Origin: Daphnia pulex
Taxonomy: Eukaryota; Arthropoda; Branchiopoda; Diplostraca; Daphniidae
DNA: 64,000 nt
Reading direction: 5' to 3'
Assembly: GCF_021134715.1 (NCBI RefSeq)
Contig: NC_060021.1
Coordinates: 1-64,000 of the forward strand
Positions 1 to 64,000 of the stretch are shown here, in pieces (the stretch's first letter is position 1; each line of letters starts with the position of its first letter). The notes under the pieces were generated by a model. The model had not been told where the DNA came from, made no database searches, and saw only the letters and a program-made list of their open reading frames with translations. The position numbers were made by a program, and so were the translations under genes.

Positions 1-27
1 TGGTGGCGCTGATAGTTCCATAACTTG

Positions 28-3000
28 CCACCAGGTGGCGCTGATTTCAACACTTAGAAAAAGGCACTTCTACTGCTCAGAACCATGTGAAACAAACATA
101 ATTCTTGATCAGAATTTCACGCTGAGCACGATGCGATCAAAATAAAATTTAGTTCCAAAACTTGCCACCAGGTGGCGCTGATTTCAATACTTAGAAACAG
201 GCACTTCTACTGCTCAGAACCATGTGAAACAAACATATTCTTGATCAGAATTTCACGCTGAGCACGATGCGATCAAATAAAATTTAGTTCCAAAACTTGC
301 CACCAGGTGGCGCTGATTTCAATACTTAGAAACAGGCACTTCTACTGCTCAGAACCATGTGAAACAAACATATTCTTGATCAGAATTTCACGCTGAGCAC
401 GATGCGATCAAAATAAAATTTAGTTCCAAAACTTGCCACCAGGTGGCGCTGATTTCAACACTTAGAAACAGGCACTTCTACTGCTCAGAACCATGTGAAA
501 CAAACATATTCTTGATCAGAATTTCACGCTGAGCACGATGCGATCAAAATAAAATTTAGTTCCAAAACTTGCCACCAGGTGGCGCTGATTTCAACACTTA
601 GAAACAGGCACTTCTACTGCTCAGAACCATGTGAAACAAACATATTCTTGATCAGAATTTCACGCTGAGCACGATGCGATCAAAATAAAATTTAGTTCCA
701 AAACTTGCCACCAGGTGGCGCTGATTTCAATACTTAGAAACAGGCACTTCTACTGCTCAGAACCATGTGAAACAAACATATTCTTGATCAGAATTTCACG
801 CTGAGCACGATGCGATCAAAATAAAATTTAGTTCCAAAACTTGCCACCAGGTGGCGCTGATTTCAATACTTAGAAACAGGCACTTCTACTGCTCAGAACC
901 ATGTGAAACAAACATATTCTTGATCAGAATTTCACGCTGAGCACGATGCGATCAAAATAAAATTTAGTTCCAAACTTGCCACCAGGTGGCGCTGATTTCA
1001 ATACTTAGAAACAGGCACTTCTACTGCTCAGAACCATGTGAAACAAACATATTCTTGATCAGAATTTCACGCTGAGCACGATGCGATCAAAATAAAATTT
1101 AGTTCCAAAACTTGCCACCAGGTGGCGCTGATTTCAATACTTAGAAACAGGCACTTCTACTGCTCAGAACCATGTGAAACAAACATATTCTTGATCAGAA
1201 TTTCACGCTGAGCACGATGCGATCAAAATAAAATTTAGTTCCAAAACTTGCCACCAGGTGGCGCTGATTTCAACACTTAGAAACAGGCACTTCTACTGCT
1301 CAGAACCATGTGAAACAAACATATTCTTGATCAGAAATTTCACGCTGAGCACGATGCGATCAAAATAAAATTAGTTCCAAAACTTGCCACCAGGTGGCGC
1401 TGATTTCAATACTTAGAAACAGGCACTTCTACTGCTCAGAACCATGTGAAACAAACATATTCTTGATCAGAATTTCACGCTGAGCACGATGCGATCAAAA
1501 TAAAATTTAGTTCCAAAACTTGCCACCAGGTGGCGCTGATTTCAACACTTAGAAACAGGCACTTCTACTGCTCAGAACCATGTGAAACAAACATATTCTT
1601 GATCAGAATTTCACGCTGAGCACGATGCGATCAAAATAAAATTTAGTTCCAAACTTGCCACCAGGTGGCGCTGATTTCAACACTTAGAAACAGGCACTTC
1701 TACTGCTCAGAACCATGTGAAACAAACATATTCTTGATCAGAATTTCACGCTGAGCACGATGCGATCAAAATAAAATTTAGTTCCAAAACTTGCCACCAG
1801 GTGGCGCTGATTTCAACACTTAGAAACAGGCACTTCTACTGCTCACCATGTGAAACAAACATATTCTTGATCAGAATTTCACGCTGAGCACGATGCGATC
1901 AAAATAAAATTTAGTTCCAAAACTTGCCACCAGGTGGCGCTGATTTCAACACTTAGAAACAGGCACTTCTACTGCTCAGAACCATGTGAAACAAACATAT
2001 TCTTGATCAGAATTTCACGCTGAGCACGATGCGATCAAAATAAAATTTAGTTCCAAAACTTGCCACCAGGTGGCGCTGATTTCAATACTTAGAAACAGGC
2101 ACTTCTACTGCTCAGAACCATGTGAAACAAACATATTCTTGATCAGAATTTCACGCTGAGCACGATGCGATCAAAATAAAATTTAGTTCCAAAACTTGCC
2201 ACCAGGTGGCGCTGATTTCAATACTTAGAAACAGGCACTTCTACTGCTCAGAACCATGTGAAACAAACATATTCTTGATCAGAATTTCACGCTGAGCACG
2301 ATGCGATCAAAATAAAATTTAGTTCCAAAACTTGCCACCAGGTGGCGCTGATTTCAATACTTAGAAACAGGCACTTCTACTGCTCAGAACCATGTGAAAC
2401 AAACATATTCTTGATCAGAGAATTTCACGCTGAGCACGATGCGATCAAAATAAAATTTAGTTCCAAAACTTGCCACCAGGTGGCGCTGATTTCAATACTT
2501 AGAAACAGGCACTTCTACTGCTCAGAACCATGTGAAACAAACATATTCTTGATCAGAATTTCACGCTGAGCACGATGCGATCAAAATAAAATTTAGTTCC
2601 AAAACTTGCCACCAGGTGGCGCTGATAGTTCCATAACTTGCCACCAGGTGGCGCTGATTTCAACACTTAGAAAAAGGCACTTCTACTGCTCAGAACCATG
2701 TGAAACAAACATATTCTTGATCAGAATTTCACGCTGAGCACGATGCGATCAAAATAAAATTTAGTTCCAAAACCTGCCACCAGGTGGCGCTGATTTCAAT
2801 ACTTAGAAACAGGCACTTCTACTGCTCAGAACCATGTGAAACAAAGATATTCTTGATCAGAATTTCACGCTGAGCACGATGCGATCAAAATAAAATTTAG
2901 TTCCAAAACTTGCCACCAGGTGGCGCTGATTTCAATACTTAGAAACAGGCACTTCTACTGCTCAGAACCATGTGAAACAAACATATTCTTGATCAGAATT

Positions 3001-6000
3001 TCACGCTGAGCACGATGCGATCAAAATAAAATTTAGTTCCAAAACTTGCCACCAGGTGGCGCTGATTTCAATACTTAGAAACAGGCACTTCTACTGCTCA
3101 GAACCATGTGAAACAAACATATTCTTGATCAGAATTTCACGCTGAGCACGATGCGATCAAAATAAAATTTAGTTCCAAAACTTGCCACCAGGTGGCGCTG
3201 ATTTCAATACTTAGAAACAGGCACTTCTACTGCTCAGAACCATGTGAAACAAACATATTCTTGATCAGAATTTCACGCTGAGCACGATGCGATCAAAATA
3301 AAATTTAGTTCCAAAACTTGCCACCAGGTGGCGCTGATTTCAACACTTAGAAACAGGCACTTCTACTGCTCAGAACCATGTGAAACAAACATATTCTTGA
3401 TCAGAATTTCACGCTGAGCACGATGCGATCAAAATAAAATTTAGTTCCAAAACTTGCCACCAGGTGGCGCTGATTTCAACACTTAGAAACAGGCACTTCT
3501 ACTGCTCAGAACCATGTGAAACAAACATATTCTTGATCAGAATTTCACGCTGAGCACGATGCGATCAAAATAAAATTTAGTTCCAAAACTTGCCACCAGG
3601 TGGCGCTGATTTCAATACTTAGAAACAGGCACTTCTACTGCTCAGAACCATGTGAAACAAACATATTCTTGATCAGAATTTCACGCTGAGCACGATGCGA
3701 TCAAAATAAAATTTAGTTCCAAAACTTGCCACCAGGTGGCGCTGATTTCAACACTTAGAAACAGGCACTTCTACTGCTCAGAACCATGTGAAACAAACAT
3801 ATTCTTGATCAGAATTTCACGCTGAGCACGATGCGATCAAAATAAAATTTAGTTCCAAAACTTGCCACCAGGTGGCGCTGATTTCAACACTTAGAAACAG
3901 GCACTTCTACTGCTCAGAACCATGTGAAACAAACATATTCTTGATCAGAATTTCACGCTGAGCACGATGCGATCAAAATAAAATTTAGTTCCAAAACTTG
4001 CCACCAGGTGGCGCTGATTTCAACACTTAGAAACAGGCACTTCTACTGCTCAGAACCATGTGAAACAAACATATTCTTGATCAGAATTTCACGCTGAGCA
4101 CGATGCGATCAAAATAAAATTTAGTTCCAAAACTTGCCACCAGGTGGCGCTGATTTCAACACTTAGAAAAAGGCACTTCTACTGCTCAGAACCATGTGAA
4201 ACAAACATATTCTTGATCAGAATTTCACGCTGAGCACGATGCGATCAAAATAAAATTTAGTTCCAAAACTTGCCACCAGGTGGCGCTGATAGTTCCAAAA
4301 CTTGCCACCAGGTGGCGCTGATTTCAACACTTAGAAACAGGCACTTCTACTGCTCAGAACCATGTGAAACAAACATATTCTTGATCAGAATTTCACGCTG
4401 AGCACGATGCGATCAAAATAAAATTTAGTTCCAAAACTTGCCACCAGGTGGCGCTGATTTCAATACTTAGAAACAGGCACTTCTACTGCTCAGAACCATG
4501 TGAAACAAACATATTCTTGATCAGAATTTCACGCTGAGCACGATGCGATCAAAATAAAATTTAGTTCCAAAACTTGCCACCAGGTGGCGCTGATTTCAAT
4601 ACTTAGAAACAGGCACTTCTACTGCTCAGAACCATGTGAAACAAACATATTCTTGATCAGAATTTCACGCTGAGCACGATGCGATCAAAATAAAATTTAG
4701 TTCCAAAACTTGCCACCAGGTGGCGCTGATTTCAACACTTAGAAACAGGCACTTCTACTGCTCAGAACCATGTGAAACAAACATATTCTTGATCAGAATT
4801 TCACGCTGAGCACGATGCGATCAAAATAAAATTTAGTTCCAAAACTTGCCACCAGGTGGCGCTGATTTCAATACTTAGAAACAGGCACTTCTACTGCTCA
4901 GAACCATGTGAAACAAACATATTCTTGATCAGAATTTCACGCTGAGCACGATGCGATCAAAATAAAATTTAGTTCCAAAACTTGCCACCAGGTGGCGCTG
5001 ATTTCAATACTTAGAAACAGGCACTTCTACTGCTCAGAACCATGTGAAACAAACATATTCTTGATCAGAATTTTACGCTGAGCACGATGCGATCAAAATA
5101 AAATTTAGTTCCAAAACTTGCCACCAGGTGGCGCTGATTTCAATACTTAGAAACAGGCACTTCTACTGCTCAGAACCATGTGAAACAAACATATTCTTGA
5201 TCAGAATTTCACGCTGAGCACGATGCGATCAAAATAAAATTTAGTTCCAAAACTTGCCACCAGGTGGCGCTGATTTCAATACTTAGAAACAGGCACTTCT
5301 ACTGCTCAGAACCATGTGAAACAAACATATTCTTGATCAGAATTTCACGCTGAGCACGATGCGATCAAAATAAAATTTAGTTCCAAAACTTGCCACCAGG
5401 TGGCGCTGATTTCAATACTTAGAAACAGGCACTTCTACTGCTCAGAACCATGTGAAACAAACATATTCTTGATCAGAATTTCACGCTGAGCACGATGCGA
5501 TCAAAATAAAATTTAGTTCCAAAACTTGCCACCAGGTGGCGCTGATTTCAATACTTAGAAACAGGCACTTCTACTGCTCAGAACCATGTGAAACAAACAT
5601 ATTCTTGATCAGAATTTTACGCTGAGCACGATGCGATCAAAATAAAATTTAGTTCCAAAACTTGCCACCAGGTGGCGCTGATTTCAATACTTAGAAACAG
5701 GCACTTCTACTGCTCAGAACCATGTGAAACAAACATATTCTTGATCAGAATTTTACGCTGAGCACGATGCGATCAAAATAAAATTTAGTTCCAAAACTTG
5801 CCACCAGGTGGCGCTGATTTCAATACTTAGAAACAGGCACTTCTACTGCTCAGAACCATGTGAAACAAACATATTCTTGATCAGAATTTCACGCTGAGCA
5901 CGATGCGATCAAAATAAAATTTAGTTCCAAAACCTGCCACCAGGTGGCGCTGATTTCAATACTTAGAAACAGGCACTTCTACTGCTCAGAACCATGTGAA

Positions 6001-9000
6001 ACAAAGATATTCTTGATCAGAATTTCACGCTGAGCACGATGCGATCAAAATAAAATTTAGTTCCAAAACTTGCCACCAGGTGGCGCTGATTTCAATACTT
6101 AGAAACAGGCACTTCTACTGCTCAGAACCATGTGAAACAAACATATTCTTGATCAGAATTTCACGCTGAGCACGATGCGATCAAAATAAAATTTAGTTCC
6201 AAAACTTGCCACCAGGTGGCGCTGATTTCAACACTTAGAAAAAGGCACTTCTACTGCTCAGAACCATGTGAAACAAACATATTCTTGATCAGAATTTCAC
6301 GCTGAGCACGATGCGATCAAAATAAAATTTAGTTCCAAAACTTGCCACCAGGTGGCGCTGATAGTTCCAAAACTTGCCACCAGGTGGCGCTGATTTCAAC
6401 ACTTAGAAACAGGCACTTCTACTGCTCAGAACCATGTGAAACAAACATATTCTTGATCAGAATTTCACGCTGAGCACGATGCGATCAAAATAAAATTTAG
6501 TTCCAAAACTTGCCACCAGGTGGCGCTGATAGTTCCAAAACTTGCCACCAGGTGGCGCTGATTTCAACACTTAGAAAAAGGCACTTCTACTGCTCAGAAC
6601 CATGTGAAACAAACATATTCTTGATCAGAATTTCACGCTGAGCACGATGCGATCAAAATAAAATTTAGTTCCAAAACTTGCCACCAGGTGGCGCTGATTT
6701 CAACACTTAGAAACAGGCACTTCTACTGCTCAGAACCATGTGAAACAAACATATTCTTGATCAGAATTTCACGCTGAGCACGATGCGATCAAAATAAAAT
6801 TTAGTTCCAAAACTTGCCACCAGGTGGCGCTGATTTCAACACTTAGAAACAGGCACTTCTACTGCTCAGAACCATGTGAAACAAACATATTCTTGATCAG
6901 AATTTCACGCTGAGCACGATGCGATCAAAATAAAATTTAGTTCCAAAACTTGCCACCAGGTGGCGCTGATAGTTCCAAAACTTGCCACCAGGTGGCGCTG
7001 ATTTCAACACTTAGAAAAAGGCACTTCTACTGCTCAGAACCATGTGAAACAAACATATTCTTGATCAGAATTTCACGCTGAGCACGATGCGATCAAAATA
7101 AAATTTAGTTCCAAAACTTGCCACCAGGTGGCGCTGATTTCAATACTTAGAAACAGGCACTTCTACTGCTCAGAACCATGTGAAACAAACATATTCTTGA
7201 TCAGAATTTCACGCTGAGCACGATGCGATCAAAATAAAATTTAGTTCCAAAACTTGCCACCAGGTGGCGCTGATTTCAATACTTAGAAACAGGCACTTCT
7301 ACTGCTCAGAACCATGTGAAACAAACATATTCTTGATCAGAATTTCACGCTGAGCACGATGCGATCAAAATAAAATTTAGTTCCAAAACTTGCCACCAGG
7401 TGGCGCTGATAGTTCCAAAACTTGCCACCAGGTGGCGCTGATTTCAACACTTAGAAACAGGCACTTCTACTGCTCAGAACCATGTGAAACAAACATATTC
7501 TTGATCAGAATTTCACGCTGAGCACGATGCGATCAAAATAAAATTTAGTTCCAAAACTTGCCACCAGGTGGCGCTGATAGTTCCAAAACTTGCCACCAGG
7601 TGGCGCTGATTTCAACACTTAGAAAAAGGCACTTCTACTGCTCAGAACCATGTGAAACAAACATATTCTTGATCAGAATTTCACGCTGAGCACGATGCGA
7701 TCAAAATAAAATTTAGTTCCAAAACTTGCCACCAGGTGGCGCTGATTTCAACACTTAGAAACAGGCACTTCTACTGCTCAGAACCATGTGAAACAAACAT
7801 ATTCTTGATCAGAATTTCACGCTGAGCACGATGCGATCAAAATAAAATTTAGTTCCAAAACTTGCCACCAGGTGGCGCTGATTTCAACACTTAGAAACAG
7901 GCACTTCTACTGCTCAGAACCATGTGAAACAAACATATTCTTGATCAAAATTTCACGCTGAGCACGATGCGATCAAAATAAAATTTAGTTCCAAAACTTG
8001 CCACCAGGTGGCGCTGATAGTTCCAAAACTTGCCACCAGGTGGCGCTGATTTCAATACTTAGAAACAGGCACTTCTACTGCTCAGAACCATGTGAAACAA
8101 ACATATTCTTGATCAGAATTTCACGCTGAGCACGATGCGATCAAAATAAAATTTAGTTCCAAAACTTGCCACCAGGTGGCGCTGATAGTTCAAAAACTTG
8201 CCACCAGGTGGCGCTGATTTCAACACTTAGAAAAAGGCACTTCTACTGCTCAGAACCATGTGAAACAAACATATTCTTGATCAGAATTTCACGCTGAGCA
8301 CGATGCGATCAAAATAAAATTTAGTTCCAAAACTTGCCACCAGGTGGCGCTGATTTCAACACTTAGAAACAGGCACTTCTACTGCTCAGAACCATGTGAA
8401 ACAAACATATTCTTGATCAGAATTTCACGCTGAGCACGATGCGATCAAAATAAAATTTAGTTCCAAAACTTGCCACCAGGTGGCGCTGATTTCAACACTT
8501 AGAAAAAGGCACTTCTACTGCTCAGAACCATGTGAAACAAACATATTCTTGATCAGAATTTCACGCTGAGCACGATGCGATCAAAATAAAATTTAGTTCC
8601 AAAACTTGCCACCAGGTGGCGCTGATAGTTCCATAACTTGCCACCAGGTGGCGCTGATTTCAACACTTAGAAAAAGGCACTTCTACTGCTCAGAACCATG
8701 TGAAACAAACATATTCTTGATCAGAATTTCACGCTGAGCACGATGCGATCAAAATAAAATTTAGTTCCAAAACTTGCCACCAGGTGGCGCTGATTTCAAC
8801 ACTTAGAAACAGGCACTTCTACTGCTCAGAACCATGTGAAACAAACATATTCTTGATCAGAATTTCACGCTGAGCACGATGCGATCAAAATAAAATTTAG
8901 TTCCAAAACTTGCCACCAGGTGGCGCTGATTTCAATACTTAGAAACAGGCACTTCTACTGCTCAGAACCATGTGAAACAAACATATTCTTGATCAGAATT

Positions 9001-12000
9001 TCACGCTGAGCACGATGCGATCAAAATAAAATTTAGTTCCAAAACTTGCCACCAGGTGGCGCTGATTTCAATACTTAGAAACAGGCACTTCTACTGCTCA
9101 GAACCATGTGAAACAAACATATTCTTGATCAGAATTTCACGCTGAGCACGATGCGATCAAAATAAAATTTAGTTCCAAAACTTGCCACCAGGTGGCGCTG
9201 ATTTCAACACTTAGAAAAAGGAACTTCTACTGCTCACAACCATGTGAAACAAACATATTCTTGATCAGAATTTCACGCTGAGCACGATGCGATCAAAATA
9301 AAATTTAGTTCCAAAACTTGCCACCAGGTGGCGCTGATTTCAATACTTAGAAACAGGCACTTCTACTGCTCAGAACCATGTGAAACAAACATATTCTTGA
9401 TCAGAATTTCACGCTGAGCACGATGCGATCAAAATAAAATTTAGTTCCAAAACTTGCCACCAGGTGGCGCTGATTTCAATACTTAGAAACAGGCACTTCT
9501 ACTGCTCAGAACCATGTGAAACAAACATATTCTTGATCAGAATTTCACGCTGAGCACGATGCGATCAAAATAAAATTTAGTTCCAAAACTTGCCACCAGG
9601 TGGCGCTGATTTCAATACTTAGAAACAGGCACTTCTACTGCTCAGAACCATGTGAAACAAACATATTCTTGATCAGAATTTCACGCTGAGCACGATGCGA
9701 TCAAAATAAAATTTAGTTCCAAAACTTGCCACCAGGTGGCGCTGATTTCAATACTTAGAAACAGGCACTTCTACTGCTCAGAACCATGTGAAACAAACAT
9801 ATTCTTGATCAGAATTTTACGCTGAGCACGATGCGATCAAAATAAAATTTAGTTCCAAAACTTGCCACCAGGTGGCGCTGATTTCAATACTTAGAAACAG
9901 GCACTTCTACTGCTCAGAACCATGTGAAACAAACATATTCTTGATCAGAATTTCACGCTGAGCACGATGCGATCAAAATAAAATTTAGTTCCAAAACCTG
10001 CCACCAGGTGGCGCTGATTTCAATACTTAGAAACAGGCACTTCTACTGCTCAGAACCATGTGAAACAAAGATATTCTTGATCAGAATTTCACGCTGAGCA
10101 CGATGCGATCAAAATAAAATTTAGTTCCAAAACTTGCCACCAGGTGGCGCTGATTTCAATACTTAGAAACAGGCACTTCTACTGCTCAGAACCATGTGAA
10201 ACAAACATATTCTTGATCAGAATTTCACGCTGAGCACGATGCGATCAAAATAAAATTTAGTTCCAAAACTTGCCACCAGGTGGCGCTGATTTCAATACTT
10301 AGAAACAGGCACTTCTACTGCTCAGAACCATGTGAAACAAACATATTCTTGATCAGAATTTCACGCTGAGCACGATGCGATCAAAATAAAATTTAGTTCC
10401 AAAACTTGCCACCAGGTGGCGCTGATTTCAACACTTAGAAAAAGGCACTTCTACTGCTCAGAACCATGTGAAACAAACATATTCTTGATCAGAATTTCAC
10501 GCTGAGCACGATGCGATCAAAATAAAATTTAGTTCCAAAACTTGCCACCAGGTGGCGCTGATAGTTCCAAAACTTGCCACCAGGTGGCGCTGATTTCAAC
10601 ACTTAGAAACAGGCACTTCTACTGCTCAGAACCATGTGAAACAAACATATTCTTGATCAGAATTTCACGCTGAGCACGATGCGATCAAAATAAAATTTAG
10701 TTCCAAAACTTGCCACCAGGTGGCGCTGATAGTTCCAAAACTTGCCACCAGGTGGCGCTGATTTCAACACTTAGAAAAAGGCACTTCTACTGCTCAGAAC
10801 CATGTGAAACAAACATATTCTTGATCAGAATTTCACGCTGAGCACGATGCGATCAAAATAAAATTTAGTTCCAAAACTTGCCACCAGGTGGCGCTGATTT
10901 CAACACTTAGAAAAAGGCACTTCTACTGCTCAGAACCATGTGAAACAAACATATTCTTGATCAGAATTTCACGCTGAGCACGATGCGATCAAAATAAAAT
11001 TTAGTTCCAAAACTTGCCACCAGGTGGCGCTGATAGTTCCAAAACTTGCCACCAGGTGGCGCTGATTTCAACACTTAGAAAAAGGCACTTCTACTGCTCA
11101 GAACCATGTGAAACAAACATATTCTTGATCAGAATTTCACGCTGAGCACGATGCGATCAAAATAAAATTTAGTTCCAAAACTTGCCACCAGGTGGCGCTG
11201 ATTTCAATACTTAGAAACAGGCACTTCTACTGCTCAGAACCATGTGAAACAAACATATTCTTGATCAGAATTTCACGCTGAGCACGATGCGATCAAAATA
11301 AAATTTAGTTCCAAAACTTGCCACCAGGTGGCGCTGATTTCAATACTTAGAAACAGGCACTTCTACTGCTCAGAACCATGTGAAACAAACATATTCTTGA
11401 TCAGAATTTTACGCTGAGCACGATGCGATCAAAATAAAATTTAGTTCCAAAACTTGCCACCAGGTGGCGCTGATTTCAATACTTAGAAACAGGCACTTCT
11501 ACTGCTCAGAACCATGTGAAACAAACATATTCTTGATCAGAATTTCACGCTGAGCACGATGCGATCAAAATAAAATTTAGTTCCAAAACCTGCCACCAGG
11601 TGGCGCTGATTTCAATACTTAGAAACAGGCACTTCTACTGCTCAGAACCATGTGAAACAAACATATTCTTGATCAGAATTTCACGCTGAGCACGATGCGA
11701 TCAAAATAAAATTTAGTTCCAAAACTTGCCACCAGGTGGCGCTGATTTCAACACTTAGAAAAAGGCACTTCTACTGCTCAGAACCATGTGAAACAAACAT
11801 ATTCTTGATCAGAATTTCACGCTGAGCACGATGCGATCAAAATAAAATTTAGTTCCAAAACTTGCCACCAGGTGGCGCTGATAGTTCCAAAACTTGCCAC
11901 CAGGTGGCGCTGATTTCAACACTTAGAAACAGGCACTTCTACTGCTCAGAACCATGTGAAACAAACATATTCTTGATCAGAATTTCACGCTGAGCACGAT

Positions 12001-15000
12001 GCGATCAAAATAAAATTTAGTTCCAAAACTTGCCACCAGGTGGCGCTGATAGTTCCAAAACTTGCCACCAGGTGGCGCTGATTTCAACACTTAGAAAAAG
12101 GCACTTCTACTGCTCAGAACCATGTGAAACAAACATATTCTTGATCAGAATTTCACGCTGAGCACGATGCGATCAAAATAAAATTTAGTTCCAAAACTTG
12201 CCACCAGGTGGCGCTGATTTCAACACTTAGAAACAGGCACTTCTACTGCTCAGAACCATGTGAAACAAACATATTCTTGATCAGAATTTCACGCTGAGCA
12301 CGATGCGATCAAAATAAAATTTAGTTCCAAAACTTGCCACCAGGTGGCGCTGATAGTTCCAAAACTTGCCACCAGGTGGCGCTGATTTCAACACTTAGAA
12401 AAAGGCACTTCTACTGCTCAGAACCATGTGAAACAAACATATTCTTGATCAGAATTTCACGCTGAGCACGATGCGATCAAAATAAAATTTAGTTCCAAAA
12501 CTTGCCACCAGGTGGCGCTGATTTCAACACTTAGAAACAGGCACTTCTACTGCTCAGAACCATGTGAAACAAACATATTCTTGATCAGAATTTCACGCTG
12601 AGCACGATGCGATCAAAATAAAATTTAGTTCCAAAACTTGCCACCAGGTGGCGCTGATTTCAACACTTAGAAAAAGGAACTTCTACTGCTCACAACCATG
12701 TGAAACAAACATATTCTTGATCAGAATTTCACGCTGAGCACGATGCGATCAAAATAAAATTTAGTTCCAAAACTTGCCACCAGGTGGCGCTGATAGTTCC
12801 AAAACTTGCCACCAGGTGGCGCTGATTTCAACACTTAGAAAAAGGCACTTCTACTGCTCAGAACCATGTGAAACAAACATATTCTTGATCAGAATTTCAC
12901 GCTGAGCACGATGCGATCAAAATAAAATTTAGTTCCAAAACTTGCCACCAGGTGGCGCTGATTTCAACACTTAGAAACAGGCACTTCTACTGCTCAGAAC
13001 CATGTGAAACAAACATATTCTTGATCAGAATTTCACGCTGAGCACGATGCGATCAAAATAAAATTTAGTTCCAAAACTTGCCACCAGGTGGCGCTGATTT
13101 CAACACTTAGAAAAAGGCACTTCTACTGCTCAGAACCATGTGAAACAAACATATTCTTGATCAGAATTTCACGCTGAGCACGATGCGATCAAAATAAAAT
13201 TTAGTTCCAAAACTTGCCACCAGGTGGCGCTGATAGTTCCAAAACTTGCCACCAGGTGGCGCTGATTTCAACACTTAGAAAAAGGCACTTCTACTGCTCA
13301 GAACCATGTGAAACAAACATATTCTTGATCAGAATTTCACGCTGAGCACGATGCGATCAAAATAAAATTTAGTTCCAAAACTTGCCACCAGGTGGCGCTG
13401 ATTTCAACACTTAGAAACAGGCACTTCTACTGCTCAGAACCATGTGAAACAAACATATTCTTGATCAGAATTTCACGCTGAGCACGATGCGATCAAAATA
13501 AAATTTAGTTCCAAAACTTGCCACCAGGTGGCGCTGATAGTTCCAAAACTTGCCACCAGGTGGCGCTGATTTCAACACTTAGAAAAAGGCACTTCTACTG
13601 CTCAGAACCATGTGAAACAAACATATTCTTGATCAGAATTTCACGCTGAGCACGATGCGATCAAAATAAAATTTAGTTCCAAAACTTGCCACCAGGTGGC
13701 GCTGATTTCAACACTTAGAAACAGGCACTTCTACTGCTCAGAACCATGTGAAACAAACATATTCTTGATCAGAATTTCACGCTGAGCACGATGCGATCAA
13801 AATAAAATTTAGTTCCAAAACTTGCCACCAGGTGGCGCTGATTTCAACACTTAGAAAAAGGCACTTCTACTGCTCAGAACCATGTGAAACAAACATATTC
13901 TTGATCAGAATTTCACGCTGAGCACGATGCGATCAAAATAAAATTTAGTTCCAAAACTTGCCACCAGAAGGCGCTGATAGTTCCAAAACTTGCCACCAGG
14001 TGGCGCTGATTTCAACACTTAGAAAAAGGCACTTCTACTGCTCAGAACCATGTGAAACAAACATATTCTTGATCAGAATTTCACGCTGAGCACGATGCGA
14101 TCAAAATAAAATTTAGTTCCAAAACTTGCCACCAGGTGGCGCTGATAGTTCCAAAACTTGCCACCAGGTGGCGCTGATTTCAACACTTAGAAAAAGGCAC
14201 TTCTACTGCTCAGAACCATGTGAAACAAACATATTCTTGATCAGAATTTCACGCTGAGCACGATGCGATCAAAATAAAATTTAGTTCCAAAACTTGCCAC
14301 CAGGTGGCGCTGATTTCAACACTTAGAAACAGGCACTTCTACTGCTCAGAACCATGTGAAACAAACATATTCTTGATCAGAATTTCACGCTGAGCACGAT
14401 GCGATCAAAATAAAATTTAGTTCCAAAACTTGCCACCAGGTGGCGCTGATAGTTCCAAAACTTGCCACCAGGTGGCGCTGATTTCAACACTTAGAAAAAG
14501 GCACTTCTACTGCTCAGAACCATGTGAAACAAACATATTCTTGATCAGAATTTCACGCTGAGCACGATGCGATCAAAATAAAATTTAGTTCCAAAACTTG
14601 CCACCAGGTGGCGCTGATTTCAACACTTAGAAACAGGCACTTCTACTGCTCAGAACCATGTGAAACAAACATATTCTTGATCAGAATTTCACGCTGAGCA
14701 CGATGCGATCAAAATAAAATTTAGTTCCAAAACTTGCCACCAGGTGGCGCTGATAGTTCCAAAACTTGCCACCAGGTGGCGCTGATTTCAACACTTAGAA
14801 AAAGGCACTTCTACTGCTCAGAACCATGTGAAACAAACATATTCTTGATCAGAATTTCACGCTGAGCACGATGCGATCAAAATAAAATTTAGTTCCAAAA
14901 CTTGCCACCAGATGGCGCTGATTTCAACACTTAGAAACAGGCACTTCTACTGCTCAGAACCATGTGAAACAAACATATTCTTGATCAGAATTTCACGCTG

Positions 15001-17496
15001 AGCACGATGCGATCAAAATAAAATTTAGTTCCAAAACTTGCCACCAGGTGGCGCTGATAGTTCCAAAACTTGCCACCAGGTGGCGCTGATTTCAACACTT
15101 AGAAAAAGGCACTTCTACTGCTCAGAACCATGTGAAACAAACATATTCTTGATCAGAATTTCACGCTGAGCACGATGCGATCAAAATAAAATTTAGTTCC
15201 AAAACTTGCCACCAGGTGGCGCTGATTTCAACACTTAGAAACAGGCACTTCTACTGCTCAGAACCATGTGAAACAAACATATTCTTGATCAGAATTTCAC
15301 GCTGAGCACGATGCGATCAAAATAAAATTTAGTTCCAAAACTTGCCACCAGGTGGCGCTGATTTCAACACTTAGAAAAAGGCACTTCTACTGCTCAGAAC
15401 CATGTGAAACAAACATATTCTTGATCAGAATTTCACGCTGAGCACGATGCGATCAAAATAAAATTTAGTTCCAAAACTTGCCACCAGGTGGCGCTGATAG
15501 TTCCAAAACTTGCCACCAGGTGGCGCTGATTTCAACACTTAGAAAAAGGCACTTCTACTGCTCAGAACCATGTGAAACAAACATATTCTTGATCAGAATT
15601 TCACGCTGAGCACGATGCGATCAAAATAAAATTTAGTTCCAAAACTTGCCACCAGGTGGCGCTGATTTCAACACTTAGAAACAGGCACTTCTACTGCTCA
15701 GAACCATGTGAAACAAACATATTCTTGATCAGAATTTCACGCTGAGCACGATGCGATCAAAATAAAATTTAGTTCCAAAACTTGCCACCAGGTGGCGCTG
15801 ATAGTTCCAAAACTTGCCACCAGGTGGCGCTGATTTCAACACTTAGAAAAAGGCACTTCTACTGCTCAGAACCATGTGAAACAAACATATTCTTGATCAG
15901 AATTTCACGCTGAGCACGATGCGATCAAAATAAAATTTAGTTCCAAAACTTGCCACCAGGTGGCGCTGATTTCAACACTTAGAAACAGGCACTTCTACTG
16001 CTCAGAACCATGTGAAACAAACATATTCTTGATCAGAATTTCACGCTGAGCACGATGCGATCAAAATAAAATTTAGTTCCAAAACTTGCCACCAGGTGGC
16101 GCTGATAGTTCCAAAACTTGCCACCAGGTGGCGCTGATTTCAACACTTAGAAAAAGGCACTTCTACTGCTCAGAACCATGTGAAACAAACATATTCTTGA
16201 TCAGAATTTCACGCTGAGCACGATGCGATCAAAATAAAATTTAGTTCCAAAACTTGCCACCAGGTGGCGCTGATTTCAACACTTAGAAACAGGCACTTCT
16301 ACTGCTCAGAACCATGTGAAACAAACATATTCTTGATCAGAATTTCACGCTGAGCACGATGCGATCAAAATAAAATTTAGTTCCAAAACTTGCCACCAGG
16401 TGGCGCTGATTTCAACACTTAGAAAAAGGCACTTCTACTGCTCAGAACCATGTGAAACAAACATATTCTTGATCAGAATTTCACGCTGAGCACGATGCGA
16501 TCAAAATAAAATTTAGTTCCAAAACTTGCCACCAGGTGGCGCTGATTTCAATACTTAGAAACAGGCACTTCTACTGCTCAGAACCATGTGAAACAAACAT
16601 ATTCTTGATCAGAATTTCACGCTGAGCACGATGCGATCAAAATAAAATTTAGTTCCAAAACTTGCCACCAGGTGGCGCTGATTTCAATACTTAGAAACAG
16701 GCACTTCTACTGCTCAGAACCATGTGAAACAAACATATTCTTGATCAGAATTTCACGCTGAGCACGATGCGATCAAAATAAAATTTAGTTCCAAAACTTG
16801 CCATCAGGTGGCGCTGATTTCAACACTTAGAAAAAGGCACTTCTACTGCTCAGATCCATGTGAAACAAACATATTCTTGATCAGAATTTCACGCTGAGCA
16901 CGATGCGATCAAAATAAAATTTAGTTCCAAAACTTGCCACCAGGTGGCGCTGATTTCAACACTTAGAAACAGGCACTTCTACTGCTCAGAACCATGTGAA
17001 ACAAACATATTCTTGATCAGAATTTCACGCTGAGCACGATGCGATCAAAATAAAATTTAGTTCCAAAACTTGCCACCAGGTGGCGCTGATTTCAACACTT
17101 AGAAAAAGGCACTTCTACTGCTCAGAACCATGTGAAACAAACATATTCTTGATCAGAATTTCACGCTGAGCACGATGCGATCAAAATAAAATTTAGTTCC
17201 AAAACTTGCCACCAGGTGGCGCTGATTTCAATACTTAGAAACAGGCACTTCTACTGCTCAGAACCATGTGAAACAAACATATTCTAGATCAGAATTTCAC
17301 GCTGAGCACGATGCGATCAAAATAAAATTTAGTTCCAAAACTTGCCACCAGGTGGCGCTGATTTCAATACTTAGAAACAGGCACTTCTACTGCTCAGAAC
17401 CATGTGAAACAAACATATTCTTGATCAGAATTTCACGCTGAGCACGATGCGATCAAAATAAAATTTAGTTCCAAAACTTGCCACCAGGTGGCGCTG
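28..17496 (+). promoter_or_regulatory. about 150 direct copies of a CTCF-like core motif
   Basis: Each satellite unit contains CCACCAGGTGGCGCTG; the first complete copy is at 28-43 and the last at 17481-17496. It fits the published CTCF core (CCASYAGRKGGCRS type) without mismatch, including the GGTGGCGC form reported for Drosophila CTCF. All copies point the same way. Copies with a changed core are rare: CCACCAGAAGGCGC near 13963, CCACCAGATGGCGC near 14905 and CCATCAGGTGGCGC near 16801. The total of about 150 is the unit count plus the extra copy in each 32-bp duplication, and is an estimate. Actual binding by CTCF is inference. Confidence 0.7.
6329..16120. repeat. higher-order part of the satellite with 32-bp motif duplications
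   Basis: Here units are often followed by a 32-bp partial copy running from agttccaaaacttgcc through the core to gctgat. The partial copy places two CTCF-like cores 32 bp apart. I count 28 such junctions (seen as gctgatagtt) in the whole array; 24 lie between about 6360 and 16106. Typical spacing is 304 bp (two units plus 32) or 440 bp (three units plus 32), so dimer and trimer higher-order repeats alternate. The unit just after an insertion usually carries the aaaaagg variant and the next one aaacagg. Outside this zone insertions occur at the left edge, 2622, 4289 and few other sites. Confidence 0.85.
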
Positions 17497-17532
17497 ATTT
17501 CAATACTTAGAAACAGGCACTTCTACTGCTCA

Positions 17533-19355
17533 AAATACACTCAAAAGAACCACTTTGACAAAGAGAACATGAATATTGGATATTAAATAATATAACCATG
17601 GAATTTCTTTAAAACTCAATTCAAAATTCCCTTAAGCATTAACTTTGTTATTATCTGCTTGTTTTCGCTTCGATGTTTATGAGTTTGGCAACATGGCAAG
17701 TGCTGAAGTGTTATTTGTGTAGCAGAATCAATTGGTTTTGGTAGTTGTTTGGCAGTTCATTTTCATTGGAATCAGCTAGCAGCCGGTAGCTGTATTAATG
17801 TCATTTGGTTTTCAAATCCAATTAAGTTATTATTTCGTGAGTATTAATTAGAGTTGTTCCCTGAATGGTTTTTAGAATGTAAGGTTTTTTGATCATGTGC
17901 TTTGTTGAATGTTATCAGTGTTGAGTTGACGCCTTTTCCAGATTGCAATTATTTGTGATTTTCAGTGACCAAGAACAAAATTTATTGAATCTGCATTTTC
18001 TGTTAAAGAATGCATGGATCCATGAAGACTGGATTGATTCATTTCACAATGTTCACGTGCACGGAAATTGGAATGGATTGTGCAGGGAGTATCATGCATG
18101 ACTAATTTGAGTTGCACAATACTGTTAAATTGGATACTGATCTATTGCATCATTGACTATGATTTCTCTGCAGGGTTGGATGGAGATCTGAATTTACTTA
18201 TTAATTGGCTCAACCAGATGACTTGATTGTATCGGATCCAGACAGCATGCAATTTGAGTAATTATTGATGTGTCTTTTCACCCAGTCCTACTGGTACTTT
18301 CTGTTTAGTAATTTTGATAAGCAGTTATTCTGTTTTTCTTTTCCATTTTTTTTTATTTATTTTTTATGTTTTTTAATCAGAAGGATTTAACCTGCACGAA
18401 CAAGGCATGATAGTTATTTTGTTATTAAAATCAATTAGATAGACCAAAAGAACTTATTCTTGTTATTGTTTCAGGTTAAAGACAGTGACATCGGAAGAAG
18501 AAAGCTCCTGTTTAAGTTTTATCCAATTGTATTATCCAATTGGCAATTGTCATTTTTTACCGTAATATGGCTTCGAGTTTATCTCGTGACATCCGGTATC
18601 AGATTCAGATCGTCTGCAATTGAACAAAACACGAGTGACGAGAGCGTTTTGTTTGTGTTTGTTTGCTGAAAAAAGCCTCCATTAATTGCACATAGTTTTG
18701 TTGCAAAAACCCACATGTGAACTGCTAAAACTATTGTTTTCTTTTTCAGAGGCTCGTGGAGTCCTGGTAGAGAAATTTCGCACTTCTTTATGGAACATCA
18801 TTTCTCGTGTGGTCTGCTTCCTTCACGTGGCATGGTATTCCATGGCATACCAATTCAGCTAATTCAAACATGACACGAAAATTTGCATGAAACTAGCGAG
18901 TGAACGTTGTTCTCTGTCCCAGTTCTCAAGATTGATTGCTAGGTCTAAGCGAACAAAAATGCGCTTTTCAAGTGTTGTGGGTATGTTAAGACCAGTCCTT
19001 CAACTACGGCGGTTTGCTGTCAAAAGTTGATCTTTTCTTCGAAAATTACCAATGAATTCACAGGTAAATTCGAGTGATTTTGTCTGTAACTTGTCAGTTA
19101 TTTGTTCTATTCCGTGTACATGTTGGATAACCTTAATGTTTTTCATCAAACTTACAGTCTGAGGAAACGTGAAAGTGGTGCAGCCTACCGTCAACTATTT
19201 TGTTCAAATTCATTCTATTCTACTGAATGTGCCATCGAAATTATACAGTTAACAACCAACACTAGCTTAAACTAACCTAAATTCTTCTCATGTTTTATTA
19301 GAATTAATCTTAATTATCGGCTGTTTCTTTTGGACTTGCTAGATCACCAACCCCA
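17533..19355. other. non-coding stretch, no gene recognised
   Basis: AT-rich sequence next to the satellite with no convincing coding exon. A pyrimidine tract followed by an AG acceptor near 18749 (ttctttttcag) precedes a segment starting aggctcgtggagtcctgg, which could be an exon of a non-coding transcript. Around 18894-18918 the sequence ctagcgagtgaacgttgttc resembles the right terminal repeat of the transposon at 23666-24054, so it may be an old transposon end. Confidence 0.5.
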
Positions 19356-19457
19356 GAATGGACCATTCTCTCATTCCATTTTCTAGAGAGCCTTGGATAA
19401 CTGATTTATGGCTTCATGTGTAAGTTCACTTATCATGTTACTGAACTTTCTTCGTTC
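19356..19457 (+). repeat. exon-like direct repeat, copy 1
   Basis: About 100 bp that recurs in diverged form at 20242-20338. Shared blocks include ctctcattccat, ttggataactgatt, ttcatgtgtaagttcact and ctttcttcgtt. In both copies the repeat contains a good splice donor (gtaagttcac), so it may be a duplicated exon with its intron start. No open frame is conserved. A second shared block (ccttgtttgctaa...cccttgaatctccc) follows at 19491-19530 here and at 20592-20633 in the other copy, so the duplication is larger than the best-matching core. Confidence 0.6.
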
Positions 19458-20241
19458 AAAAAGGACAAGGACTACACAGTCAACAAGATTCCTTGTTTGC
19501 TAACCCGTTGTCTGCCACCCTTGAATCTCCCTGTTTGTCAACAACCAAAAAAGAGGTTCATGTTGTGATCATAAATGGAAGTTTTGTTTACATTCAATTT
19601 AGTGAAGTTGTCATCCTAATAGCAATTTTAACATTTTTTTTGTTTCTTATTTAGATATGGCCTATAAGACCAAATGTCTGGCTGTCTCCAAAACAAGGCA
19701 ATGACCACACGTTCAACGCGGATCATTCGTTTTGTCATCGAAATTGACTCATTTTATCTTCTGGATTGCTCAGGAAACCTGATTGGCGTTACCTGTTAAC
19801 TTCATCTTGTCATGCCACTGAATTTAAATTTCGTTTACATTTTATTTCTTGATCTAGCCATTTAGGTAATGACCGGGAAGATGCGGCCTATGCATGAACA
19901 TCATTTAGGCGGCCAGCATCATTCGACTACCCAACCGAGTCTCAACACAGCACGGAGTTTTACACTTTAAATTTTGGCTGTTCGCAATTTGTGATGGCGT
20001 TTCCTTGGACGAGATATGATTTGGCGAGAAAAATATTGCGTGAGTATCTCATATTTGATCTTTATATTGTCTTTTACGTCATTGTTATTTATGAATTTAA
20101 TGTCGACGAGGTAGAGCAGGGACGTGTTTGTTTTCAATTTTTCTTTCTGTTCAAGTTTTGCGAGTATTTCAAGGACTCATCTACACTTACGTCTACCTAA
20201 TGTCTATCTAATATTTAGGGACGATTTCATGCTGTCCTTTA

Positions 20242-20338
20242 CCATGGACCAATCTCTCATTCCATCTGAGAACTTTGGATAACTGATTGGTGGTTTCATG
20301 TGTAAGTTCACTTGTCATCTTACTGATCTTTCTTCGTT
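20242..20338 (+). repeat. exon-like direct repeat, copy 2
   Basis: Diverged second copy of the segment at 19356-19457, about 886 bp downstream in the same orientation. In this copy gtaagttcac is followed 30 bp later by cttcgttgcag, which would make a very short intron if used. The companion block at 20592-20633 resembles the end of the TTAA-flanked transposon at 24312-24577 (ctaacccgttg...ctgccac in copy 1), so mobile-element sequence may have travelled with the duplication. Confidence 0.55.
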
Positions 20339-20879
20339 GCAGTCTTATATATGTTTTATAAGTATTGATCTGCACTTACGTCTATCTTATGTTTAAGAGG
20401 CAATTTCGAGTGTAGGCTATACCGATAACTGTATAATTATTCTTTTAGATCAGACATCAAGCACATTGATGACACAAATTATAAACAAGGTTACTTTTAT
20501 TTTTTTTATTTACGGGTTCCAAATTACAGGTTTCTAAATTGGCATGACAGACTTTATGAGAAGTAATGTCCTTTCAAGAAAGAAACAAGGTCCCTTGTTT
20601 GCTAATCCAATTGCTGCTACCCTTGAATCTCCCCTTTTACTTCCTTAAACGGGCCCTCTTGATTTGAGGTAATGTTTTCTGTCGCTACAATTTTTTGAAA
20701 AGTATTGTCATCCAAATTAAATGTTCTGCTTACAGGGTAATCCTTTGCTACTTATTGTGGACTTCAACCATTGCCTGGAAGCCTGTAAAGCAACCTTGAG
20801 AGCATGCTGTCATTCAAGACTGTTTAATTGTGTAGTTAGCTAAATTGCAAGTGCATATCTGGGCTCCCTTCTTTTCTGT

Positions 20880-21300
20880 GGCCCCGTTTCCCTAACTAAC
20901 CACTAACCAACGCCCGCCGGTGGTCACTCACCCGCTGTGAAACCAGGAGGAGGGGAGGGCTCTGGTCGAACGGGGACTTGGAAGGCGCATGATCCGATGA
21001 AAACTTTTGGAGGGTCATGAGTCTAACCCGGAAGCCTAGTATGACTACATCTCCCCAGTAAAACTTGCCTCGTACTTCTCTCTTCTTCTCGGTCCAGATA
21101 AATATCTCTGGGGGCCGTAGACAAAACCTATAACAGCATGTGCGAGTTTATAAGAAGCAACCCACTACCCAATGAAAGAAAAAGCCGTGGATTAGTTTAG
21201 CGGACATCTGCGTCCGTCACGCAGATTTCCGCACAAATAGACCATCGCTTTTTGTCTCATTGCCGCAGCGGTGGTGGCGGGTTTGCAATAAACTCGTACA
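20880..21300. other. GC-rich patch with a strong hairpin
   Basis: This patch is clearly richer in GC than its surroundings. It contains a hairpin at 21200-21232: arms GCGGA-c-ATCTGCGT and ACGCAGAT-t-TCCGC around a 5-nt loop (ccgtc), 13 paired bases with one internal mismatch. No coding frame and no known RNA family recognised. It could be part of a structured RNA or a transposon remnant. Confidence 0.4.
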
Positions 21301-21339
21301 GTAGATAATGTCTTGAACCGAACGCTCTGTTTATTGAAT

Positions 21340-23149
21340 TATTAAATAGAAAAAGAAAAAAAGGCTGGTTTAAAATACAAGGTTTTTTATTCATTATTGA
21401 CATTACATTGATTGGGCTTAATATTGGTTTATGTGGTTTAGGGTATAAATTTGGGGATTGAAAGGTGTTTGTTTGTGGGGTTTGAAGAATTGGAAGGTAT
21501 AAGTTTGTGGAGTTTGAAGATTAATTGGTAGGGATATGTTTGTGGGGTTACGGATTAACTGATTTTTTATCCAAACTTAAATCACCCCTCCCTCCAACAT
21601 CCTCCACTTTCCTTTCCCAATCCCGAAAACATGTTTATTATTTGTTTGACATGAACATCCCATATTTGTTTTTGTTGCTTCCTCACTTTTAAACGATAAC
21701 TATGCACAGACACGATGACAATTTAACAATATATGATGATTGATGATGCAAATTTGGTAACACGACACCACCATCAAGGAACGACCAGTTAAACTTGATG
21801 CAGAAAGAACTGTTGCACACAAAATGATGAATTCTCTCTCTCATCAGCAACAAAGAATTGGATCTGGCGAAGGCATCAATATCTTGAAGATTAACAACTT
21901 GAAAGGGAAAAGTAAATGTGAATATTATTGTCTTAAAGAACACAGTAATTCAAAATATTTTTGGTAAAATAGCTAACCTGCAACAGAAATGACTTTTCTT
22001 CAGAAGACATAGGTTGTGAGCTCGCATTATTGGATTAAACCATTTCATTTCTATTGTCAAGAGCACCTAGTTGACCAGGTACATGAAAACTTCAGCTGAA
22101 ATTATCTGAAACATTAAGTCAAGAATGCAGTAAGAATCTTTAGCTAAAGATTATTTCATCTATTACTTAAAAACAGTTACTTGTTATCCCCAATGTCCGT
22201 TGTTAAACTTTTTAAGTAACTTATGAAAGTTACGACGTGTAATGTCATGTCTGTCTGTGATTGACTGTGCATTAGGATTCAAAACTCATTACTAGATGTC
22301 GCCAGAGTCGCCGATGTTGTTCTTTCATCATGGTGAAACGAGTCGAAATGAGCGAAACAAATTGTTGCTAATTTATGCTTATTCCTGTGATTTCAAATAC
22401 CAAATTGAACTTCGTATCTTATGTAGGTTTATCTTTACCTAGTTTTCTTATTTTTATACTGTAGCAACTTATTTCTTCAAATTCTAGATGCATGATACTG
22501 TCAGTCATTCCAACAAGTTGTTGACTCAGCGCTCAGTCAATTTCCATCCATTAGATCCTCATGCTGTTAAAAGCCTAAAACTCATATTTGAAGCAAACAT
22601 ATTGTGGAAATGTGGAATACAAATGTGCCGAGATTAGGTATTCCTCTTTACTGCTACCAGACAATTACAATTCAGATTTTCATACAACATAGGTATTCTT
22701 GCTTATGAACCATAGGATTTTATCTGAATCTCGCAATTTTGGTGGTGTACCCTGCAACAGCACGTTTGTTGTTATGGCTGTTTTTACTTTGGTTTAGAAG
22801 GCAACCCAGCTAAGAGATATAGGTAGAGTTAAATTTCTTATAGGTAAATTTGTGTTAATTTGTAAATAACGAAGAGAATTTCCTTGTTCCATTTCCACTT
22901 AGAGTTTCAGTGACATGAAGAGTGTGAAGTGAATCACCTATCACTACGCTACTGCAATACTTCGTGACTCTTTCTTTAGCATCAGAAAATTTATCTCAAC
23001 ATGTGGAGTAATGCTGTTGGTTGCTGTGAATTCCATTTTTACGGTTTTGTCATCATGAACTTTTCAGTGTGCTTCTTAGAAAAGGTAAAGATTGATATGC
23101 TTTATTGATATTTATATTTTTATTAATGTAAAACATTTTTTTTTTACAG
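21340..23149. other. non-coding stretch, no gene recognised
   Basis: No coding exon recognised. 21420-21550 contains a GT-rich imperfect repeat built on tttgtgg(g/a)gttt. The remainder is unremarkable AT-rich sequence. Confidence 0.45.
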
Positions 23150-23403
23150 AGCACACAGTTTCTTTGTGGAATCGTGTGGTCCTGGCACGGATATTCTTGA
23201 GCCAACGCTGGCTTTTGTCCATGACCAACGTTCTGCTCCCATCCTTATCTTCCCGGCGTAAACTTTTCCAGCTTCTGCTTTAACATCGCTTCGTACACAA
23301 AAATACAACTTGTCTTGCTTCACTGACGAGTTGGAACACTTCAGCCGTCGCTTCCGTGCCTCTGTTACACACCTGCAGTCACTCACCACAGGATTATGCC
23401 CAG
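23150..23403 (+). other. candidate exon of an unidentified (possibly non-coding) transcript
   Basis: A 254-bp segment bounded by a strong acceptor (poly-T then acag at 23146-23149) and a donor-like GT after gcccag (gtacccaac at 23404). It is more GC-rich than its flanks. None of the three forward frames gives a recognisable protein; one frame is open over about 70 codons up to the donor, but its sequence suggests no family. It may belong to a long non-coding RNA or an unknown gene. The splice-site reading is inference. Confidence 0.3.
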
Positions 23404-23665
23404 GTACCCAACAATTTACTTATTTTCGTAGATTATCTATTCCAATAGTATACTTACTTGAGTCTGTAAAAATTCCGAAATCAGGCCCTACTTGCGCGCT
23501 AAAAAAGTTTTACTTAGACGTTTCTTTTTCTAACGCTAGATGGCTTTCGATAATTGTCAGCTGTCAAAACAGCCAGTTTCAGTTACTTTAAAATCTCTTT
23601 AAACATTTATCGGCAGCTGTTTGTTTTGAAATTTTTTAGTGAAAAATGACGATAACTATTCCACC

Positions 23666-24054
23666 AACAAAGCTCACTTGTTAGATTTTGAAATAATGTG
23701 TTTTTTTTTCTACTTCCGGTTTTCTTATTTCAGTCAGTAGTTCAGTAAATATTCATTCTACGCACAAAAGAACCACAAATTCGTGATCCTCATCAAATTT
23801 GTGGTAAAGTTCATGTTGTTTTTTTTACGTTTTCGTACTTCCGGTTTTGAGAATTTTCCTGAACTATAGTTCAGGAAAATTCTCGATTTTGGCCAAATTT
23901 TGGATTTCGTTTAAATCACACTTAATCGACCCCAAATTTCATGGAGATCACGAATATGTGGTTTAATTTGACGACAGCTCAATGGTTGAGGCGCTGTGGT
24001 TACTTCCGGTATACTTCCGGAATTTTTTTGTTAGACTAGCAAGTGAGCTTTGTT
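23666..24054. mobile_element. MITE-like element with 19-bp terminal inverted repeats and central palindrome
   Basis: The left end AACAAAGCTCACTTGTTAG (23666-23684) is the inverted complement of the right end (24036-24054) with one mismatch. The 389-bp interior has no coding capacity and contains repeated acttccgg blocks. A perfect 36-bp palindrome lies near the middle (23849-23884, centre ctatag). These are features of a non-autonomous DNA transposon. A target-site duplication is not obvious, so the superfamily is unknown. A related single end appears near 18894. Confidence 0.75.
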
Positions 24055-24311
24055 CTGTGTATAGTTCTTAATATTGCAAGCTTGTTTTTAAGTTTTAAAA
24101 ATCGCAACTTTAAATCTTTGAGCTAAAAAACCTGATTATTGTTTCTATCTGTGTTATTGGCATGTCACTTAATAAGAATTCTTTTGTCTTTATTCAGGTA
24201 ATGCAGAGGAGACGTCGAGAACATGGACACCAAAACGTCGCCGGTATCTCCAATTGTCAGCGCGAACCATCATTTGTTTTTTGGTATTATTGCGTTTGTG
24301 TTAAGTGTTAG

Positions 24312-24577
24312 TTAACCCGTTGGCTGCCACGCCTTTGTTCTCCCCTGCACGGGCCGCGCTTTTCGGTCTCGTGGTTTAAAAGCCGCGGGGTCGGAGAGTC
24401 GCCAAACCCAAAATTTGCCGCAAGGCAAGCCTTTTAGGCAATGCACTAGTTCCCCCTTTTCAGCACGGACTTGTCAGTAATGACAAGTCCCACCTTGGCC
24501 ATGGATCCTTCAGACGTGGCACGTAGAGTAGTAGAGAACAACCTACGGGTTGTATGGCGTGGCAGCTAACGGGTTAA
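24312..24577. mobile_element. piggyBac-type non-autonomous element with TTAA duplications
   Basis: A 258-bp element at 24316-24573 is flanked on both sides by TTAA (24312-24315 and 24574-24577). Its terminal inverted repeats read CCCGTTGGCTGCCACGCC at the left and, as inverted complement, CCCGTTAGCTGCCACGCC at the right (17 of 18 matching). TTAA target duplication and ends beginning with CC are typical of piggyBac-like transposons. There is no transposase. The interior has a small inverted repeat (ggacttgtcagtaatgacaa region, about 24466-24490). Related ends lie at 19501, 20602 and 27724-27763. Confidence 0.85.
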
Positions 24578-24579
24578 CA

Positions 24580-25190
24580 TAGTGTATGTATATGTATGTG
24601 TGTATGTAAAAAGTGGAGGAATTGTGGGTGGAGGTGGGACAATATAACACAATTCTATATATCTTTTTTTTGTTTGTATTTTCATTTCTAAAATTGGTCT
24701 CAACAGTTTTATATCAACATGCATTATGTTCAATTGACTGCTTGCTATCTTTATTTCCCACACGCGAAGATTGTACCAAGGTCTAACACAGTCAGATGCT
24801 GATTTTACGAATAATCACCAACCACCACAACCAAATATTAGAAGTATCGATTCACCACTGGTATTCCACTACTGCAACCGAAACATTACAAAATGTTTTA
24901 AGTCAGCAATCTAAGAGAGAATAAAAAAACAAGTGTTATCAGCAGCTTCACAGACATTATTTTAGGATATTTGAATTGATTATATATGAGAATTACAGTA
25001 ATCATCTAGAGGGAAATTTTTAACTTAATCCATTCAACATTTTAACCCATTTTAAGGAATAATTAGAAGGTGGAAATGAAAGACAAAAAAGGAAATTTGG
25101 AAATAGGCGATTAAATTTACACTTACCCACTGTTAAATAAAACGTGAAGTATTGATGATGTCGGTAATAAACTATAAAATCCATTGGTGA
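24580..25190. other. non-coding stretch
   Basis: Starts with a short GTAT/GTGT-rich run (24580-24610), followed by AT-rich sequence. Nothing recognised. Confidence 0.4.
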
Positions 25191-25194
25191 TGTC

Positions 25195-25515
25195 TCTCTG
25201 CAATCCGGTCTCCACCAAAGTCCATTGGTTCCTTGATGACCTGATAATAATCGGGGACTTGCTTTTCATCGTGAGATTCAAGGAACGGCCAGAAGATCTT
25301 GGGGGTCTGCAACTGACGGGGAAGGTTGCGTAGTTCCTCTAAATAGCGAGTGCCCAGCGACCGCGTGTTGGGTAGTTACAGACTTCTTGCAACTCACAAT
25401 TTGGGCAACTGTAAGCAAGTTTAACAACATGTGAATCTTGTAACTTAAGCTTCTTTTCCTTAACAATAGCCGCTTTACTTTCACAAACTGCTGATACCCA
25501 ATTCTCAGGTGTGCT
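25195..25515 (-). pseudogene. bromodomain gene fragment (BPTF/NURF301-like)
   Basis: Minus-strand translation in one frame gives IFWPFLE followed closely by VPDYYQVIKEPMDF, which matches the start of a bromodomain (ZA loop with PDYY..IK.PMD), most like BPTF/NURF301. Upstream in another frame a stretch with CPNC resembles the tail of a PHD finger, and it ends in a TAG stop before the bromodomain frame begins. After PMDF the similarity is lost. So this is a broken piece: the frame changes, a stop lies between the two parts, and most of the bromodomain is missing. The family assignment rests on the motif only; another bromodomain protein is possible. Confidence 0.55.
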
Positions 25516-25519
25516 CTGA

Positions 25520-26138
25520 AGTCGAAAAAGATTCAGAAGATGAAAACCATATTAACAACTAGACTGTTGGACTAGAGCCCACTCAACCTGGTTATCACAG
25601 TGGGAAAATGATTAGAAGACTAACCACAAGCTTATAATATAACAAGTAGAAACAGGGCAATGTGATAGAAGAGGGACCAGTTATCACTTGAGAGTTCTGA
25701 AATCAAATTACCAAATCACATTCTTCCACCAATTGTTCTTTTCTGTTTACAGCCAGATGTCTTTGATGTTGCCTTATTGGCCGTTGGCAACACTAAAAGA
25801 AGAGAATACAGACTATATCAGTTAATGATTAATTAAATGGAAATAAAACTTGCTTACCATTATTTGCCATTCTTAAACATTTCCAGAGATTTCTGGCTTC
25901 CGGCCACTCGGTCATCGTCAGATTCCATTAATGATGGGCGCCATATTGCAAATCACATTGCAAGTTGACAGATTTCCTAAGTTTGGAAAATTTGGCAGCT
26001 TTCAAGTTTCAAAAGTAAACAACTTTTTTTATTCGTCTGCTCATCAGTTCACGTTTCCCATCGGCTACGGGAAAAAGGCCAATAGTCAAATTCTCTCTAA
26101 AATAAAAATAAAATTTAAAAAAAAACCAACCCCGTCAA
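25520..26138. other. non-coding stretch
   Basis: No supported gene. Contains only short frames without recognisable products and a poly-A/T-rich end near 26100. Confidence 0.4.
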
Positions 26139-27090
26139 GATGACGTTCATGGAGTCCCACTCGTTCAAATGCGAGAAAGAGACGAAGAGGATGTTCTGCC
26201 AGCGGCCGATCTGGGCCACCAGGGTGTTGAGGTGCATCAGATACTGGAAGTTGGTTAGTTAGCCGCCCGCTTCTGGCCGGCCACCGATTGGCTGTCCGTG
26301 TCCAAGAGTCCCGTGACCGTGGCCAGCATCAGCTGGTAGACCTTGTTAAGAACGTTGGGCGGGAAGGCCGGCAGGTGGTTACGTCCGTCGTTGGAGAAGA
26401 TCTCCATTGCGATGGGCTGGAGGAGGTAGCGGCGCTTGTGGACCTTACGGATGTCCTCGTAGCCCAGCCGGAAGCACTGGTGCACCGACTTGCAGGGGAC
26501 GTAGCTCAGCTGGGAAACCACCCATTCCAGCAGTTGGAAATATTTCTCCTGAAATCCAACCAAAAATTTCATTTTCCAATTTATTTTCGAAATAAAAAAA
26601 AACTTATCGATTTTTACTTGGACTTGAGCTCCTTTCAAATGAAATCCTTTCGGCCAACAGACTCGCCAACAGACTCAAAGTGTTTTGAGACTCGAGTATG
26701 AAATAATTGGTCGGATAAGAGTGGAAAACGGTGGAAACGGCGTCGCAGGATCACCGAGGAGAGTGTCGACGTTGACGATTTGATGAGATACGCTGGGCAA
26801 CACCTGGAACGTCAGCTCAGAATTAAAACAACACGACAAAGTCAAATAAAAAAAAATGAAGAATTTGATATTACCTTTGCCCAGCGGCGAACTGAAAAAG
26901 AGATCCGGTGGAAAAGGCCATGGTTGGTGGACTTGCAGGGGACGTACTGCCCTACAATTCCAGACTTTCCCAGCGAAGGGACCCGGAAAATCAAATGAAT
27001 CAGAGCCTCTTGAGATTCTACGACCGTCGCATTTCGAATTTTAACCCTCAACGATTTTTTGCTTTTGACTGAGCGGCGACTCACTTTGCC
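26139..27090 (-). pseudogene. WDFY3/blue cheese-like BEACH-WD40 fragment, copy 1
   Basis: Minus-strand pieces resemble WDFY3 (Alfy; Drosophila blue cheese), a large PH-BEACH-WD40-FYVE protein of selective autophagy. The clearest part (26255-26520) reads YEDIRKVHKRRYLLQP, then AMEIFSNDGRN and NKVYQ, as in the PH-like domain, and ends SVAGQK before a stop. Directly after comes NFQYLMHLNTL, the BEACH start motif, fused to a WD40-like piece (FSHLNEWDSMNVIL). The stretch that should separate these parts in WDFY3 is missing, and most of BEACH is gone. Upstream pieces at 26842-27084 are out of frame. I read it as a rearranged, dead fragment. It is paired with an ankyrin relic on the other strand, as is copy 2. 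Confidence 0.65.
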
Positions 27091-27152
27091 CGTGTAGTCA
27101 ATATAAAGGGAAAAGTGCGGGAATTCTTCAAGACGGCCAAATCAAATTACTA

Positions 27153-27723
27153 TTGAGTGTTAAAATCCAAGGTAGACGCTTGCGACAAATCAGGAATGAC
27201 TGCCCTTCACAACGCAAGCATCGCATCCAATGCCACCGATGCTGTACACCTGATAGACCACGGCGCCGATTTGAAAAGATTGAACCCAACCGCGGCGACC
27301 ATTCGCCACTTGATTTGGCAGCCCATCACGCAAAGGACAGCAAGATTCTCGAGCTGCTCCTGACAAAAGTGGAGATAGACCAAAACGATTCAAACGAAAT
27401 AACTGCCCTGTACAGCGCAAATAGCCTCTAACGCCGTATCCACTCGCTATCTGATCGAAAGGGGTGCAGACATCAACCATCGTGATATAGGCGGCCGAAC
27501 TCCAGTACACATCGCTGCAGCCTCCGCAAAGACCGTGGATTTCTTCAATATTTTTCTATGTAATGAAAAGGTGGATCTCGGAAGCTGCGACGAACGCAAA
27601 CTAATCGTCCTTACTCATGCAAAGAGTAACCAATTGAGGATGGCAGAGGCAATCGTCAGTCGCATTGAAGAGAAAAACAATGACTTACCTTTCGTGCCAG
27701 ATGCTAATTTAGAAAACCAGTAG
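27153..27723 (+). pseudogene. ankyrin-repeat relic related to the large ankyrin gene
   Basis: Forward frames show decayed ankyrin repeats: GMTALHNASIASNATDAVHL, then a frameshifted stretch with DLAAHHAKDSKILELLL, then QNDSNEITALYSAN ending in a stop, then TVDFFNIFL further on. The last 60 codons end in LPFVPDANLENQ, which resembles LLFVPDADNKPED near the N-terminus of the intact gene at 36438-40664. At least two frame changes and internal stops separate the pieces. It lies immediately downstream of a WDFY3-like fragment on the opposite strand, exactly as the intact ankyrin gene does, so the two loci look like copies of one duplicated segment. A transposon end abuts its 3' side. Confidence 0.75.
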
Positions 27724-27763
27724 AGAAACAACGAGTTGTATGGCGTGGCAGCCAATGGGTTAA
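27724..27763. mobile_element. solo right end of the TTAA-flanked transposon family
   Basis: GGCGTGGCAGCCAATGGG followed by TTAA (27760-27763) matches the right terminus of the element at 24312-24577, and the preceding bases (tagagaaacaacgagttgta) match its inner flank. No left terminus is visible nearby, so the copy is truncated against the ankyrin relic. Confidence 0.75.
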
Positions 27764-27853
27764 CTGTATGTGTGTCACTGAGTCGGAATGAATATAAAGG
27801 TGAAGATTAGAATAAACAGAAAATCTATTGCATTTTAGCTATAAATACAAGAG

Positions 27854-28626
27854 TTAATTTCCAGGCTTAGTTTCTTGCCACAATTTTTGAAATTCAGCAC
27901 AAAAAGGTTCAACGGTCCAGGGATCATTAGTGATTATGACAGATTCGTTGTTACCAGTGACAGCTTGTGAAGTCCAGTTGAAGGACCCGGAGCAAAGCAG
28001 CTCATCGTCAATAATAAAAAACTTGTGGTGCATTAGAAATGGGGGTTTGTTGGTATGTACCCGGATCCCTGTTTGATAAGTGGAAAATAAGCATGCTTCC
28101 TAAAATTTGTATAAAGTCCTTTACCATCTTTCATAAAACGGTGATTCTGGGATCCGAAAGCTATCTCCATGCTCTGGTCTGTAATCACTCTGACTCTGAC
28201 TCCAACTTTGTGACGTTGCAACACAACATCTGCAATCTCAAAACAAGAGATGCAATAAACAGCAATGTCGATAGATTTCCTTGCTGACTTGATGTGGGAA
28301 AGTAGTTGCCTGCATTGCAAAAAGTGATAAAATAAAGGTTCTTCTACAGTCATTGACCAACACACAAAAAACTCATATATGTCCAACCTGAAGCCAGTTG
28401 TTGTGTGGCTGAAATCGCAGCGAATCCTAGAACAGCCTTCGACTGAATCGAAAAAGTCTTTACAGGCAATTTGTTTATCAGGAAAGAAAATCACTTGTCT
28501 AATCACTCGCTTTGAATTTTTTCGCTGCAGGTAATTCAAGCCTTGCCGAGTGCATTCTACCAACACAATTCCTACTACGACTAGACCAAGTTTGGGGATA
28601 AAACCAGAGATTTCTACCGAATTCAT
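27854..28626 (-). CDS. PLD6: mitochondrial cardiolipin hydrolase / zucchini endonuclease
   Basis: Phospholipase D family protein. The family member Zucchini/PLD6 sits on the mitochondrial outer membrane, cuts piRNA precursors as a dimer and has also been described to hydrolyse cardiolipin. Exons by GT-AG sites: 28626-28388, 28309-28125, 28068-27854, giving 213 codons in frame (212 residues, near family length). The N-terminus has a hydrophobic anchor (GLVVVGIVLVECT), then a CCCH zinc-finger pattern (C-x9-C-x4-C-x3-H in CKDFFDSVEGCSRIRCDFSH). The middle reads SARKSIDIAVYCIS. The catalytic HKD motif is HHKFFIIDD followed by GSFNWTSQA. The second intron (28124-28069) falls just before it, which splits the motif off in a simple frame translation. 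ATG at 28626 starts just before the anchor. It lies between dead gene fragments but looks intact. Confidence 0.9.
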
Positions 28627-28916
28627 TTCGTTTATCGACTTTTCTTAAACGAGTTTTGTTGTAAGCCAACTTACTTAACAAGTTTCGACTAGGAAATAAA
28701 TTAATAACAACGTAAACGTGTGAAGAACGAAGATGGGATTTGAAAGGGAAGGGAAAATAAATCAACGTTGCCGGGTTATTAAAAACAGTTTTCAAAGTTT
28801 CGGAAAGAATAAAACATTTTAGAAACGCGTCTGGGAAATGTATTTTCAATTTTCATAGCTTCTACACATGAAAAAAATAAAGAAAAAAAAAAACGAATAA
28901 AAATCCCAACAGAATC

Positions 28917-31015
28917 TCAATCAATCACCTTGAGATGACCTTTATTGGTTCCCAATACAAATCCCTGCCCAGCAGTAGGAAATTTAGGAATCCAGCGAAT
29001 GCAATTGAGACTTGTCAATCCAACGTCAGTCGTTTGACTTAAATCACGTACGTGGAGCAAACTGCCTTGTGGCGGTGGAATGCTCTGCTTCTTTTCTAAC
29101 AGCGGATGCATTTGGTCAGCCGGAAGGTCGCCGACACTATTTTGGCCAGCAGCAGTTGCAGCATTAGCAGCCGTAGTTGACGGATTGTTTCTCTGAGCTT
29201 GAAAGACATTGGTAGGAATCTGATACACCTGGGCCCAGAGTGTTGGAAGAGCATGATCACGACTGGCCACAGACAGGGCGCGGGAACTTGCCAAGCCCAG
29301 CAGAAGATGGCGACAAGTTGGTGAAATGCTGACGGACACGACAAACTGGTCGACATTGACTTGTGCAAGGCACAAACCTAACCGAGATGGTTCTAAACTA
29401 TGCAGACCTGGTAAAAAATGCAAAAAAATATAATCAATTCAATTCAATAATAATCAATTAAAATTCTGTTTTGTTAGTACTAATGCTACTAATGCTCCAG
29501 TGAGTGAAGTGCAAGGGACGAGCGTAACGAGGAACCGGCCGTCAGCTGAAACATCGACACTGGCGTCATTGTGGATTTTACTTTCGGGAACGACAATGTT
29601 GGCGTAGAGGATCGCGGATGTCGGGAATGCATCCGTCTTTGGCGCAGAAATTCCAGGCCTGGATGCGGTACGTCAGATGGGCGCTGAGTGACACTTGTGA
29701 TTCCGCATTCCGGCGGAGAGTCCAGCGCTGCTGCCCTGGTCCTTGTTCGGCTCCCCCGAAAGCAATTCCGGCAGCTCCAGCGCCTCCTCTCATGACAGGT
29801 CCGACACGCGGGAAAACCCTCCAAGGTGGCGGGACATTTCGGGGTCTGCCAATAGTCGGCGAAGTGGGGCCTTCCTCTACCGCAGCCACGAATCCTTCGT
29901 CTCTCATCGCGTTGGAGAAACGGGAAACGTAAGGGAATGACTGGGGAATGGCTGAAGTTCCAGGTCTGGGTGGAATTCCTGGAAATGGTCTGGACTGACT
30001 GCTTCCGGCTACCGATGTTGTCGTCGTTGCTGTTGGTGGTTGCGGAGTAGGAGCTGGAGTCGCATCGACCGAATCAGATGAATTGATTCCGTGTTGGGAA
30101 AAGAAACTGGTGAGACTTTCCACCATGGTCGAAAGCCAAAGACGATAACGAGTTCGTTCTTGGTCGTTGTTATCGCCTCCGCTATCCGGCGCTCCTGGAT
30201 GTTGAGAGCTGGGAGCCCATATTGTTTAGCTGCACATTAACTACCTGAGACAAATACTCTCTCCACAAAAGCCTGTCAAATATAATTGGCAGGTTAAAAA
30301 CTGCTGTCCGAATGAGTCGATTAACATTCGTTTACCTCATTCGCTGCTCTACACCTCGGGGTGAACGAATGGGACTCGACTGTCGCCAACGATTCGCTGC
30401 CGTTGCGGCGGACTCGGCCGTCACATCTGAAAGAGTGGGCCAGTAAATTAAAAACATGAACATTAACAGTCAAATTAATGATAAAATGAGAAATGTTCGT
30501 CCCAACAGAACGAATTTTACCAGTGTCTGTATCGGAACTGTCTTCATCTTCTACAAGGCGAAATGGGCGATAACGTGGCGGAAATCCAATGTCTAGGCTA
30601 CTATCCATCCGCCTGGGCGGATGAAAAGGATCCAAGCTGCCACCCGAGGATAATCTGTTTCGAATAAAAGTGAAAATATTTCACTTGTCAGGAAGTCATA
30701 AAACAAAACAAAATTTACCTGGACTCGAAAGAACGAGCTCTTTCAAAGGCATCTCTTCTGGCTCGCCAATGGCGGATGCTGTGAAGTACTTTAAGAGGCC
30801 CACGGCCCGCCACGGGATGATACGCTGCTAACACTAAAACTGACCGTGGACGCACCACCACCGTCGATCAAACTTTCTCCAGCGGCCGTAGAACTATCGG
30901 TAGTTGTGCCAATGCCGTTGGCTACAGCAGCTTCGTTCAGCTGGGCCAATATGCCCATTGTCTGACGCTGAAGTCGGAAATGCGACTCTAGACGCTCCAT
31001 CAAAGGATGAAGTGA
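28917..31015 (-). pseudogene. AMBRA1: AMBRA1-like fragment with frameshifts
   Basis: Partial copy of AMBRA1, a Beclin-1-binding WD40 protein and CRL4 adaptor of autophagy. Minus-strand exon pieces: about 31015-30720 (LHPLMERLESHFRLQRQT, then in another frame SIRHWRARRDAFERARSFE), 30650-30522 (PPRYRPFRLVEDEDSSDTDT), 30437-30330, about 30210-29480 (TYRIQAWNF, IPDIRDP, then SKIHNDASVDVSADGRFLV) and 29410-28917 (VSISPTCRHLLLGLASSRAL; FVLGTNKGHL). Conserved C-terminal WD40 parts of AMBRA1 are plain. Two frame changes are visible, near 30850 and near 29608, where IPDIRDP and ANIVVPESK lie in different frames with no room for an intron. The N-terminal WD40 block and the C-terminal tail are absent from the flanks. 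I judge it a truncated pseudogene; assembly indels in a live gene are the alternative. Confidence 0.75.
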
Positions 31016-31089
31016 CTGAAAAAATAATGTCAAAAATAACAAATCAATCCACGACAATTTCATTATAATCTCAAAATGTTACCTGATCG

Positions 31090-31540
31090 TCGGAAAATGG
31101 CTGTCAAACAATATTTGGTCAGACGGTATCCAAAGTTTCACGGCATCTGAGTGGAGTCTGAAGTAAATTTGAATTCTTAAAATATAACCTGAACGAGCTT
31201 AACAGCTACGCGACTTACCTCGTTACACACTTGCATGGGCTAGACAACATGCACACGATTACATTAACGACTTCACGGGTCCCTTTAACCTCATTTATCA
31301 TTTCGTTATCGGTTTTAAGGTAACAGCCTCGTCAACTTTTGAAACGTTCCTAAATGAAACAGAGCTACCGACAGTACACAGCAAGCAGATCTTGAAATAT
31401 TACCTTAGCATTTAAAGAATTCTATTCTGCACCATGAAAGACCTGTGGAGATTCAGGAACAACAGATGGGTCCAACTAAACTTTAAAAAGTATAGCGCCG
31501 ACAAATGACTGAAACTGTTGAGATTAAATTGTAGTAAAAA
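31090..31540. other. non-coding stretch between AMBRA1 fragment and snoRNA host
   Basis: No supported feature. A TTATCA/ACGAAATGATAAA-type inverted stretch near 31290 is too weak to call. Confidence 0.35.
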
Positions 31541-31732
31541 GTAACAGGAAGATCACGAAAATAGACTTTATTGGTAGTAACCTACACAAACAGTTTAAAT
31601 GTCTTGGCTTTCATTTTACAGATCCACACATAGTTAAGATCGACATCCAGTCACAAATCCAGCAACCTGTAGAAATAAAACAAATAGTGAACAAAATGTC
31701 TATGGTGGAGAAAAATGTAGGATAACTTTGAA

Positions 31733-31803
31733 AATTCAGTATTAAAAAGCTCGTAATTTGGTAGTCAACATCATGATCTGCCAAATGTTAGTTCATCATT
31801 AAC
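31733..31803 (-). ncRNA. C/D-box snoRNA, U36/snR47-like, copy 1
   Basis: On the minus strand a C box ATGATGA (31799-31793) and a D box CTGA (31739-31736) lie about 57 nt apart. The bases just upstream of the D box, TTACGAGCTTTTTAATA, are complementary over about 12-15 nt to the conserved 18S rRNA stretch TTAAAAAGCTCGTA. By the D+5 rule the target is the first A of that AAAAA run, the site methylated by yeast snR47 (18S A619) and human SNORD36 (A668); those numbers are from memory. A possible C' box (ATGATGT) lies in the middle. It sits inside an intron of the host gene. Confidence 0.8.
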
Positions 31804-31965
31804 CCAAAACTAAACAGTAAAGAGATAAGTAGTCACCTTATGCATTTTAAGGTGATCTTTTATACTGGTGCCAATCAGCAAATAACTCGCTGAAGTTACC
31901 TAAAAATAAAAGCACAAACCATTAATCCTACATCATAAGTTAGGTATAAATAGATGCCAATTTAG

Positions 31966-32036
31966 GAGTCAGTATTAAAAAGCTCGTAATTTGGTAGTCA
32001 ACATTGCGATCTGCCAATAATTTGTTCATCACAAGC
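31966..32036 (-). ncRNA. C/D-box snoRNA, U36/snR47-like, copy 2
   Basis: Paralogue of the snoRNA at 31733-31803, 233 bp away in the previous intron. C box GTGATGA (32032-32026) and D box CTGA (31972-31969), with the same guide TTACGAGCTTTTTAATA directly upstream of the D box. The guide and the adjoining ttgactaccaaa are unchanged between the copies while the 5' half differs (atcatgatg versus atcgcaatg), as expected if only the guide is under selection. Confidence 0.8.
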
Positions 32037-32239
32037 ATAACATTTAATCAACAATGAATTCTTTTTACCTGGTTTACACACCCGATTTTAATTGATACCA
32101 GCGATGACACTTGTAACTAGAAGAGACTTTACCTAGAAAAGAAAGAGCAATTAAATAAAGAATACAGGTGGAATTGATATTAACACTTACAAATTCAGGA
32201 TTCCAATCCATTGTTGCTCATTTTGTGGATTAGGCATCT

Positions 32240-32885
32240 ATAGAAATTCAATACAAATTTAGAACAATCTCTAGAGACAAAAGCGAAAGCATGCAGAAGT
32301 AAATGTGTTCTAATTGGCAAGTGTTCAGTAGACAAATAAGTCAACAAGGTTGTTCAGTATAGCGTATAATAAAGCATCACGAGTCGTGATGCTTTATTCA
32401 CGACACTAGCAAAGAAACAAGTCAATAGAATCAATTCAAGTTTAACTAAATTACCATAATTTCAATTAAGAGGGGTCTACAGCAAAAGAGTCAGTCAGAT
32501 TCGGAGATTCCATATTTTACTCTAAAATCTTGAAAGCATGCTCAGTCTCAGTGAGTAAACTCCTTCCTGGCATGCTTGACAGAAAGAACTCAAAAGACTT
32601 CTGCTTATAAATGTCTTTCAAGTCCAGCCAATACTGACCAAGAGTCGGTCGCTCCCTAAACACAAATGATAAAAACACCAGAAAAATTATTTCAGATACT
32701 TTGCGTTATTCTTTTTACTTTAATTAAACTAAAACATAACTTCTCCATCAAATATATTTTTTAATTAAAAATTAAATCAAAATTGTAATAAATTAAATGT
32801 GTTCCCGCAAATTGGATTCTGCATTTTAGCAGAATTTTATCTGTATAGTCTGCTACAATGTTTTGAATAATAATGAAATAGATGT
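32240..32885. other. stretch holding a bidirectional poly(A)-signal palindrome
   Basis: 32368-32398 is a perfect 15-bp inverted repeat around a single G: AATAAAGCATCACGA-g-TCGTGATGCTTTATT. It places an AATAAA on each strand. The rest (32400-32885) is AT-rich without a recognised gene and precedes the THAP locus. Confidence 0.6.
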
Positions 32886-32889
32886 CAAA

Positions 32890-33719
32890 ATGCCTTCGTG
32901 TTGCGTTGCTTACTGTCAAAGTGATTGTAGATGTAAATCCAGCCTTGTTTCATTCTTTGGACTACCTCAGGTCCAGTCTTTATTTGAAGAATGGAAAAGG
33001 GTTATCCCCACCAAAAGAAAAGCTCTCAATCTAAAGTCACCGGTCTGAGTGGTCTCCTGTCAACTCCACTTCCAAGAAAAATGTTTTAAGAAAACCAACA
33101 GGGAACACGGTCCTAGGCGTTTGAAGGCTGGTTCCATTCCAATATTGAGCCTTATACGTAAGCAACGTGTGGATCTAACAAGTTGCGGGAAAATAATAAT
33201 TTGTCTTTTACATTGCAGCTGAATCAAATCATTCCCATCAGGACAATGAAAATCAAGCGAGCTTGTCGATGGTCTTCTCAGTACCTGATGGATTGACTGT
33301 ATTAAAGCAGACAAAAACTGTGCATGGATCGGCTGATACTGCTTTGGGAATCTTGGTGATCTGTAAAACAAGTGAATGACCAACGAATGAAACTCCAAGG
33401 AACTTGGAGAACCGACTTGTAAGTCAAACATTTACTTCACTTGATTATGATGACTACTAACAATTCATTTTTATGTTTGAAGTTAGTTGCTGCAGTCAAA
33501 CAAAAAACAGAGAATGACCTTCTTAAAAGTGACTGTTCAAAATTTAATAAAACGCTGAGGACAACTCTGCAGCCGCATCTTGACAAGACCAAGCAAAGTC
33601 CAGCTAATGTTTTCAAAAACCAATATTTGCCAAGGGAGGCTCTACTCGCTAAATTGACGGGACCTCCAGAAACAAAACCGGACGTTGGAATTGGCACTGA
33701 AACGTCAAGAAGAGCCTGA
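32890..33719 (+). pseudogene. THAP-domain gene, probably disabled
   Basis: The start MPSCCVAYCQ followed by VSFFGLP and EEWKRVIP matches a THAP zinc finger, a C2CH DNA-binding domain shared by transcription regulators and P-element-type transposases. In the same frame, but after a TGA at 33046-33048, the domain goes on with CQLHFQEKCF and RRLKAGSIP, the expected second half (C..HF and the basic/AVP-like end). So the domain is split by one in-frame stop. Further exons may follow at about 33217-33363 (after a ttgcag acceptor) and 33482-33719 (KTENDLLKSDCSKF, PREALLAKLTGPPE). No transposase core is visible. A TGA-to-TGG error or a real nonsense change would both fit. Confidence 0.6.
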
Positions 33720-33724
33720 AATGG

Positions 33725-34735
33725 CTATGGTAATTTCACCGTCTAAAGATGCACAATTTGGACATTTTTTATTTTGTAAAATTCTAGACGGATGTTATGG
33801 AAGTGGAAAGTTTCCAACCGATCGATGACGACGAAGAAATCACAGCTAGGAAAGGCCATCACCTGAAAATAAGAAGCGGAAATACTCGAGAAAGAATTCG
33901 GATTAATTTGGTTTTCACCCAACTGTTGATTTTGCCGCTCGTTACATTTTTGTTATTAGTTTAGTTGTCTGAAACTAATTTTACACAAAGAAATTTTAAA
34001 TTTTGTTTAATAAATCGTTTTTAAAATACCATTTACATATTTACCTTTGAAATCGTTGTGTAGAAATAACGCGGCCATTCCCGTAGAAAAAGTTTAGCTT
34101 ACATTTCACATTTCCCGGTATAATATTCATTCAATATAATTTGCATCAGCTACACGCATGAGAAGTATATTATTATTATTACACAGCAGTAGATCTAGTA
34201 CATCAACATTTTCAAATGAGTGGCAAGTTATGGATTTTAAAAAGTGTACCACATATAGTTATATAGGAAACAGTTGTTTTGTGCTCACGAATGGTATCAG
34301 CATGTTTGTTGACCATCTTGGGCTGCTATTGAGATTCAATCGTACTATTGCTGGGCTTCGTGCTACTGCCGGCCGAGCTCTAGTTGTTGCAGTTGCTGGC
34401 TGCTGAGACTGTCCCGTTGTTTGTTGCTGATTGACGACGACACATCGATGGAAATGGTAAACGACACTGGGCAGGGATCGTTCCAGACTGTTCACTGGGC
34501 TCTGCTGCTGCTGCTGGACCTGGTGGTACAGCAGCAGACTGCCACGGTTCTTGCTGTTGGCCTTTCTTGATGTTGTCGTATAATAATCGTCCACTTTATT
34601 ATTATCCGGCAGCAGTTGCTGAAGGTGTGGCTGCTCTTCAGACAACGGCAGCGAATCCCTTAGAGCCAATCGGGTCCTTAATTTGTGAGATGATCCAATC
34701 GACAAACAAACCTAAAGAATAAAAATTGCCGGAGC
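33725..34735. other. unassigned stretch with one Gln-rich open frame on the minus strand
   Basis: Minus strand 34705-34259 is open for about 148 codons and is preceded by an acceptor (ttattctttag). It encodes RLALRDSLPLS, a Gln run (QVQQQQQ) and no known domain; no ATG starts it. It could be an exon belonging to the WDFY3-like region upstream or chance. Not recognised. Confidence 0.3.
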
Positions 34736-34739
34736 AAAT

Positions 34740-36030
34740 GGAGATGTCAACCGTCAGGTCTTTGATGTCGCGGCGCGCTGTGCCCTGTCGACTGGCGGAT
34801 AAAAAGTCAAACGCGAAAAATCCCAGACGATCCGGTTCCTCCCGTCGCCCGACACCAGGATCTCACTGGGTAATGCAGCAGGTCGTTTTACCGACGTTTC
34901 GTCCATCAAGCCGGTAGACTACTCCACATTGGCCGCCCACTTCTGGCTGGCCGACCGACTGACTGGCCGAGTAGGAAAGTGCCGTGGCCTTGGCCAGTAA
35001 CAGCTAGTAGACACTTAGCGGACGTTTGGCGGGAAGGCCAGCAGGGGGTTGCGGGCATCGTTAGAGAAGATCTCCAGGGCGATGATGGACCGGGGGGAGG
35101 TAGTGCAGCTCGCGGATGTACTCGTAGCCCGGCAGGGAGCACTGGTGAACCGAATTCAATTCGTGACGGTTGTTGCGGCGGGAACGCCTCCCGGGAAATT
35201 CAAAACGTTGCGGATATCTCGCGACGGAGTCTGACCAAAGCCGTCCACCACGTACTGTAAAAGTGCTAATTTCCTGTTTTATTAAAGTAATGAGATTAAA
35301 AATCCTGGCCAGCAAATCGGGAAAGTGCAAAGAAGTAATTACTAAAGAGGAGGAGGGTTCGTCCACCGATTCCAGGTTCTTGATGGACGCGGGCCGAGCT
35401 TGGAGCTGGGCTTCCGGCTCCTGGGCCCAATCCATCGGCTCCTCATCCTGACGTACAATTCCTCCTAGATGCGCTGGGTGGCCACGGCGGTTAAATGTTC
35501 AATCATAATCCTGAAAAAAACGGGCAAATAGTTTCGATTATCTTCTATATAAAATCATTGAAATGAAACAAATGACACGCACCTGTGATTAGGAAATTGG
35601 TGAAGGACTTCCAGCAACGACATTGGCTCGCTGATCCGAGTTGGCCGGCCGAAAGAGGAGGAATAGGAATGCAACGATAGAGACGGGCAGTAAAATGTTG
35701 TCCAGCAACTGAGAGAGGCCAGGCCGGAAGAGCCCAAGCCGCTGCTTGGCGCTGTTGCCGCCGACGCTCGATGTTCGCTTCTTGGCTTTCGTGATGAGCT
35801 GGACGACAAAAAGTCGAAGACGTGATGGACGCAGAAGACCTGAAACGCCGGGATATTCCTCACGCGCTCGACCCTGGAACAAATTTAAAAAAATGTAAAA
35901 GCAAACACGAAAAAATCGCATGAAAATGATGACACAATTGGATACCTTTGCCCAGTGGATGAGTGGGGAAGTACGTACATAAAGTAGAAAAATCCAATTC
36001 CTCTGAGCCTCTGGAGATTCCACGACCGCG
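34740..36030 (-). pseudogene. WDFY3-like BEACH-WD40 fragment, copy 2
   Basis: Scrambled minus-strand pieces homologous to copy 1 at 26139-27090. In order: VVESPEAQ (copy 1: VVESQEAL) near 36020, HWAKV, then LLEVLHQFPNHR, EPEAQLQARPASIKNLESVD, NSVHQCSLPGYEYIRELH (copy 1: KSVHQCFRLGYEDIRKVH), then in other frames EIFSNDARN-like and a short WD40-like ILVSGDGRNRIVWDFS near 34830. At least three frame changes are needed. It ends about 400 bp before the intact ankyrin gene on the opposite strand, the same arrangement as copy 1 and the ankyrin relic. Some pieces here are absent from copy 1, so each copy kept different parts of the ancestor. Confidence 0.55.
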
Positions 36031-36437
36031 TCGTGTGCCGCTTTAATCCGACAGAATTATTCCTGTTTAGAAATATAATAAATCACATCAATCAAATCAA
36101 GCGTCAAATTAACCTGTCACTTTCTGTAAAACATGTGTTACCAATCAGACCGAAATATATTTTAAATCATTCTTCTCTCACATTGGCTCCCCCATGTGAG
36201 AATCTTCTTCTTTTTTGAGGAAGAATTCCTTAAAATGTGCAACTCAGCATCTGTTGCACAATCCAAACTGTCACGTATTATTAGAGCATAGAGCCACACC
36301 CTTGGTGGCAAACAGCGACTTCACGTCCGTTTGGTTAATTCTCGAACGTCCTGCATCGAGAACTGATTTTCACGGCGAAATATTTTGAAGATATCCGAAA
36401 GTTATTTGGTGCCGAGTCCCAGCCAAAATTGTTCGTC

Positions 36438-39400
36438 ATGCCCGACGCTAATAGTGAACCTGACGTGGACTGGGGAATGTGGAAAGTTGATATGAACTTA
36501 ACTTATTCTATGATTATTGGTATTTTCATAATTTTAGTGTTTTCTGGACTATTAACATACTTCGTTGGCAAGTACTGGCAAAAGGTGGATGACTTAAGAA
36601 GACTTGTCTTTTACCAATATATCGAGCCGGTGCTTAAAAATATCCCATTTGTGCGAAAATGTTTTGGTGCCGAGTCCAAGCAGAAGTTACTTTTCGTGCC
36701 CGATGCTGATAACAAACCTGAAGATAAGCACGAAATCTCGGAACTTGTGATTTTTCGTTTTTTGCTTAACGAAGAGAGAATGAAAAAATTCAATGAAGCT
36801 GGAGCTGAAATAACTGAAATGCTGGAGCTTTTAGAAGACATCGACAAAGAATCGAAAATCACGGAATGCGAAACCCACGAAAACAGCATGTACTCAGCGA
36901 CAGATTGGAAAGAAGCATTTCATGGCTTCATCGTCTTCAAAACGACAAGTGAAACAGACGGAGACTACTGGTGGTCACTAGAAAAAGACACCGAGTACAT
37001 CATCTTACAGCGCTCCAGCAACAAAGAAAACGTCAAGGACAAGTTGGAAGGCAAACAGCGGAAAAAAGTGAAACCCATAAGAGAAGATTTAAAAGGAAAA
37101 GGTACGATTAAAGATCTTTTGGCATTACTTTGGGCCCATCAGCTGATTGCAGAAAAATATCACATCTGGAAATCCAACTGCCACTCCTTGGTCACTTTCG
37201 TCGGCGAACAAATTACCGAAATAGGATACAAATACAAGGGTTTTTTCCCGTACTCTCCTCCTCGTGAAAGAGGCTGGGAGAAAGAAATGTTGGATTTAAT
37301 CAACATCCTAACGGGTCCTAACAGTTCTCAGTGGCATCCTTTATTTTATTTCATTTTATCGGGAAATACCGATCTTGTTGATAATTTCATAAAGAAAGGC
37401 AAGTTCGACATCGACCTCTTATACGATGATCGCACTCCGCTCCACTTGGCGATTATGTTGTCGAAAACCAAAATGGTTGAACATCTTCTAAACCCTCCAT
37501 TGAATGCCGATCCCACAAAACGCGACGGATCCAGGAAGGACGCCCTTCAATATGCGGCCACGACCACAATGGAAGCGGAAATCTTCGATGTGCTATTAGC
37601 TCATCCCAAAGTCAAAGTTGACGATGCAAACGAAGACGGAGAAACGGCTCTCCATTTCGCCGCTTCCCTATCCAACGTCACCGCTGTTCAAAAATTATTA
37701 GACAAAGGAGCCAATCCATCCGTTGTCGACAATGAAGGCAAGTCTCCTCTTAATAGAGCAGCACATGAAAGAGACGGTTGCCCTATCATCGATCTACTCC
37801 TGAAAGCTAAAAAAGTCAAAGGCATGGGCGATGTCAACGATCAGAATAAAGAAGGAAGGACTGCACTTCATTGCGCCGCCATGGAATCCAATGAAATCAC
37901 TGCCGAGCATTTGATCGAAAAGGGCGCAGATCTCCACTGTCGAGCCAATGATGGCCGTACGCCGCTTCACGTGGCTGCAATGTTCGCAAGAGACATGAAA
38001 ATCATCGACGTATTATTATCAAAAATGAAAGAAGGAGATATTGAACAGTACAAAAACGATAAAAGACTGTTCTTGTTCGCCAAGTATAACGAGCACGGAC
38101 TAGGCAATACAATTCTTGATCGGTTGGTGGAAAAAAACATAATAAAACCTCGGAGTACCGAAACTTCAATTGACTTGAGATTTGATGCTGGCCAATTCTT
38201 TAAAGCAAAAGTCGAGAAGTTAATCGATGAAATTCTGAAAGATGAGAATTTCGATATCAACAGCCGCAATCAAAATGGACACACTGTTCTATTTTCCGCG
38301 ATAGTCGCCAACTCCGTGAATGGGGTTAGACGTGTGTTGGAAAGAGGAGCCGATCCCACCATACAAGACGAGGATGGCGACACTCCGATTCATCTGGCAG
38401 TGATGTACGATACAGATCTGGAAATTCTCAATTTACTTCTGGAAAGTGGAAAAGTTGACATCAATGAAACAACCCCTGAACATGGACACACCGCCCTGCA
38501 CATAGCAATTATGAAATCCAAGGTTGTATTGTCACACGTGGCTACTGCTCTCTTCCTGTTGTCAAAAGAAGCTATTAACCCCAACGTCGCTGATATAGAT
38601 GGAGTAACTCCACTTCATATGGCGGCCAAATATGTCAAAGACATGAATCTCATTGACATACTCCTGAATCATCCAGACGTCGATGTCAACTTGATGGACA
38701 ATGAGGGGAAAAATGCGCTAGATTACGCAAGGGAAAACAAGGAGGGGAACGGCGAAAGAATTGTCAACCGTTTGAAAGAGAAAGGCGCCGTGGAAACAGA
38801 AGAAAAACTACCCAAAGGAAACAAGGAATTCTTAAAAAAACATGCGCGCGTTTACAGCAATCGAAAGCCCTACGAAGACGAAAACTTTTTAAACTTTTTA
38901 AGCGACGATACAATATCAAATGCAGAAAAATTCTATAGAATTAAGGAGGAATTGTTGGCTAAAGCAATGCGAGATGGAAAAGTAGAAACGGTTCGTCTCC
39001 TATTAGAAAAAGGAGAAAATATCAGCGAACGGGGAGAAAACGGAGAGAGTGCGCTTCATAAGGTATCATTTTCTGTAAATACGACGGATGCCATCGACTT
39101 CATGCTTGACACTGGAGAATTGGACATCAACGGAGTTGACAACAATGGATGGACACCGCTCCATTACGCAATCAGGGGTACCAACTGTGACATAAATGCT
39201 CGTCACCTGATTCGAAAAGGAGCTGATCCCACTATTGCCAACAAGGAAGGCGACACCCCACTTCACTATGCGGCCTCTCATGCGAAAGAAATTGAAACAA
39301 TCAATCTAATCCTGGAAAATGAAAAAGTTAATATCAATCACCGCGACAAAGTTGGGATGACTGCTCTTCATCATGCAATAATGACAGAAAACGTGGAGAT

Positions 39401-40664
39401 GGTTCGCTACTTGCTGAAAAGAAAGGCCGATCACACCATACGTGGCAGCAATGGAATCACACCATTTCATTTGGCATCAGCAGTTCTGACAGACACCGAT
39501 GTTCTCGGTCTCATGCTGGAAAACAAAAATGTTGACATTAATGGAGCTCCACACGCCCTCCACCTGGCAATTATGCAATCCAACGTGACTACTACTCGCT
39601 TCCTGTTGTCAAATGGAGCTGACCCCAATGTCGCTGATGAAGATGGAGTAACTCCACTTCACGTAGCGGCCAAATATGCAAAAGACATGGACATTGTCAG
39701 GTTACTACTCGATCACCCAGACGTGGATGTCAACTACTTGGACAACATGGGAAAAAATGCGCTGCATTACAGGATGCACTGCTCAATGGACAACAAGCAG
39801 GGAGTCGGCAAAGCAATTTTCAATCTGCTGAAGGAAACAACTGTGTTGAGGAAGGCAGAAGGAAGCAATCACGAACCGGAGAACATTGCGGCATTGGTTA
39901 ATTCGCACATGAAAACGATTCGTTTGCTAATAGAAGATGGACAAGATATTAGCGAGATGACATGGGGAGAAAACGGAGCAAACGCACTTCACCTGGCGGC
40001 AGCTGGCGAAGAGACGACCGATCTCATCGACGTCATTCTGGAAACTGGGAAATTCGACATCGACGTAGTTGACAACGATGGAGACACACCGCTCCATTAC
40101 GCAATCATGGGATCTAATTCTGCAAAAAATGTCCCTCACCTGATTCGATTGCGAGCCAATCCCAACATTGCCAATAAAACCAAAGTCACTCCACTGCATT
40201 TGGCGGCCAAAAATGAAGAGACGGCGGAACTCATCGACACCATACTGAAAACCGAGCAATGCGACATCAACGGAGTTGACAACGACGGAAGGACGTTTCT
40301 TTATTACGTAATCAAGAGACCCAAGCCAATTACAACCAATGTTCGTCATCTGATTGAAATGGGAGCCGACCCAGGCATCGCCGACAGGAATAGAGTCACC
40401 CTTCTTCACATGGCGGCGATATATGCAGATTCGATGGATCTCATCGAGCTACTCCTCAATACTGAAAAACTGGACGTCACTGACTGCGACGACAACGGAC
40501 TTACTGCTTGCGATTACGCTCGATACAACAAACACGGACTAGGCGACACGATTATCGCTCGTCTGACGAAACATTTATTAGCTTCCCGTATAAAAGTTCT
40601 AGTATGTATTTGCTTTTTTTTCTATTGCGTTTTTCAATTAGCTTTCTACATAGTAGAAGCCTGA
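36438..40664 (+). CDS. large intronless ankyrin-repeat membrane protein
   Basis: One open frame of 1408 codons from the ATG at 36438. Residues about 20-45 form a membrane helix (MIIGIFIILVFSGLLTYFVG). Residues about 155-285 form a domain with HGFIVF, WWSLEKD and SNCHSLVTF, which resembles LRAT/NlpC-like papain folds (His early, Cys in NC); this reading is tentative. From about residue 290 to 1370 there are some twenty or more ankyrin repeats (for example DEDGVTPLHVAAKYAKDMDI). The C-terminus ends in another hydrophobic helix (VLVCICFFFYCVFQLAFYIV). Function unknown; ankyrin arrays bind proteins. No intron interrupts 4.2 kb, unusual among neighbours. The frame stays open upstream of the ATG back to a TAA near 36340 and contains KLFGAESQPKLFV, a repeat of CFGAESKQKLLFV inside the protein, so the true start could lie upstream. 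The relic at 27153-27723 is related. Confidence 0.85.
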   Translation: MPDANSEPDVDWGMWKVDMNLTYSMIIGIFIILVFSGLLTYFVGKYWQKVDDLRRLVFYQYIEPVLKNIPFVRKCFGAESKQKLLFVPDADNKPEDKHEISELVIFRFLLNEERMKKFNEAGAEITEMLELLEDIDKESKITECETHENSMYSATDWKEAFHGFIVFKTTSETDGDYWWSLEKDTEYIILQRSSNKENVKDKLEGKQRKKVKPIREDLKGKGTIKDLLALLWAHQLIAEKYHIWKSNCHSLVTFVGEQITEIGYKYKGFFPYSPPRERGWEKEMLDLINILTGPNSSQWHPLFYFILSGNTDLVDNFIKKGKFDIDLLYDDRTPLHLAIMLSKTKMVEHLLNPPLNADPTKRDGSRKDALQYAATTTMEAEIFDVLLAHPKVKVDDANEDGETALHFAASLSNVTAVQKLLDKGANPSVVDNEGKSPLNRAAHERDGCPIIDLLLKAKKVKGMGDVNDQNKEGRTALHCAAMESNEITAEHLIEKGADLHCRANDGRTPLHVAAMFARDMKIIDVLLSKMKEGDIEQYKNDKRLFLFAKYNEHGLGNTILDRLVEKNIIKPRSTETSIDLRFDAGQFFKAKVEKLIDEILKDENFDINSRNQNGHTVLFSAIVANSVNGVRRVLERGADPTIQDEDGDTPIHLAVMYDTDLEILNLLLESGKVDINETTPEHGHTALHIAIMKSKVVLSHVATALFLLSKEAINPNVADIDGVTPLHMAAKYVKDMNLIDILLNHPDVDVNLMDNEGKNALDYARENKEGNGERIVNRLKEKGAVETEEKLPKGNKEFLKKHARVYSNRKPYEDENFLNFLSDDTISNAEKFYRIKEELLAKAMRDGKVETVRLLLEKGENISERGENGESALHKVSFSVNTTDAIDFMLDTGELDINGVDNNGWTPLHYAIRGTNCDINARHLIRKGADPTIANKEGDTPLHYAASHAKEIETINLILENEKVNINHRDKVGMTALHHAIMTENVEMVRYLLKRKADHTIRGSNGITPFHLASAVLTDTDVLGLMLENKNVDINGAPHALHLAIMQSNVTTTRFLLSNGADPNVADEDGVTPLHVAAKYAKDMDIVRLLLDHPDVDVNYLDNMGKNALHYRMHCSMDNKQGVGKAIFNLLKETTVLRKAEGSNHEPENIAALVNSHMKTIRLLIEDGQDISEMTWGENGANALHLAAAGEETTDLIDVILETGKFDIDVVDNDGDTPLHYAIMGSNSAKNVPHLIRLRANPNIANKTKVTPLHLAAKNEETAELIDTILKTEQCDINGVDNDGRTFLYYVIKRPKPITTNVRHLIEMGADPGIADRNRVTLLHMAAIYADSMDLIELLLNTEKLDVTDCDDNGLTACDYARYNKHGLGDTIIARLTKHLLASRIKVLVCICFFFYCVFQLAFYIVEA

Positions 40665-42804
40665 CAAAACAACCCCTCTAGGCCTCTACTCTTGCTGCAA
40701 TAACCCCAATAATTTCTTTTTAAAATAATTCAACTTGTTTCAGTTATTACTCCTCCCGCTTACGCTTATTCATATTGCCATGCCTTACGCTTGTCGCTTA
40801 CGGTTTGAGAATCTAGACACTGATGTGGTCTTTATCTGTGATTGTCTGTGATCTAGAGAAGGAAGTTAATTGGGGCGACTGCGCTAAAAGTTACAAGCAC
40901 TGCATCGTTGGCTGTTCTGTATTAACAATGTTATTCTTTCATTCAAGTGCTGTCCTTTCATTCAATGGTCAATTGTCAATAAACTTGTGACGCACCAGTG
41001 GCGTTATCCAATATTTCGTAGTGTGTAACTACTATAATTGGTTAAGAAACTGACCTGAACAAAGGCGGTTGCGGTGTATACTGTGTGAGTATCAATCTCA
41101 CGTTTTCCTAGTCTTCGGCATAGACATCGTCCGACAGCAGGAGCACTGACCCTAATGCGGAGTTGACGGGAGGTGAAGACGCAGGAAGAATATTTCCTGG
41201 ATTGAATTGTATTTGTTATTATTAATGAAATGGGACAGTTGAAGATTTTCACATATTGTCTAGATTTAGTGTAAAATCCTTGGCTTACTTAAAGACCTCA
41301 TTAAATGCAATTTCCCATCGTGAATAAGCCGCCCTGTTTTAAAGTTAAGTTTAATCTTTAATGTAAGCTGGCAATAAAATTCTAAAAGTGAAGCATGTAA
41401 ACCTTAAATTCACCCTGCTATATGCTGATCTCATAATGTAACCCCAATTAATCGTCCTATAACCCCCTTATTTCGCAAAAACACTAATATCCTACATAAA
41501 ACTGCCTATCCCGATAACCTGGCAAAAATCAAGGCTGTATCTGAATGCTCTTTGGTGAATACTGTAAAATGGAATGAAATTAACTTGACAGTCAGTTGTG
41601 TCATGTGGATATCTATAATAACATCGAAACCGAAAACCTTGAAAACTATGGCATTAAAAGTAGTTCTCTCGTGATCCTGTTTCTCCTTTGTTTATCAACA
41701 CGGGAGTCTTTATAAAGACTTTTTCAAAATTGGTAAAAAATTAAAAAAACAAACATCTTTCGTTTGCTCTAGACATCACAATCACTTATCCGAACTGCGA
41801 ACTGCCAATACAAACGAAGTTGAACAGGTTTTAAATAACTGGCTAGCGAGCAACGTTTGACGTGGGAATTGAAATTAGATAACGTCAGACGTCAAGACGA
41901 TCAGAATATATGAGAGTATTTTTAAACAATTTTTTAACAAACAAGGGCAATCTTGATAATAATAAAAAGGATTACCTGTTTCATGGGGAAATTAAAACAT
42001 TGTCAGTCGGCTACGAGACGACGATTGAATCGGATTGAAAAATGACCACATGGAATGGAAAGAATCAGAATTCACCAGAATTATTCGTTTGTCACTCCAA
42101 TTGTTTTTGTCTGTATCTCCCATGGAACAATTGGAACATCAATGGGAAAATTTGAATCTTTCTCAATTTATAGAGTTTACAAATTAATCTCATCCAACAA
42201 GAACCAAAAGTCCAGACCGTCCAGACTGTCCGCACACGAAGCACCAGACCAGACGACAAATACCAAATCTGCATGATTGATATTGTTGCCATCTGGCGCA
42301 ATTTATTGATGGCAATCTAAGAAATAAAGAAATAAGCTAAAGGGGTTTTCTGAAAATTTAACTAACCTTGATTTATGTGTGCCACTGAATTGTAAATGAC
42401 TTAATAAAATATTAGACCCAGATTGCGTTTGAATTCAAACCCGTACTAAAACAAACGCCATCTATCAACAAACATTACACTTGATCCTACACGCTTAACA
42501 CAAAAATGTGTCGTCTGCAAAATTCTTGTCTCATCTCAAAAATCACATCAAGATCAGATTACTAACAAAGAAATGCTAATGCGCCAATCGGCACTTTTTG
42601 CCTTTCTCTTTCAAAGTTGATCGACCCCCACTCATTAATTCACTTTATCTAACGTCGTGGGCTGAGTAAGAGTGAGGCGTTTTTCCTCCGCTGCTAAACC
42701 CCATCGACCACAGGTCCACTGCAACTCCTTCACCTTCCTTTGACACTACCGATTTTACCTCGAAATATTTTCCTAATTCCGCTACTTTGTCGTAAATTTA
42801 CAAC
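40665..42804. other. non-coding stretch between ankyrin gene and acid phosphatase
   Basis: AATAAA at about 40977 could serve as the ankyrin gene's poly(A) signal. Otherwise no gene recognised. The sequence near 41840 (ctagcgagcaacgttt) weakly resembles the transposon end near 18894. The last 150 bp probably contain the acid phosphatase promoter and leader, but no clear TATA or initiator was found. Confidence 0.4.
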
Positions 42805-44552
42805 ATGGACTGGTCCACGTTGGCACTGAGTTTCGCCCTGTTTCTATGTGTATCAGGGGAAACAGAGTATTTAGGAAAAGCAAGCAACACCCTCAGACTT
42901 GTGCACATGGTATGTAGTAACTTGTTGATTCTGTACAAATGTTTCGTGTATGTAAAATTATTAAGGTAATTTCTGTTTCTAGTTGTATCGTCATGGTGAC
43001 AGGACTCCAGTGCGACCATATCCTTTGGACCCCTACCTCAACCTAACCCATTGGCCTGTATCGTGGGGCCAGCTGACTAAAGTGAGTTTTAAATTTCCCG
43101 TACATCTTTTCCCAAGCCTAATTATCTTTAAATTTCTCTCACAGGAAGGCAAAGAGAGGCATTTTAAACTGGGACAGTTGAACCGGGAACGCTATGGAGA
43201 TTTCCTCTCAGAAACTTACAACCCAGATGAAATTTACGTCAGATCCACTGATGTCGACAGGACCTTGATGAGTGCAGAATGTCATCTGGCAGGACTCTTC
43301 CAGCCCAATGACAATCAGACTTGGCATCCAGATCTAGCCTGGCAGCCCATTCCAGTCCACACCATTGCAAAAGAACAGGGTCAGTTTGAATATAAGTCGT
43401 GTAAAATTGAGAAAATTCTTTCAATTTTCTTGTCATTTAAGATCTACTGCTGGTATTGGAATCGGAGTGCCCTCGTTATGACGAGCTCCTCGCCCAGCTC
43501 AACTCTTCACCAGACGTTCGCAAACGCATGGACAGCAACAAGGAAATGCTGGATTATTTGGCTGTCAACAGTGGCCTGAATATGACAGAGATTGATGACA
43601 TCGAATACCTTTACGACACTCTCTTTATCGAAGTATATTTCATTTAAAAATCAATTCATTGATGAGCAGAAATCCTTAATGAATCTTTTTTGCAGGATCG
43701 TTTCAACAAGACGCTGCCCGAATGGACTACAAAGTATTTTCCCAGTCCAATGAAGGAATTTTCCGACTTTAGTTTCGAGATGAAAGCTTATAATTTGGAA
43801 ATGCAGCGTCTCCGTGGAGGTAAGACAAATGAGTCACAAGTTCACGTCATTTCCCTGTTGTAAAACCAAATTGATGATGTGCAATGACAGGGCCGTTGGT
43901 GAAGGAGTTGGTTGAACATCTGGGTGCTTACGCCCAGTCGAAGTTGACCCCACCCAATAGGAAGCTGTTCATGTATTCGGCTCATGACGTCACTGTGGCC
44001 ACTTTTCTTTCTGCCCTCAACATCTTTAACGGCATCCAGCCACCGTACGCGTCCATGGTCCTGGTGGAGCTGCACGAACTCAAACCCAACGACTTTTCCG
44101 TCAAGGTGAATTTGAAATCAATTGCAACATTTTTCTTTGTTTTATACGAAATTAATTGCAATTTTTTAAATTAGATTTTGTACAAGAACGTGTCGGATGA
44201 TGGGCGGAATCCCGAGGTTCTTTCGCTGCCCGGCTGCACGCGATTCTGTCCCCTTGACAAGTTTTTCCAGCTCGTCCAAAATGCGACGAGCGACGACATC
44301 AAAGTCGAGTGCAAATTGGTGAAGCCTGATGCCTCCACCTTTGACACCATGCTAGGTTAGTCACTTGTTAACAAGTTGACATTTCGGCCTGAAACTAAAT
44401 CGCATACTTTTTGTTTGTTTTAACTAGTCATTAGCCTGTTGGCTTCATTGAGCTGCCTGTTGCTGGTCGCCTTGTTGGTGATTGGCGCCCTGTGGTACCG
44501 CAAAGTGAGACAAGAGAACGGTTACGCCTACAGCACCATTCAAGCCGAATGA
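42805..44552 (+). CDS. lysosomal/prostatic-type histidine acid phosphatase
   Basis: Hydrolyses phosphomonoesters at acid pH through a phosphohistidine; membrane-bound members act in lysosomes. Eight exons with consensus splice sites: 42805-42909, 42983-43081, 43145-43379, 43442-43632, 43696-43819, 43891-44105, 44175-44355, 44428-44552; all phases agree, giving 425 codons (424 residues, typical length). A signal peptide ([15 protein letters not shown]) leads. The catalytic motif [11 protein letters not shown] has the nucleophile His, and SAHDVTV supplies the second His and the Asp proton donor. [14 protein letters not shown] is the conserved second block. Near the C-terminus is a membrane helix ([20 protein letters not shown]) and a short tail with YSTI, a tyrosine-type lysosomal sorting signal. 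Intact. It is closest to ACP2/ACP3 of animals; the exact orthologue is not settled. Confidence 0.93.
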
Positions 44553-45377
44553 GCAGCCCCAAATCATTTCATTTTCGGTGTGTTATTTTTCTTTCTTTCC
44601 CTCCATTGGTGACAGTATAAGTTCGAACCATCTTTCTTCATCTTTTTTTTTTGAAACTCTTGTGTGTTATGTTGACCGTAATTCCTCTCTCAGTTGTCAA
44701 TTTAAGTGGTAAAAAATGGCGAAAAATAATAAAAAAAAGGAAGAGAAATGTAAATGGCGTCATTCCAGATGTTGAACACGCACTCCACCTTTTTTCATTA
44801 TTATTTTTCATCTCTTCAAAATTCTTTTAAAAAAGGGGGAAAATGTAGGCGAATGATTTCTCTTCCGGCTCCCGGATGATGACAACTCGTCAACAACACG
44901 TTCAGTTAAAAAAAAAAAAAATCGTTTGGCAGTTGGCACCTTCTACCCGATTTTCTCGAAGCCCATTTTTCTGTTTGTTTGTTCAAAAAAAGATTTCAGA
45001 ACGTGTTTAGTTCCTTTTTTTTCTTCTCAACGAAAAGGTGAAACAGCCCCTTTTATTTTCTCCTAAACTGGGGGGGGGGGGACCCGCTGGCAGACAGATC
45101 CGGGAGAAAGTGGAGTAGCCCGAGTGGAGTAGTAGCTAGCTAGTAGAGAGAGAGCATTGGTCGTGTTTTCTTATTTCCTCGGACTCTTTTAGATATTTGT
45201 CGAAGAATAAAAGAAAAAAGCCAAAAGTTTTGAGTGTAGAAAAATCTGATTTGAAATTATTTTCTTTTTTTTAACTTGAAAAATTCAGATGGTCCAAATT
45301 AAAAATGAAATAATAAAAGGTGTCGGTGAGTGCGTAACATAACTGGCGGTGATGAGATTAAGGAGGTTGTTGCGGGG
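44553..45377. other. 3' flank of acid phosphatase and upstream region of next transcript
   Basis: Contains A/T-rich sequence with AATAAAA near 44727 (possible poly(A) signal), a run of about a dozen G near 45070, and a short gctagctagtagagagagag stretch near 45135. No gene recognised. Confidence 0.4.
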
Positions 45378-45405
45378 TATATAGGGGCGTATCCGGCAGT
45401 CAGTC
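45378..45405 (+). promoter_or_regulatory. candidate core promoter (TATA plus initiator)
   Basis: TATATA at 45378-45383 in a GC-rich setting is followed by the arthropod-type initiator TCAGTC at 45400-45405 (A+1 at 45402), after a first cagt at 45397. The spacing is a little shorter than the usual 30 bp. Downstream is a pyrimidine-rich leader (ttctcttcttcttctttctt), four gaac units, then an ATG at 45547 opening a 61-codon frame. It may drive the ITPRID gene through an upstream first exon or a separate small transcript. Confidence 0.5.
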
Positions 45406-47400
45406 TAGGTGCTGTGTGCCACGCCGTCGGGAGAGACGACGACCGAGTGCAGTGACCGCGCAAGGACGTTCTCTTCTTCTTCTTTCTTCTTCTTCTGGTT
45501 TTCTCTTTTCTTTCTTGTGAGCTGAACGAACGAACGAACGTTTGGAATGTCGGTCACAGGTGGCAAGGACGAGGACGCGACCAAAGAGTTTGGGGTTCTT
45601 GTCCTATTTATCGAACCGTCGCATCGTCGGTCGTCGTATCGTCGGTCGTCCCTTTTGGCTATTCAAACACGCCAGACTACTCACGCGGGCCTTAATATTC
45701 TCTACTATACCAACTGCTGCTGCTGCTGCTGATGGAAAGAAAGAGATCACTCCCTTTTTTCTTTTCTCCCGGAATAAAAAATAAGGAGAAAGAAAAATAG
45801 GCACCTTTCTCCTGGCATACCTTAGCGGTTTTTCACCTCAATCACGGCTAAATATTCTTTTATTTATTTTTATTTAAACGGATGTCGCCCAGTTTTGTAT
45901 CTATACTCCCAACAGGCCATTCCATTGGACAGGCACATGAAAATTCCATCGAATCATCAAGTTGAATGGAGCCCATAATTTTAAAAAATCGGCGTGACGT
46001 AACTACCGGATTGATTGGCCCCCACGTGACAGTCGTCTATGCACAGCAGAGTCGCCAAGAAGAAAAAGAGAAAACGAATTGAAAAAATTGAGGGCCTTTG
46101 GAGAAAAGAGTAGTATAAGATCCGGCTTTTCCCCCAAATAAGGCGGCCGCCTCACGCCGGATGCCCCCAGTTCTCTCCTCCTTCTCCTTGTTGTATTATT
46201 CAACCGAACGAATGTTGTACAACATACGCACAAGACTGACAGCCATGTGCTGTCGCTTGAGCATTTCAGCTTTGAGAAAGAGAAGAGAGAAATGTTTTAG
46301 TAGGGCTCACGTTCGGTTATAGGTGTTGGTTGGAATGACGTCACAAACTCGGCCCCAAGACTCGCCTTTTTTCCGCTGCTGGCCCGGCACTTTCAACCGT
46401 AGGGGAAGGAGGAGAGATAGTAGGGCATCAAAGATGGGACTATAGCAGCAGCAGCTCACAAGGAGAGAAATTCACAAAACAACAAACGAGACCCAACAGC
46501 AAGAAAGAGAATGCAATCCTCGACTGCATTGGCCCTTAGTCTCGCATCGGCAGCATCCGCGACATCATCTTCTTCTTGTGAAGCTCCTCATAATAATCAG
46601 AGATAATCATCGAGTCAATTTTGAAGTGTTTTCGTCACCTCCGGACAAGAGTCTTCCATCGGCCGTGCCCATTTTTGCGACAAGAATTCTCATCTCTCGA
46701 CGACGGAGCATCTTTCGATTTAGTTCATTTTTTAAAATGTTGAAAAGTTTTCTCTGTTTTCGAGAGACGGAAGTCTTGCACAAGAAATTTGAAAAAAACA
46801 GGTCGGTGGGACTTTCGTCCGTGTGTGATGCACTTGACAACACCGCGCCATTTTATTTTTATTAAGTATTTTTACTTTTATAATTTTAAAATAATTTTTG
46901 GTTTTATTTTTTGAATATTTGATTTGTTTAAAACGGAATTGCACTGGGGCGGTGGCGCCCCAGTGGAAAACGATTCGTATCGCAACATTGACACGTTGCG
47001 CCATCTCAAGTTGAGAAACAGCTGATTCAGCTTCCGGCCTCCCGCAACCAGCCACTTCATCAGCTGTGTGTGTATGTGTGTGTGTTGCTGGCGATAGGGA
47101 AAGAAAAAACCCGTTAAATGGGCAAAAGATAAGCCCCAAATCGACTCTTGATTCTATTTAGTTCAGTCCCTGTCATATCGGGGAAAGCAGGGGCCATCTT
47201 GTTTGACGTTTCAGGCTGAATTTACAGGCGACAGCTGGAGAGATCTTGCAGTGCAACAGGTGTCCAAGGCCAACAGGAAATAAACAGTTGATCAAACAGG
47301 TGGTGAGGTAAAAATTTGTCATCTCTTTATAATCTTCGTGTTCTCTGCCAGTTTCATTTTTGGCTTCTCTCCCCGCAGGTGTCTTCTTCTCTGATGATGA
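45406..47400 (+). other. probable 5' exon/first intron region upstream of ITPRID
   Basis: The 61-codon frame at 45547-45732 (MSVTGGKDEDATKEFG...) has no known domain. It contains cagGTGGCAA at its 13th base, a donor-like site that could splice to the gene at 47401. A second short frame starts at 46511 (MQSSTALALSLASAAS). A CRE palindrome TGACGTCA lies at 46336-46343. A (GT)n-like run is at 47063-47083. No firm exon can be defined. Confidence 0.35.
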
Positions 47401-49461
47401 ATGCGAGCGCAAGTCCTACCAATGAGTACCTGCACCATCAGTAAACGTATTTGCCAAGATGACGAAACCCCCTACCCCGCCACCAGCTACAACTCTTGCT
47501 GGGAGTGGGTGGCCTCTTTGCCCGGTGACCAAGACAATGCCAACCTGAATGCAGATTGCAGTCCCAACAACGAACCCAGTGAGTGTCATTCCACCATTAT
47601 CTTTATCCAGATTGCTGATAACTTTTTTCCCTTTCAGTTTTGGCTGGTAGTGATTTTATCGTCAGGAAAAAAGGTATCCTCGGACTCCACAATGGTGGAG
47701 GTAAACACAATGCAGCAGACATTTATCAGTTGGCCCAGGCCACGAGGAAAGCCAGGGACAGACCATCGGTGGTTTCTGAAGGGCCCAGGTGAGTGCAAAT
47801 ATCAACTGCAACTCTTGATAATATAATTCTAATTTCCAATCATTTCTGCAGGGAAAGGGTCAGCCAGGACAGATCTTCAATGCTCCGTTCGGCGTTTGCA
47901 GCTCAGCGTTTGGACAAGACCAATTCGGAAGGAACTTTCTCTTTCGATTCGTCCACGATGGATGCGTTCGGAGTGTGCGATGACGAGTACAGCCTTCCAT
48001 CAGCTGAAGAACTTCTCTTGCAGATGGGATTTGGTGGGCCATCCCAAGGACTAGACAGGGTACCCGAACGTTTCCTCCAATCATCTCAGGTTATTAACTT
48101 ATTACATAATTCAATCCAAACTAAACCAAAATCCTAATTAGTATATTGTTATTTCAGATGCGTGGTGTTGATATTGAACAGTTTTTCTTAACCCAACAAG
48201 AATTAAACGACACGTTTGAAACGGGTTCACTCGGTTACAGGGGACTGGCCGGTCCTCCGACACGACGGCCTTCCGGAATTGTGGCCAGATTATACGAGCG
48301 GATGCTGCGGAAGAGTTCCGGGCCGACGATATGCAGCAGTTTTGAAAATCCTCCTGGATCCAACCACCCGATGGAGCCACTCACTTTGAAACTGCCCCAG
48401 CCGGAAGTGTTGATCGAGTCGGAAGAATCAGCCGTCACGCCCACCAATAACAATCAGGGCGCTTACAATTTCAACACTCAATCGGGGACGATGATGCCGC
48501 CCAGCGGATCGCACAATTCCAGTCTGGCCAGCTCGAGAAGGTCCAGTTTGCGTCGACAGGAGTGTGTCGACGAGGAAACGTTGGCATCCGCCGAGCCGGC
48601 CGAAGAAATTCTCTGCCAGCAATCGGAGCAAAGTAGCGGATTCGTTAGTGGTCGAATGCTGGCCAACGCCTCGCAAGTCTTGCCCACCGTCTACGTGACT
48701 CCTCCCCCGTCTACAATTTTCTCACAGGCCAGTCTGGACATGCCGGAATCGGTCACTACTCACGAGGTTGATCATTTTTAATCATTTTAGAAGAATTTTG
48801 GCTAATGAAATTTTATTTCCAGATTGACCCTATCATCTCTGTGCTGCAATTGGCTGCCGAGGCGTACCGGGTCCGGATGGCCACCGCTCCACTTGCCCAG
48901 GAACTTCCTCACGAAGAAGATCCTTGCGATTGGAATCACAATCTGGAAGACGTCAAGGAAGAGTTGCGGGGCGAGCTGGATAAAACGGACGATTTACTGC
49001 AGAGACTCCAGCAGCGTCTGTCTCACGCCCGTTCCATCCATCAAACGTACGACTCGTCTGCTCTCCGCGGCGTCCTGACGGACATGACGACTTTGCTCCA
49101 GCAGCAACAGCGTCTCTACCGTCGAGTCAACCAAATGAGAAACGACTCGCTGGAAACTGTCCAGCACTTTCACGTCAATCACCACGAATCCGTCATCGAT
49201 CCAGCGAAAACAACGACATCCCTTCCGGCGGAAGAGTCTTCTAGTCTGCTCAAATCGAGCGCCAACGTCTCTTCCTCCTCCCCATCCAGCGACGACGATG
49301 AAGAAGAAATAATTTTTCCTTCCGGAATCCATTCACGTCTGTGGATGAAATCCTTTGAGCGCCGACTGACTACCCACATTCGTAAAACGATCCGGCAAGA
49401 ATTGCGTCGAGTCCGACCATCAGCTACTAGAATAACGGCACGCTCAAAGTTAAAAAAATAA
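47401..49461 (+). CDS. ITPRID2: ITPR-interacting domain protein (KRAP/SSFA2/TESPA1 family)
   Basis: Members of this family bind the IP3 receptor and help localise it. Exons 47401-47578, 47638-47788, 47852-48089, 48158-48766 and 48823-49461 join in frame to 605 codons. Early on WEWVASLPGD resembles the family's WL.SLP block. The ITPR-binding region is clear: SAEELLLQMGFGGPSQGLDR, VPERFLQSSQ, then GVDIEQFFLTQQELN. The centre is Ser/Pro-rich. The last exon has a coiled coil (DLLQRLQQRLSHARSIHQ), an acidic run (SSDDDEEEI) and a basic end. ATG at 47401 directly follows an in-frame TGA; a second ATG at 47422 is possible, as is an additional upstream exon near 45547. It is convergent with SGK3. The invertebrate gene probably predates the vertebrate ITPRID1/2/TESPA1 split, so the symbol is approximate. 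Confidence 0.82.
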
Positions 49462-50038
49462 TTATAACCCATCAAATTATCAAATTTTGCACAATTTTTT
49501 CTATAATCATGTTAGGAATTCTTTTTCAATTATTTAAAAAATATAATTATGGTTCGCGTTTTTTCCTGCTTCCACAAAAATAAGCTTTTTGTTATTTTGT
49601 TTTTGAATAATTTTTCAAAAAATGTTTAAATTCAACGTGGGTTTCTTTTTTTCTCAAACATTTTGGTAATTAGGGGAAATTTCAAACCGAAAAGAAGACG
49701 AAAAAGTAGGAAAGGTAACAAAAACATGCCGGTATAAAGGGGTGGGACTATTAACACACACACAATTTTCTTTGTTTTGGCCCGTAGAGTATTTGGGTGA
49801 TGAAAGTTATAATCGTGGAATTGTTTCTCAAGTGTGATGGCACAAATAGGACTAGGTAAAGTAAACGTAGGAGTGAGTAAGGTTATAATTGATATAAACG
49901 AGGGACTAGCACGAACAGTGCGGAATGATTTCCATTCGTAAAACGCGTTGGATTCTGTGGGTTGGAGGGTGGTGGGGATGACAATGGGAACGGAAATTTG
50001 TTTTTAATTAATAATTTCTCTCTTGATTCATTTTTCAA
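49462..50038. other. intergenic region between convergent genes
   Basis: AT-rich, probably the two facing 3' UTRs of ITPRID (+) and SGK3 (-). No other feature seen. Confidence 0.5.
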
Positions 50039-52293
50039 TTAATTTATGAGGGTAGTGGGCACATAGGAAAATCCGGCAAAGACATTGTCGCCGTCACGGT
50101 TGCAACCCAACGACGAAGCGGCGCGGACGGAACGGGCTTGGAGCAAAGAGGCCGGCACAGGTTCTCTCGTGAATTCCGGATCAATGTTGCGCAAATCGTA
50201 AGCGTCACTCTACGTCAGCCAAACAAAACACATTAATTCAATTTCTCTTTTAAAATATTGGCGGGAAATTCAAATTACCAATTCGGGACGGAACGGCGGA
50301 GTCATTTTGCGCTGCATCAAATCGTCCCAATTCAAACTGCGGTAAAAGGCGTGATTGCGCACATCATCGAAATCGGCTGGACCCGAACCCAGACGAGTTC
50401 GCCCGTCTTTCTGTAACAACTAAAGAAAACAAAATTAATTTTTATTTACCAATTTGCCCAGAAATTTAAAATGAAAAACTTACGGCACTGAGTAAATCTT
50501 TGCCGGCCGTGGAGACTTGAATGTGATCGCGAAAGTGGAGCGGCTTGTTGAGAATGGCGTCGTACATGACGGCCGTGTCGCGGCTGTAAAAGGGCGGCAG
50601 GCCGTAGAGCATCTCGTAGAGGACGGCGCCTAGACACCACCAGTCGACCGACCGACCGTAGGCCTCTTTGCGGATGACTTCCGGCGCCAAGTACTCGGGC
50701 GTGCCGCAGAATGTGGCCGTCGTCTGGTCGCTATCCACCAAACCTTCCTTACACAGGCCGAAATCTGTCAGCACCAAATGGCCTTCGCTGTCCAGCAAAA
50801 TGTTTTCCGGCTTCAAGTCGCGGTACACTACGCCGGCAGAGTGCAAATAGCCCAAGGCAGAGGCCATTTCGGCGCTGTAGAAACGGGCCCGGGCCTCGCT
50901 GAAATGCCGTTCCCTTTGCAAGTGGAAAAATAACTGCAAAATCCAAATTAAATTAATTCAAATTCATTTAAATATTAAATTAAAGTAATCACCTCTCCAC
51001 CGTTGACAAAGTCGAGAACGAAATAAAGTTTCTCCCTGGTCTGAAAAGAGGCGTGCAGAGAGACTAGAAAGGGGTGGAGTTGATTGTTGCGCAACACGTT
51101 GCGCTCGGCCATAATGTGCTGAGTCTCGTTGCGTCTCACGACGGCCCTTTTCTCCAAGACCTTGACGGCGTAGAGATGCTGGTCGGCATAACGACGGGCC
51201 AGCAGAACTTTGCCGAAACTGCCCCGGCCGAGCACTCGCAGGAATTCAAAATCATCCGGTTTCAACCTTTTATTTAAATATAGTAAACAAAGAGTCAAGA
51301 GAGTCCCAACAGGAAGTGGCTCGTTTGTTTACACCAAAAGAAAAAATCCTTACGGCCGTTCGGAGGGTCCTAGATTAATGTTTCCTTTGACGATGGGGAC
51401 GGAACGTTGCTGGGTGATGCTGAGATGGTGGTTAGTCGTCGTTGTGGTCGTGATGTTAATCATGGCGGAACCGGGTCGAGACTCGTCTGATTCATTTTCA
51501 TCCTCTTCGCTGCTGCGGGTGGCCTGTCGGCCGTCACCACCTGACTCATTGCCGCTACTCGTCTCGACGCCACTGTCGTCAGAATTGGCCGATTTCTTGG
51601 CGTTGCTGCGTTCGTCCAGCGACAGGAACTCCCTCACTTCCCGTCTGAATGTGTACGGAAATAAAGATTACTAACCACACGTCAAAAATGACATAATAAG
51701 GCAAATACTGACATGGAGAGGAGTCGGCCGTCGTTGATTATGAGCCGGATGTACTCTGTTAGTCCGTCACAACGTGATTTTAAAAAGGCTGGATCGAAAT
51801 TACTCCCAAAGAGTCGCTTCCCCGGTAATTTCAGATTGAGTCCAGCTATCTGTTGACAATAAACGTTTGAATTCAATTAATAGGTTTTACCAGGATAAAT
51901 TTGATAGAGTGGATATTATACCTGTTTCTTTAGGACGGCGTGGAGCCGGCAAAATTCAGTGTAGCGCCGGTATACGTCCCACGAGCGCCCTGCATCCTTC
52001 ATTTCGACGTGATAAACCTGTCGGCGCATTTCATTAATGGAAAAAGAAAATTAGTAATGCAGCGAGGAAATGATTCACAACATTTGAAGGCTGGTCAAGT
52101 GAGAATAGGATCAAACCGGTTGTGCAATCCAAACTCTTCGTTTTGTTGGGGTTTAAAGGTTATCTCCACTTATAAGATTAGGAAATGCCCAAATAAGGAA
52201 AAGGAGGAAATGCACATCAGTCGACTCGATCTCAAAATTTTGAAAAGGAAATATTAAAACACTTACGGCGTATTTCTTGCTGGCTGTTTCCAT
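50039..52293 (-). CDS. SGK3: PX-domain serum/glucocorticoid-regulated kinase (SGK3 type)
   Basis: AGC-family Ser/Thr kinase acting at endosomes downstream of PI3K/PDK1. Minus-strand exons: (52293)-52267, 52017-51922, 51849-51713, 51644-51354, 51266-50993, 50933-50484, 50419-50279, 50209-50039; phases agree, 529 codons. The PX domain ([39 protein letters not shown]) makes it SGK3-like. A Ser/acidic linker follows. Kinase motifs: [41 protein letters not shown], activation loop [11 protein letters not shown], and hydrophobic motif FAGFSYVP. The start is uncertain: the PX-like frame continues upstream of the ATG at 52293 (LTALVISAQV) up to a stop near 52500 without another ATG, while an ATG at 52372 lies in a different frame. 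An upstream exon or a one-base assembly error could explain this. Confidence 0.92.
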
Positions 52294-52499
52294 AACCTGG
52301 GCCGAAATGACAAGGGCCGTCAGTGTGGGTTTCCTCGTGGGCGATGTGTTCTCCACCGTCAAAACTGGCCATCGTCGAAATAACACGAGGCAGGTAATAA
52401 GACAAAAGTTGCAAAAACAAAATAATGAGCAACACCGACACACACACACGTTTTGACACGACACGAGAGACAATATGGCCGACGACGACTAACCTGGTC

Positions 52500-55400
52500 G
52501 AACTATGGACATGAAATGTGACGTGATTTTGTGCATCTTGTTGACTCTTGATTTTTGTACGTGCAGAATATAACTATCTTGATTCAATTAATTTTTTTTA
52601 AGGCACTATGAATTAAATGTCTTGATAAATATCACAGAAATGCGAGTCGTAACGTGTTTTTCTTTTAATGTGGCCGCGCCAGTTCGTGGAGCAGCACGTC
52701 GTTTGTCGACCGTTACCAACGTCGGAATGAATTGGCTACCAGCCTCTCCGTCTCATACTTGACTAGGCACCTAAGCCAGCGCTGCCTGGTGGCCGAAATT
52801 ATCGACTGATTAGCACAATTAACTCGGGTGCAGCAGAGAGGCCCTGTGTTATCTTATTGACAATCCAACACACACACGAACGACTGGAAACGACGAGGGG
52901 GTTTGGTTTTTTGTTTGTCCAAAAAAGAAGTTTCAAAGTCGAGGGGAACCATAGCAGCAGTTGGCTCTTCTGGGATATGATTTATTGGTAAAAGAGAAGA
53001 AGATTATTTTTCCATGTTGTTTCTACTATTTACACGAAGGGGCGGCCATGGCTTGTGGCCGTGACGTCACATCCATTAAACGCCCCTCTCAGGCCTATCG
53101 ACATTTTCTGTCGTGTTTCATCAATGAACATTTCAAAACTAATTATTCTTCGAGCAGACTTTCAATTCACGATGACTTCATTTTATTACCAGGCCCGAGA
53201 AATTCCTGTTTCATCAGAGCAACGACCAGGAATGTTAAGCTCACACGAGTTGGCAGCAGTTTAATCTGCATGACTCGGCGGCATTATTCCAGTTTTCCCA
53301 GCCTACGTAAGTATATTTATTTTGTTTTACGATTCATAGGCGATTAAGAGAATAATGAGGGTCAATGTGTGCAACAACAACAACAGCACAATATGAAATG
53401 TTTTTATGAAAGGTCCACGGTTTAGTACTTGTTTCCATGCACAGGGACACACCAGTGATATCAACAGCACAGGTCGCCAATCTTATATTTTCTCTCTGTT
53501 TTATCGACACAATAACCTCACCAAATGTTATTTGTTCACTGTCTGGCGTAGATTGATACCTTGATACCTTTTCATACTGCCGAAATCGAAATAGTTTGAG
53601 CCTGTAGCTACAATATCATTTTTCGAGTCTTTTTCGACCATCACGTGCTGGAATTCAATTTTATTATCTAATCATTTTCACCTGTCAATAACACTAATCT
53701 CTTGAGACGATGACCAAGGGCTTTTTTCTAATTTCAAATAGATTTGACTCGAATTGGAAATCATTTCCCGGTAATAAACACTTGAAAACTGACGTGGTCA
53801 ATGTCAACGTCAAGTGCCCCTCATTAGCTTCAAAATGGGATGCGATTGACACTTGAGTGACTTGACGTCCATTTATTTGTTTATGTAACAGTAACATTTC
53901 CCAATCGACTTTTTTAAAATTCGTAGTCGGCGCCATTGATTCTTTAAAATGTGAATTTTTGATCGAGGCCAATGGCGGAAATAGATCGCCCATCTCGAAT
54001 TCTGGTCGCTCTTGGCACGTTGCAAAGTTGACAGCATTGAATTATTTTTGACGTCATTTTAATCATTCAATAGATTTGATCGTAACCTTGACGTCGTCCA
54101 ATAACGATTGGAAATTCATCCGCTACTTTATACTTGCATTTACCTGGGACTATGCGAACTTGAATGTGATCCCTTTCTCACTGACCCCATTCCGTGCATG
54201 TTTCAAGTGACATAATCATTATTACGACACTGCCAATGCGAGATTCTTAGCTGAGCATCTCTGCCGTGCTATTGCCCGTTCCCCATGACGTTTGTAAAAA
54301 CAGCCGCAAACCAGTTTCTTTATTGTTTCCACTTTTAATTCTTTAATAATCCCACTATAGAAAATGTTTTAATCTTATAAATACCAGACGATCATGGTTC
54401 AATCCAGCAGCTGGATTAATCCTGAATTATTTTATTTCAGTCGAGTGAGAGCATCGCTAAAGATAGACGAGATCATAAAAGTAATTTGCCAGATCGAGCC
54501 GAGTCTGAATGATAACTAAAGGTGTGGTCTTATTCTTTTTTCTTATGCATTAACTTGCCCTTGTGCCTTGTGTCACGTTGGATTCCATTTTTTATCAGTG
54601 AAATGTGGCGCTATAGGGCAGCAGCAGCAGCTCAGGGGTTGGGTTTTTTCGATGTGAGTGTAGTACGAGAGTCTAAATTACAACACCCAATGGGCCCAGG
54701 GAAAACTAGCCGGGCAGAGATGTGTATCGTTTCTCCCACTGTCCTCAAAAATATCCCCCAACCCGATGAAAGATCAAAAGTCCAAAGTCTCGATTGCCTA
54801 TGGTGGTACAACCACTCGCCCGTCCGCTGCACGGCCGCACGCACTTTGCTCGTGATGGTAACTCGATACGGAAAAACAACACACACACCGCCCGCTAAAG
54901 AAATGGACTTTTTATTATTTTAGAAACATTCAAAGTCTATAACCTGAATTAGTCGAAACAAATAACACGACTTTTTATTTAACTTTTTTTTTTAAAACAA
55001 ATTTTGGGATTTTTGTTGAGCTCAAATTCCCACCCACAGATGTCGTTGATGACGGTCCAAAATGAAATTTAGTTTAAATTCTTATGTTGTTCTTGCGCGT
55101 TTTATTTCTGAATTTTGACAGTGATGCTTTATTTGTATTTGTTTTACTTGACAGGTGAATATCAACCCATTGGAATTGGAACAGCCCCCATTCAACCCTT
55201 TGGATTGAATTATCCACAGGACGACACTTGCCCTTAAATCCTCCAACTGACTCCAAGGTAGGACACAATCATTTTTCACTATTTGCGGGTGCCATTGCTA
55301 TGGCCAAAGATCAATCTGCATTATTTTGAAAACAGACAGGCATCTTTTGATCAGACTACAACACACTAGCGATAGATTCTTTACATTTTTATTTGTTCAG

Positions 55401-55500
55401 ACCTGAAGAGGTATCCGATCAATTCACAGTAGCCTTATTCAAACGTAAATGATATTAAATGTTTCCATTCAATTTCTTATGCGTCAAGCGCTGGACTTTT
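52500..55500. other. 3-kb non-coding stretch upstream of SGK3
   Basis: No gene recognised. It contains CRE-like TGACGTCA at 53062-53069 and a near match at 54046, a (CAG)4 run near 54617 and several open frames lacking any known motif (for example 52961-53347 and 54522-54923 on the plus strand). Promoter elements for SGK3 are likely within the first few hundred bases. Confidence 0.45.
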
Positions 55501-55503
55501 GGG

Positions 55504-55713
55504 TTAGGCCCTACCGTTTGTTGGTTTCGTATCTGTTCGGTTAGTCTGTAGGAAACGGTGATTCGACTCGACCATCTGGCGGAAAGTATAGCGTTGACCT
55601 TCTCCAGCAAAAGAAAATTGTTGAATAGCGATGACATCTTTGTTGCAAGCGTACAGTAATTTGCCCAGGCTCTCATAGTCCAGGTAACTTGAATTCCCCG
55701 TACTGACGTCCAT
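55504..55713 (-). CDS. small hypothetical ORF, 69 codons
   Basis: ATG at 55713 opens a 69-residue frame (MDVSTGNSSYLDYESLGKLL...) with balanced composition and no low-complexity, but no recognised family, no signal peptide and no conserved motif. It is followed upstream on the plus strand by a pyrimidine-rich tract (55740-55870). It could be an exon of an unrecognised gene or chance. Confidence 0.25.
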   Translation of the reverse strand: MDVSTGNSSYLDYESLGKLLYACNKDVIAIQQFSFAGEGQRYTFRQMVESNHRFLQTNRTDTKPTNGRA

Positions 55714-56089
55714 TCAAAACTTTGATCGGTGATCTTTTTTCTCTCAGTTCCACTCTCGATCTCAACTTGCTCATCTACCCTTTATCCCTCCTCTTCTACT
55801 GGCTCCTGGTCCAATCCGCCCTCCTTCCGCCCTCCCTCTACCCACTCTCCTCCCATCCGGTACCAAACTAAATAGACGAAAACTGCAAGTTTACCGATAT
55901 TTAGTTTATAGAGTTTATCGATCAATTGCTCAAATGACTTTTGGCACTGCCGACGCGTTTAACGATTCTTCGGGTGGATATTCATTCGTCAAGAAACACA
56001 TCCAGCTTCCGCGTCAGGCTAATACGTTTTGGTACATCCGGTATCAGATTCTCCACCGTTGGAGCAATCTTTTCGCCTTCCTTTTGAGC

Positions 56090-57775
56090 TTATTGCCTTT
56101 TGACTTCGGCCGGACTGGGAATCTCCACCTCAAGATAAGCTTGGCCCACTGAGTTGCCCACTGGATTGCGAGACACTGGATTGTCGTACAGTCGCAGATG
56201 AGTGAGACTGTCGTCACAGCAGGACAAGTAAATTACGGCAGAGCCGACCGTAATGCTGGACGTCTTCCAAAATGATTTCGACGACTTTTTGACTTTGAAA
56301 GTCATCATAGACCCTTCTTGATATTGGGTTTTGATGGTAAAGTTTTGGTTCCATTCCGGCTGACTACCGCGGATGATTTTGGTTTTGATTTTCTTGGATT
56401 GGACGCGGTTCATGCCGTGCCATTCCTCGACCCGCATTGAAACGTAATATTGGTCAGAATCCTTTGCTTCTGGAAAGTTTATTCCTCTCACAACTTTGAT
56501 TTGGAATTTTTTGGGCTTCCGGTTTCCTTCCTCGCAATCAGGTAGCGGCTCTGTTGCTTCCGGTTTCTCATCCATTGCCCGATTTTGTAGAAGTTGAGAT
56601 TTTTCGGGAATTTGGGGCTGTACCTGTCGATCTCCAGGCTTATGTCGGAATTGATTATCAGTGGTCTTGGATTGAGCCTTTGATGGCTGTTTCTCAACTT
56701 GTTTTCTTAGGTACAATCGTCTCTTCGGCGATTTTGAGTTGTTCAGTTTCATCCAGAACCTGCTGATCGCTGTAGTCACATTTCCGACTTCGTCAACGAT
56801 CTCGGTCAAATTTTTGGTCAGACTCTCCGGTTCCGGCTTTTTCTCGTCCATTTCAAGTTCATGTCCGTTAGACGGAGGGACTTCAGTCGGAGTGTCCTTG
56901 GGTTCAGAAACGATCTCTGGGCTGGGAATGATTTTCTGTAGGTATTCGATCTCCACCTCAAGACAAGCTTTGCCCACTGGATTGTAAGACTTGTCGTACA
57001 GTTGAAGCTTATTGAGGCCGTCGTCCAAGCTGCACATGTCAATTTTAACGAAGCCGACAGTGGACTTCTTTAAACCCAATATCGACGACTTTTTTAGTTT
57101 CATTGTCAACATCCACTTTTCCGGATTTTGAGTCTTGATACTGGTCAAGTCTTTGTTCCATTCCGGCTGGCTGCCGCGGATGGTTTTAGTTTTGTGTTTC
57201 TTGGAATGGACGTGGATCATGCCGAGCCATGCATCGACCCGAACGGAAACATAATAATTGTCCTTGGCTTCCGGAAGGTTTACTCCTCTCACAACTTTGA
57301 TTTGGAAATTCTTTGGTGCTGTCCGGTTTCTTTCCCCGCAATCAGGTAGCGGTGTCATGTCAGTCATTTCACGTTTCTTTTCTTCCAGTTCACTTTTGGT
57401 AGTTGCCAACTCGTCGTGTACGTTCTGAAACATTTGCAGCTTTGATGAGGAGTCTGTCAGTTTGGATTGAAGCAGACTCAACTCATTTTCCAAGCGTTCA
57501 TTTTCCAATACAGTCAGGTTTTTATCATCGTCTTTCGCCATCAAAGGAAGACAACTTTGTTGGTTCAAGTCATCTCCACTGGGAGTCGAAACACCTTTGT
57601 CAATTTCAAGTTTGGTTGCGCATAAAACGTCCGGTTCAATCATCTTCAGGTTAACAGCCGAAAGCCGAGTTGGGGTTTCAGTCAATCGACTGATAGATTG
57701 GATCCTGTCTTCAATTTTTCGCCTTGGTAGCGAATGAGTTAAGCGGAGATTTTTCTCTTTAATGTCAGGTAACAC
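56090..57775 (-). CDS. coiled-coil protein with two C2 domains (array member 1, hybrid)
   Basis: Minus-strand open frame of 561 codons; its first codon is GTG, so it is an internal part of a gene rather than a complete ORF. Order: a coil remnant (KEKNLRLTHSLPRRKIEDR), then CATKLEIDKGVSTPSGDDL (family marker), a coiled coil (ENERLENELSLLQSKLTDSS), a first C2 domain at residues about 160-290 (FQIKVVRGVNLPEA; TIRGSQPEWNKDL; GKACLEVEIEY), an acidic/Pro-rich linker and a second C2 domain at about 425-560 (FQIKVVRGINFPEA; IIRGSQPEWNQNF; GQAYLEVEI). C2 domains bind lipid or protein; the calcium-binding Asp residues are not obvious here. The coil of one copy joins the family marker of another, so it looks like an unequal-crossover hybrid. 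Function unknown. Confidence 0.65.
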   Translation of the reverse strand: MLPDIKEKNLRLTHSLPRRKIEDRIQSISRLTETPTRLSAVNLKMIEPDVLCATKLEIDKGVSTPSGDDLNQQSCLPLMAKDDDKNLTVLENERLENELSLLQSKLTDSSSKLQMFQNVHDELATTKSELEEKKREMTDMTPLPDCGERNRTAPKNFQIKVVRGVNLPEAKDNYYVSVRVDAWLGMIHVHSKKHKTKTIRGSQPEWNKDLTSIKTQNPEKWMLTMKLKKSSILGLKKSTVGFVKIDMCSLDDGLNKLQLYDKSYNPVGKACLEVEIEYLQKIIPSPEIVSEPKDTPTEVPPSNGHELEMDEKKPEPESLTKNLTEIVDEVGNVTTAISRFWMKLNNSKSPKRRLYLRKQVEKQPSKAQSKTTDNQFRHKPGDRQVQPQIPEKSQLLQNRAMDEKPEATEPLPDCEEGNRKPKKFQIKVVRGINFPEAKDSDQYYVSMRVEEWHGMNRVQSKKIKTKIIRGSQPEWNQNFTIKTQYQEGSMMTFKVKKSSKSFWKTSSITVGSAVIYLSCCDDSLTHLRLYDNPVSRNPVGNSVGQAYLEVEIPSPAEVKRQ

Positions 57776-57858
57776 ACAAATAACACGTTTGTTATATTTT
57801 CGAGTTTATTCCGATTTCTGAGGAGTCTGTCGGTTGGGATTGATCAGACTCAACTCAT

Positions 57859-58383
57859 TTATCCAATTATTCGATTTCCAATAAAATCTGGGTTTGAAAA
57901 AAGATTCGCTTTGACGTCAGTAATAAGACGTTTGTTATTTTCGAGTTGTATTTTGGTGATTGCTAGCTCGTTCTGAGATTGTCGCAGTTTGGAGTTGGAG
58001 TCTATCAGTTGGTATTGTAGACGACTCAACTCATTTGCCAAGCGTTCTTTTTCCAATAAAATCTGGGTTTTTTCTTTGAATACTTTATCCATCAAATGAT
58101 GAAGACAATTATGTTGGTTCAAGTCATCATCTCCAATGGGAGTCGATAATTCATCGTTAATTGCAGGTTTGGTTGCGCAATAACGGTCAGGTATAATCAT
58201 TTTTGGGGTCACAACTGAACGCCGAGTTTGGGATTCGGTCGATCTAGTGGTGAATGCATGCAGTGCTGCGGCATACAGTTCTTTCAATGAGTCTATGAAA
58301 CTCAAGAAGAAATAAATAGCCATTTTGAAAAGCAATAAAGCACTAGCAAGTATAAGTGAAGCGACTTCCACAATTGCGATCAT
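57859..58383 (-). CDS. membrane-anchored coiled-coil N-terminal part (array member 1)
   Basis: ATG at 58383 starts MIAIVEVASLILASALLLFK, a strong N-terminal membrane helix, then LKELYAAALHAF, the family marker CATKPAINDELSTPIGDDD, and a coiled coil (KERLANELSRLQYQLIDSNS). The frame ends soon after TDVK at 57859. The bases from 57859 to 57775 still resemble coil sequence out of frame, so this is probably the 5' part of the same locus as 56090-57775 after a frame-breaking event or an unrecognised intron. It is most like a type II or tail-exposed membrane protein of unknown role. Confidence 0.55.
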   Translation of the reverse strand: MIAIVEVASLILASALLLFKMAIYFFLSFIDSLKELYAAALHAFTTRSTESQTRRSVVTPKMIIPDRYCATKPAINDELSTPIGDDDLNQHNCLHHLMDKVFKEKTQILLEKERLANELSRLQYQLIDSNSKLRQSQNELAITKIQLENNKRLITDVKANLFSNPDFIGNRIIG

Positions 58384-58903
58384 TTTTACCACTGGTAGAT
58401 TGGGTGTTGACAATCGAAAATTGCAATATTGTCTGTTGCCTATTTTCTTGCCTTTATATAGACTTGCCAGGGGAATCCTTTTTCGCACTGTCCCATTCCA
58501 CCGTTTCAATCAGATTTCTAATTATGTTTATGCAATTTAACTTTTTATTTTGATGTGTTATCATAGTTTAAGGTGTAACGGACATTGTTCAATTAGTTTG
58601 GAATCGATTGCAATTCATTTAAATATTTTAATTTCATTTTGAAATTAAGTTTATTCGGAATTCTGGTTAGGATTGAAATGTTGCCGGTCTGGACATGTCT
58701 GGAAAACGACAGGGCGCCCATAGCGGTGAATCCACAAACTAAAGAAGTATTACGTAATAGTATTACAGAATTTCTTAATTCTTATTACTTTTGTATTTTT
58801 ATGCGTTCGGTTGTACCGTGTGTATTTTAATATATTTTGAAATACGTGGGAAGAATATGTTCGTTTTTTTTTTAATGGTTAAAGTTTAGGTAGAAATTAA
58901 AGT

Positions 58904-59860
58904 TTATTTTGGAAGTGTTTTAGCTTTCTTCTTCAGCGCTTTGCCTTCTGCTTTGATGTTGTTCGCATGATCTTGCAAAATTTTGGCCCTTTCTACCATT
59001 TGGAGCCCTGTCGTTTCCATCAAATTCGCGTATCCATCTTCATACTCTCGGGTCTTGCGCTTGGCAATCAGTTTTTTAATCCAATTTCCCTTTTCCTTGT
59101 CTTCCCCTTTGGTTTTGGTCGTCCCAGAGTTCAACGATTCACGTTCGGTTTTCGTAGCTTTTGCTGCGTTTTGGGTATGTTTAGTTGCTTCTTGCATTGC
59201 AGCCAGAGCTCCCGATAGCGCCTCCACTTGCTCTTTGGCCAACTTTGTCGATTTTTGCACGGAAGACAAAGTTTCCTCTTGAGTGTCCAAAAGTTTGTGA
59301 TTCTCTTGTTTTAATCTCTCTAGTTCTTCTCGGCAATCTTCAGTCTCCTTCTTTAGGTTGTCATTATTCAACTCGAGTAAAGATTTATCGCTTTCCAGGT
59401 CCAAATTACGGGACGTTAATTCTTTATTTTCCCTCTCCTTTTCTGTGAGCGTAGCTTTGACAGATTCCAAGCTTATTTTTAGAAAACTGTCATCTTGTTT
59501 GATGCGCTCCAACTCCGACATCGTTGATGACAGGGTCTCATTCTGAGTTCCTATTGTAGATTTCAAATGGACGATTTCGTTTCTGAGAAGTTTTTCGGTG
59601 ACATCCCACGTCGAGGCATTGCAGAGCAGAACGGATTTTTCTTTCTTGAGCTCGTCGATTTGAGACTCGAATGCAGTTAACTCTGATTTTAGTTGAGTTA
59701 TATTCGACTGAAGGAGATCGACTGCAACTTGTCGTTCGTCGGCTAATTGTGCCGATTCTTCTGCTAATTTGTTGACTTTTTCCACGAACACGATTTTTAA
59801 CCATAAAAATAATGTTTTGTTTTCCCCTGTGTCGAAGTCATGGCAGACGAAATCGTTTTT
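58904..59860 (-). CDS. coiled-coil protein with basic C-terminus (array, copy 1)
   Basis: Long minus-strand open exon of about 318 codons, starting after an acceptor (aattgcaacag) at 59863-59861; no in-frame ATG lies near its start, so a first exon is missing. It is almost entirely heptad coil (KLAEESAQLADERQVAVDLL; DLESDKSLLELNNDNLKKET), followed by a Lys-rich tail (GNWIKKLIAKRKTREYED; ALKKKAKTLPK). No enzymatic domain. A second copy, nearly identical over its last 76 residues, starts at 63725 and runs out of the window; the 3' flanks match too. The family is not recognised; scaffold or tether roles are conceivable. Confidence 0.65.
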   Translation of the reverse strand, partial: KNDFVCHDFDTGENKTLFLWLKIVFVEKVNKLAEESAQLADERQVAVDLLQSNITQLKSELTAFESQIDELKKEKSVLLCNASTWDVTEKLLRNEIVHLKSTIGTQNETLSSTMSELERIKQDDSFLKISLESVKATLTEKERENKELTSRNLDLESDKSLLELNNDNLKKETEDCREELERLKQENHKLLDTQEETLSSVQKSTKLAKEQVEALSGALAAMQEATKHTQNAAKATKTERESLNSGTTKTKGEDKEKGNWIKKLIAKRKTREYEDGYANLMETTGLQMVERAKILQDHANNIKAEGKALKKKAKTLPK

Positions 59861-59869
59861 CTGTTGCAA

Positions 59870-60130
59870 TTAAATATTTACATAAGTAAACAAACCCCGT
59901 CATATCATAAGAAGAGTTGACGTAGTAGCGGTATTAATGTAATCATTTTCAAAGTCGCATTTTAATTTCTTCCTTCCAGATTTTTTAAAAAATCTCGTCT
60001 TTGCCGCTTGATTTCGCTTCGGTATTTAATTCGGTTTGGCAACTTGACAGCATTGCCAACTCAGCCTTCGTATGGCAACATTGCGCATCTTCACTTGCTT
60101 ATTATAGATATCAATCTTCTCTGTAGGTGA
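59870..60130. other. short intergenic/leader stretch
   Basis: Probably holds the 5' exon or promoter of the coiled-coil gene on the minus strand; no site is distinct. A palindrome-like gattttttaaaaaatc lies near 59980. Confidence 0.35.
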
Positions 60131-60134
60131 TGCA

Positions 60135-61207
60135 TCATGGATGGAGCCCATAATTTAACTGCAGGTCGTGAACGCGACTTCCTGATCCGCCGCATGTCAA
60201 GGTAGGAGACCACGTCCATCTTAACGCTTTATTGTCTTCGTTTTTCCTTGGTCGGTGAGTCTTGGGGCTTTTAATCCTGAAGCTATTAATGCAGTTACAA
60301 TTTCGGTTAGTTGTAGTTGCTGGGAGAATTGGCTCTTCCATTCGAAGAGGAAGTATAATCTCATCACTGCCACACCCAACGTCCTCTGTCATTTTTGTTT
60401 TCATTTGTTGTTTTTGCATTTCGGTCGGCTTCCGAAGGGCATCGTCTTTTTCCTGGTCTGCCTTAACCGCTTCTCGTTTTCTGCCAAACGGAGATTTTCC
60501 GTTCAATGTAGTCTGGAAATGGTCCTATTCTTTGATTCCAGCGCACGTTTACTCGTAGCCAATTGGTCGTGCACCTTGTCCAATTTTTGTTCATCAAAGG
60601 AAGTACGGAATTTCTTCAATTCCACTTGACTGGATGCGATAAGGTTATCCCTGTCTTTTATTTCTCGCCTGAACTGCGAATCGTCATTTGTCAAGCGGAG
60701 ATTTATCTCTTTTATGTCAGAAATTTCACGTTTCTTTTCTTCGAGTTCGTTTTTTGTAGTTTCCAACTCGTCGTGTACGTTCTGAAACATTTTTAGCTTT
60801 GATGAGGAGTCTGTCAATTGTGATTGAAGCAGACTCAACTCATTCTCCAAACGTTCATTTTCCAATACAGTCTGGTTTTTATCATCGTCTTTCGCCATCA
60901 AAGGAAGACAACTTTGTTGGTTCAAGTCATCTCCGCTGGGAGTCGAAAATTCATCGTTAGTCGCAGGTTTGGTTGCGCAATAACGGTCAGGTATAATCAT
61001 TTTTGGGGTCACAACTGTACGCCGAGTTTGGGTTTCGGTTGTAGTATCTAGTAGTTTCTAGTATCTGCATGGTACCTATAGTATCTGCACTGCTGCATAC
61101 AGTTCTCTCAATGAGTCTATAAACCTCAAGAAAAAATAAATAGCCATAATGCAAAGCAAAGCACTAGCAAGTATAGCGACTGCCACAATTGCGATCATTT
61201 TCACCAT
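60135..61207 (-). pseudogene. array member 2: membrane anchor plus coiled coil, C2 part lost
   Basis: ATG at 61207 gives MVKMIAIVAVAILASALLCI, the same N-terminal helix as member 1, but the frame meets a stop after LYAAVQIL. The family marker and coil resume at 61012-60503 in an open frame (CATKPATNDEFSTPSGDDL; ENERLENELSLLQSQLTDSS; RREIKDRDNLIASSQ) and end at a stop. An overlapping frame at 60506-60135 gives a non-homologous tail. No C2 domain follows. The copy therefore lacks the C-terminal half and is broken between anchor and coil, unless a small intron covers the gap near 61080-61020. Confidence 0.55.
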
Positions 61208-61374
61208 TTTCAGTAATTTAAAACTACTGAAACACCTCACCTTAAGTATTCAATCGCAATCTCTGATGTGTACTTCAGCCGGAGTCTCCTTGTCTTCTTG
61301 GGTTCAGAAACGATCTCTGTGCTGGGAATGACTTCCAGCAGCAGGTGTAGGCCTACTCGATCTTTATCTCCAGA

Positions 61375-63209
61375 TCAACACAAGGTTCGGGCATATTTAT
61401 CTTGTGTTGCTGGATAGTAGTCATTACTTCTATACAGTTTCAGTTTATAGACTTGATTTACTTCCAAGTCGGACACCTCAAAATCATCGGAGCCGACCGT
61501 GGACGTCTTCAAACCCAATTTCGATGACTTTTTTACTTTAAGGGTCAGGAAACACTTTTCCGGATTACGAGTGTCGATGGTGAACTTTTGATTCACTTCC
61601 AAAACGCTGCCGAGGAACTTTTTGGATTTGGCTTTCTTGACCTGGTCGCAGATTTCGTTGCGCCATTCCTCGACCCGCATGGAAATGTAATAATAGTCGG
61701 ATTTGTTCGCTTCTGGAATGCTGTTTAGGTTAAATGATCTCCGAACTATGAATTCGCCATGTCTGGGGGCATTGTCAGCTTCCTCAGGTTCAGGTGGTGG
61801 ATATTCTTTATTCGACTCGGCTGGTTCTGTTTCTTTGGGTTCTAAAGCCGTCTGGTTTTCTTCCTTGCAGTCAGGTAGCAGCTCTGTTGCTTCCGCTTTC
61901 TCATCCATTGCCCGATTTTGTACAAGTTGAGATTTTTCGGGAATTTGGGGCTGTACCTGTCGATCTCCAGGCTCTGGGATCATCAGTGGTCTTGGATTGA
62001 GCCTTTGATGGCTCTTTCTCAACTTGTTCACTTTTCTCAGGTATAATTGTCTCTTCGGTGATTTTGAGTAGTTCAGTTTCACCCAGCACCTGCTGATCTT
62101 CGTCGTTCGTCACATTTCCGGTGTCGTCAATGATCTCGGCCAAACTCTCGGTCAGACTCTTTGGCTGTTTCTCGTCCATTCCAAGTTGTGGGTTGGATGG
62201 ACGTTTTTCTACCGGTTCCTGATTGTCGGCCGGCATTTCGTCGGGTAAACTCTCGGTGGCGTAAATAGCTTCCCGCGTTTGATCCTTGAGACTCTCCGGG
62301 TTGTTTTGGAGCGTTTCAACTTGTTCTATCGTCGCCGGGATCTCATTGGGTTTTTCGACTCGAATGCCAACTTCCTCGCCATTCCTCAGGGTCAGACTAC
62401 TCATTTGATCCAGTAGTTGCTCGATTGTGTCGGTCTGGTTGTTAAGGGATGCTCGTAGTTCTTCCACTTCCGCCTTACTGGATAGAAGAAGACGATCGGT
62501 TTCTTCCATTTTTCGCCTCAATTGTGAATCATTTTCGGCCAAACGGAGATTTTTCGTTTCAAGTTCAGAAATGATTCTATTCTTTGACTCAAGCTCACGT
62601 GTAGCCACGGCCAACTCGCGCGTGTCTAATTGTTGTTCGGCAAGGCAAACGCGAAGATTTTCCAATTCCGCCCGACTGGATGCGATCAGTCTATCCCTGT
62701 CTTCAATTTTTCGTCTTAGACGGGAATCATCATTTGTCAAGTGAAGATTTTTCTCTGTCATGTCCGTAATAAGACTTTTCTTTTCTTCGAGTTTGCTTTT
62801 GGTAGTTGCTGACTCGATGTGGAATTGTTGTAGTAACTTGGACTGGGAGTCTGTCAGTTGGGATTGAACTAGACTCAACTCATTCGCCAAACGTTGGTTT
62901 TCTAATACTATCAGGTTGTTTAGTTGTATGGTTATGTTGTATGGTTACTATATGTCATATGGTTGTTCAAGTCTTCTCTGCGGGAAGCTACATAGATAGG
63001 TCTACGAAGGTTATGGTTCCAACGTCAACACTAACAAGCTGGTTAGTCCGGTTAGTCAATCCAATCCAATCAAACATCTTTCTCAACATTATTAGCGCAA
63101 ACATAAACATATATATATTTAGCGCTATATATATGAGCACCAAGAAGCAACAAAGTGCAGCCATAAGCGAAAGCAAAGCCAATATAGTGACTGCCATAAT
63201 GAAGATCAT
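61375..63209 (-). pseudogene. array member 3: anchor, coiled coil and one C2 domain, frameshifted
   Basis: ATG at 63209 starts MIFIMAVTILALLSLMAALC (anchor). After a frame break near 62930 the coil is open from 62890 (RLRRKIEDRDRLIASSRAEL; RQLRRK-type repeats) through an acidic linker to SKAQSKTTDDP at about 61980. There 10 bases replace the 18 found in member 1, shifting the frame. The next frame carries PGDRQVQPQIPEKSQL and a C2-like domain (RRSFNLNSIPEA; YYISMRVEEWRN; LKVKKSSKLGLKTSTVG) and shifts again near 61405, since its expected end (CVDLEIKIE) is in another frame. Three frame breaks suggest a pseudogene; a run of assembly indels is the alternative. A trace of the linker (PSTEIVSEPKK) follows at about 61330. 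Confidence 0.6.
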
Positions 63210-63243
63210 TTACACTGCTATTAGATGGTTTGTTTGCAATTGA

Positions 63244-63724
63244 AAACTGCGATGTTGACTATTGCCGTTGGGGTTGCCTTTATAAACTTGACAGGGGGAA
63301 TTCCGTTTAGCACTGTCCATTTCCACCGTTTTCATCAGATTTCTACTTACGTTTATGATTTTTAACTTTTTCAATTGATTTGTAATCTTAGTTTAAGATC
63401 TTACGCACATTGTTCAATGAGTTTGGAATTAATTGCAATTCATTAAAATATTTTAATTGCATTTTTGAAATGAAGGTTTTTGGAATTCTGGTTTGGATTC
63501 AAATGTTGCCGGTCTGGACATGTCTAGAAAACGACAGGGCGCCCATAGCGGGGAATCCACAAACTAAAGAAGTATTACGTAATAGTATTACAGAATTTTT
63601 AAATTCTTATCACTTTTGTATTTATTGCGTTCGGTTGTACCGTGTGTATTTTAATATATTTTGAAATACGTGGGAAGAATATGTTCGTTTTTTTAATGGT
63701 TAAAGTTTAGGTAAAAATTAAAGT
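63244..63724. repeat. duplicated intergenic segment of the C2/coiled-coil array
   Basis: Closely matches 58510-58903, including the block gttgccggtctggacatgtc, gaatccacaaactaaagaag and tattacgtaatagtattaca. Together with the two coiled-coil genes it shows a tandem duplication with a period of about 4.8 kb (63725 minus 58904 = 4821). Confidence 0.85.
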
Positions 63725-64000
63725 TTATTTTGGAAGTGTTTTGGCTTTCTTCTTCAGCGCTTTGCCTTCTGCTTTGATGTTGTTTGCATGATCTTGCAAA
63801 ATTTTGGCCCTTTCTACCATTTGGAGCCCTGTCGTTTCCATCAAATTCGCGTATCCATCTTCATACTCTCGGGTCTTGCGCTTGGCAATCAGTTTTTTAA
63901 TCCAATTTCCCTTTTCCTTGTCTTCTCCTTTGGTTTTGGTCGTCCCAGAGTTCAACGATTCACGTTCGGTTTTCGTCGCTTTAGCTGCGTTTTGGGTTTG
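63725..64000 (-). CDS. coiled-coil protein with basic C-terminus (array, copy 2; cut by window end)
   Basis: Last 92 or so codons of a second copy of the gene at 58904-59860. From NSGTTKTKGEDKEKGNWIKK to the end KAKTLPK it is identical in protein to copy 1. The remainder lies beyond 64000. The near-identity shows a recent duplication or gene conversion. Confidence 0.7.
   Translation of the reverse strand, partial: QTQNAAKATKTERESLNSGTTKTKGEDKEKGNWIKKLIAKRKTREYEDGYANLMETTGLQMVERAKILQDHANNIKAEGKALKKKAKTLPK

Follow-up and report, generated by a model that had tools for sequence, protein, structure and literature searches.

The left end of the 12-Mb contig C5 of Daphnia pulex, from which we analysed a stretch of 64,000 nucleotides (the window), opens with 17.5 kb of tandem repeats carrying a motif that resembles the core binding sequence of CTCF. 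This raises the question of whether such an array is a platform for CTCF at a chromosome end, and with what function, or an ordinary satellite in which the motif has no role. A first-pass annotation had read the array as a possible mega-insulator. Following the satellite through the 13 contigs of the assembly, which have TTAGG telomeres, we find that it is tandem, homogeneous and mainly subtelomeric; the conservation of its core, the host CTCF and the enrichment of the motif lend partial support to the earlier reading, which had missed this subtelomeric, many-end setting. We propose, at a probability of about 0.5, that the array belongs to a subtelomeric satellite superfamily with a retained CTCF-type site and would form a CTCF-coated boundary.

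A literature search, mostly outside subscription journals, found no paper by title or abstract on a Daphnia subtelomeric satellite or on a short CTCF-site satellite, and no match for the string AGGTGGCGC with CTCF. A term search of PMC12926508 returned no mention of 'telomer', 'centromer' or 'satellite', and the three Daphnia passages in PMC9498494 concern telomerase assays, without CTCF. A link to the mosquito satellite tapiR was considered and dropped: the literature retrieved dealt with piRNAs, in several cases those of mosquitoes, and the host is not a mosquito.

A satellite array with uniformly oriented CTCF-like sites

The features of the array are as follows.

1..17532, + strand: array of the 136-bp satellite, at the left end of contig C5 as assembled
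28..43, + strand: first full CTCF-like site, CCACCAGGTGGCGCTG
2594..2658, + strand: example of a 32-bp tandem pair, TAGTTCCAAAACTTGCCACCAGGTGGCGCTGA, two sites with starts 32 bp apart
17481..17496, + strand: innermost (last) CTCF-like site of the array

At three or fewer mismatches, the window has 151 matches to CCACCAGGTGGCGCTG, all but one of them among the array's 150 sites (the exception is at position 52777, − strand, 2 mismatches), whereas shuffled controls gave a mean of 0.16 and at most 1. All 150 array sites lie on the + strand, reading from the chromosome end inward; 147 are exact, two have one mismatch and one has two, which bears out the earlier estimate of about 150 same-direction sites. 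The claimed match to the CTCF core also stands: against CCRMYAGRTGGCGCY, a degenerate CTCF consensus, 148 of the 150 sites score 15/15 and two score 14/15. The rest of the window contains no match to CCRMYAGRTGGCGCY at 14/15 or better, and 20 simulated 64-kb sequences contained one in total.

The 136-bp periodicity, described earlier as running throughout, accounts for 116 of the 149 site-to-site steps; 27 others measure 32 bp and six measure 133–138 bp, for a mean spacing of 117 bp. Each 32-bp step is an extra piece comprising just the site and 16 adjoining bases. The units are very homogeneous (mean 99% to the consensus, 116 units), and because they are homogenized, variation within the array is uninformative as a test of constraint. 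The assembled contig stops at base 1 of the window, in the middle of a repeat unit, so the array probably extends beyond the 17.5 kb seen here.

Distribution and layering at chromosome ends

Genome-wide, exact sites number 1,763 for the 136-bp type and 605 for a 127-bp type related to it. A third, older family has 151-bp units and forms a layer of its own, which lies inward, with the younger 127- and 136-bp units outward. No gene was seen in units of 127–151 bp. The proposal to look for the satellite at other loci proved fruitful: of the 24 chromosome ends, at least 15 have copies with the motif nearby, a lower bound in that the 136- and 127-bp types were placed from the first 100 matches listed for each pattern and 20 of 70 candidates were scored in the search with the satellite unit. 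At all 15 of these ends, in a tally compiled by hand, the motif runs from the end towards the interior. The 127-bp satellite directly follows (AACCT)n at the left end of C6, the only end where satellite was seen directly beside telomere repeats; the assembled left end of C5 and right ends of C1 and C10 each fall within the 136-bp satellite. Their distance from the end varies widely: motif loci adjoin the telomere on C6 but lie about 78 kb in at the right end of C8. For the old-type exact 16-mer the list is complete: 43 sites at 14 loci, of which 11 lie within 64 kb of an end (for scale, 100 kb per end makes up 1.8% of the genome), with 27 of the 43 sites in a single C6 array. The internal exception is a set of copies within C12, at 8.19–8.21 Mb. 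A centromere role was dropped in view of the location of the arrays close to chromosome ends and, in the case of C6, beside TTAGG-type repeats, a placement that the internal copies on C12 do not follow.

Two features mark the inner flank of the window's array.

17531..17629, − strand: inverted fragment at the array's inner edge, with 77% identity to the old 151-bp family
17533..20500, + strand: subtelomeric duplicated block adjoining the array on its inner side

The motif is absent from the fragment (best score 8/15). The block is 98% identical over 2,968 bp to the block directly inside the array at the right end of C2, in mirror orientation, and pieces of it recur 97–100 kb in from the left end of C3, 62–71 kb in from the right end of C5, about 20 kb in from the right end of C1 and on C9; about positions 1505–2515 of the block as query correspond to a dispersed repeat.

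The near-identity of the C5 and C2 flanks speaks for an alternative in which unequal exchange and break-induced copying have carried an ordinary satellite from one chromosome end to another, with the CTCF match as a passenger without a role. An array-to-old-unit junction common to both ends of C10 (2 of 2 matches) and the homogeneity of the units point the same way, and uniform orientation would follow from such exchange between ends, without selection.

Retention of the core across satellite families

The unit changes greatly between families, and AGGTGGCGCTG (AGRTGGCGCTG) ties as the best conserved of 126 11-bp windows across seven units that were partly chosen by the motif itself. With a motif-free piece of the unit as query, 21 of 33 copies outside C6 score at least 13/15, compared with 1 of 4,000 random 60-mers from the window; the other 12 copies score lower, as would suit a passenger. 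Core changes fall mostly at degenerate CTCF positions: those between families at motif positions 4, 5 and 8 (C/A, C/T and G/A) still lie within the degenerate consensus, and the 127-bp type breaks it at a single strong position, where it has T in place of A (CCACTTGGTGGCGC). Against CCRMYAGRTGGCGCY, the forms of the 127- and 151-bp families each score 14/15. Because ATATTCTTG and GCACTTCTACTG are likewise conserved in most units, the retention of the motif may reflect a general conservation of boxes. Retention is lower in internal copies, of which 3 of 9 score at least 13/15, and all four inverted copies in the duplicated flank have lost the motif. The tied rank of the core, its retention in copies found independently of it, the placement of its changes and the persistence of the 32-bp extra copies all argue against a passenger, which we regard as rather unlikely.

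Relation to known systems

DXZ4 and FIRRE are mammalian X-linked CTCF tandem arrays with kilobase units at single X loci, and D4Z4 is a subtelomeric tandem array whose units carry a gene and which has a CTCF boundary role. The Daphnia arrays resemble the first two in holding many same-direction CTCF-type sites in tandem, and D4Z4 in their subtelomeric tandem arrangement. They differ from all three in that, instead of a kilobase unit at one or a few loci (3.3 kb in D4Z4, against 127–151 bp without a gene seen), a short satellite lies near at least 15 ends of a crustacean genome. Other arthropod telomere-associated satellites share with them tandem repeats near TTAGG telomeres that are homogenized between ends; to our knowledge, none has a CTCF-type site per unit. 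By analogy, the closest systems in function may be the human subtelomeric CTCF/TERRA sites, D4Z4 and DXZ4.

In humans, according to passages of PMC5727389, CTCF motifs occur on most subtelomeres, and the 17p family, in a homology block common to several ends, has two tandem motifs about 35 bp apart, within 5 kb of the telomere; mutating them lowers TERRA. Subtelomeric motifs, shared end blocks and tandem motifs are common to both species. Daphnia, however, has up to hundreds of putative sites per end, within a satellite and sometimes tens of kilobases from the telomere; in humans the motifs are described as pointing to the telomere (PMC5727389, same passages), whereas the CCACCAGGTGGCGC strand in Daphnia reads inward, although strand conventions may differ.

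This likeness suggests a further alternative, a TERRA-type promoter array in which telomere-directed transcripts would begin at the CTCF sites: the tandem human motifs affect TERRA, and the Daphnia tandem sites start 32 bp apart, with 16 bp between. The human spacing is wider, however (PMC5727389, as above), the copies at the right end of C7 are separated from the end by about 47 kb, in which eight 400-base probes contained no site, and a 328-bp satellite lies outside the array at the left ends of C2 and C10. We consider a promoter array quite improbable.

The host CTCF and other candidate readers of the core

D. pulex has a clear CTCF ortholog with 11 fingers. Of the 12 contact positions in its fingers 3–5, 11 have the human residue (4/4 in each of fingers 3 and 4, 3/4 in finger 5); in fingers 6–7 this holds for 3 of 8 (1/4 and 2/4). 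A host CTCF with another specificity, one of the results named at the outset as refuting the CTCF reading, is not what these core fingers predict, as far as sequence tells; we consider binding of the satellite sites by host CTCF reasonably probable. Across the genome, CCRMYAGATGGCGCY has 116 matches, compared with one each for its reversed and shuffled versions; among 100 matches listed, 33 lie in satellite and 10 in paired repeats. Some form of the motif is enriched genome-wide, partly through these satellites.

The core might instead be bound by another protein, of YY1/Pho type or another zinc-finger class, with the array as that factor's platform. ATGGC, the YY1/Pho core, occurs in the old form AGATGGCGCTG, and the genome yields at least 138 C2H2 matches; but the commonest forms (the 1,763 and 605 copies) have GGTGGC, without the YY1 core, and the CTCF consensus accepts A as well as G at the discriminating position, leaving this a very unlikely account. 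In the 136-bp type, GCCACCAGGTGGC is a palindrome, with 13 bp forming a perfect inverted repeat centred on one base. A role for it as a hairpin, as a dimer site or in recombination signalling is rejected on the sequence of the other families: the left arm is lost in the older 151-bp family (GACAATAGATGGCGC) and partly mismatched in the 127-bp family, and the right side is kept.

A proposed CTCF-coated boundary

In the CTCF-based explanation that we favour, the units of a subtelomeric superfamily of D. pulex would have undergone repeated replacement and moved from one chromosome end to another, with most keeping a CTCF-type site throughout. Host CTCF would bind many array sites through fingers 3–7, and the resulting dense coat would separate the chromatin next to the telomere from the first genes. 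Such a boundary would keep terminal heterochromatin from spreading and/or determine transcription or the position of cohesin near the telomere; human subtelomeric CTCF sites offer a parallel. We hold the boundary function more tentatively than the binding, at somewhat less than even odds, and any insulator or TERRA-promoter function is one that we infer.

The one-directional barrier is the weakest step, because fly CTCF boundaries lack clear directionality. The uniform direction on which the first-pass annotation built its loop barrier was confirmed in the array and at the other ends, but the barrier itself is weakened by passages of PMC7880997, in which fly CTCF boundaries are without clear directionality and cohesin is not specifically colocalized with CTCF. 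The only feature found on the cohesin side is a conserved VYDF stretch of host CTCF, which with a longer query aligns with human V225–F228; Y226 and F228 are critical for the cohesin interaction of human CTCF, and flies also have a cohesin-contact stretch, yet no clear directionality (PMC7880997, same passages). A 33-residue N-terminal piece of the host protein retrieved no CTCF from the PDB, only weak, unrelated collagenase matches (E 0.3). We consider a one-way cohesin barrier unlikely, and doubtful the more sweeping picture of many chromosome ends closed off from the body of the chromosome by hundreds of inward-facing CTCF molecules on a fast-evolving satellite, with the site as its main constrained element, a barrier to cohesin and an origin separate from the human case.

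If CTCF does bind, these ends would provide a natural system with thousands of same-facing sites near arthropod chromosome ends, in which CTCF directionality outside vertebrates could be tested in one animal. It would also allow tests of subtelomeric CTCF as a recurring solution to separating telomere from chromosome, and would present a case of selection on one binding site within an otherwise turning-over satellite. Were the inward cohesin-barrier reading true, it would indicate that an arthropod, too, uses CTCF directionally.

Array and genomic setting

The left end of C5 (G000:C5:1–64000), a contig of 11,977,500 bases in an assembly of 13 contigs and 133.19 Mb (C13 having 15,333 bases), opens with a tandem satellite; the telomere repeat of the host is TTAGG.

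1–17532, + strand: satellite array of a 136-bp unit, with CCACCAGGTGGCGCTG sites

The first-pass annotation had placed about 150 motif copies here in a single direction, and a window scan bears this out, with 150 sites at up to two mismatches, 147 of them exact and all on the plus strand. Outside the array, a search of the 64-kb window at up to three mismatches returned nothing except one minus-strand match at 52777. The spacing from one site to the next is 136 bp in 116 of the 149 site-to-site steps and 32 bp in 27, the latter being additional copies of TAGTTCCAAAACTTGCCACCAGGTGGCGCTGA, the site-bearing piece; the other six measure 133–138 bp. Because base 1 lies within a repeat, the array probably continues past the assembled end of C5.

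Looked for elsewhere, as the first-pass annotation had proposed, the same satellite proves widespread: CCACCAGGTGGCGCTG occurs 808 times forward and 955 times in reverse across the genome, and the reversed pattern, used as a genome-wide control, gave 0. A related 127-bp unit (CCACTTGGTGGCGCTG), counted by an exact 25-mer, occurs 359 times forward and 246 in reverse (whole-genome control, 0). These are the young families; the old family comprises a 151-bp unit with ACAATAGATGGCGCTGA, arrayed on C6, and related single copies. At C10 left, four of six 136-bp units read (stretch L072) carry CCACTAGATGGCGCT and two the common form, and 31 CCR...AGATGGCGCY sites lie at 18.6–51.8 kb among the matches listed.

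Arrays stand at at least nine ends (right ends of C1, C2, C3 and C10; left ends of C2, C5, C6, C7 and C10). C7 right has five full 136-bp units within 13.4 kb among the matches listed, their extent being uncertain, and five further ends have one or two old copies (C4, C9 and C12 left; C8 and C9 right). In all 15 ends with motif-bearing copies the motif reads inward, as tallied by hand from genome matches; from the matches listed, 15 is a lower bound. A single old copy at C5 right, in the usual orientation with a degenerate motif (10/15), was left out of the 15. Of the other nine ends, C1, C3, C8 and C11 left were read over the outer 10 kb and C4, C5, C6, C11 and C12 right over the outer 1 kb; near C5 right, coverage also took in five stretches of 400 bases and two of 60, and at C3 left one of 60. 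Exact old-type sites (n = 43, the complete list, 27 of them from one C6 array) fall into 14 loci. Eleven of these are no more than 64 kb from an end; the exceptions are C4 at 1.36 Mb, C11 at 5.82 Mb and C12 at 8.21 Mb. Mid-chromosome, C12:8192010–8204673 holds 136- and ~127-bp units adjoined by old copies, which may reflect an old end fusion, transposition or misassembly.

Layering and sequence exchange between chromosome ends

As a composite of several ends, the inward order is telomere, a 328-bp satellite (some ends), young 127/136-bp array and old copies. The ends with the 328-bp satellite are C2, C9 and C10 left.

L022 1–10000; L028 8584–10000; L029 8750–10000: 327–328-bp satellite near chromosome ends

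Its unit in L028 contains TTAGG repeats. At C6 left, (AACCT)n passes directly into a 127-bp array, behind a run of N, with the 151-bp array deeper, at 13.5–17.6 kb. Old copies mark the inner array edge on C1 right, C3 right, C2 left, C7 left and C10 left; at C7 left (L026, ~4770–4970), old units carry AGATGGCGCTG and AGGTGGCGCC within sequence that otherwise differs. The C4 left end (L024 1–10000) is a 496-bp tandem array whose unit is partly tRNA-like by eye.

With 40 of 387 candidates scored, the array flank at 17533–20500 matches sequence immediately inward of the C2 right array at 98% identity, and fragments of it recur on C9 and close to C1 right, C3 left and C5 right. A block common to several ends indicates that ends exchange sequence, which by itself also accounts for the uniform motif orientation. 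A motif carried as a passenger in an ordinary subtelomeric satellite is a serious rival explanation.

Elsewhere in the window are the following.

36339–40664: frame of 1441 codons without interruption, rich in ankyrin repeats
31731–31804 and 31963–32038, − strand: two SNORD36-type snoRNA matches whose starts are separated by 232 bp; scores exceed the gathering threshold, E-values are weak
56090–62944, − strand: open frames alike by eye, perhaps a local gene family

A C2 domain was detected in 56090–57805, and a family search of 58904–59869 found no family.

Conservation of the motif

Seven units were compared: four represent family forms, three are old single copies, and the choice was partly guided by the motif. 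Across them, AGGTGGCGCTG ties for first among 126 11-bp windows, the next separate conserved box being ATATTCTTGAT. As a control for motif-based picking, we searched the genome with a motif-free 129-bp unit piece; all 22 candidates were scored, yielding 62 matches, of which C6 accounts for 29. Of the 33 non-C6 copies, 13 have the exact 16-mer and 20 were read individually (19 fetched, one in the window). At least 13 of 15 consensus positions agree in 21 of the 33, which are non-independent (C10 left alone contributes five) and include three junction copies (L075, L076, L085) with a motif of the younger type; the background is 1 in 4,000 random 60-mers from the window. This level is reached by 18 of 20 copies near ends in the usual orientation, three of nine internal copies and none of four inverted copies in the duplicated flank.

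17531–17629: inverted old-family copy in the flank, motif below 13/15

Match to CTCF and the host protein

Scoring used the degenerate CTCF core consensus. Family differences at motif positions 4, 5 and 8 remain within it, the 127-bp type breaks it with a T at position 6, and position 1 varies between families. Genome-wide, CCRMYAGATGGCGCY has 116 matches versus one for the reversed pattern, one for a shuffled core and 0 for its reverse. Among the 100 matches listed (16 of the 116 lie outside them), 33 sit in these satellites and 10 form five inverted pairs at ~1.24-kb spacing; part of the remaining 57, four of which fall within 1.1 kb on C3, may be repeats. The pairs are probably one mobile element with CTCF-like sites in its ends.

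Outward-pointing inverted CCGCTAGATGGCGCT pairs, ~1.24 kb apart
C3:9994259/9995499
C5:226180/227419
C7:11119554/11120790
C8:12638239/12639477
C9:1336882/1338111

The host CTCF gene lies at C12:6177420 and beyond, its best exon being 68% identical to human CTCF, versus 42% for the runner-up gene (126 of 278 candidates scored); a single D. pulex CTCF gene is reported in the part of PMC2889900 consulted. Contact positions −1, 2, 3 and 6 match human at 4/4, 4/4, 3/4, 1/4 and 2/4 in fingers 3–7, respectively. A VYDF stretch aligns to human V225–F228, in which, according to an excerpt of PMC7880997, the cohesin interaction depends critically on Y226 and F228.

Discussion

Judged from motif and protein sequence, CTCF likely binds the array sites. 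CTCF and cohesin follow a convergent rule in vertebrates, and on that basis the inward-reading motifs would face cohesin coming from the chromosome interior. The motif direction is uniform at 15 of 15 ends, but the proposed one-directional loop barrier is weakened by flies, whose CTCF is described as lacking both clear directionality and specific colocalization with cohesin (PMC7880997, in part).

Judged by titles and abstracts, our literature search found no paper on a Daphnia subtelomeric satellite or on a short satellite with CTCF sites. By analogy with human 17p-type subtelomeric sites (PMC5727389, in the portion consulted), a boundary or telomere-side transcription role would be most plausible. 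CTCF sites at chromosome ends are already known; what would be new here is their satellite form.
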